A stretch of DNA of 37,769 bases from Bacteroidales bacterium (GTDB lineage: Bacteria; Bacteroidota; Bacteroidia; Bacteroidales; UBA12077): positions 1 to 37,769 of the forward strand of contig DAOUTQ010000012.1 of NCBI GenBank assembly GCA_030668615.1. The letters run 5' to 3'. Shown here one piece after another: positions 1 to 37,769 of this stretch. Position 1 is the first letter of the stretch. Each line of letters starts with the position of its first letter. The notes below the pieces were generated by a model. It was not told the DNA's origin. It did no database searches and was given only the letters and a program-made list of their open reading frames with translations. The position numbers were made by a program, and so were the translations under genes.

Positions 1-348
1 AGAATTGCTGAAGTTCTTGAAAAAGTTAATCTGAGTTATAAAGGTTATAAAATGCCTCATCAGTTATCGGGAGGCGAACAACAAAGAGTTGTTATTGCCC
101 GCGCATTGCTTAACGATCCTGAGATTATTCTTGCCGACGAGCCTACAGGAAATCTTGATCCTGAAACTTCAGAAAATCTAATGAAGATTTTACTTGACAT
201 TAGCAATAATGGTAGAGCTGTTGTAATGATTACTCATGATTACAATATGGTTAAGCAGTTTCCATCACGAACAATTAAATTTGAAGACGGTAAGGTTTCA
301 GAACAAAACGAGGTAAAGGAAATTGATTTTGAGAGTTTAATGGAATAA
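1..348 (+). CDS. ftsE: FtsE-type cell-division ABC ATPase (5' partial)
   Basis: The reading frame is open from base 1, so the gene starts upstream of the window and only about the last 115 residues are visible. They contain the ABC signature LSGGEQQRV, a Walker B segment ending in DEPTGNLD with its D-loop, and the H-loop MITHD. The Walker A motif lies outside the window. The closely spaced signature and Walker B and the short basic/acidic tail after the H-loop fit the FtsE/LolD group of small ATPases. FtsE works with the membrane protein FtsX to control peptidoglycan hydrolysis at the septum. FtsE is the preferred name, but a LolD-type ATPase cannot be excluded without the N-terminus. No permease gene follows; the next gene is a glycosyltransferase 93 bases downstream. 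Confidence 0.8.
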
Positions 349-375
349 TTACTATATCTTTTAGATTATAATAGT

Positions 376-407
376 TTGTAGATAACGGATTCTATTAAAT
401 ATTTTCT
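376..407 (+). promoter_or_regulatory. Candidate promoter of the polysaccharide genes
   Basis: TTG at 376-378 is followed after 21 nt by TATTTTCT at 400-407, an imperfect match to the Bacteroidota -33/-7 pattern (TTG, about 20 nt, TAnnTTTG). A start of transcription near 413 would leave a leader of about 28 nt before the glycosyltransferase start at 442. The -7 match is weak, so this is tentative. Confidence 0.3.
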
Positions 408-441
408 AAGAGTATTTAAATTATAACATCATATTTTAAAT

Positions 442-1626
442 ATGACTGATATCAATCCTAAAATTCATGTTTTATTTTTGCCATTATGGTATCCCAATAA
501 ATATGACCCTATGCCGGGTTTATTTATAGAAAGGCATGCACGTTCTGTAAAACAATATTGTGATGTTTCTGTCTTATATTTACATCCAGATCCAGAGCAA
601 AAGAGGAATTATTTGTTTGAAACAAATAATGATGACAACATTTATACAATTAGGTTATACTATAAACATACTAAAAATAATTTCCCCGGATTATCTCAAT
701 TAATTAAAACATTCCAATTCTACAAGGCAGCCTTAAAAGGTTACATTTACCTTTGCAAAGGTAAATACAAACCACACATTGTACATGTTAATGTACTTAC
801 ACGATTAGGTGCTTTTGCACTTTTTCTTAAATTTATGTATGGATTACCATACATTATTACCGAACATTGGTCAAGATATCAAACTCGGGTAGGCACATAT
901 AAGGGATTAATCAGAAAGATAATTACTAAAATTGTTGTAAAACGAGCTTCCGCAGTTACAACTGTAAGCGAAGATCTAAAAAAAGCTATGCTTAGGCACA
1001 ATTTAAAAAATAAAAATTATCATGTAATCCCTAATGTTGTTGATACGAATCTATTTTTTCCTTCAAGAATTAAACAAAAAAATGATATTAAAAATTTTAT
1101 TCATGTCTCATGTTTTGATGATAAACCTAAGAATATTTCAGGAATACTTCGTGTAATTAAAAAACTATCCGCAATCAGGACTGATTTCAAATTTACTATG
1201 ATTGGTAATGGTCCTGATTATGAAAATATTACAGAATATTCTAACCTTTTAGAAATTGACTCAAAATTTATTTCTTTTACAGGCTTAAAAGAAGGTGTAA
1301 ATCTTGTAAATGCCATAAACAAGGCAGATTTTATGCTTTTATTCAGCAATTATGAGAACTTCCCCGTAGTTATTCCTGAAAGTTTTTCATGTGGAATTCC
1401 TGTTATCTCAACGTCTGTAGGTGGTATTCCAGAACACTTATCTTCAGATAAAGGCATTTTGATTGAACCTGGAAATGAAAATCAATTGTTTCAAACGATT
1501 AATAAATTGCTTGATAATAATTCAAATTACAATTCTGAAAAACTTAGACAATATGCTATTGATCATTTCAGTTATAAGGTTGTTGGAAAACAGTTTTTTG
1601 ACATTTATATGAAAGTTTTAAATTAG
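442..1626 (+). CDS. Glycosyltransferase family 4 (GT4, GT-B fold)
   Basis: A 394-residue protein of normal GT4 length. The N-terminal half opens with a beta strand and LWYPN, then a GLFIERHARSV segment typical of the Glyco_transf_4 acceptor domain. The C-terminal half (from about residue 215) is a Glycos_transf_1 domain with the retaining GT4 motif E-x7-E at Glu305 and Glu313, followed by SCGIPVISTSVGGIPE, which contacts the sugar nucleotide. It should transfer a sugar from a nucleotide donor to a lipid-linked glycan on the cytoplasmic side of the inner membrane; donor and acceptor cannot be read from the sequence. The next gene starts 5 nt after its stop and a flippase follows, so it most likely belongs to a small polysaccharide or glycolipid assembly operon. 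Confidence 0.88.
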   Translation: MTDINPKIHVLFLPLWYPNKYDPMPGLFIERHARSVKQYCDVSVLYLHPDPEQKRNYLFETNNDDNIYTIRLYYKHTKNNFPGLSQLIKTFQFYKAALKGYIYLCKGKYKPHIVHVNVLTRLGAFALFLKFMYGLPYIITEHWSRYQTRVGTYKGLIRKIITKIVVKRASAVTTVSEDLKKAMLRHNLKNKNYHVIPNVVDTNLFFPSRIKQKNDIKNFIHVSCFDDKPKNISGILRVIKKLSAIRTDFKFTMIGNGPDYENITEYSNLLEIDSKFISFTGLKEGVNLVNAINKADFMLLFSNYENFPVVIPESFSCGIPVISTSVGGIPEHLSSDKGILIEPGNENQLFQTINKLLDNNSNYNSEKLRQYAIDHFSYKVVGKQFFDIYMKVLN

Positions 1627-1631
1627 TTTTA

Positions 1632-3329
1632 ATGGCATTTGAAAATAATAATTCAACGAATTTATCACAATTAAGGTTTGGGATTTTATATAATGGTCAA
1701 TCATTACAAAAATGGCAGGTAAAAAGTATACAGCTATTAATAAAGAATAATATCAAACCAGTACTTGTAATAGCTGATAATAGACCTGTTATTAGAAAAT
1801 CATTTTTTCAGTATTTATTAAATTATCAATATTCAAAATTTCTTTTTCGTTTTTACCATCGTTTTATCTTTAAACCAGAAGCAAAAAAAATATCCAAAGC
1901 AGATGATTTACTAAAGGATGTTCATGTTTTAAATTGTATCCCTGAAACCAAAGGATTCTCAGAGTATTTTACCCAAGAAGATATTGATGAAATAAAATCT
2001 TATAAGCTTGACTTTATTCTTCGCTTTGGATTTAATATTATTCGTGGAGAAATTCTTTCTGCAGCAAAATTTGGTGTTTGGTCATTTCATCACGATGATG
2101 AAAAAAAATATAGAGGAGGTCCTCCAGGATTCTGGGAAATTTATAATAATGATGATATTAATGGAGTAATTTTTCAAGAACTTAACGATAAACTGGACGG
2201 TGGTATTATCCTTAGAAAAGGATATTTCAAAACAGTAAAACACTCATACACAGAAAACTTAAATCAATTATTATCTGAAAGCTCCATATTCCCTTTACAA
2301 GTTTGCAATAATATATTAAATGGAAAGGATCTATTTTCAAATTCTGTTCCTTCTAAAACCGATGCAAAAATATATCGTGTACCAGGTAATCTGAAAATGT
2401 TATTTTTCTTGTTTAAGCTCTTTTTCAATAAAATATTCTTTCATTTTAATGAACTTTTCAAAGCAGAAAAATGGAATATTGGTGTAGTAAAAATGTCACC
2501 TGACGAACTGTTATATACCGATTCGGAAATTACTCCTAACTGGTGCCCCGAACCAGCTAATAACTACTATTATGCTGATCCATTTGCTATAGAACATGAA
2601 AATGAAGTAGAAATCTTCTTTGAGTATTATAATTATAAAATTACAAAGGGGAATATTTCAAGAATGACATATGATAAAATAAATAACGCTTTTTCAGATA
2701 TTACAACAGTGATTGAAAAGAAATCTCACCTTTCATATCCATATATCTTCAATAACAAGAATGTAAACTATTGTATTCCTGAAACAGCAAATGACAATTG
2801 CATCCAATTATATAAATTAATAAATAATAATACTGTTCCCTACAAATTGTTAATAGATAATGTTAGTGCAGTTGACACGTCTACAATATTTTACCAAAAT
2901 AAATGGTGGTTATTTTTTACAAAAAAAGAAAACTCTGCTATTCATTTGTACATTTATTTTTCAGATAAATTAGACGGTGATTATCATCCACATAAAAATA
3001 ATCCAGTAAAAAGCGATGTTCAATCGTCTAGACCAGCAGGAAATATATTTCAACATAAAAATGAATTATATAGACCTTCACAAGATTGTTCAAAAACTTA
3101 TGGAGGAAAAATTGCTTTAAATAAAATTATTAAATTAACAGACACATCGTTTGAAGAAGTAACAATAAAACATATAAATCCTTTTAATAATACAAAATTT
3201 AATAAAGGTGTTCACACCATGACCATAACAAAAAACTACATTGTTTTTGATGCAAAAAAAATGGTTTTTATTACCGCAAATTTTACAAATCAATTAAAAG
3301 AAAAATTGAGGAGGTTGGTTAATCGATAG
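1632..3329 (+). CDS. Formyltransferase-like domain fused to a sugar-active beta-propeller domain
   Basis: A 565-residue two-part protein. Residues about 14-225 resemble the formyltransferase N-terminal fold: the catalytic loop appears as SFHHDDEKKYRGGPPGFWEI (from residue 151) and the following strand carries KLDGGII. In the family the catalytic triad is Asn-His-Asp; here His153 and Asp189 align but the Asn position is Ser151. Residues about 290-560 contain PEPANNYYYADPFA and repeated aromatic strands, as in the five-bladed propeller domain found with glucosamine inositolphosphorylceramide transferases and GH43-like proteins. The domain pair suggests acylation or modification of an amino sugar during glycan assembly, but the substrate is unknown. 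It starts 5 nt after the GT4 gene, so the two are probably cotranscribed. Domain assignment is from motif recall, and the C-terminal part is less certain. Confidence 0.7.
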   Translation: MAFENNNSTNLSQLRFGILYNGQSLQKWQVKSIQLLIKNNIKPVLVIADNRPVIRKSFFQYLLNYQYSKFLFRFYHRFIFKPEAKKISKADDLLKDVHVLNCIPETKGFSEYFTQEDIDEIKSYKLDFILRFGFNIIRGEILSAAKFGVWSFHHDDEKKYRGGPPGFWEIYNNDDINGVIFQELNDKLDGGIILRKGYFKTVKHSYTENLNQLLSESSIFPLQVCNNILNGKDLFSNSVPSKTDAKIYRVPGNLKMLFFLFKLFFNKIFFHFNELFKAEKWNIGVVKMSPDELLYTDSEITPNWCPEPANNYYYADPFAIEHENEVEIFFEYYNYKITKGNISRMTYDKINNAFSDITTVIEKKSHLSYPYIFNNKNVNYCIPETANDNCIQLYKLINNNTVPYKLLIDNVSAVDTSTIFYQNKWWLFFTKKENSAIHLYIYFSDKLDGDYHPHKNNPVKSDVQSSRPAGNIFQHKNELYRPSQDCSKTYGGKIALNKIIKLTDTSFEEVTIKHINPFNNTKFNKGVHTMTITKNYIVFDAKKMVFITANFTNQLKEKLRRLVNR

Positions 3330-3372
3330 GATATTTATACTTTTAACCATGACTATACTGAAAATATAATCT

Positions 3373-4641
3373 ATGCTAAAAAAAATTGCAGGAACAGTCG
3401 CAACCAGATTAATTATTGCAATATTTAGCTTTTTAATCGTAATTATAGCTGCAAAATACCTTGGTGCTGAGAAGTATGGTAGTATAAGTCTTTTGTTAGT
3501 TGGAATAGCTTTAACACTTCTCATAAATAATTTTATTGGAGGTGGTGCGCTTGTTTACCTTGCAACACGTGAGAATAATATAAATTTACTTGTACCATCA
3601 TACATTTGGGCTATTATTACAGCAATTATTGGCACCTTACTCCTAATTTGGGCAAAGAAAATACCTGAAGAACTTAAAATTCATTTACTTGTGCTTTCTT
3701 TAATTCAATCTTTTAATAGTATTAACATAAATACCTTGCTTGGACATGAAAAGATTAAACAAGTGAATATTATTTCACTTGTACAAACCATAAGTTTTTT
3801 CATCGTTTTTTGCATTCTAATATTTCTAATTAAAGCCAATACTTTTTCATCATATATAATCTCGTTATATGTTTCTTATTCTTTACCATTTATTACAGGA
3901 TGCTATTTTCTAAAAGAAATACTTGTTTCTTTTCCAAATAGAATATTCTCATTTAAAATAACTTTACGCATTTTTAACTTTGGTAAATATATTCAGTTAG
4001 CCAACTTTGCACAATTTTTTAATTACCGATTAAACTACTACATAATTGAATTTTTCCTTGGTCGAGGTGCTTTAGGCGTTTACACCGCTGGGAATCAAAT
4101 TTCTGAAGGAATGTGGTTTGTAAGTAAAAGCATGTCAATGGTTCAATACTCGCGGATTTCAAATGAAAAAGATATTGATTATGCCAGATTACTAACAATA
4201 AAATTACTTAAGTTTTCTTTTATTATAACATTATTAATTATTCTAACTGCGCTTCTAATTCCATCAAAAGTTTATATTATGCTGTTTGGTGAAGACTTTT
4301 CAATGATTAAACTAATTATATTAAGTTTAGGAGTAGGAATTTTATCAATTTCATTGTCTACCTTGTTCAGCTCCTATTTTAGTGGAACTGGAAAACCTTT
4401 TCATAATACAATTGCTTCTATAATTGGATTAGTGGTAACCTTGACTTTAGGATTTATATTTATCCCAAAGTTTGGTATAATTGCTGCAGCAATTATTGCC
4501 TCAACTGCTTACTTTTCAAGCGTAATCTACCAAATTATTGTATTTATAAAAACTTCGAATTCAAAAATCAAAGAATTTATTCCACATAAAGACGACTTTA
4601 TTTATCTACGGTCAGAACTAAAACAACTATTAAACAACTGA
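3373..4641 (+). CDS. Wzx-type polysaccharide flippase (MOP superfamily)
   Basis: A 422-residue, strongly hydrophobic protein with about 12 predicted membrane helices. The N-terminus (helix 1 then AAKYLGAEKYGSISLLL) is the usual start of oligosaccharide flippases, and the mid-protein segment FFLGRGALGVYTAG matches the conserved region at the beginning of the second half. The family moves lipid-linked oligosaccharide repeat units from the cytoplasmic to the periplasmic face of the inner membrane. It lies 43 nt after the formyltransferase-like gene in the same direction and likely serves the glycan built by the two preceding genes. Its stop codon is only 4 nt from the stop of the convergent acetyltransferase gene, leaving no room for a dedicated terminator. 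Confidence 0.87.
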   Translation: MLKKIAGTVATRLIIAIFSFLIVIIAAKYLGAEKYGSISLLLVGIALTLLINNFIGGGALVYLATRENNINLLVPSYIWAIITAIIGTLLLIWAKKIPEELKIHLLVLSLIQSFNSININTLLGHEKIKQVNIISLVQTISFFIVFCILIFLIKANTFSSYIISLYVSYSLPFITGCYFLKEILVSFPNRIFSFKITLRIFNFGKYIQLANFAQFFNYRLNYYIIEFFLGRGALGVYTAGNQISEGMWFVSKSMSMVQYSRISNEKDIDYARLLTIKLLKFSFIITLLIILTALLIPSKVYIMLFGEDFSMIKLIILSLGVGILSISLSTLFSSYFSGTGKPFHNTIASIIGLVVTLTLGFIFIPKFGIIAAAIIASTAYFSSVIYQIIVFIKTSNSKIKEFIPHKDDFIYLRSELKQLLNN

Positions 4642-4645
4642 ATTT

Positions 4646-5548
4646 CTACCTCTTAAAAAATTGTAATAGCCAAGGAAGTTTGTTTATTTTTAATCCGTAA
4701 TATTTTATTTCAACTGCACCAAATCCTTTGTAAAAACTGGCTGTATTAGGGAAATTTCCTCCTTCAAAATCAAAAATTTTATTTGATTCTGCATTCAACT
4801 TTAACAACTCGTTCATTAAATAAAAACCTGCGCGTTTTTCTTTTCCTTCTGCATTTGAAGCAGAAACCAGATACGTTAATCTGTTATACTTGTTTATTAA
4901 AAATGCAACAGCCAATAATTCCTTTTTTTCGTTTAAAATACCGTAACCCTGTCCTACTCCCTGCTTTTCTGATTCAATAATGATTTGTTCTAAATTTCTG
5001 AATTGAGTTTTACTCAGATTTTCAATGGAATTTCTTTTTGTAAATTGTATAAGGTCAGATTTACACAGGTCTTTTACAAATTCTAAATTGTTCTTATTTG
5101 CTTTGGAAATATTCCTTTTTGTGTTGGTATTATAATTCTTAAATATATCTTGAAATGTTTTAGAAAGATTTAATTCACAATTTATTCGTGTTTGAAAATT
5201 ATAATTGGTTATTGCCAGATTTTTATAATTAAGCTGAATATTGCTGTACTTATATAATTCAGAAGTTTTTCTAATAAAATCATTGTAAACATTTGAAAAT
5301 TTTGCTTTACAGAAAAAACCTAACTGTTGCGCAAAGTCTGGTTGAATAATATATTGCAAACCATACTTGCTTTTAACTGTAAGTGGCATTACTGCTTCAT
5401 AATCTCCGTATACCAATGCTTCCCAATCAGGTGAAACAATGTCGAGATACCACGAAAGTGCGTAAAATAATGGTAACTCAGAATTCTCAATTGCAGAATC
5501 CCATTTTGCTGTATCAATCTGATAATGTTTTAAATGCTGAATTTCCAA
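4646..5548 (-). CDS. FemAB/GNAT-like N-acetyltransferase (Acetyltransf_6 type)
   Basis: The protein has the FemAB-like double-GNAT signature: a basic NTNTKRNISKANKNNLEF segment in the middle, then GILNEKKELLAVAFLI strands and a C-terminal FDFEGGNFPNTASFYKGFGA motif. Relatives transfer acyl or aminoacyl groups onto sugars or cell-wall precursors; the substrate here is unknown. The chosen start is the TTG at 5546-5548, which gives a 300-residue protein beginning MEIQHLKHY 7 nt after the stop of the upstream deacetylase gene. An in-frame ATG exists at 5626, but it would overlap the deacetylase by 71 nt and add an N-terminus that only reads the other gene's 3' end. It is very likely cotranscribed with the deacetylase, and both probably modify a surface glycan. 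Confidence 0.78.
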   Translation of the reverse strand: MEIQHLKHYQIDTAKWDSAIENSELPLFYALSWYLDIVSPDWEALVYGDYEAVMPLTVKSKYGLQYIIQPDFAQQLGFFCKAKFSNVYNDFIRKTSELYKYSNIQLNYKNLAITNYNFQTRINCELNLSKTFQDIFKNYNTNTKRNISKANKNNLEFVKDLCKSDLIQFTKRNSIENLSKTQFRNLEQIIIESEKQGVGQGYGILNEKKELLAVAFLINKYNRLTYLVSASNAEGKEKRAGFYLMNELLKLNAESNKIFDFEGGNFPNTASFYKGFGAVEIKYYGLKINKLPWLLQFFKR

Positions 5549-5555
5549 GGTGAAG

Positions 5556-6860
5556 TTATTTTTCAAAAATGATTTCGAGCATTCGTTTGTAAACAGGTTC
5601 CCAACCTTTCCAATGACCGTGATCACTTAAAGATTCGTTATGCCACAAACTAATAAATGTTCCGTTAACTTGTTTTACTTTTTTAATGATTTCAGCAATT
5701 AACTCTACTGCTTCGTCTACATCTAACTTTAAGTATTTATTAAGAGAAATATCCATTACATGGAAAGGATAAATTCTTAAGTCAGTTGCTTTTTCGTTGT
5801 ATAAGTCATAAAACTGATAAGGAGTACATGTACCGGCTCTGAATCCAACATCAGATGCATAACCAAGAGTGTAATCCTCTTTTATTCCGAGTTTTAATAA
5901 ATTCTGATATGTTTCTGTAAACAACAATCTCAGGTAATGCTGACGACTTTTTGTTAATGGTTTTTCTGTTACTCTTGATAAATAGTCAAACTCCTTTTTT
6001 AGCTGATCAAAGCTTTCGTTAGACTCATATGAAGGATGTATTCCTATTTCAGAAACAGCACATATTTCTTTAATTAATTCCTGAAATGATTCATTATCTA
6101 AGGGTAGATTTTTATCGTAAGTATTGTAATTACCAACAAGAAAAAACCATAAAGGACTAATATTATATTGTTTATGCAGGGCATCCAAATAACCGTAAGT
6201 ATCAAAAGGATCTTTTTCTCCTGTTAAAGCCTGAAAACGTTTGATATTTTCGTTAAAATCCAGATTTAATAAATCACGCATTGCAGCACCAATCGTTCTT
6301 ACTGTTCCTTTATACAAATATGCATAAGCATTATCAATATCAATTGTCGAAATAAATTTAAATTTTCTTTCGCAAGGTTTAAAATCCGGGAATTTCTCAG
6401 TCAATATTTTACCTAATTTACACATCCATTGATCCACAACTGGATCACGTAAAAATCCGTTTTTACCTGCCAAACTCTGATCTGCCTCAAACCTGCCGTG
6501 TTGATCTGCTCTAAATGGCAAATATTCTTCGTACCTACTTATTAAATAGAAACTTGCAGCAAATATATCAAATGGTATTTCAGTACTTTCTGAAGTTTGA
6601 AAAAATATTTTTTGATTTTCCCATTCAGAAACTTTAATCTTCTTTTGCAGAATATTGGTTTCGAATAATAGATTTATTGGTATTATCTGAATGCTTCCCT
6701 CAATACTTTCTTCTGAATAATTAATTTTTGCTGAATCTGATGATAAAAACTCATCCTTATTTGTGGTGAGTTTATAATCAACTCCATAAATATCTTTACA
6801 TATGAAATTCAAGATATAATCGAGTCTTGACGAGGATTGTTTTGAATATATTAAGATCAA
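5556..6860 (-). CDS. Polysaccharide deacetylase family protein (DUF7033-type N-terminus)
   Basis: A 434-residue protein starting with TTG at 6860, read as MILIYSKQ, the usual beginning of this Bacteroidota family. An N-terminal domain of about 150 residues (including ASFYLISRYEEY and GRFEADQS) precedes a NodB-like deacetylase domain. The first catalytic motif is TIDIDN, with Asp174 and Asp176 separated by one residue rather than adjacent as in classical TFDDG enzymes. The second is HPSYES with His275. Late motifs GTCTPYQFYD and SLWHNE complete the set. The family removes N- or O-acetyl groups from polysaccharides; target and location are unknown, and no signal peptide is visible. It has its own promoter candidate overlapping the end of mutS2 and is followed after 7 nt by the acetyltransferase gene. 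Confidence 0.82.
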   Translation of the reverse strand: MILIYSKQSSSRLDYILNFICKDIYGVDYKLTTNKDEFLSSDSAKINYSEESIEGSIQIIPINLLFETNILQKKIKVSEWENQKIFFQTSESTEIPFDIFAASFYLISRYEEYLPFRADQHGRFEADQSLAGKNGFLRDPVVDQWMCKLGKILTEKFPDFKPCERKFKFISTIDIDNAYAYLYKGTVRTIGAAMRDLLNLDFNENIKRFQALTGEKDPFDTYGYLDALHKQYNISPLWFFLVGNYNTYDKNLPLDNESFQELIKEICAVSEIGIHPSYESNESFDQLKKEFDYLSRVTEKPLTKSRQHYLRLLFTETYQNLLKLGIKEDYTLGYASDVGFRAGTCTPYQFYDLYNEKATDLRIYPFHVMDISLNKYLKLDVDEAVELIAEIIKKVKQVNGTFISLWHNESLSDHGHWKGWEPVYKRMLEIIFEK

Positions 6861-6882
6861 TGGCTAAGGATTTAGTTTATCC

Positions 6883-6912
6883 CAAATTTACAAAATTTTA
6901 TGATCATTCAAA
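6883..6912 (-). promoter_or_regulatory. Promoter of the deacetylase-acetyltransferase unit
   Basis: On the minus strand TTG (6912-6910) is followed after 19 nt by TAAATTTG (6890-6883), an exact match to TAnnTTTG. Transcription would begin near 6877, about 17 nt before the TTG start at 6860. The -33 part lies inside the last codons of mutS2. Confidence 0.5.
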
Positions 6913-9384
6913 TTCAATAATGGTAATTCCTGATCCTCCGAACTGAACGCTTTCGTCGTGGTATGATTTAATTACATCAACAGTAGCAAGATATTGACGA
7001 ATTAATTGTCGCAAAATACCGTCTCCTTTACCATGTAAAATTTTTACTGAGCCCATGTTAATTACAATTGCTTCATCAATAAAATCATTCACTATCTGTA
7101 AAGCTTCTTCGGCACGCTTTCCGCGAACATCAATTTCTGATTTAAAATTCAGACGACGTTCACCAAAATCATAGTTTACTCCAGATCCGGAACCAGTATT
7201 TTTCTTTGATATTTTTTTGTATTCCTTTTCTGATATCTTTTCAAGACGTTTAATATCAAGTGTGGTTATCATATTTCCAAAAGCAACCATAATACTATTA
7301 CCGTTGACATCGAGAACTTCGCCTATCGAATCCTGACCAAATAATTTTACTTTATCACCTTTTTCGTATGAATTTACACTTGGCTCTTTTACTTTTTCTG
7401 ATTTTTGTTTTTCAGGCTTCTTTTTTCCATTTTGCTCACGTTGTTTCAATTTCTCAATCTTGCGATTAATGCGAGTTTCTTCTTCAGAATCAATCGCTCC
7501 TAATTTTTCTTTAAAATCAGATAACTTTTTACGCACAACTTTCGTTTTTTCTTTTTCAGCCTGACTTTCCTTTATTTCACGAATAGTGTTTTCAATTTGC
7601 TTATTTACACCTTCAAGTAATATTTCAGCATCCTGTTTTGCCTTTATTAGTATTTCTTTTCTCGATTTTTCTGCCTGCTCAAGCTCTACTGTATATTTTG
7701 CAATTTGCTCTTCCAGTTTCTTTTCTGCTTTTCTTACACTTTCCCTCTTAGCTTCCCAATATCGTTTGTCGCGAAGAATATCTTTCAGATTTTTATCAAA
7801 ATCGATATGATCTTTACCTATTTTATCTGTAGCATTTTTTAGTATTTCTTCGGGTAATCCAATTTTTCGAGCAATTTCGAATGCAAATGAACTGCCCGGC
7901 TCACCAATTGACAACTTAAAAAGTGGTTGAATTTTAGCTGTATCAAACAACATTGCACCGTTTTCTATTCCTTGAGTTGAGGATGCAAAATGTTTTAAGG
8001 ATGTATAATGTGTTGTAATAACTCCCTGTGCTTTTTTCTTGTTTATAGAATCTAAAATTGCTTCCGCAATAGCACCACCCAACATAGGTTCAGTTCCTGA
8101 TCCAAATTCATCAATCAAAACCAAAGTATTGTTATTTGCCGATTTCAAAAAGTTTTTCATATTCAGCAAATAAGAACTATACGTACTCAAGTCATTTTCA
8201 ATTGATTGATCATCACCAATATTCAGAAATAAATTTTGATACAATCCAATTTCTGAGTTCTCATTCATTGGAACCAGAAGACCGCACTGAAACATATATT
8301 GCAACAACCCGACCGTTTGCAGACAAACAGATTTTCCTCCGGCATTTGGTCCCGAAATGAGTAATATTCGTTGATTATTAGAATCTAGTAAAATATCTAA
8401 AGGAACAACTGTTCGCGACTCTTCTTTAAACGATAAATAAAGTAATGGATGAACAGCTTGTCTCCATTGTGTCATCGGCCGATTGTTAAAAATAGGCTTT
8501 ATTCCATTTAATTTATTTGCAAGTAATGCCTTGGAGCGAATAAAATCAATGGTTCCCATATATTCGTATGTAAAATACAAATCATCAATATATGGTCTGA
8601 TATCATCGGTAAAAAGAGTTAATATTTTTACAATTTCGCGCCGCTCGGCATAATAAAGCTCTTTAATATCATTATTAAGCTCAACTATTTCTGTAGGTTC
8701 AATGTATGCCGTTTTACCAGTTGCTGATTCATCGAGAATCAAACCCTTTATTTTTCTTTTGTTTGATGCATCAACTGGAATAGTGGCTCTTCCATCTCGA
8801 ACAGATAATGTCACATCCTGCTCAACAATCCCACTTTTCTGAGCTTCTTTTAAAATAGAATGTAATCGCTTTGAAACAGCTCCTTCTTTATTTCGAATAT
8901 CTTTTCGAATAATATTTAATTCTGGGGATGCATTATCTTTTATATCTCCTATCTTTGTTATAATTGAGTCGATACGATCAAATATAAATGGATAAAGCTT
9001 AACATTATCAGCCAGTTTTTGCAAATAAGGATACTTATTTTCTTCTTTTCGTGATTTAAAGAAATTTAAAATTGCCTTAATTGTTTCAAGTGAACGTTTA
9101 AGATCAAATAATTCTTCGGCTAAAAGATATGTTCCTAAAATTTTTATCTTTTTTAATGCAGGAGTTAAATCCAGAAAGTGATTTAAGGGAAAATCATCTT
9201 CCATTAACATAATCTGCTTAAACTCATCAACCTGATTTACAAGAGTTTCAACAAACGAATATTTTGCTGAAAATCTTATTTTATCGACACGCATACGTCC
9301 AAGATTACTTAAACATCCACCTTTAAGCATATCTCGTATTTTATCAAATCCTATTTTATTTTCAAAATTCTCGGGGTAAAGCAC
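6904..9384 (-). CDS. mutS2: MutS2 family ATPase with C-terminal Smr domain
   Basis: A full-length 826-residue protein. The start is GTG at 9384, giving MLYPENFENKIGFDKIR, which matches the usual MutS2 N-terminus. A helical core/clamp domain fills residues about 1-300, followed by the MutS-type ATPase with Walker A GPNAGGKS (from residue 345), the DDQSIENDLSTYSSYL segment, Walker B LVLIDEFGSGTEP and THYTSLK. A long charged coiled coil covers about 510-640, and a KOW-like segment (YEKGDKVKLFGQDSIGEV) precedes the C-terminal Smr nuclease domain with EIDVRG and HGKGDG. MutS2 does not do mismatch repair; it suppresses recombination, and in Firmicutes (as RqcU) splits collided ribosomes. Which role applies here is not shown by the sequence. 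The gene is divergent from the 9522 gene. Confidence 0.96.
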   Translation of the reverse strand: MLYPENFENKIGFDKIRDMLKGGCLSNLGRMRVDKIRFSAKYSFVETLVNQVDEFKQIMLMEDDFPLNHFLDLTPALKKIKILGTYLLAEELFDLKRSLETIKAILNFFKSRKEENKYPYLQKLADNVKLYPFIFDRIDSIITKIGDIKDNASPELNIIRKDIRNKEGAVSKRLHSILKEAQKSGIVEQDVTLSVRDGRATIPVDASNKRKIKGLILDESATGKTAYIEPTEIVELNNDIKELYYAERREIVKILTLFTDDIRPYIDDLYFTYEYMGTIDFIRSKALLANKLNGIKPIFNNRPMTQWRQAVHPLLYLSFKEESRTVVPLDILLDSNNQRILLISGPNAGGKSVCLQTVGLLQYMFQCGLLVPMNENSEIGLYQNLFLNIGDDQSIENDLSTYSSYLLNMKNFLKSANNNTLVLIDEFGSGTEPMLGGAIAEAILDSINKKKAQGVITTHYTSLKHFASSTQGIENGAMLFDTAKIQPLFKLSIGEPGSSFAFEIARKIGLPEEILKNATDKIGKDHIDFDKNLKDILRDKRYWEAKRESVRKAEKKLEEQIAKYTVELEQAEKSRKEILIKAKQDAEILLEGVNKQIENTIREIKESQAEKEKTKVVRKKLSDFKEKLGAIDSEEETRINRKIEKLKQREQNGKKKPEKQKSEKVKEPSVNSYEKGDKVKLFGQDSIGEVLDVNGNSIMVAFGNMITTLDIKRLEKISEKEYKKISKKNTGSGSGVNYDFGERRLNFKSEIDVRGKRAEEALQIVNDFIDEAIVINMGSVKILHGKGDGILRQLIRQYLATVDVIKSYHDESVQFGGSGITIIEFE

Positions 9385-9415
9385 TTCTATTTTATTTGAT
9401 CAATTTAAAACTCTG

Positions 9416-9447
9416 CAAAATTAACATTTTAAGCGGCAATTTAGCAA
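9416..9447 (-). promoter_or_regulatory. Promoter of mutS2
   Basis: Minus-strand TTG at 9447-9445, then 21 nt, then TAATTTTG at 9423-9416, an exact TAnnTTTG match. Transcription would start near 9410, about 26 nt before the GTG start at 9384. Confidence 0.55.
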
Positions 9448-9475
9448 TTTACAATTACGTTCCTATATATAAATA

Positions 9476-9506
9476 TTGACTTATTATCAATTGTCACGTA
9501 CCTTTA
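9476..9506 (+). promoter_or_regulatory. Promoter of the membrane protein/PspC unit
   Basis: TTGAC from 9476, a 20-nt spacer counted from TTG, then TACCTTTA at 9499-9506. The predicted transcription start near 9512 leaves a leader of only about 10 nt before the TTG start codon at 9522, so either the leader is very short or the start assignment needs correction. Confidence 0.4.
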
Positions 9507-9521
9507 AAATAAAAAATAGGT

Positions 9522-10241
9522 TTGAAAAAACATCAAATATTAGTTTGGGTAAGCATTTTTGCTGTTACAATGGGAATTTTCGAAGGCTCCGTTGTAGTTT
9601 ATTTGAGAGCATTGTATTATCCATCAGGATTTAATTTCCCCTTAGTCCCTTTTGATAATTTCATAGGTATAACCGAATTACTTCGTGAGTTTGCTTCACT
9701 TTTTATGCTTTTATCGGTTGGTGTAATTGCCGGAAAAAACTTTTCACAACGATTTGCATGGTTTATTTACTCTTTTGCTGTTTGGGATATTATTTATTAC
9801 GTATTTCTATATTTAATTTTAGGATGGCCTGAAAGTTTATTAACCTGGGATATTTTATTTCTCTTACCTGTTACTTGGACAGGACCTGTTATTACTCCAA
9901 TTTTAATATCTTTTCTAATGATAATATTGGCTTTAGTTATTTATCATTTTAATATTAAAACCCAAAATAATGTAGAAATATCAAGAAAGGAATGGATTAT
10001 TCTAATATCTGGTTCTGTTATTGTTTTTGTATCTTTTATTTGGGATTACTGCAGATTTCTGATAAATCATATTTCTTTTCAAGAATTTCAAAATAGAAAA
10101 ATAAGTGATAAACTATTTGATCTTTCTGTTCAATATATTCCTGAATCTTTTAACTGGATTATTTTTTCTTGCGGATTCTTAGTGATTGTTAGTGGAATTT
10201 TAATTCTATATAAAAGATTATTAAATTTGAGTATTAATTAA
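9522..10241 (+). CDS. Conserved six-helix membrane protein of unknown function
   Basis: A 239-residue, tryptophan- and phenylalanine-rich integral membrane protein with about six predicted helices. It starts with TTG, giving MKKHQILVWVSIF, with a purine-rich ATAGG just upstream; the next in-frame ATG (residue 17) would cut into the first helix. Conserved-looking features are EGSVVVYLR in helix 1, FAVWDIIYYVFLYLILGWPES, and WDILFLLPVTWTGPVITP. I recall similar proteins in other Bacteroidota and environmental bacteria, but know of no assigned function or named domain. It is followed 7 nt later by a PspC-domain gene, so the pair is probably cotranscribed and may act at the inner membrane. No function should be inferred beyond membrane location. 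Confidence 0.72.
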   Translation: MKKHQILVWVSIFAVTMGIFEGSVVVYLRALYYPSGFNFPLVPFDNFIGITELLREFASLFMLLSVGVIAGKNFSQRFAWFIYSFAVWDIIYYVFLYLILGWPESLLTWDILFLLPVTWTGPVITPILISFLMIILALVIYHFNIKTQNNVEISRKEWIILISGSVIVFVSFIWDYCRFLINHISFQEFQNRKISDKLFDLSVQYIPESFNWIIFSCGFLVIVSGILILYKRLLNLSIN

Positions 10242-10248
10242 TCTTAAT

Positions 10249-10449
10249 ATGTACGACAGAAAACTCACAAGATCACATGATCAAGTTATTGCAGGTGTTT
10301 GTGCAGGAATTGCCGAATACTTCGGATGGGATATTGCACTGGTACGAATAGTCTATTTGGTAGTAAGTATTTTTAGCGCTGCATTTCCAGGTATTATTGT
10401 GTACATTATTTTTTGGATCGTTATGCCGGAAAATAAAAACTTATATTAA
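10249..10449 (+). CDS. PspC domain protein
   Basis: A 66-residue protein that is almost entirely one PspC domain: a basic N-terminus (RKLTRSHDQVIAG), the signature VCAGIAEYFGWDIALVRIVYLV, and a second hydrophobic stretch ending FWIVMPE. PspC proteins sit in the inner membrane; in Enterobacteria PspC takes part in the phage-shock response to envelope stress, but the many short stand-alone versions in Bacteroidota have no proven role. It starts 7 nt after the stop of the membrane protein gene and shares its promoter. No pspA gene is present in the window. Confidence 0.9.
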   Translation: MYDRKLTRSHDQVIAGVCAGIAEYFGWDIALVRIVYLVVSIFSAAFPGIIVYIIFWIVMPENKNLY

Positions 10450-10559
10450 CAGCTTATTGTTACTTCATTTTTTGAAAGATTCGTTGCGTTCAAAAATTAT
10501 TCATTTAAACTAATTTATCTGTTTCTCGTCAAATAATTATCTAATTCTGTCGACTATTC

Positions 10560-10590
10560 TTGCAATTAATATTTTTTTTAGATACTTTTT
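10560..10590 (+). promoter_or_regulatory. Promoter of the first kinase operon
   Basis: TTG at 10560-10562, a 20-nt spacer ending in a T-tract, then TACTTTTT at 10583-10590. Transcription would start near 10596, about 20 nt before the ATG at 10617. The T-tract followed by AGATA resembles the promoters at 19657 and 22061. Confidence 0.5.
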
Positions 10591-10616
10591 AGAAGAATTC
10601 CTAAAACCATTATTGC

Positions 10617-13600
10617 ATGAGAAGGAAACTAATATTACCCTCTTGTATTGCTATTATATTCTTTTTTTTAACTAATTCGTTAATTTCACAAGACGAAACC
10701 GGCAGCCCATTTATAACAAATTATTACTCTAAAGACTACAAAGGTCATTCGCAAAACTGGTCAGCTATACAGGATGACAGAGGTTTTATGTATATCGCTA
10801 ACGGGAATGGTATTTTAGTTTATGATGGGAAAAATTGGGAAATGATTTCGGTCCCAAACAATGTTACAATACGTGATTTTGCTAAAGACAAAAACGGATT
10901 AATATATGCAGCTGGTATTAATGAACTTGGATACTTGCAACCAAATGATTTTGGGAAAATTGAATTTGTTTCAATTACAGATTCTTTAGGTTTAGGTAAT
11001 CAAGTTGGAATAATATCAAACATACAAATAATAAATAACGACATATATTTCAGAAGTCCAAATTATTTAATCCGTTTAAATGATAAAGGTTTTAAATATT
11101 GGGAATCTCAATCTCCTATAAATATAGATTTCATTTATAACAATGAAATTTATATTTATGAATCTGATAATGGTTTATATAAATTACAAAATGATTCCCT
11201 TATACTTATTCCAAATGGCAATAAATTAAAAGGGTTTGACTTTAATATTGCTCAACAAATTGAAAATAAAGTTCTGCTTACGGATAATCAGAAAGGATTA
11301 TTCTCATTTAAAATTACAAGCAATGGTGAACATGAATTTAAATATTTAGAATGTGAAGCTAATCATTATATAAAAAAATATTCTGCATACAGATCTGTTT
11401 TAAACAATAATGAATTAATAATTGGAACTAACAATGGAGGATGTTTATTTATAAATAAAAATGGGGAAGTTACAAGAAGTCTTAACAATGAACATGGATT
11501 ACAATCGAATAATGTTCATGGACTATTCATAGATAACAATGGTGATTTATGGTTGGCACTAAACAAAGGAAATGCAAAATTTGAAACATCTTTACCTTTA
11601 TCGTATTGGGATGAAACAAGTGGTTTAATTGGAATTGTTTTATCGACAATCAGGTTTAAGGAAACATTATATATTGCAACCCATCAGGGTGTATATTATT
11701 TAGAAAATAACAAGCCAGTTAAAATTGATGCTCCTATTACACAATGCTGGAATTTCATTATTCATAAAGATACTGTAAGAAATAAAGAAACTTTATTGAT
11801 TGGTGTTTCCGAAGGTATTTTTGAAATAAAAAATAAAAAACTTTATCCAGTTATTGAAAAAGGTGTTTCATTTACTTTTTACCAATCAAAACGTAATCCT
11901 AACTTAATTTACTTTGGATCAGGTGATAATATTGGTATTTTAGAGTATAAAAATGGTTTATTTGATTATAAAGGTATAATTCCCAACACAGGCATTAGTG
12001 TCAGAAGTATTGCTGAAGATAAAGATGGAAATATATGGGCAAGTACATTCCGAAATGGCGTTCTTAGAATAAAACCATCAGAAAATTTATTAAATTCTAA
12101 AGAAATAAAAGAATATGTTATTGAAGATGGATTCCCTTCTTTAAAAAACATCTTAATCTATAAATTTAAAAACGACCTGGTTTTTGGTACTGAGTACGGT
12201 ATTTATAAATACAACAATAATCAAGACAAATTTTACCCTGACGATACTTTCAAAGACATATTTAAAGGGAAACAAAAAGATATCTTTTCTTTTATTGAAG
12301 ATAAACAGGGTAATGTTTGGATATCACAATTAAATAAAATAAATGGATCAATTGGTATTCTTTCTAAAAGTCCTGACAACAGCTATTTCTGGAATTCAAC
12401 CCCTTTTAACAGAATACCTGAAATGATGGTGCTATCATTTCAGCTTGAAGAAAATGGAAGTGTATGGATTGGTGGATCGGAAGGATTGTTTAAGTTCGAT
12501 CCTAACATTAATAAAAACTACACTAAAAAAATACATGCTTATATTAGAAAAGTAACTATCAAATCGGATTCAACCATTTTTTTTGGCAACTATTTTAAGT
12601 ATCAAAATAACAAAAGAATATTTTCTAATGAGCAAAACGAACAGCTAAAATACAAATTAGAATATGAAAATAATTCATTGACCTTTTATTATGCAGCTCC
12701 TGATTTTAATGCCGAATTGGATATTGAATATCAGTATTGTTTGGTTGGATATAACGAAGAATGGTCGGATTGGTCGTTAAATACTAAAAAAGAATACACA
12801 AATTTATCTGAAGGCAACTATACATTTAAAGTTAAGGCAAAAAACATTTATAATCAGGTAAGTAAAGAAGCTTGCTATGAATTTTCAATTCTTCCACCAT
12901 GGTATAGATCAACAATTGCATATCTTGGATATATCATTTTAGGTATTACTTCAATTTTCATTATTGTTAGAATCAGTATTCGCAAATTAAAAAATCTAAA
13001 CAAAGAATTAGAAAGGCTTGTTGAGAAAAGGACCTTTGAAATAAATCAACAAAAGGAGGAAATTCTGGCACAAACCGATGAGCTTGAAAGAAAAAATACA
13101 GAACTGGAAAAACTGTCTATTGTTGCAAGGGAAACAGATAATGCAATTGCCATTGCAAGCCCAAATGGAATTATAGAATGGGTTAACGAAGGTTTTACAA
13201 GGCTTTATGGCTATACTTTGGATGATTTAGAGAAATCAGGTTATATAACAATGGATGATTTCAGTCTAGGTTCAACCATTAATGAAACTATAAATTATTG
13301 CTTAACAACCAAAAAAAGTAAAATATACGAATCTCTTAATCACTCAAAATCCGGAAAAAATATATGGGCACAAACCACCATTACTCCCATTTTAGACGAA
13401 AATGAAAATGTGATTAAATTGATAGCTATAGATTCCGATATCAGCAGGTTAAAACTTACTGAAATGGAGGTTATGCAACAAAAAGATGAAATTCAGGCAC
13501 AAAGAGATTTTGCACATCAGCAAAAAGAGTTTATCGAAGAACAGAATAAAGAGCTGGAAAAACATCGAAACAGACTTGAGCAATTAGTTAAAGACAGAAC

Positions 13601-14759
13601 TATTGATTTAGAAATTGCAAAAGAAAAAGCAGAACAATCTGATAAATTAAAATCTGCATTCCTTGCCAATATGTCGCATGAAATTCGTACACCGATGAAT
13701 GCCATTATTGGTTTCTCTAATTTACTAAACGACAATGATATTGTCAGAGAAGATAAAGATGAATTAGTTTCACATATTATTCATAATAGCAATACCTTAC
13801 TGCATTTGATTGATGATATTATTGATATTGCAAAAATTGAGGCAGGACAATTAGAAATTTACAAGAAGAATTGTCAAATTAATAAAATATTAAACGAATT
13901 GTTTGAAACTTTTTCTGAAAAGAAAAAACTACTTCATCATAAAGACCTTGATTTAGTTTTTAAGCCTGGTATTGAAAATTTAAATTTTACGACCTATACC
14001 GATCCAATAAGAATACAACAGATATTAACCAATCTTATTGACAACGCTCTAAAATTTACGGAAAGTGGGAAAATTGAAATTGGTTATACACTCAAGGAAG
14101 AAAATGAAAATTCATCTATACAATTTTTTGTAAAAGATTCAGGTATTGGATTATCAAAAGAACAACAGGGTCAGATATTTAGCCGTTTCACAAAATTCGA
14201 AAACGATAAAAAGAAACTATACAGAGGTGCAGGATTGGGTCTTGCTATATGTAAAAACATCTCGAATTTGCTTGGTGGAGATATTTGGGTAGAATCAGAA
14301 CTCAAGAAAGGATCTGCATTTTATTTTACAATTCCCTATTTAAAAGTATCTGAGAATAACATATTAAAAGAAAATCAAAAAGAAAATATTTATAATTGGG
14401 CAGGCAAGTCAATTTTAGTTGCTGAAGATGAAGAAAGTAACTTCCGTTTTCTGGAAATGGTGCTTTCAAAAACAAATGTGAATTTAATAAGAGCAAAAAA
14501 TGGTATTGAAGCAATTGAAAAATTCCAGAAAAATAACATAGATCTGATATTGATGGATATAAAAATGCCACATATGGATGGTCATGAAGCAACACGAAGA
14601 ATTAGAAAAATTGATAAAGATATTGTTATTATAGCCCAGACTGCTTTTGCTATGGAAAATGATGAAAGAATAAGTATTAAAGCAGGATGTAATGACTATA
14701 TTGCTAAACCAATAAGAAAGCCAAAGTTACTGGAACTAATAAATAAGTATTTATCTTGA
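10617..14759 (+). CDS. Hybrid histidine kinase: periplasmic propeller, Y_Y_Y, PAS, HK, receiver
   Basis: A 1380-residue sensor. Order: signal peptide (1-24); a divergent Reg_prop-type beta-propeller region (about 30-670) with blades such as GNIWASTFRNGVLRI; a Y_Y_Y domain (about 695-765, ending GNYTFKVKAKN); one membrane helix (about 765-790); a coiled coil; a PAS domain (about 834-945); a second coiled coil; a DHp domain with phospho-acceptor His1021 in [11 protein letters not shown]; a HATPase with N-box TNLIDNALKF and G2 box YRGAGLGL; and a C-terminal receiver (about 1262-1378) with acidic EDE and phospho-acceptor Asp1314. It should sense a periplasmic ligand, often glycan-derived in this family, and pass phosphate His to Asp. 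Unlike classical Bacteroides hybrid regulators there is no AraC-type HTH after the receiver. First gene of a three-kinase operon; the next start is 12 nt downstream. The sensor region is paralogous to that of the 22130 gene. Confidence 0.92.
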   Translation: MRRKLILPSCIAIIFFFLTNSLISQDETGSPFITNYYSKDYKGHSQNWSAIQDDRGFMYIANGNGILVYDGKNWEMISVPNNVTIRDFAKDKNGLIYAAGINELGYLQPNDFGKIEFVSITDSLGLGNQVGIISNIQIINNDIYFRSPNYLIRLNDKGFKYWESQSPINIDFIYNNEIYIYESDNGLYKLQNDSLILIPNGNKLKGFDFNIAQQIENKVLLTDNQKGLFSFKITSNGEHEFKYLECEANHYIKKYSAYRSVLNNNELIIGTNNGGCLFINKNGEVTRSLNNEHGLQSNNVHGLFIDNNGDLWLALNKGNAKFETSLPLSYWDETSGLIGIVLSTIRFKETLYIATHQGVYYLENNKPVKIDAPITQCWNFIIHKDTVRNKETLLIGVSEGIFEIKNKKLYPVIEKGVSFTFYQSKRNPNLIYFGSGDNIGILEYKNGLFDYKGIIPNTGISVRSIAEDKDGNIWASTFRNGVLRIKPSENLLNSKEIKEYVIEDGFPSLKNILIYKFKNDLVFGTEYGIYKYNNNQDKFYPDDTFKDIFKGKQKDIFSFIEDKQGNVWISQLNKINGSIGILSKSPDNSYFWNSTPFNRIPEMMVLSFQLEENGSVWIGGSEGLFKFDPNINKNYTKKIHAYIRKVTIKSDSTIFFGNYFKYQNNKRIFSNEQNEQLKYKLEYENNSLTFYYAAPDFNAELDIEYQYCLVGYNEEWSDWSLNTKKEYTNLSEGNYTFKVKAKNIYNQVSKEACYEFSILPPWYRSTIAYLGYIILGITSIFIIVRISIRKLKNLNKELERLVEKRTFEINQQKEEILAQTDELERKNTELEKLSIVARETDNAIAIASPNGIIEWVNEGFTRLYGYTLDDLEKSGYITMDDFSLGSTINETINYCLTTKKSKIYESLNHSKSGKNIWAQTTITPILDENENVIKLIAIDSDISRLKLTEMEVMQQKDEIQAQRDFAHQQKEFIEEQNKELEKHRNRLEQLVKDRTIDLEIAKEKAEQSDKLKSAFLANMSHEIRTPMNAIIGFSNLLNDNDIVREDKDELVSHIIHNSNTLLHLIDDIIDIAKIEAGQLEIYKKNCQINKILNELFETFSEKKKLLHHKDLDLVFKPGIENLNFTTYTDPIRIQQILTNLIDNALKFTESGKIEIGYTLKEENENSSIQFFVKDSGIGLSKEQQGQIFSRFTKFENDKKKLYRGAGLGLAICKNISNLLGGDIWVESELKKGSAFYFTIPYLKVSENNILKENQKENIYNWAGKSILVAEDEESNFRFLEMVLSKTNVNLIRAKNGIEAIEKFQKNNIDLILMDIKMPHMDGHEATRRIRKIDKDIVIIAQTAFAMENDERISIKAGCNDYIAKPIRKPKLLELINKYLS

Positions 14760-14771
14760 TTCCCTTGATGT

Positions 14772-17729
14772 ATGAAATTAAAATGTATCATATTATTCAT
14801 TATTTTGATTCCTGTAATCCCTGTTTTAAATGCACAGAACAGTTCAAAAGCAGATAGTTTGCTGCAAATAATAAACTCAAATGCAAATGATACCACAAAA
14901 GTAAATGCATATATAGATTTAACACAAATCCTGGGAAGAACACTCCCTGATTCTGCTGCCATTTTCGCAGAAAAAGGACTTGAGCTGGCAAAAATAAATA
15001 ATCACAAGTTAGGTGAAGCCAGTTTATATAAAAATATAGGAGCGATTAACTGGGGGCGTGGGAATCTTGATTTGGCAGAAGAATCATATAACAAAGCCTT
15101 GGTAATTTATATCAAACTATCTGAATCGGCAGATAAAAATGAAATATTAAAGAGTAAAAAAGGTATAGGTTTTTGTTACAACGGAATAGGCATTGTCTGG
15201 TTTCTGAGAGGCAATTACAGTAAGGCTCTAGAATACTTCCAACTATCGCTAACAAATCATGAAAATATTAATTATATACCAGGAATTGCAAAAGGTTATA
15301 ATAATATTGGTTTGGTACACTGGAAACAAATCAATTACGATCGGGCTTTAGAATATTTTCAAAAAGCATTAGATATATATAATGAATTAGAACATTCAAT
15401 AGACATAGGAGGATGCCTTAACAATATGGCTATTATTTATAAAAAACAAAAAAAATATTATGAAGCATTAAAATATTATAACAAATCTCTTGATATACTT
15501 TTAAAATTAGATGATAAGAAAGGAATCGCACTATGTTATAACAATATGGGAATGCTGTATGAGAAAATAAACAAATTAGACCTTGCATTAGACTATTATA
15601 AGAAAGCACTGGAATTAAAAATATTGGTTGACGACCAACAAGGAATATCTTCTGTATATAGCAATCTTGCAAGCGTAAATAATAAAATTGCAGAACAGAC
15701 TAATAATAGTGCTGAAAAAATAAAAAAATACAACCAGGCTATTAAATATGCTCATATAGGATTAAGCATCGCAAACTCTGTTGGTGGATTATATCAAGAA
15801 ATGGATTCATATGAAATCCTGTCCATATCTTATGAAGGACTTGGGCAATTTGATAAATCGCTGAAATATTTCAAATTAAAAACAGAGTTGAATGACAGTT
15901 TATTTAATCAAAGTAAAAATAAACAAATTGAAGAAGCTGAAGCTAAATTTCAAACGGCTCAGAAACAACAGGAAATAGACAAACAAAACACCAAATTTGA
16001 AAAACAAAAAATAGTTCGCAATTCATTAATTATTTTCTCAGTACTAATTATTCTTTTAATTATTCTTTTATATAGCAGATATTTATTTAAACAAAAAACA
16101 AATAAAATTTTAGAAGAAAAGAATAAAGAGCTTCAAAAGCTTTCAATAGTAGCAAGTGAAGCTGACAATGCCGTTACAATTTGTGATGCTGATGGAAATT
16201 TTGAATGGGTAAATGAAAGTTTATTCCGTTTATTTGGATATACGCTTGAAGAAAGAAAAAAAATACATGGAAGCAATGTTGTACAAGCGAGTTCAAATCC
16301 CAATATCAAAGATATTCTGAGTAAGGTTAAAGAAACAAAAAAGTCTATTGTATATGAATCATTAGTAGAAACTAGAAGTGGAGAAATAAAAAACTTACAA
16401 ACCACATTAACACCTTTTTTAGGCGAAAAAGGGGAAATTCAAAAATTAATTTTTGTTGATACTGATATTTCAAAACTAAAAAATGCAGAAAAAGAAATTT
16501 TACAAAAAAATGAAGAAATACAATCACAAAAAGATGAGCTAGAAAAACACCGAAACAAATTGGAACAAGAAGTTGACCAAAGAACTAAAGATTTAAAGAT
16601 TTCTAAAGAAAAAGCTGAAGAGTCAGATCGATTAAAGAGTTCATTTTTAACAAATATGTCACACGAGATTAGGACTCCTATGAATGCAATAATTGGTTTT
16701 TCAAATATGCTTGGTGAAGATGATCTCGAAACAGAAGTTAAGAATAATCTTATCTCAGAAATTTCATCTAATAGTTACTCATTACTTAATTTAATTGACA
16801 ATATACTGGAACTTGCACGTATCGATACGAATCAATTTAAAACTCAAAAAACTAAATTCGATCTTAATAATTCATTAAAAGATATTTATAATTCATTTTA
16901 CGATATCATTAAACTTAAAAAACTACAATTCAACTTAATAGTGCCTAAAAATACTATTAATGCGTTCTCTGACAGTTACCGAATTAAGCAAATTTTTAAT
17001 AATTTAATCAATAATGCAATTAAGTTTACTGAAAAAGGTAAAATTGAAATTGGGTTTACTACAGTAAGAAATAGCATTGAGTTTTTTGTTAAAGATACTG
17101 GAATTGGATTATCAGTAGATCAACAAAATCATATTTTTAAGCGTTTTACTAAAATCGAAGACGACAAAAAGAAACTTTACCGTGGAGCAGGATTAGGTCT
17201 GGCGATTAGTAAAAACATTGTTAATATACTTAATGGCGATATTTGGGTTGAATCCAGTCCAATGGAAGGTGCAGCATTCTATTTCACTATTCCTTTTCAC
17301 GATGAAGTTTCAGAAAAACAGACTGATATCAAAAAAACTCTTGTAATTGAGAAAGATCTGAACTGGTCTGGCAAAACCATTCTTATTGCTGAAGATGAAG
17401 AAAGTAACTACAGATTTCTTGAAATGCTTATAAAAAATACGAATGCCAAAATATTGAGAGCTGAAAACGGTAAAGAGGCAATCGAAAAGTGTAAAGATTA
17501 CAAAATAGATCTAATTTTAATGGATATAAAAATGCCTATAATGGATGGCTTAGAAGCAACGAAAATTATAAAACACACAAAACCCAAATTACCAATTATT
17601 TCTGTCTCCGCTTTTTCGTCAAAAGAAGATTCAGAATTAAGCATTAATGCAGGTTGCGAAGAACATCTTTCAAAACCGATCCAACGGCAAAAATTATTGT
17701 CAACAATAAAAAAATATTTCGAGAAGTAA
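14772..17729 (+). CDS. TPR-type hybrid histidine kinase with PAS and receiver
   Basis: A 985-residue protein. A signal peptide (1-21, ending LNAQ) precedes a TPR array (about 25-390) with units such as GYNNIGLVHWKQINYDRALEYF spaced at about 40 residues. One membrane helix follows (about 417-440), then a PAS domain (about 455-570), a coiled coil, DHp with His631, a HATPase with NNLINNAIKF and YRGAGLGL, and a receiver (about 867-984) with Asp918. In the receiver the usual switch Thr is Ser (SVSAF), which is tolerated in the family. The TPR region would lie in the periplasm, so the signal is probably a protein or peptide partner, which is inference. Second gene of the operon, 12 nt after the first kinase and 14 nt before the third. 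Its sensor is paralogous to that of the 19720 gene. Confidence 0.92.
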   Translation: MKLKCIILFIILIPVIPVLNAQNSSKADSLLQIINSNANDTTKVNAYIDLTQILGRTLPDSAAIFAEKGLELAKINNHKLGEASLYKNIGAINWGRGNLDLAEESYNKALVIYIKLSESADKNEILKSKKGIGFCYNGIGIVWFLRGNYSKALEYFQLSLTNHENINYIPGIAKGYNNIGLVHWKQINYDRALEYFQKALDIYNELEHSIDIGGCLNNMAIIYKKQKKYYEALKYYNKSLDILLKLDDKKGIALCYNNMGMLYEKINKLDLALDYYKKALELKILVDDQQGISSVYSNLASVNNKIAEQTNNSAEKIKKYNQAIKYAHIGLSIANSVGGLYQEMDSYEILSISYEGLGQFDKSLKYFKLKTELNDSLFNQSKNKQIEEAEAKFQTAQKQQEIDKQNTKFEKQKIVRNSLIIFSVLIILLIILLYSRYLFKQKTNKILEEKNKELQKLSIVASEADNAVTICDADGNFEWVNESLFRLFGYTLEERKKIHGSNVVQASSNPNIKDILSKVKETKKSIVYESLVETRSGEIKNLQTTLTPFLGEKGEIQKLIFVDTDISKLKNAEKEILQKNEEIQSQKDELEKHRNKLEQEVDQRTKDLKISKEKAEESDRLKSSFLTNMSHEIRTPMNAIIGFSNMLGEDDLETEVKNNLISEISSNSYSLLNLIDNILELARIDTNQFKTQKTKFDLNNSLKDIYNSFYDIIKLKKLQFNLIVPKNTINAFSDSYRIKQIFNNLINNAIKFTEKGKIEIGFTTVRNSIEFFVKDTGIGLSVDQQNHIFKRFTKIEDDKKKLYRGAGLGLAISKNIVNILNGDIWVESSPMEGAAFYFTIPFHDEVSEKQTDIKKTLVIEKDLNWSGKTILIAEDEESNYRFLEMLIKNTNAKILRAENGKEAIEKCKDYKIDLILMDIKMPIMDGLEATKIIKHTKPKLPIISVSAFSSKEDSELSINAGCEEHLSKPIQRQKLLSTIKKYFEK

Positions 17730-17743
17730 TTATATAAGGAATC

Positions 17744-19618
17744 ATGAACAAACTCTATAAACTTATAAACAATATTGTAACCGGAGGATTGTCAGGTGGT
17801 TTTGAGTCGGAACAATTACGAAAAACCATTATAATTAATTTATTTTCGGTTGTTGGAATTACATTTATGGTTTTTTATGGAGTTAAAACAATACTCCAGT
17901 TCGATGTCTTTTATGCTATTATAGTATTCTCTTGTGCATTTATGACTTCCATAGCATTTTTCTATTTGCGTGTAACAAAAAACTTTATAGCAACTGGTTA
18001 TTTTCTGGTTATAATGCTTACTGCATTGCTTCATTTCTTTTTAATTAATGGTGGCGAAGAAAATACTGCATTTCTTTGGTTTTACGTATATCCAGTAATT
18101 AGCTTGTTTATACTGGGATTAAAACGAGGTGTATTCTTTATAGTTATTCTTTTAACAAGTACACTTTTTCTTTTTTATACAGATCCCGATTTTATGGTTG
18201 ACTACGGTATTAACTTGAAATCAAGATTCATATCTACTTTTATTGCCGTTTCAGCCATTGCAATAATTTTTGAGGTTGTTAGAAAAAAAACTTACAATGC
18301 ATTAATTGAAACGAATGATAAAAAAACATATTACCTAAACAAGGTAATGGATCAGCAAAAGGAAATTGTTACTCAATCCGAAAAACTAAAAAATGCCAAT
18401 AAAGAACTAGAACAACACAGAAATCAATTGGAAAGTCTTGTAAAAGAAAGAACAAAAGAATTAGAAATTGCTAAAGAAAAAGCTGAAGAATCGGATCGTT
18501 TAAAATCTGCATTTCTAGCTAATATGTCACACGAGATTAGAACTCCAATGAATGCTATAATTGGATTCTCAAATCTATTAATTGATCCTGAGGTAGAAGA
18601 CTCTCTCAAGGGGGAAATGGCTATTCATATTACTCAGAATACAAATTCTTTATTAAAACTTATTGAAGATATAATTAGCATTTCAAAAATTGAATCCGGA
18701 CAACTTAAGGCAAAAATCAATAAGGTAGATATACATAAAATTCTAAAGGATGTTTTTGAAGATTTTGAGGATTTAAAAGAAAGTTTAAAAGAGAGTTCTG
18801 CAAAATTAATTCTTGATAATGAATTGAATGAAACTGTTTTAGAATTAAATACTGATGAAGAACATTTAAAGAACATTTTAACAAATTTGTTGAATAATGC
18901 TTTTAAATTTACCGAAAGAGGTGAAATCCATTGTGGGTACAAGCTGTTTGATACTTTCAGAGACCCTCATATTCAATTTTATGTAAAAGACACTGGGATT
19001 GGCCTTACCGAAGAACAACAAACCCGAATTTTTAATAGGTTTACAAAAGCTGAAATTTCCAGAAAAAAATTATACAGAGGTGCGGGTTTGGGATTAAGTA
19101 TTTGCAAAAATCTTGTGGAAAAATTAGGAGGAAGAATCTGGGTTGAATCGGATTTAAACATTGGAGCAGCATTCTATTTTAATATTCCATATAATACATC
19201 AGAAATTTACGAAAATGAAATTTCACACACAAAGAAAAAAAACAATAACTATTATTGGGATAAAAAATCAATTCTAATTGCCGATGACGAGCTTTCAAAT
19301 TACCGTCATTTAAATATTGCACTGTCAAAAACAGGAGCAAAACTATATCATGCAAGAAACGGATTAGAAGCTGTAGAATTAGTTGAAAACAACAAAATAG
19401 ATCTCATTTTAATGTATATTAAAATGCCAATAATGAATGGGCTGGAAGCAGCCAGAAAAATAAAAAGTATGGGTAAAAATATTCCAATTATTGCGCAAAC
19501 AGCCTTTACTCTGGAATATGACGAAAAAAAGAGCCTGAATTCAGGTTGTGACGCATTTCTATCAAAACCAATAAGAAAAACTCAATTATTAGCAATACTG
19601 GATTCTTATCTTACTTAA
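17744..19618 (+). CDS. Membrane-sensor hybrid histidine kinase with degenerate receiver (Asp to Tyr)
   Basis: A 624-residue protein. The sensor is a membrane region of about six helices (residues about 25-180) without a large periplasmic domain. A coiled coil (about 190-245) leads to DHp with His263, then a HATPase with N-box [10 protein letters not shown] and YRGAGLGL. The C-terminal receiver (about 506-622) keeps the acidic pair (ADDE), the switch Thr (AQTAF) and the Lys (SKP). At the phospho-acceptor position it has Tyr558 (TAT at 19415-19417) in LILMYIKMP, where all sister receivers have LILMDIKMP. The receiver therefore should not accept phosphate by the normal chemistry and may be regulatory, decoying or decayed; the kinase core looks intact. 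Last gene of the first kinase operon. A single-base sequencing error cannot be excluded. Confidence 0.92.
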
Positions 19619-19656
19619 ATATCGATTTGCAAACCTTAAAAAACCATGCATGCTTC

Positions 19657-19687
19657 TTGCTAAAGTTCTTTTTTTTCGATAATTTAT
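19657..19687 (+). promoter_or_regulatory. Promoter of the receiverless TPR kinase
   Basis: TTG at 19657-19659, 20-nt spacer, then TAATTTAT at 19680-19687. The stretch TTTTTTCGATAATTTAT (19671-19687) is repeated exactly at 22075-22091. A predicted transcription start near 19693 favours translation from the ATG at 19720 over the ATG at 19705. Confidence 0.5.
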
Positions 19688-19719
19688 GCTAATAATTATA
19701 ATACATGACCTTTACTTTG

Positions 19720-21999
19720 ATGAAAAATATTATAATAAAAATTTGGTTATTATTGATCCTTTCATGTTTTACTTACAATAATCTTTTTGCTCAAAAATCA
19801 AAAACAGACAGCCTCATTTTCGAACTTCAGAAAGCTAAAGAAGATTCAACTAAGGTAAATTTTTTATATAATATATCGAACGAACTAATTGATCAAAACA
19901 CTGACTCAGCACTGAATTATGCTAGTAGCGGTGTTGAATTAGCAAAGAAAATAGATTTTAAAAAAGGGTTAGCAAATTGTTATTGTGCTCTAGGAAAAAT
20001 CTATAAAGAACAAGGAGAATATAAAATTGCCATGGAATATAACCAAAAATCGTTAAACCTTTATAGCGAAATGGATAATAAAAGGGGAGTGATAGATGCA
20101 TTAAGTAATATTGGTGCAATAAATTTATATTCCGATAATTATAACCTGTCAATTAAAAATTACCAAAATGCCCTTGAATTATCCAAAGCAATTAAAGATA
20201 GTGTAAGAATAAGCCAAGCATATCATGGTATTGGATGGGTCTTTTATCATGAAGCAAATTATCCCATGGCTCTGGAATTTTATCAAAAGAGTCTTAATAT
20301 TAAAGAAAAATTAAATAACAAATATGAAATTTGTAAAACACTGAACAACATAGGAGTAGTTCATCTATACCAAAAAAATTATGAGCAAGCCATTGAATAC
20401 TATCAAAATTCCTTAAAACTTGCATTAGAAATAAAACATAGTAGTTATACAGCAAACTGTTATAACAATCTTGCAATAATTTATTATGAACAAAATAATT
20501 GGATACTTGCAGAAAAATTCTACTTAAAAGCGCTTGACATTTATCTTAAACAATATTATAAAATCGGGATTAGTGCTTCATATAGCAATTTGGGATTACT
20601 TTACACGAAAACAGGAGATTACAAAAAAGCAAAAGAATTTCATAATAAAGCATTAAATATAAGACTAAAATTAGGGAACAAATATGATATTTCATCAATT
20701 CATAACAATATAGCTAAGTTACATAATCAAATTGCTGAATCAAATAAGCAAATTGAGCTTCAGAAAAATAATTACCTAATAGCAATACAGCATGCTGAAA
20801 AGGCTGCTTTAATTTCCAGAGAAATAGGTGCGCTTATAAAAGAAAATGGTGCTTATTTCGAACTTATTACAGCATATAAAGGCTTGAAAGATTACAAAAA
20901 AGCATTTAAATACCAGGAATTATACATTTCAACCAAAGACAGCTTGTTTAACACTGAAAAAATGAAAGAAGTTGAGAGTATGGAAGCAAAATATCAGGCT
21001 GAAAAAAAACAATTTGAAATAGAGAATCTGGAAAAAGAAAACGAGCTTAAAACAGTCAAGCTGGAAAAAATGCATATTAGGCAAATTTTGTCTTATCTTA
21101 TTATTTTTATATCTGTTTTTATAATTATTTCATTAATTACTATCAGATATAAGTTACGAAAAAAAAACACTACCATTTTTGAACAAAACGAAGAAATTCT
21201 TGCGCAAAATGATGAACTTGAAACACATCGTAATCATTTGGAAAAGATTGTAGATGAAAGAACTTCTGAATTAAGACTCGCCAAAGAAAAAGCAGAAGAA
21301 AGCGATCGTTTAAAATCTTCATTTCTGGCCAACATGTCACACGAGATTCGTACTCCAATGAACGCAATTGTGGGATTTTCAAGCTTAATTACTGACCCTG
21401 AAATACCGATAAAACAACGAAACGAAATTTCAAATCAAATAAATCAAAATAGTGATAATCTTTTGCATTTAATAGATGATATTATTGACCTTTCTAAAAT
21501 TGAATCAAATCAGCTAATCATTAAAAAAATTGAATTCCCGGTTAATGAAATTATAAATAAAATATTGCCCGTATATCAGGAAAAAAAGCTTAAACTTAAA
21601 AAAGAACATATTAAATGCATAGTGAAAAATAATATTGATAATATAATTATATATACAGACCCTTGCAGATTACAACAAATTTTAACAAACCTGATTGATA
21701 ATGCATTCAAATTTACTGAAGAAGGAAAAATTGAAATTGGATATAAACTAATAAAAAATAAAAAAAATAGCTCAATTATATTTTCTGTAAAAGATACAGG
21801 TATTGGAATGTCAGAAGAACAGCAGGAATATATTTTTAAACGGTTTAGTAAAATAGAAGACGATAAAAAGAAATTATACAGAGGCGCGGGATTAGGATTA
21901 GCTATAAGTAAAAACTTAGTAGAATTACTGGGTGGTAAAATTTGGGTTGAATCAAAAAAGGGAGAAGGATCTACATTTTATTTTACAATTCACACTTAA
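19720..21999 (+). CDS. TPR-type sensor histidine kinase without receiver
   Basis: From the ATG at 19720 the protein has 759 residues; an in-frame ATG at 19705 would add MTFTL. The 19720 start gives a normal signal peptide (MKNIIIKIWLLLILSCF, cleaved near FAQ) and a more natural leader length. A periplasmic TPR array (about 30-400, e.g. IEYYQNSLKLALEI and KEFHNKALNIRLKL) is followed by one membrane helix (about 456-478), a coiled coil, DHp with His541 and a HATPase with TNLIDNAFKF and YRGAGLGL. The protein ends at the close of the HATPase (STFYFTIHT). There is no PAS and no receiver, and the 130 nt downstream hold no receiver remnant. It must phosphorylate a separate receiver, possibly one of its neighbours (inference). 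It is a single-gene unit with its own promoter. Confidence 0.9.
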   Translation: MKNIIIKIWLLLILSCFTYNNLFAQKSKTDSLIFELQKAKEDSTKVNFLYNISNELIDQNTDSALNYASSGVELAKKIDFKKGLANCYCALGKIYKEQGEYKIAMEYNQKSLNLYSEMDNKRGVIDALSNIGAINLYSDNYNLSIKNYQNALELSKAIKDSVRISQAYHGIGWVFYHEANYPMALEFYQKSLNIKEKLNNKYEICKTLNNIGVVHLYQKNYEQAIEYYQNSLKLALEIKHSSYTANCYNNLAIIYYEQNNWILAEKFYLKALDIYLKQYYKIGISASYSNLGLLYTKTGDYKKAKEFHNKALNIRLKLGNKYDISSIHNNIAKLHNQIAESNKQIELQKNNYLIAIQHAEKAALISREIGALIKENGAYFELITAYKGLKDYKKAFKYQELYISTKDSLFNTEKMKEVESMEAKYQAEKKQFEIENLEKENELKTVKLEKMHIRQILSYLIIFISVFIIISLITIRYKLRKKNTTIFEQNEEILAQNDELETHRNHLEKIVDERTSELRLAKEKAEESDRLKSSFLANMSHEIRTPMNAIVGFSSLITDPEIPIKQRNEISNQINQNSDNLLHLIDDIIDLSKIESNQLIIKKIEFPVNEIINKILPVYQEKKLKLKKEHIKCIVKNNIDNIIIYTDPCRLQQILTNLIDNAFKFTEEGKIEIGYKLIKNKKNSSIIFSVKDTGIGMSEEQQEYIFKRFSKIEDDKKKLYRGAGLGLAISKNLVELLGGKIWVESKKGEGSTFYFTIHT

Positions 22000-22060
22000 A
22001 CGAATCCTAAATTATTTGTTATCAATTTAAGCTCATACATCAAAAAACAGCTCATCTAAT

Positions 22061-22091
22061 TTGCTTAATATATATTTTTTCGATAATTTAT
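22061..22091 (+). promoter_or_regulatory. Promoter of the third kinase unit
   Basis: TTG at 22061-22063, 20-nt spacer, then TAATTTAT at 22084-22091. It shares the exact 17-nt segment TTTTTTCGATAATTTAT with the promoter at 19657. Transcription would begin near 22097, giving a leader of about 33 nt before the ATG at 22130. Confidence 0.5.
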
Positions 22092-22129
22092 CATCCTAAA
22101 CCGAAGCAATATTATCTTACATTTTACAT

Positions 22130-25100
22130 ATGAGAGCAGTTGTAATATATTTAATTCTTTTTTTTGGTTTTATTTATAGCTGCTTCTCACAATATTATTC
22201 CGAAACAGGAAATCCGATAATTCAAAATTATTCTCCTAAAGATTATAATGCTGCTTCTCAAAACTGGTCTGTAGTTCAGGACAAACTGGGTATAATGTAT
22301 TTTGGCAACAATTACGGAGTATTAATATATGACGGTAATTCATGGGAGACAGTTCCGGTAAGTAATAATACGGTTGTACGTTCTTTGGCAATCGATACTT
22401 CAGACAGGGTTTTTGTTGGTGCAAAGGGAGATTTTGGTTATTTACAAAGTGATATTTCGGGGAAACTCAATTTTGTATCATTATTGGGCCTGATAGAGAT
22501 AAATGATCGTGATTTTTTAGATGTCTGGAATATTTTTATCATCGAAAATGAGGTTTACTTTCAGGCCGAATCTAAAATTTTTAAATTCAAAAACAACCAT
22601 ATTCAGGCAATAAATATTAAAAATCTAACAAGTAAGTCATTTTGTGTTGATAATAAAATCTATTTACAGATAGCTGATAAAGGACTGGCGCTATTAAAAA
22701 ATGATTCCGCAGTAATAATATCGGGCGGCAAATTTTTTATTAACAAAAGAGTGCAGTCAATTGTATCATATAGTGATAATAAATTATTAGTCGGAACTTC
22801 TAACGAGCTATACGTGTGCGCTGTAAAGATTGTAAACAATATTCCAATCTTCAATCTCAAACCGAAAAAACTAAAGACCGAAGCAGAAAAAATCCTACAG
22901 GTCAATCAATTATATCATATCTTAAGATTAAACAAAAATAAATATTGTTTAGGCACAAAAGGAAAAGGTGCAATAATAATTGATGATTCGGGTAATATTA
23001 TTCAAAACATTAATACAAAAAATGGTCTTATAGCAGATGAGGTTTACCACTCCTATCTTGATAAACATAACAATCTATGGTTAGAATTAGGATTTGGAAT
23101 AAGTAATGTTAAAATCGAAAGTCCGATAACACATTTAGATGAAACTTCAGGTATAAGAGGTACAGTTTTATCTGTTATCCGATTTCAGGGTACACTATAT
23201 ATTGGAACAACAACCGGAGTTTTTTATTTAACAAATGAAGGGTTTATTAAAATCAGTGGAATATACAACCAGGCCTGGAACCTTAATATAATTAAAGATC
23301 AGAATAAACCTCATAAAGAAAGTCTATTTGTTTCTTCAGCCGATGGCGTTTTTCTTATTAAGAATAAACAAGCTATAAAAATTGTTGACAAACAAGCATT
23401 TGCACTTCTCAAAAGCTCAATTTATCTTAACAATATATATATAGCAAACAACTCAAAACTAATTTCAGGAAGTTTAAATAATGAGATAAATATTAAAGTT
23501 AATAAAGAAATAAATGTAAATGCTGAAATAAGAAACATTGTTGAAGATGAAAAGGGAAATGTGTGGTTAGGAACAAATTCCTCAGGAATAATTTTTATTA
23601 AATCTGATTTTTTTAATAGTGAAGTACATGATAATTACAAAAAATTTATTACTCACTATGATACTTCATACGGATTACCTTCATTAAACTGGAACATTCT
23701 TTATTTACACAAAACCCGGATTTTAGTTGCAACCAAAAAAGGAATTTACGTTTTTAACAATGAAAAAAACACTTTTGAGCCACACATTGCCAATAATGTT
23801 TTTAAAAGTAAGGACCGATGGATTTACACAATGCAGATTAACCATGAAAACATATGGTTTGATTCAGATAAAGGTAGAGGAATTCTTTTAAAACAAGATG
23901 ATGGAAGCTATCTATTAGATGAATCAGCGTTTCAGACAGTTAATACCATGTTTGGAGATTATGGAAATAAAAATTCTATATTCATTGATAGTACCGTAAC
24001 CTGGTTTGGTTTACACAAAGGAATCCTCAGGTTTGATAAAAAAATTCCACCCCAAAATAATCAAGAGTTCTTTGTATTATTAAAAAATATTTTCGTTCAC
24101 TCCGATTCTGTAATATTCAGTTGTTATTTTAACAATGAGAATGCATTAAGCTATACTAATTCAGTTCCATTGTCTTTTAAAAACAATAATTTAACATTTA
24201 AATATTCTGCTCCTTATTTTTGTTTCGAAGAAAATACAACATTTAGCTTTTTCCTTGAAGGTTTTGATAAACAATGGTCTGAATGGTCCTTGAAATCAGA
24301 AAAAGAATATACAAATCTGCCCAAAGGTGAATATATTTTTAATGTAAAAGCAAAGAACATTTTCAATATTGAAAGTGAAACTTTTCAATATAATTTCGAG
24401 ATTTCAGCACCCTGGTATAATAATACTTTAGCCTACTTAATTTATTCATTATTAGCTTTTTTACTTATATTAATAATAGTAAAACTTAACATAAGAAGAT
24501 TAAAAGCAGAAAAAATAAGTCTTGAGAAAATTATTAAAGAAAGAACCCGGGAAATAAGCAAGCAAAAAGACGACATTGAAATTAAAAACATTGAGTTGGA
24601 ACAACAAAAAGAAGAAATTCTTTCGCAAAACGAAGAAATAATTGTACAAAAGGAGGAGCTAGAGGATCATCGAAATAATCTGGAAAAGCTTGTTTTGGAG
24701 AGAACAAGAGACTTAGAAATCGCTAAAGAAAAAGCAGAAGAATCTGACAGGCTAAAATCTTCATTTTTAGCAAACATGTCGCATGAAATAAGAACGCCTA
24801 TGAATGCAATTATTGGGTTCTCTGAGCTGATAAACGATCCAGAATTATCAACAGAACAAAAAGATGAACTTTCAAGCCTTATATACAATAATTGTGACTC
24901 TCTTTTAAGATTAATTGATGATATTATTGATCTTTCAAAAATTGAATCTAAACAGCTCGAATTGAAAAATACAAATTGTTTTGTTTCCGAAGCGTTAAAT
25001 GATTTGTTCAAAGTTTTTAATGAAAGGAAACTGCAATTAAATAAGGGTCATATAGAATTAACAATAAATATACCTGAAGGATATAAAAATATAACGATTC

Positions 25101-25474
25101 ATACAGATTGTTTAAGGTTAAAACAAGTTTTATCAAATTTAACCAACAATGCACTCAAATTTACCGAAGCCGGGTCGATAGAATTTGGCTATTCACTGAT
25201 TAATAGTAATGATAATCCAAAATTAAAATTCTATGTAAAAGATACAGGAATAGGTATGTCAGACCAGCAACAAAAAGAAATTTTTAATCGGTTTAGTAAA
25301 ATAGAGACCAGTAAAAAGAAACTATACCGTGGTGCCGGACTGGGTCTTGCTATTAGTAAAAACTTAGTCGAGATGCTTGGTGGGCAATTATTGGTCGATT
25401 CTAAAAAAGATACGGGCTCAACCTTTTATTTTTCCTTACCTTTTACTAAATTAGCTGAGAGTGAAAAACTATAA
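22130..25474 (+). CDS. Propeller/Y_Y_Y sensor histidine kinase, probably the N-terminal part of a frameshifted hybrid kinase
   Basis: A 1114-residue protein. Signal peptide (1-20), divergent propeller region (about 25-640), Y_Y_Y domain (about 690-755, ending GEYIFNVKAKN), membrane helix (about 763-787), a long coiled coil without PAS, DHp with His885, and a HATPase with SNLTNNALKF and YRGAGLGL. The sensor is a close paralogue of that of the 10617 gene: both mature N-termini read ETG(S/N)P, then KDY, then SQNWS. The frame ends in TAA at 25472-25474. A receiver frame continues 11 nt later in the -1 frame. One extra A in the AAAAA run at 25464-25468 would fuse the two into a 1248-residue hybrid whose linker (EKTIKKSS) matches the linker of the 25904 kinase (EKPVIKKSTS). 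So this may be a recently split hybrid kinase or a sequence error. Confidence 0.88.
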   Translation: MRAVVIYLILFFGFIYSCFSQYYSETGNPIIQNYSPKDYNAASQNWSVVQDKLGIMYFGNNYGVLIYDGNSWETVPVSNNTVVRSLAIDTSDRVFVGAKGDFGYLQSDISGKLNFVSLLGLIEINDRDFLDVWNIFIIENEVYFQAESKIFKFKNNHIQAINIKNLTSKSFCVDNKIYLQIADKGLALLKNDSAVIISGGKFFINKRVQSIVSYSDNKLLVGTSNELYVCAVKIVNNIPIFNLKPKKLKTEAEKILQVNQLYHILRLNKNKYCLGTKGKGAIIIDDSGNIIQNINTKNGLIADEVYHSYLDKHNNLWLELGFGISNVKIESPITHLDETSGIRGTVLSVIRFQGTLYIGTTTGVFYLTNEGFIKISGIYNQAWNLNIIKDQNKPHKESLFVSSADGVFLIKNKQAIKIVDKQAFALLKSSIYLNNIYIANNSKLISGSLNNEINIKVNKEINVNAEIRNIVEDEKGNVWLGTNSSGIIFIKSDFFNSEVHDNYKKFITHYDTSYGLPSLNWNILYLHKTRILVATKKGIYVFNNEKNTFEPHIANNVFKSKDRWIYTMQINHENIWFDSDKGRGILLKQDDGSYLLDESAFQTVNTMFGDYGNKNSIFIDSTVTWFGLHKGILRFDKKIPPQNNQEFFVLLKNIFVHSDSVIFSCYFNNENALSYTNSVPLSFKNNNLTFKYSAPYFCFEENTTFSFFLEGFDKQWSEWSLKSEKEYTNLPKGEYIFNVKAKNIFNIESETFQYNFEISAPWYNNTLAYLIYSLLAFLLILIIVKLNIRRLKAEKISLEKIIKERTREISKQKDDIEIKNIELEQQKEEILSQNEEIIVQKEELEDHRNNLEKLVLERTRDLEIAKEKAEESDRLKSSFLANMSHEIRTPMNAIIGFSELINDPELSTEQKDELSSLIYNNCDSLLRLIDDIIDLSKIESKQLELKNTNCFVSEALNDLFKVFNERKLQLNKGHIELTINIPEGYKNITIHTDCLRLKQVLSNLTNNALKFTEAGSIEFGYSLINSNDNPKLKFYVKDTGIGMSDQQQKEIFNRFSKIETSKKKLYRGAGLGLAISKNLVEMLGGQLLVDSKKDTGSTFYFSLPFTKLAESEKL

Positions 25475-25485
25475 AAAAAAGTTCC

Positions 25486-25875
25486 ATGATAACAAATACA
25501 TATAAATGGAGTAATAAAACCATTCTAATTGCTGAAGATGAAGACAGTAATTACCGTTACCTCGAAATGGTTTTAAACAAGACAAAAGCAAAAATTTTAT
25601 GGGCCAAAGACGGTCTGGAGGCTATTGATTTATGTAAACAGTATGAGCCAGATTTAATTCTTATGGATATAAAAATGCCAAACATGGATGGTCTTGAAGC
25701 CACAAGAATGATAAAGAAAACTCATCCCGAAATTCCGATAATTGCTCAAACAGCTTATGCTATGGAAAATGATGAGCATTTAAGTCTTGAAGCCGGATGT
25801 AATTCATACTTATCCAAGCCTATAAAAGCAAATAAACTCTTAGAAGTGTTGTCAACATTTTTAATTGGTGAATAG
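25486..25875 (+). CDS. Response regulator receiver domain, stand-alone or split from the preceding kinase
   Basis: A 129-residue single receiver domain with acidic EDE (ILIAEDEDSNYR), phospho-acceptor Asp61 in LILMDIKMP, switch Thr in AQTAY and Lys in SKPI. It has no output domain. It can be read as a single-domain response regulator that takes phosphate from the kinase ending 11 nt upstream. However, its frame is open back to 25465 and the upstream residues (TIKKSS) match the kinase-receiver linker of the 25904 hybrid, so the ATG at 25486 may be an internal Met of a former hybrid kinase. Either way all key residues are present and the domain should be functional if translated. The next kinase starts 28 nt downstream. 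Confidence 0.85.
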   Translation: MITNTYKWSNKTILIAEDEDSNYRYLEMVLNKTKAKILWAKDGLEAIDLCKQYEPDLILMDIKMPNMDGLEATRMIKKTHPEIPIIAQTAYAMENDEHLSLEAGCNSYLSKPIKANKLLEVLSTFLIGE

Positions 25876-25903
25876 AAAAGACTTAACCCAATCTTTACTG
25901 ACT

Positions 25904-28900
25904 ATGGATAATACTGATTTAAAAAATAAAGCATTTCGATTAACTTTACTTATATTCATTCTTAACATAGTCTCTGTATCACTATTTTCCCAAAACTCTA
26001 TTGAATATAACTTTGAAAAGTTATCAATTAAAGACGGACTTTCTCATAACAATGTATACACAATTATTCAGGATAAATCAGGATATTTATGGTTTGGTAC
26101 TCAGGATGGATTAAATAAATACGATGGTTACAAATTTAATATTTACAGGCATGAAATAGATAATCCCAATTCTCTTACAACAGGTAATTTCGGGAAAATG
26201 ATTCAAGACTCTTTGGGAATATTTTGGTTTGGAACATTTGGAGGTGGAATTGACAGGTTTGATCCTAATACAAACACATTTACAAACTTTTCAAATAAAC
26301 CGAGTGATCCGAATAGCCTTAGCAATAATCAGATTTTATTTGTATTTGAAGATAACCAAAACAATATTTGGGTCGGAACGTCCAACGGGGGATTAAACAA
26401 ATTCAATAAAAAAGAAGAGAATTTCAAACGTTTTCACCCTGAATCTGATAATCCTAAAAGTTTCAGCGATTTGCGTGCAAAATGTGTTTGTGAAACAAGT
26501 AACAAAGAATTATGGTTTGGGACAGGAAATGGATTAAATAAATACAATCCATCCAACGAAACCTTTAAAATTTACACACACGATCCAAAAAACATTAACA
26601 GTATTAGTTCAAATAGTATTCAGCATTTATTTGCTGATGAAGACGGAATAATATGGATTGCTTATAGAGAAACTGGTATCAGTAAATTTGATTCAAAAAC
26701 CGAAACTTTTACACATTACAAACATGATCCGAACAATCAATCCAGTTTAAGTGATAATAATTGCGAATTTATTACAAAAGATTCATATGGATATTTTTGG
26801 ATAGGAACATATCAGGAAGGCTTAAACAAGTTTGATCCTGAAACCGGCAAATTCATGAATTTTATGCATGATCCTAATAATATAACAAGTATTAGCCATA
26901 ACAGAATTGAATATATTTTCGAAGACAATTCGAGAAATTTATGGATAGCAACACGTGGAGGCGGTATTAATAAACTGGATCTTAAACCACGTAAATTTAG
27001 AAATATTGTTCACAATCCTGAAGTTAAAAATACACTGCCACATCCCAGTGTTATGGCAATTGATATAGATGGAAACGAAAATCTGTGGATCGGAACTGAT
27101 GGAGGTGGTATTTCTAAGTATGATCCAAAAACAAAAGTTTTTACTCATTTCCAAAACATTCCTTCAAATAATAATTCTTTGAGTGTTAATAGAGTATGGG
27201 CCATTTTAGTCGATCGAGAGGGTATTATTTGGGCAGGAACATACAGAGGTGGGTTAAACAGAATTGAATATAAAAACGGTAAATATAACTTTACAAGATA
27301 TCTCGGCAAACGAGGAGATAACTCAAGTCTTAGTAATAATCAAATTAACACTATTATTGAAGATAAGAACGGAATAATCTGGATTGCCACAGCTAATGGA
27401 TTGAATAAACTTATTAAAGCTGATAAACCTGAGGATTATACGTTTAAACATTATTTCCAAAACAAAACTGATTCTTTAATTTTCATTGATAACTACATTA
27501 GTAACTTATATCTGGATAGTCAGGACAGACTTTGGATTGGATCGTATGCTGGTGGTTTGTTTCAGTTTTTACCTGAAAAGGAAGAGTTTATTAATTACTC
27601 ACCAACAGAATTTGACTCTACAAAATTTAAAAAAAACCTTCATGTATTAATAATTTTTGAAGATCGTAACAAAAATCTATTGCTTGGAACAGAATCAAGC
27701 GGAATCATAATATTTGACACGGAAAAAGAAACTTTTTCAATGCATCCAAAAAATGATAATCTGTTAAGTAATATGATTATTGGAATTACAGAAGATGATA
27801 TGGGTAATTTATGGATAAGTTCATCAAGAGGTTTATCAAAATTCTCACCTTGGAATAATAAATTAATTAATTACACCTATAATGATGGACTTGAAAGTAG
27901 TGGTTTCAATAGAAATGCTATCCTGAAATGTAATAATGGCAATTTGTACTTTGGAAGCAACTCTGCCTTAACATATTTTAATCCTTTGGAAGTAAGCAGC
28001 AATCCTTTTATTCCTCAAGTTGTTATTACTGATTTTAGAATTCTGAACAAGTCAGACTGGGTAAATAATTTGTTGCCTTTTGAAAAAGTTCAGTTTGAAA
28101 ACAAACCTATTGAACTTACAAAAAAAGATTACTTTTTTATTATTGAATTTGCTTCACTTGATTTTACCAGCACACAGCAGAATCAGTATGAATATATGCT
28201 TGAAGGATTTGACGAAGACTGGATTGATGCAAATAATAATAGAACAGCAACTTACACCAATATTGATCCTGGATTATATACATTTAAAGTAAAAGGAAGC
28301 AATAATGATAAAGTTTGGAATGAAAATCCGGTCGAACTTGAAATAAAAGTAATACCACCATTCTATAAAACAAAAGGATTTATAATTTTCATAGTATTTC
28401 TGGGTATTATCTTCATATTTACATTCATAAAACTGAGAACAAAGAATTTAATAAAAGATAAAAGAAATCTTGAAGAAAAAGTTATAGAAAGAACCAATGA
28501 AATTAGCCTTCAAAAAGAAGAATTAAAAACTCAGGCAGAAAATCTTGAAAAAACTAATGAGCAACTTGAACATCAACAGGAAAAGCTTGAAAATTTAGTT
28601 CATGAGCGGACAAGCGACCTTGAAATTGCTAAAAATAAAGCAGAAGAATCTGATCGGTTAAAATCTGCATTTCTGGCAAACATGTCGCACGAAATTAGAA
28701 CTCCGATGAATGCCATTATTGGTTTTTCGAATTTAATAAATGATCAGGATATAGAAAAAGAATATAAAGCAGAACTGGCTAGTTTAATTAAGAAAAATAG
28801 TAACTCATTATTAAATCTGATCGATGATATTATTGATATATCAAAAATAGAAGCTGGCCAATTGGATATAAGCGAAAAAGATTGCGCTATTAATCAGGTG

Positions 28901-29764
28901 CTTAATGACCTATTAATAGAATTTGAAGATTATATTATTTCAAACGACAAGTTAACATTAAAAGTTAGCGAAGAACTGTTATTTAATCAGCTTATTATAA
29001 AAACAGATCCATATCGATTACAACAGGTTTTGAAAAATTTATTAAGTAATGCCATAAAATTTACAGAAGTTGGAATTATTGAATTTGGTTATCGGATAAA
29101 TAAAGATATGATTCAATTCTTTGTTAAAGATACCGGAATTGGAATAACACCAGAACAACAGAATCAGATATTTTCAAGATTTAATAGAATTGAAGATACT
29201 AAGAAAAAAATTTACAGAGGCGCTGGTCTGGGTTTAACGATTACTAAGAATATTGTAGAAATGATGGGTGGGAAAATTTGGTTGGAATCTAAATTAGATA
29301 GGGGTTCCGTATTCAACTTTGAGATACCGTATAGACCCGTAGAACTAACTTCAAAAGAAAAGCCGGTAATTAAAAAAAGTACTTCGAAATATAAATGGGA
29401 TAATAAAACAATACTAATTGCTGAGGATGAAGAAAGTAATTTCAAATTTCTTAATATGATCATTCGTAAAACTTCAGCTGAATTATTATGGGCAAAAACC
29501 GGCCAGCAAGCCATAGATATTTGCATGGGCAATTATAAAGTTGATTTAATATTAATGGATATTAAAATGCCTGAAATGGATGGTCTGGAAGCTATTCGTA
29601 AGATTAGAGAGCATCAGCGAAAGATTCCAATTATAGTTCAATCAGCTTATTCAATGCCTGAAGACCAAAATCTTAGTTTTGAAGCAGGCGCAAATGATTT
29701 TATTTCTAAACCTATTGGCACCGAAAAATTACTTAATACAATTGATAAACATCTAATAGGATAG
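25904..29764 (+). CDS. Hybrid histidine kinase with 14 Reg_prop repeats, Y_Y_Y, HK and receiver
   Basis: The ATG at 25904 gives 1286 residues and a clean signal peptide (ending VSLFSQ). An in-frame TTG at 25865 would overlap the receiver gene by 11 nt and is less likely. The periplasmic part has about 14 Reg_prop units, e.g. GYLWFGTQDGLNKYDG and GIIWAGTYRGGLNRIEY, enough for two seven-bladed propellers. A Y_Y_Y domain (about 745-815), a membrane helix (about 824-846), a coiled coil, DHp with His929, a HATPase with KNLLSNAIKF and YRGAGLGL, and a receiver (about 1164-1283) with Asp1219 follow. The sensor is the classical type of Bacteroides hybrid two-component systems, where such propellers respond to glycan fragments. 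The usual AraC-type HTH is missing and the protein stops at the end of the receiver. No PAS domain is present. Confidence 0.92.
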   Translation: MDNTDLKNKAFRLTLLIFILNIVSVSLFSQNSIEYNFEKLSIKDGLSHNNVYTIIQDKSGYLWFGTQDGLNKYDGYKFNIYRHEIDNPNSLTTGNFGKMIQDSLGIFWFGTFGGGIDRFDPNTNTFTNFSNKPSDPNSLSNNQILFVFEDNQNNIWVGTSNGGLNKFNKKEENFKRFHPESDNPKSFSDLRAKCVCETSNKELWFGTGNGLNKYNPSNETFKIYTHDPKNINSISSNSIQHLFADEDGIIWIAYRETGISKFDSKTETFTHYKHDPNNQSSLSDNNCEFITKDSYGYFWIGTYQEGLNKFDPETGKFMNFMHDPNNITSISHNRIEYIFEDNSRNLWIATRGGGINKLDLKPRKFRNIVHNPEVKNTLPHPSVMAIDIDGNENLWIGTDGGGISKYDPKTKVFTHFQNIPSNNNSLSVNRVWAILVDREGIIWAGTYRGGLNRIEYKNGKYNFTRYLGKRGDNSSLSNNQINTIIEDKNGIIWIATANGLNKLIKADKPEDYTFKHYFQNKTDSLIFIDNYISNLYLDSQDRLWIGSYAGGLFQFLPEKEEFINYSPTEFDSTKFKKNLHVLIIFEDRNKNLLLGTESSGIIIFDTEKETFSMHPKNDNLLSNMIIGITEDDMGNLWISSSRGLSKFSPWNNKLINYTYNDGLESSGFNRNAILKCNNGNLYFGSNSALTYFNPLEVSSNPFIPQVVITDFRILNKSDWVNNLLPFEKVQFENKPIELTKKDYFFIIEFASLDFTSTQQNQYEYMLEGFDEDWIDANNNRTATYTNIDPGLYTFKVKGSNNDKVWNENPVELEIKVIPPFYKTKGFIIFIVFLGIIFIFTFIKLRTKNLIKDKRNLEEKVIERTNEISLQKEELKTQAENLEKTNEQLEHQQEKLENLVHERTSDLEIAKNKAEESDRLKSAFLANMSHEIRTPMNAIIGFSNLINDQDIEKEYKAELASLIKKNSNSLLNLIDDIIDISKIEAGQLDISEKDCAINQVLNDLLIEFEDYIISNDKLTLKVSEELLFNQLIIKTDPYRLQQVLKNLLSNAIKFTEVGIIEFGYRINKDMIQFFVKDTGIGITPEQQNQIFSRFNRIEDTKKKIYRGAGLGLTITKNIVEMMGGKIWLESKLDRGSVFNFEIPYRPVELTSKEKPVIKKSTSKYKWDNKTILIAEDEESNFKFLNMIIRKTSAELLWAKTGQQAIDICMGNYKVDLILMDIKMPEMDGLEAIRKIREHQRKIPIIVQSAYSMPEDQNLSFEAGANDFISKPIGTEKLLNTIDKHLIG

Positions 29765-29790
29765 AAAATACATTACAATCCGCTCTATTT

Positions 29791-29857
29791 TTAACATTTA
29801 TTTAACTTTTATTAGAATTTCATTAACATTTTTAGGTATAAACTTAACCTAACTTTG
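29791..29857 (+). promoter_or_regulatory. Phased TTAAC repeats and -7 element upstream of the ABC permease
   Basis: TTAAC occurs at 29791, 29802, 29823 and 29844, with spacings of 11, 21 and 21 nt, so all copies lie on about the same face of the helix. Two copies extend to TTAACATTT. An exact TAnnTTTG element (TAACTTTG) lies at 29850-29857, but no TTG is found 19-21 nt before it, as expected for a promoter that needs an activator. Transcription would start near 29863, about 20 nt before the ATG at 29884. Activator binding is inference. Confidence 0.4.
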
Positions 29858-29883
29858 GTCAAGAATTTTAAATCTAAATTGTT

Positions 29884-32295
29884 ATGTGGAAAAATTACCT
29901 TAAAATCTCCTTAAGGAGCATTCTTAAACACAAAAAAGTAAGCTTAATTAATATTTTTGGACTGGCTGCAGGTATTGCAAGTAGCTTAATCATTTTTGCT
30001 TATGTAAATAATGAATTAAGTTATGATAAATTTCATAAAAACAAAGACTTAATTCATAGAGTTACTACGCATTTCAATATGGGTAATAATAGTATAACCC
30101 TTGCCATGAGTACACCTGCATTGGGTCAAGCAATTAAAGAAGAATATCCCGAAGTAATAGATTATGTCAGAATTCGAAATACAGAAGAATTTAAACTTGA
30201 AATAAATGATCAAATTTTTAACGAGACAAATCTATATTACGCAGATTCAAGCTTTTTCAATGTATTTACTTACAAAATAGCAATTGGCGATCCAAAAACT
30301 GTGTTAAGTGCCCCCTACTCTATTTTATTGTCAAAAGAAAAAGCACAAAAGTATTTTGGAGATAAAAATCCCATTGGGCAAAAACTTACAATTGACGATG
30401 AAGATGAATTCACCGTTACTGGGATTTTAGATGATATTCCGTTTAACACTCAAATATATTGTGAATACCTTATTTCATATAGTACAATTGATGCTAAAAA
30501 GAAATTAGCCGGAACATTTAACAACGATAATTTTATGGAGTTTCAGGATGACTACGTATATATACTTGTTGAACCAAATACAGACATAGAAAATATTTCT
30601 GAAAAAATGAATGCCTTAGTTGATGAAAATGTTCCTGATCATTTTAAGCCAATTTATGATATAAGTATAATGCCTTTAAGCGATATTTATTTTAGCGAAG
30701 ATATTTCAGGTAGTTTAGAGCCAATAGGAAATAAAAAATACATTTGGATTTTTCTTACTATTTCAGGGATATTGGTTTTAATTGCTGCCATTAATTTCAT
30801 GAATCTTTCAACATCAAGATATATGCACCGAGTAAAAGAAGTTGGGATGCGTAAAGTTTTTGGTGCCTATAGAAAACACTTAGTTTACCAATTTATTGGC
30901 GAATCAATGATAATTACATTAATCGCATTAATCATTGGAATAGTCACAGCTCATTTATTAAATCCTGCAGTAAATAATTTCATTGGAAAAACGTTGGAAA
31001 TATCTTTCTTATCTGATTACAAACTCTTTGGATTTCTCTTGTTTATTACAATTTTCATAGGATTTATTTCAGGAAGCTATCCCGCCTTCTTTTTATCGAA
31101 GTTTTCGCCAAAAGATGTTTTCAATCTAAATGGTGTTAATGGAAACTCGGGTATTAACTTAAGAAGAATTTTAGTTATTCTTCAATTTACAATAGCTTCA
31201 TCATTAGTAATTTTCACATTATTTATATTTGCTCAACTTCGATTTGTTAAATCAACAGATTTGGGATTTAACAAAGACAATTTAGTAATTCTACCAATAA
31301 GTCAAAAAGAAGTTCTTCCAAGATATGAAACTTTAAAAAGTGAAATGGAAACATTAAATAATGTCTCGTATGTAAGTTGTGCATCGTCCTTCTCAGCAAG
31401 CGGACATTTAGCTTTGCAGAATATCCCATTAACAGAAGGATCTGATGAAAATCTACTTATTCAGCGTATGGAGGTAGATGAAGACTACATAAATGCCATG
31501 CAAATAAAGGTGATTGAGGGCAGATTTTTCTCAGATGAGTATCCTTCTGATAAAACTGAATCTGTTATTCTAAACGAAACTGCAGTTAAAGAACTAAACT
31601 TGGAAAACCCGGTTGGAAAATCAATACCAATGGGTAGCGATGAAAAAAGAACTGTAATTGGTATAATCAAAGACTTTCATAGTCAGTCATTAAAAAATAA
31701 AATTAACGCAACCATTATATTACCTCTCCAGGAAGATAGTGAAACCATGGCAAGCATGATGAATGTAATGGGTATTAAAATTAAAGATAATCAAACTGAA
31801 GAAGTTCTTAAAGCTATTGAAAATAAATGGATTGAGTTATTTCCCGAAGTTTACTTTGAATATGAGTTTTTGGAAGATGCTTATTACAATCAATATTCAT
31901 CAGATATACAAATGAGCAAGCTATTTTTATATTTCTCTGGATTAATAATACTTATTTCATGTTTGGGAATATATGGTTTAGCATCATTCTCAATCGAAAA
32001 AAGAATTAAAGAGATAGGGGTTCGTAAAATTTTAGGAGGATCATTAAAAGAAATCTCCGTTTTGCTTTCAAAGCAATTTATGATATGGGTATTAATATCT
32101 AATATTTTGGCCGTTCCCCTGGTTTACTATATTGCAGAAAAGTGGTTGCTTGATTTTGAGTATCATATTAATATTAGCTGGGTTCAGTTCGCGATAGGTA
32201 TTATACTCATATTCATTATTGCTCTTAGTACTGTAATATTACAAACCATTAAGGCAGCCCAGATTAACCCTGCCGAAGTGTTACGATACGAATAA
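29884..32295 (+). CDS. FtsX-like ABC transporter permease (MacB-type, duplicated)
   Basis: An 803-residue membrane protein of the large Bacteroidota FtsX/MacB permease family. The N-terminus (MWKNYLKISLRSILKHK, then LINIFGLAAGIASSL) is the standard start with helix 1. A MacB_PCD periplasmic domain follows, then a first FtsX domain with three helices (around 285-410; contains VGMRKVFGAYRKHLVYQF), a second helix/periplasmic unit (from about 430), and a second FtsX domain at the C-terminus with IKEIGVRKILGGSLKEI, ending NPAEVLRYE. Such permeases work with a separate LolD/MacB-type ATPase to extrude peptides, antimicrobials or lipoproteins by mechanotransmission. No ATPase gene lies next to it, and the partial FtsE-type gene at the window start is nearly 30 kb away. 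It seems to be a single-gene unit with a hairpin terminator after it. Confidence 0.93.
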   Translation: MWKNYLKISLRSILKHKKVSLINIFGLAAGIASSLIIFAYVNNELSYDKFHKNKDLIHRVTTHFNMGNNSITLAMSTPALGQAIKEEYPEVIDYVRIRNTEEFKLEINDQIFNETNLYYADSSFFNVFTYKIAIGDPKTVLSAPYSILLSKEKAQKYFGDKNPIGQKLTIDDEDEFTVTGILDDIPFNTQIYCEYLISYSTIDAKKKLAGTFNNDNFMEFQDDYVYILVEPNTDIENISEKMNALVDENVPDHFKPIYDISIMPLSDIYFSEDISGSLEPIGNKKYIWIFLTISGILVLIAAINFMNLSTSRYMHRVKEVGMRKVFGAYRKHLVYQFIGESMIITLIALIIGIVTAHLLNPAVNNFIGKTLEISFLSDYKLFGFLLFITIFIGFISGSYPAFFLSKFSPKDVFNLNGVNGNSGINLRRILVILQFTIASSLVIFTLFIFAQLRFVKSTDLGFNKDNLVILPISQKEVLPRYETLKSEMETLNNVSYVSCASSFSASGHLALQNIPLTEGSDENLLIQRMEVDEDYINAMQIKVIEGRFFSDEYPSDKTESVILNETAVKELNLENPVGKSIPMGSDEKRTVIGIIKDFHSQSLKNKINATIILPLQEDSETMASMMNVMGIKIKDNQTEEVLKAIENKWIELFPEVYFEYEFLEDAYYNQYSSDIQMSKLFLYFSGLIILISCLGIYGLASFSIEKRIKEIGVRKILGGSLKEISVLLSKQFMIWVLISNILAVPLVYYIAEKWLLDFEYHINISWVQFAIGIILIFIIALSTVILQTIKAAQINPAEVLRYE

Positions 32296-32314
32296 TTTAA
32301 GTTAATAATTCAGA

Positions 32315-32355
32315 AATAACCCGGATTTCAATATTGAGATTCGGGTTATTATTTT
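32315..32355 (+). terminator. Rho-independent terminator after the ABC permease
   Basis: AATAACCCGGAT (32315-32326) pairs with ATTCGGGTTATT (32339-32350) with one mismatch near the loop, a 12-nt loop, and a following ATTTT. It lies 20 nt after the permease stop codon. Confidence 0.7.
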
Positions 32356-32371
32356 AAATATATCCGCAGAA

Positions 32372-32402
32372 TTGATTTTTGAATATAAATTAATTACTTT
32401 AA
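32372..32402 (+). promoter_or_regulatory. Promoter of the serine hydrolase gene
   Basis: TTG at 32372-32374, 20-nt spacer, then TACTTTAA at 32395-32402. Transcription would start near 32408, about 23 nt before the ATG at 32431, just after the permease terminator. Confidence 0.5.
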
Positions 32403-32430
32403 TTGGCTCTTATCATTTAAAAACTATACA

Positions 32431-33960
32431 ATGAAGAATATTGTCAAATTTGTTCTCCCACTTTTATTAGTAATAGTAATTCCAATAGTTCTATTTCTGC
32501 AAAAGAAAGAAGATGATCTTCAGAAAATTAACAGAATAAGTCAAAAAGTATTTAAAGAATTTCATCCAACAGGAATAAGTGTTTTAGTAGTAAAAGACAA
32601 TGAAATAATATACGAAAAATCGTTTGGGTATAAGAATTCTAATACTGTTGAATTTTTAGATAATAATGATATTTTAAATATAGCATCATGTACAAAAGCA
32701 TTCACTGCAGCTGCTATAGGCAAACTTGTTGATGATAGTCTTGTAAACTGGACCGATAAAGTAATTGATTATATTCCTGAGTTTAAATTATCTGATGAAT
32801 ATATAACTGAAAATTTACAAATCAGGGATATTTTATCACACAGAACTGGACTGGGAACTTTCTATGGCGATTTACTTTGGTATAATACCGATTATTCAAA
32901 TAAAGATGTAATAAATCGAATGCAATATCTACCTGTGATTTATGATTTTAGAACAGATTTTGGATATCAAAATAATATGTACATGATTGCTGGTGAAATA
33001 ATTGAGAGAGTTTCCAGGAAATCGTGGGAAAGTTTCATTCAACAAAACTTCTTAACTCCACTTGAAATGAATAGTTCACGAACTTCAAATGATCAGTTTG
33101 ATGGTACAGAAGAAATAGCTTTTCCACATTACAATGATTCAACAATAAACTATTATGATTTTGATGCAGGAAAACCCGCAGCATCAATTTGGTCAAACGC
33201 ACGTGACTTAGCAAACTGGACAATGATGTTATTAAATGATGGGAAATGGAAAAGCGAACAAATTCTTTCACCATCAACCATTAAAACTTTAACATCAGCT
33301 CATACTATACTTTCTGTCTCAGATGAAAAAGAAAGTTTTGGAATCCATTTTAGAAACTATGCTTTAGGATGGAGTACATATGATTATAACGGACTAAAAA
33401 TAATAGAACACAATGGAGGAATGCCTGGGTATATTAGTAAAGTAGCATTAGTACCAGAAGAAAACCTCGGGATAATAATTTTAAATAATGGCTTTGAATT
33501 TTATGTTAACGATGCGTTGTTTTATTCAGTTATTGATATTCTTACAAATCATTATACCAACGACTGGGTTAATTTCTATTTGTCGAAAAAACTGGAATCG
33601 GAAAGTGAAATAAGGAAATTCGAAGAAGAACGAATTGCAAGTAGAAATCCTGATTCAAAACCTACTTTAGCTTTGCAAAAGTATGCAGGGACATATAATG
33701 ATAAAATGTATGGAGATGCATCAGTAGAATATGAAAATAATGAATTAACTCTTACTTTATTACCTGCAAAATTAATTTTCACTGGTAAATTAGAACATTG
33801 GTCAGAAAATACTTTTAAAGTCCAATTTAAAGATCCATTCTTGCCTTTTGGTCTTATTCAATTTGAACTTAATAAGTCAGAAAATGTAGAAAGATTTAAA
33901 ATTGATTTGCCTTCAGGTGATTTCCATTTTCAAAATCTGGATTTTAAAAAGATAAATTAA
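32431..33960 (+). CDS. Class C beta-lactamase-like serine hydrolase
   Basis: A 509-residue protein with an N-terminal signal or anchor helix (KFVLPLLLVIVIPIVLFL), then a beta-lactamase (PF00144-type) domain of about 340 residues. Catalytic motifs are SCTK (Ser86, Lys89), YQN (Tyr179, Asn181) and HNG (His327) in the place of KTG. SHRTGLG after the first motif and LGIIILNNG near the domain end are typical of this group. The last about 100 residues resemble the DUF3471-type lipocalin-like tail (YAGTYNDKMYGDASVEYENNELTL). Related enzymes are peptidases or esterases (D-amino-acid peptidases, EstB-type) rather than resistance beta-lactamases, so antibiotic hydrolysis should not be assumed. It probably acts in the periplasm, alone in its transcription unit. 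Confidence 0.9.
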   Translation: MKNIVKFVLPLLLVIVIPIVLFLQKKEDDLQKINRISQKVFKEFHPTGISVLVVKDNEIIYEKSFGYKNSNTVEFLDNNDILNIASCTKAFTAAAIGKLVDDSLVNWTDKVIDYIPEFKLSDEYITENLQIRDILSHRTGLGTFYGDLLWYNTDYSNKDVINRMQYLPVIYDFRTDFGYQNNMYMIAGEIIERVSRKSWESFIQQNFLTPLEMNSSRTSNDQFDGTEEIAFPHYNDSTINYYDFDAGKPAASIWSNARDLANWTMMLLNDGKWKSEQILSPSTIKTLTSAHTILSVSDEKESFGIHFRNYALGWSTYDYNGLKIIEHNGGMPGYISKVALVPEENLGIIILNNGFEFYVNDALFYSVIDILTNHYTNDWVNFYLSKKLESESEIRKFEEERIASRNPDSKPTLALQKYAGTYNDKMYGDASVEYENNELTLTLLPAKLIFTGKLEHWSENTFKVQFKDPFLPFGLIQFELNKSENVERFKIDLPSGDFHFQNLDFKKIN

Positions 33961-34015
33961 ACATTCTTGATAATATGTTGTTTAGGTAGATAAAGTTTAA
34001 CCAAACAATTTTATT

Positions 34016-34228
34016 ATGAAAAAAAATATGGGTATTGCTGATAAGGTAATTCGAATTATAATTGCAATTGTTATTGCCTTATTATTTTACTTTAAAGTAA
34101 TAACAGGAATATTTGGAATTGTATTATTGGTATTTGCAGGTATTTTTGTACTAACAAGCTTTGTAAGCTTTTGCCCGCTTTATACTATTTTTGGTTTTAG
34201 TACCTGCCCTTCTAAAAAAACAGAATAA
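34016..34228 (+). CDS. DUF2892 (YgaP-type) small membrane protein
   Basis: A 70-residue protein with a basic N-terminus (MKKNMGIADKVIRI), two membrane helices, and the conserved C-terminal pattern FCPLYTIFGFSTCP with two cysteines, as in DUF2892 inner-membrane proteins. In E. coli YgaP this segment anchors a rhodanese domain; here it stands alone and its function is unknown. No clear promoter is seen in the 55 nt upstream, only a weak TTG (33967) with a TAAAGTTT 21 nt later. The stop codon abuts the inverted-repeat element at 34229. Confidence 0.87.
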   Translation: MKKNMGIADKVIRIIIAIVIALLFYFKVITGIFGIVLLVFAGIFVLTSFVSFCPLYTIFGFSTCPSKKTE

Positions 34229-34360
34229 AAAAGAAGCTGTCTCAAAATCACTTTCTATCGTCCAGAGGACATAGAAATGTGAAATTTACATGCTAGCATT
34301 TTATAAATTCCCGATGGAAAGTCCAGAGACGTTTCCATGGGTTTTGAGACAACCTCTTTT
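34229..34360. repeat. 132-bp inverted-repeat element (MITE-like and/or bidirectional terminator)
   Basis: The element fills the space between two convergent genes. Its 19-bp ends, AAAAGAAGCTGTCTCAAAA (34229-34247) and TTTTGAGACAACCTCTTTT (34342-34360), are inverted repeats with two mismatches. Inside are a hairpin CTATcGTCC-AGA-GGACATAG (34255-34274), a perfect 10-bp palindrome ATGCTAGCAT (34290-34299), and a hairpin ATGGAAAGTC-CAGA-GACgTTTCCAT (34314-34338). Both hairpins have a GTC(C)AGA(G)GAC centre and a single unpaired base. There is no coding capacity and no evident target-site duplication. The ends resemble the GAGGCTGTCTCA ends I recall from Bacteroidota terminators and IS-derived elements. 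Its position suits transcription termination in both directions; whether it is also mobile is unknown. Confidence 0.6.
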
Positions 34361-34362
34361 AT

Positions 34363-36795
34363 CTAAAACTCTTCATCACCACCCATATCATCCATATCAC
34401 CATTTGATCTGCCTTTTCTGTCAGGTTTGTAATTATTAATTTTAAAAGCTAAAGTTAATGTTACAAAAGGGGTATTTGGCTCGTAATGTGAATACGAATA
34501 AAAATCAACACCTTCATAAGTTGAAGAATGACGCATTGTACCAAATACATCCCGAACCTGCAATGTAGCAGCCAATTTATTTTTATAGAAACTTTGACGG
34601 ACAGCCAGATTTGTCCTAAAGTAACCATCTCGTTCACCCTGCGCAGTAATTGTCGGGCTGTTATACATTCCGTTTAATTGTACCCGCGTTGTTTTTCCTA
34701 AACGTAAAGTATTATTAAATCTGGAATTCCAGTTAAAACTGCTTTCTGAAAAATCACTACCTAATAATTCTCCTTCTACTTTATAATCATAAATATTTCC
34801 CATTAAATCAATATGCCACCATTTAAGGATATCTAATCCAAGCATTAATTCTATACCTAATGAATAATCTTTACCTACATTTTCATACGAACTCAGAAAA
34901 ACATTTTCTTCATAAACACTTCGGGTTCGTTCTATTTTATTATTTGTAATTCTGTAATAAACATCTGTTGAGAAAGTATTTTTTCCGAATTTATATAAAT
35001 AACTTAATTCATATGAATCTATATATTCAGGTTCCAGATCAGGATTACCTATCCTTACATTATAAGCATTAGACCATGTTAGAAATGGTTCCAGATACCA
35101 GCCTCTGGGTCTTTGAATTCTTCGTGAATAACTGGCCATTACCTGATTTTCCTTTTCTGTATTATATGAAAAATGAATTGATGGAAAAATATCAAAACGA
35201 TCTATTACTGAAGATTCTCCTGTTTCTTGTAATGTAATATTCCTGTATGTATATTCACCACGTAATCCTCCCTGATACCCAAACTTCCCTGTTTCTCCAG
35301 AATATATTGAATAAATTGCATGAATATCACTTTCATGGCTTACATCATGCATAAATTCTGTCATATAATCAAATACATCTGTTGCAGGGTTATATTGATA
35401 CATTTCAGCAAGTTCTTCACTGTTATCTATTCTTGCATTATAACCTGCTTCGAATTTGCTATTTTCCTGTAATGGTAAAGTATAATCCACCTGAGCACGA
35501 TAAGATTGGCTTGGCCCGGATTCTAATGATCTTTGGCCACTTGTTAAAATTTCCGATTCATCAAATAACTTGTTTAAAGATTCTTCTCCAAAATCTCTCA
35601 TTCTATAATTAAATAAAGTATATAACTGATGTCCTTTTTTTAAAAAATTATGAGTATATCCTAAACTAAGATTATAATATAAGCCTCCTCTCTCCGACTC
35701 TTCTTCACTATTATACAAATCAATTGTTGTAACCGGATTTGTGTATTCCTTGTAATCTGTAAAATTGGATCTTATGCTACTTCTATCTCCTAAACGGGCT
35801 TCAAAATTTAAAGAATTTCTCGGATTTAATGTCCAATCAAAGCCTCCGCGAACGCTATATGATTGTCTTCCCCGTTCAAAATCACCATCCGATAATATGT
35901 AAGAAGTAGTATCATTATAGATAGTTCTGTTCTCGCTATTATGACGACCTTTCCTATTACGATTATTGAAATCGGCACCTACGAAAATATTTATTCTCTC
36001 TTTTCTCCAGTTAATAAGGAAATCGCCACCATAACGTTCATGCATTCCGGCATTTAAATTAGCTATTCCATTAAAACCCTGGAGTTTATGTTTTTTTGTA
36101 ATAATATTAATTATTCCGGATGTTCCATCCGGATCAAATTTTGCTGATGGATTTGTAATTACTTCAATATTTTCAATTGCACTTGCAGGAATCTGACTTA
36201 ATGCATCGCTTGGATCAAGTGCAGTTGGTTTATTATCTATTAATACTGTAAAGCTCGTACTTCCACGCAGGCTAACATTTCCTTCAATGTCAACCGTTAC
36301 AGAAGGAATATTCTCCAAAATTTCAACAGCTGTTCCTGATGCAGAAGTATGTTGCTGGCTAACATTGATAATTTTTTTATCAATTTTATATGTCATAGTT
36401 GGACGATCTGCAACAACAACCGCTTCACCAATTTCTTCAACAGCTGCTTCCAGAGTTATCTGACCTAAATCAACATTTTTATCATTTGGTCTGATTGCAA
36501 TATTTTCCAATCTCTTGGTTTTATAGCCGATAAACGTAATATCAATGTTATACATCCCAAAATCAACATTTTTAATTTTGAAAAATCCGGTTTGATCAGT
36601 AATTGTACCATTAATAACTTTATTGTCACGTTTACTTATCATCGCAATTGTTGCGTATTCTAAAGGTTGATTTGAATTGGAATCAAATACAAATCCCTTT
36701 AATGATCCTAAACTTGATTCTGCTGGATTAGTATCTTCAGAAAATGCGTTTATTGAAAAAAATACTATTAGAATACTCAGAAAAATTTTACTCAT
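34363..36795 (-). CDS. TonB-dependent receptor, outer-membrane beta-barrel family
   Basis: An 810-residue outer-membrane protein. Signal peptide (MSKIFLSILIVFFSINAFS), then a carboxypeptidase-regulatory-like domain (about 30-105; GSLKGFVFDSNSNQPLEYA to FIGYKTKRLENIAI), a plug domain (about 125-235; ILENIPSVTVDIEGNVSLRGS and DGTSGIINIITKK), and a barrel of the OMP_b-brl_3 type with many aromatic-ended strands and the SYSRRIQRPRGWYLEPF segment. The tail after the last strands is unusual for a barrel protein: a polar, acidic extension (NGDMDDMGGDEEF) instead of a terminal aromatic strand, common in this subgroup. It likely imports a substrate through TonB or forms an outer-membrane complex; the ligand is unknown and no SusD-like partner lies beside it. 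It converges on the small DUF2892 gene. Confidence 0.92.
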   Translation of the reverse strand: MSKIFLSILIVFFSINAFSEDTNPAESSLGSLKGFVFDSNSNQPLEYATIAMISKRDNKVINGTITDQTGFFKIKNVDFGMYNIDITFIGYKTKRLENIAIRPNDKNVDLGQITLEAAVEEIGEAVVVADRPTMTYKIDKKIINVSQQHTSASGTAVEILENIPSVTVDIEGNVSLRGSTSFTVLIDNKPTALDPSDALSQIPASAIENIEVITNPSAKFDPDGTSGIINIITKKHKLQGFNGIANLNAGMHERYGGDFLINWRKERINIFVGADFNNRNRKGRHNSENRTIYNDTTSYILSDGDFERGRQSYSVRGGFDWTLNPRNSLNFEARLGDRSSIRSNFTDYKEYTNPVTTIDLYNSEEESERGGLYYNLSLGYTHNFLKKGHQLYTLFNYRMRDFGEESLNKLFDESEILTSGQRSLESGPSQSYRAQVDYTLPLQENSKFEAGYNARIDNSEELAEMYQYNPATDVFDYMTEFMHDVSHESDIHAIYSIYSGETGKFGYQGGLRGEYTYRNITLQETGESSVIDRFDIFPSIHFSYNTEKENQVMASYSRRIQRPRGWYLEPFLTWSNAYNVRIGNPDLEPEYIDSYELSYLYKFGKNTFSTDVYYRITNNKIERTRSVYEENVFLSSYENVGKDYSLGIELMLGLDILKWWHIDLMGNIYDYKVEGELLGSDFSESSFNWNSRFNNTLRLGKTTRVQLNGMYNSPTITAQGERDGYFRTNLAVRQSFYKNKLAATLQVRDVFGTMRHSSTYEGVDFYSYSHYEPNTPFVTLTLAFKINNYKPDRKGRSNGDMDDMGGDEEF

Positions 36796-36965
36796 TTCAT
36801 TAAATTGTATAAAGTTATTACTCGTTTATATTTATCAGATTTAAACTTTAGACACTAGGACTACACAATTATTACAATAGTTTAATAATATTTTCATTTT
36901 TTTAATAAAAAATATCCGTAGTTTTTATACTTTCGCATTTCAATTCAAAATTCAACTTTTATTTT

Positions 36966-37769
36966 ATGAGAAACAAATTACTTTTTGCACTGCTTATTAC
37001 TTTTTCTTTAAATTCCTTTGCGCAATCTCACAAGCATCCTGGATATATAGTGAATCATGATGGAGATACAATAAATGGGTTTATTGAATATAGTGGAGAT
37101 CTTAATGGTTCTCTATTTTGTTTGTTTTCTAAGAATGAGAACGAAAAACCTATTAAATATTTGCCAGAACAATTAATTGAATATGGTATTTCTGGAGAAA
37201 AAACTTTTGAGTCAAAAAATGTAAATGATACGATTGGCTTAAGAGGTGTTTATTTTGTGGAAGCGCTTGTAAAGGGAGAATTAAGTCTTTATTCAATCGT
37301 AAATAAAAAAACTAAAAATAGAGACTTTTACCTGGTTACTACGGATGATAATTTTAATCTGCTGTATGAAATAAGAGAGGAAAAAACAGTATTAACCACA
37401 AGACCAGGAGAAAATATTCCTTCGGAACAAAAAGCTATGGTAACGATTAAAAAGTATTTAACAACTCTTCAGTATCATATGTCAAAATGCACTAAAGTTT
37501 ATTATTCACTTGAAAAATTAAAACTTAAAAACACCGATTTAATAGAATTATTTAAAAAATACAATTCATGCATTAATGAAGAATTTGAAGTAAAAACTAA
37601 TGAGAATGCTAACAAGTATGAGGTAAAAAAGGGTATTAGTGTTGGTGGCGGGAAAGCTATATTTCATGATGATTATTATGTAGTAAGGGGAGGATTGTTT
37701 TTTTCTTTTTACAAACCCCGATTGGATAATAAAATGGGGTTTAATATTGGTATATATTATGGATATTAT
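36966..37769 (+). CDS. Secreted or outer-membrane protein of unknown function (3' partial)
   Basis: The frame is open from ATG 36966 to the last base (268 codons), so the gene continues beyond the window. It starts with a signal peptide (MRNKLLFALLITFSLNSFAQ) followed by HPGYIVNHDGDTINGFIEY, the pattern of a Bacteroidota family whose N-terminal part reads like YIVxNxGDTIxGxI and which often ends in a beta-barrel. The last visible segment (VVRGGLFFSFYKPRL, then GFNIGIYYGYY) has alternating aromatic residues, fitting the first strands of such a barrel, which is inference. A possible -7 element TACTTTCG lies at 36928-36935 without a clear TTG upstream. It is divergent from the TonB-dependent receptor. 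No function can be assigned. Confidence 0.75.
   Translation, partial: MRNKLLFALLITFSLNSFAQSHKHPGYIVNHDGDTINGFIEYSGDLNGSLFCLFSKNENEKPIKYLPEQLIEYGISGEKTFESKNVNDTIGLRGVYFVEALVKGELSLYSIVNKKTKNRDFYLVTTDDNFNLLYEIREEKTVLTTRPGENIPSEQKAMVTIKKYLTTLQYHMSKCTKVYYSLEKLKLKNTDLIELFKKYNSCINEEFEVKTNENANKYEVKKGISVGGGKAIFHDDYYVVRGGLFFSFYKPRLDNKMGFNIGIYYGYY

Follow-up and report, generated by a model that had tools for sequence, protein, structure and literature searches.

Background

Fission and fusion of genes in two-component systems are reportedly treated in the work of Cock and Whitworth from 2007. Some response regulators, among them DivK and Spo0F, consist of a single domain. For myxobacteria, the excerpts of PMC4603909 used here describe changes between the T,R and TR states by gene fusion or fission, name small indels and frameshifts as causes of domain changes, and cite earlier work on gene fusions and fissions. 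The GacS network of PMC8175716, again as excerpted, consists of related hybrid kinases whose receivers are able to replace one another, and the discussion in that paper cites frequent fusion and fission of hybrid kinases and a Xanthomonas fusion by loss of a stop codon. GacS-network receivers remain attached in that account; at the locus described here, one receiver is a separate gene. In Caulobacter, the single-domain response regulator MrrA receives phosphate from at least six kinases (PMC5964349, in excerpt). The excerpted parts of these three papers and of PMC4558063 hold no report of the present locus, which is not proof of its absence from the literature.

The locus lies in a stretch of 37,769 nucleotides (the window) from a draft genome, G000, that comprises 239 contigs and is 88% complete. 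A preliminary description had read two adjoining genes in it as one hybrid kinase that was broken recently, was split by a sequencing error or is read by slippage. Origin from a hybrid kinase is supported by our comparisons; the recent break, the error and the slippage are not. Very probably these are two genes, which arose when an old split of a hybrid kinase freed a single-domain response regulator that would take phosphate in trans and that was probably re-fused later in one relative, G013.

Results

Junction and surrounding kinase cluster

The upstream gene (22130..25474, + strand) encodes a sensor histidine kinase of 1114 aa with an N-terminal propeller (Reg_prop), Y_Y_Y, HisKA and HATPase_c by Pfam and a coiled coil recognised by eye; Pfam found no receiver domain in this open reading frame. 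Its final codons are GAA AAA CTA TAA, and the stop (25472..25474, +), which recurs in the same frame in the sister genome G017, is followed by a spacer of 11 nt (25475..25485, +). The stand-alone receiver (25486..25875, +; 129 aa) then starts with ATG in the -1 frame relative to the kinase. These positions and the frame agree with the preliminary description, as do a receiver frame that is open back to 25465 and the linker EKPVIKKSTS-KYKWDNKTIL in the hybrid kinase at 25904. Response_reg is the sole Pfam domain of the receiver (102 bits, residues 13-122), which is by its anatomy a single-domain response regulator: a receiver alone, with its own start and stop and no output domain. Against NCBIfam, no row for the two proteins was above the cut-off among the best 25 of 66 and the best 25 of 98. 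By sequence, the best match among solved structures is DivK (1m5t, E 1.4e-22), and Spo0F matches too; the likeness to these receiver-only proteins is that of the receiver family in general, with 115 distinct sequences matching at E<=1e-8.

Two hybrid kinases at the front of the same tandem cluster each combine PAS, HisKA, HATPase_c and a receiver, the first with propeller and Y_Y_Y (10617..14759, +) and the second with TPR (14772..17729, +). They are followed by a hybrid kinase with a MASE6 sensor (17744..19618, +). At the site of the phospho-acceptor Asp its receiver carries Tyr (LILMYIKMP); the five related receivers compared (G017, G013, G016, G012 and G019) all keep Asp, and the change may mean that the domain recently became a pseudo-receiver in this species, or that the sequence holds an error. 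Next comes a second kinase without a receiver (REC-less), with a TPR sensor (19705..21999, +), which is a candidate further phosphate donor. Behind the stand-alone receiver lies a Reg_prop/Y_Y_Y hybrid kinase with its own receiver (25904..29764, +). When the five receivers of the window are compared by eye, four have a similar first helix; this makes it plausible, without proving it, that donors are shared. One HPt protein was found in the draft genome G000 (on C233, at 5945-6319 of locus L144, a 125-aa open frame scoring 25.5 bits against a Pfam cut-off of 24.6). The open reading frame beside or after it looks STAS-like by eye.

Distribution and origin of the stand-alone receiver

We searched for the receiver in 20 genomes of the genus, all contig-level and six of them less than 80% complete, and inspected the loci around the best hits of 19. 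Among the matches listed, the receiver is a stand-alone gene in 15 of the 20 genomes, in 16 copies (two in G011); the reading frames in these 15 genomes span 131-143 aa from stop to stop. It is fused in one genome, G013, within a frame of 1256 residues. For G005, G006, G009 and G014 the best match falls outside the receiver group in our trees; the absences from G005 and G009 mean little, since both genomes are less than 80% complete, while G006 is 98% and G014 93% complete. Five genomes of the sister genus, searched at family level, gave a single receiver match at E<=1e-40 (G023, 54%, E 1.4e-41), which is weaker than the weakest member of the group (2.5e-53).

In a midpoint-rooted tree of 55 receivers, the 16 stand-alone copies and the fused receiver of G013 form a group of 17 (support 99/96) that is surrounded by receivers of hybrid kinases, and the same group was recovered when G009 was added (56 rows, midpoint root, SH-aLRT 96). 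Because it belongs to a group of 17 sequences from 16 of the 20 genomes, the receiver at 25486 is, on this distribution, not a chance open reading frame. Many genomes of the genus also have other stand-alone receivers, about 126 aa long and 53-57% identical to this one (for example G000:C32:144-506); the one in G009 falls together with the G014 receiver and apart from the group of 17.

A Trp just before the receiver domain is kept in all 55 rows of the tree. A receiver that sits among those of hybrid kinases and retains this Trp fits a product of fission, and the origin from a hybrid kinase is supported further by a remnant of a kinase tail before the receiver in G012 (score 102, against a maximum of 41 in 100 shuffles). 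Weaker, short tail matches precede the receiver in G004 (42, shuffle maximum 32) and G008 (38, shuffle maximum 34); no tail remnant was found there in G010 (23 against 33) or G007 (25 against 36). The split of the hybrid kinase would be old and most likely predates the divergence of the species sampled from the genus. The freed receiver would have its own ATG within what was once the linker between kinase and receiver, immediately ahead of the conserved Trp. That ATG lies 12 codons before the motif ILIAEDE in 12 of the 16 stand-alone copies, the one at 25486 included, and 16 codons before it in the other four.

The surroundings are conserved on the downstream side as well. In 13 of the 15 genomes with a stand-alone receiver, the next gene has the sensor type of the hybrid at 25904, although a contig end cuts it in G015, G002 and G004; no gene of this type was seen downstream of the receiver in G007 or G008. 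On the upstream side, a kinase that has no receiver ends 10-34 nt before the start of 11 of the 16 copies; in G017 this kinase is truncated. For the other five copies the distance to the preceding gene is 109-331 nt; G007, G008, G010 and G012 have a hybrid kinase in that place, and G004 has a REC-less kinase that a single TAA interrupts.

Kinases without a receiver

In a midpoint-rooted tree of 53 kinase cores, kinase 22130 falls into a group of 13 (96/98) made up of 11 REC-less kinases and two hybrids (from G013 and G005). In the window, the sensors most similar to those of these 11 are of the propeller, TPR or MASE6 type; G000 itself has two members of the group, 19705 and 22130. Kinases that adjoin the 11 closely spaced receiver copies have propeller, TPR or Reg_prop-like sensors and come from two core clades: in G001, G003 and G019 the cores of the REC-less kinases fall into another group (100/97), with weakly Reg_prop-like sensors (about 27%), so kinase replacement is part of the history along with a split. 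A scan of genome contigs with the kinase returned 10 loci, all distant (23-44% identity in the best segment, at most 32% in eight of the 10), and these were set aside.

These kinases are mosaics. The sensor of kinase 22130 is closest to that of G018 and its core to that of G013. Compared with G018 it shows 71% identity over the sensor and 61% over the core; the corresponding values for G013 are 33% and 81%, with a sharp change in identity between residues 750 and 800 (50-residue bins). Contig G011:C79 carries a TPR, a MASE6 and a propeller kinase, all REC-less, whose core DNA is 82-86% identical over about 780-840 nt, and two stand-alone receivers lie among them; this pattern would reflect sensor exchange or gene conversion. 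The mosaic kinases and the core DNA shared in G011 suggest that related cores have swapped sensors in the neighbourhood of a receiver that stayed constant.

We propose that the REC-less kinases (22130 and probably 19705), and perhaps the neighbouring hybrids, would autophosphorylate on His and pass the phosphate in trans to receiver 25486, the partners being suggested by their neighbourhood. Since the receiver has no output domain, it would have to act by protein contact or hand the phosphate on, and it could be a shared node for several sensors. The presence of two REC-less kinases in the cluster and their differing sensors suggest a role as a phosphorylation hub, like that of MrrA. The widest form of this idea, in which the locus works as a plug-in system for sensors around the freed receiver as a constant hub, with REC-less kinases of varied sensors coming and going and in one case re-fusing to it, is tentative, and we think it somewhat more likely wrong than right. 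The same weight attaches to that part of it in which the receiver stays, as does the downstream hybrid kinase in most genomes.

A narrower form of the best explanation would have the receiver serve its one adjacent kinase only, as a plain split pair. The short distance between the receiver and a kinase lacking one, in the 11 copies described above, speaks for such a pair, which we nevertheless consider unlikely. In G000 two REC-less kinases of one core group precede the receiver, and across the genus the adjacent kinases are drawn from two core groups. Moreover, four genomes (G007, G010, G012 and G017) keep the receiver and have no REC-less kinase among their matches at E<=1e-70, all 27 of which carry a receiver of their own; in G008 this holds for six of seven matches. 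With no REC-less partner in view, the donors there would be hybrids or more distant kinases, or the role of the receiver would have changed; this result speaks against a simple split pair. Upstream REC-less kinases with several sensor types, and receivers that outlast truncated or replaced kinases, are established by these comparisons at the level of sequence.

The fused form in G013

The fused form is known from one genome, G013, and its meaning depends on where that genome falls. We computed a midpoint-rooted tree of rpoB and gyrA for 17 of the 20 genomes (G002, G004 and G009 were left out; G000 is represented by rpoB alone, and G008 and G012 by gyrA alone). G017, which is also the source of the nearest relative of receiver 25486 among the matches listed (91% identical), is the nearest genome to G000 (99/95), and G013 is sister to this pair (100/99). 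Stand-alone receivers are present in both basal groups of the tree. In the core tree, the G013 kinase is nested next to that of G000 (100/100) within the mostly REC-less group, and the G013 receiver groups with those of G000 and G017 in a tree of receiver DNA (87/91) and falls inside a group of 14 in the 56-row receiver tree (SH-aLRT 90).

From its position in the species tree and the nesting of its core in a mostly REC-less group, we read G013 as re-fused. Most likely the two genes were joined later across what had been the spacer between them, so that the former start codon survives as an internal Met; G013 indeed has Met where the other copies have their start codon. The opposite polarity, which takes fusion as seen in G013 for the ancestral state and has the receiver released once or several times with no re-fusion, is a good deal less credible. 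It draws on an AU test of the receiver DNA (16 stand-alone rows against 10), in which one split that keeps the 16 stand-alone copies as one group, with G013 outside, was not rejected (p = 0.079). Against it, the species tree sets G013 among lineages with split genes and would demand several separate splits at an identical start codon, the receiver trees place it inside the stand-alone copies, and its core lies next to that of G000.

Selection on the receiver

Ratios of dN/dS for the receiver were 0.030-0.085 in 10 of 13 pairs, the other three being saturated; two of the 10 usable pairs involve the fused receiver of G013, and six have dS >1. Between G000 and G017, dS is 0.74 and dN/dS 0.06. Judged by these ratios, the receiver is under purifying selection. 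The acidic residues of EDE, the phospho-acceptor Asp, the Thr and the Lys are present in all 16 stand-alone copies. Sequence comparison thus establishes a two-gene arrangement with a conserved start, purifying selection and intact phosphorylation residues.

These results bear on the possibility that the receiver is a functionless relic of a dying hybrid kinase. Such an origin would explain why the adjacent kinase is truncated, interrupted or replaced by another gene in G017, G004, G012, G008, G007 and G010. At G017:C72, for instance, the kinase is reduced to a sensor fragment and a 148-residue HATPase open reading frame, most of the sensor and HisKA having been lost; the receiver behind this decayed kinase is intact. 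A relic would hardly retain a dN/dS of 0.03-0.09 in the 10 pairs, its catalytic residues in every copy and the standing of a separate gene in 15 of 20 genomes, and we regard this explanation as very improbable.

Recent break, assembly error and frameshifting

The preliminary description had favoured a single-base event at the junction, placed at an A5 run at 25464-25468, which is indeed present. We also find an A8 run at 25473-25480, absent from that description. It begins within the TAA stop, and slippage there would thus be unable to remove the stop; the A5 run, upstream, is the sole run that could matter for slippage. Of the two outcomes that the description had named as refuting such an event, one was found: relatives have the two-gene arrangement with a conserved start codon, and G017 also has the stop in common. 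The other, a complete lack of fused homologues, was not, since G013 is fused.

The two homopolymer runs and the fused homologue are what a very recent break in this strain, or a one-base assembly error, has in its favour. However, the TAA, the 11-nt gap and the frame are identical in G000 and G017, and at a dS of 0.74 such an identical junction is explained neither by an error in a single assembly nor by a break in one strain. The low dN/dS between these two genomes, the separate gene in 15 of 20 genomes and the start codon conserved in 16 of 16 copies argue the same way. In addition, the stretch that separates a conserved GCT codon from the ATG varies in length: 29 nt for G000 and G017, 35 for G011, 36 for G015 and 33 for the fused gene of G013. 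By this spacing (29 versus 33 nt) G000 differs from the fused form by more than one base. An explanation by recent break or error has next to nothing left to recommend it.

For -1 frameshifting, the usual slippery site is a heptamer motif. Relative to the kinase, the frame of the receiver is offset by 0 in two, by 1 in four and by 2 in five of the 11 close copies, so no shared recoding step could join the reading frames; a conserved slippery site with a constant offset, the mark of programmed frameshifting, was not found. Translation of the two frames into one hybrid protein by programmed frameshifting or slippage is extremely improbable, since the A5 run, kept in G017, stands against an A8 run that sits behind the first base of the stop, codons (GAA AAA) that do not match the usual -1 heptamer, and a G017 junction that was kept though the kinase had lost HisKA. 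On the sequences compared, the junction is very unlikely to reflect a recent break, an error in sequencing or slippage.

Discussion

Treating the locus as two genes removes a false 'broken gene'. Related genomes show one receiver attached, detached, placed beside kinases with different sensors, and left behind after decay of the kinase; they offer a natural series for asking how signalling specificity survives the release of a receiver and whether detached receivers become hubs. If the plug-in hub were true, one split would have opened up a private receiver as an input node common to the entire kinase cluster.

Separation and fusion of receivers and transmitters are already known, and the locus belongs to these known kinds. 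Its new part would be the exchange of kinases around a constant, freed receiver with a putative hub role. As in the myxobacterial case, to the extent that the excerpts of PMC4603909 set it out, a receiver is linked in one species and separate in another. The present locus differs from that case: most of the species sampled from the genus retain a separate receiver whose start codon is fixed, the adjoining kinases differ from one another, and one lineage was probably re-fused. With MrrA, as it appears in the excerpts of PMC5964349, the locus has a stand-alone receiver in common and, by proposal, the function of a hub; that of MrrA was established biochemically, while the one suggested here comes from sequence context, and the likeness proposed is one of role.
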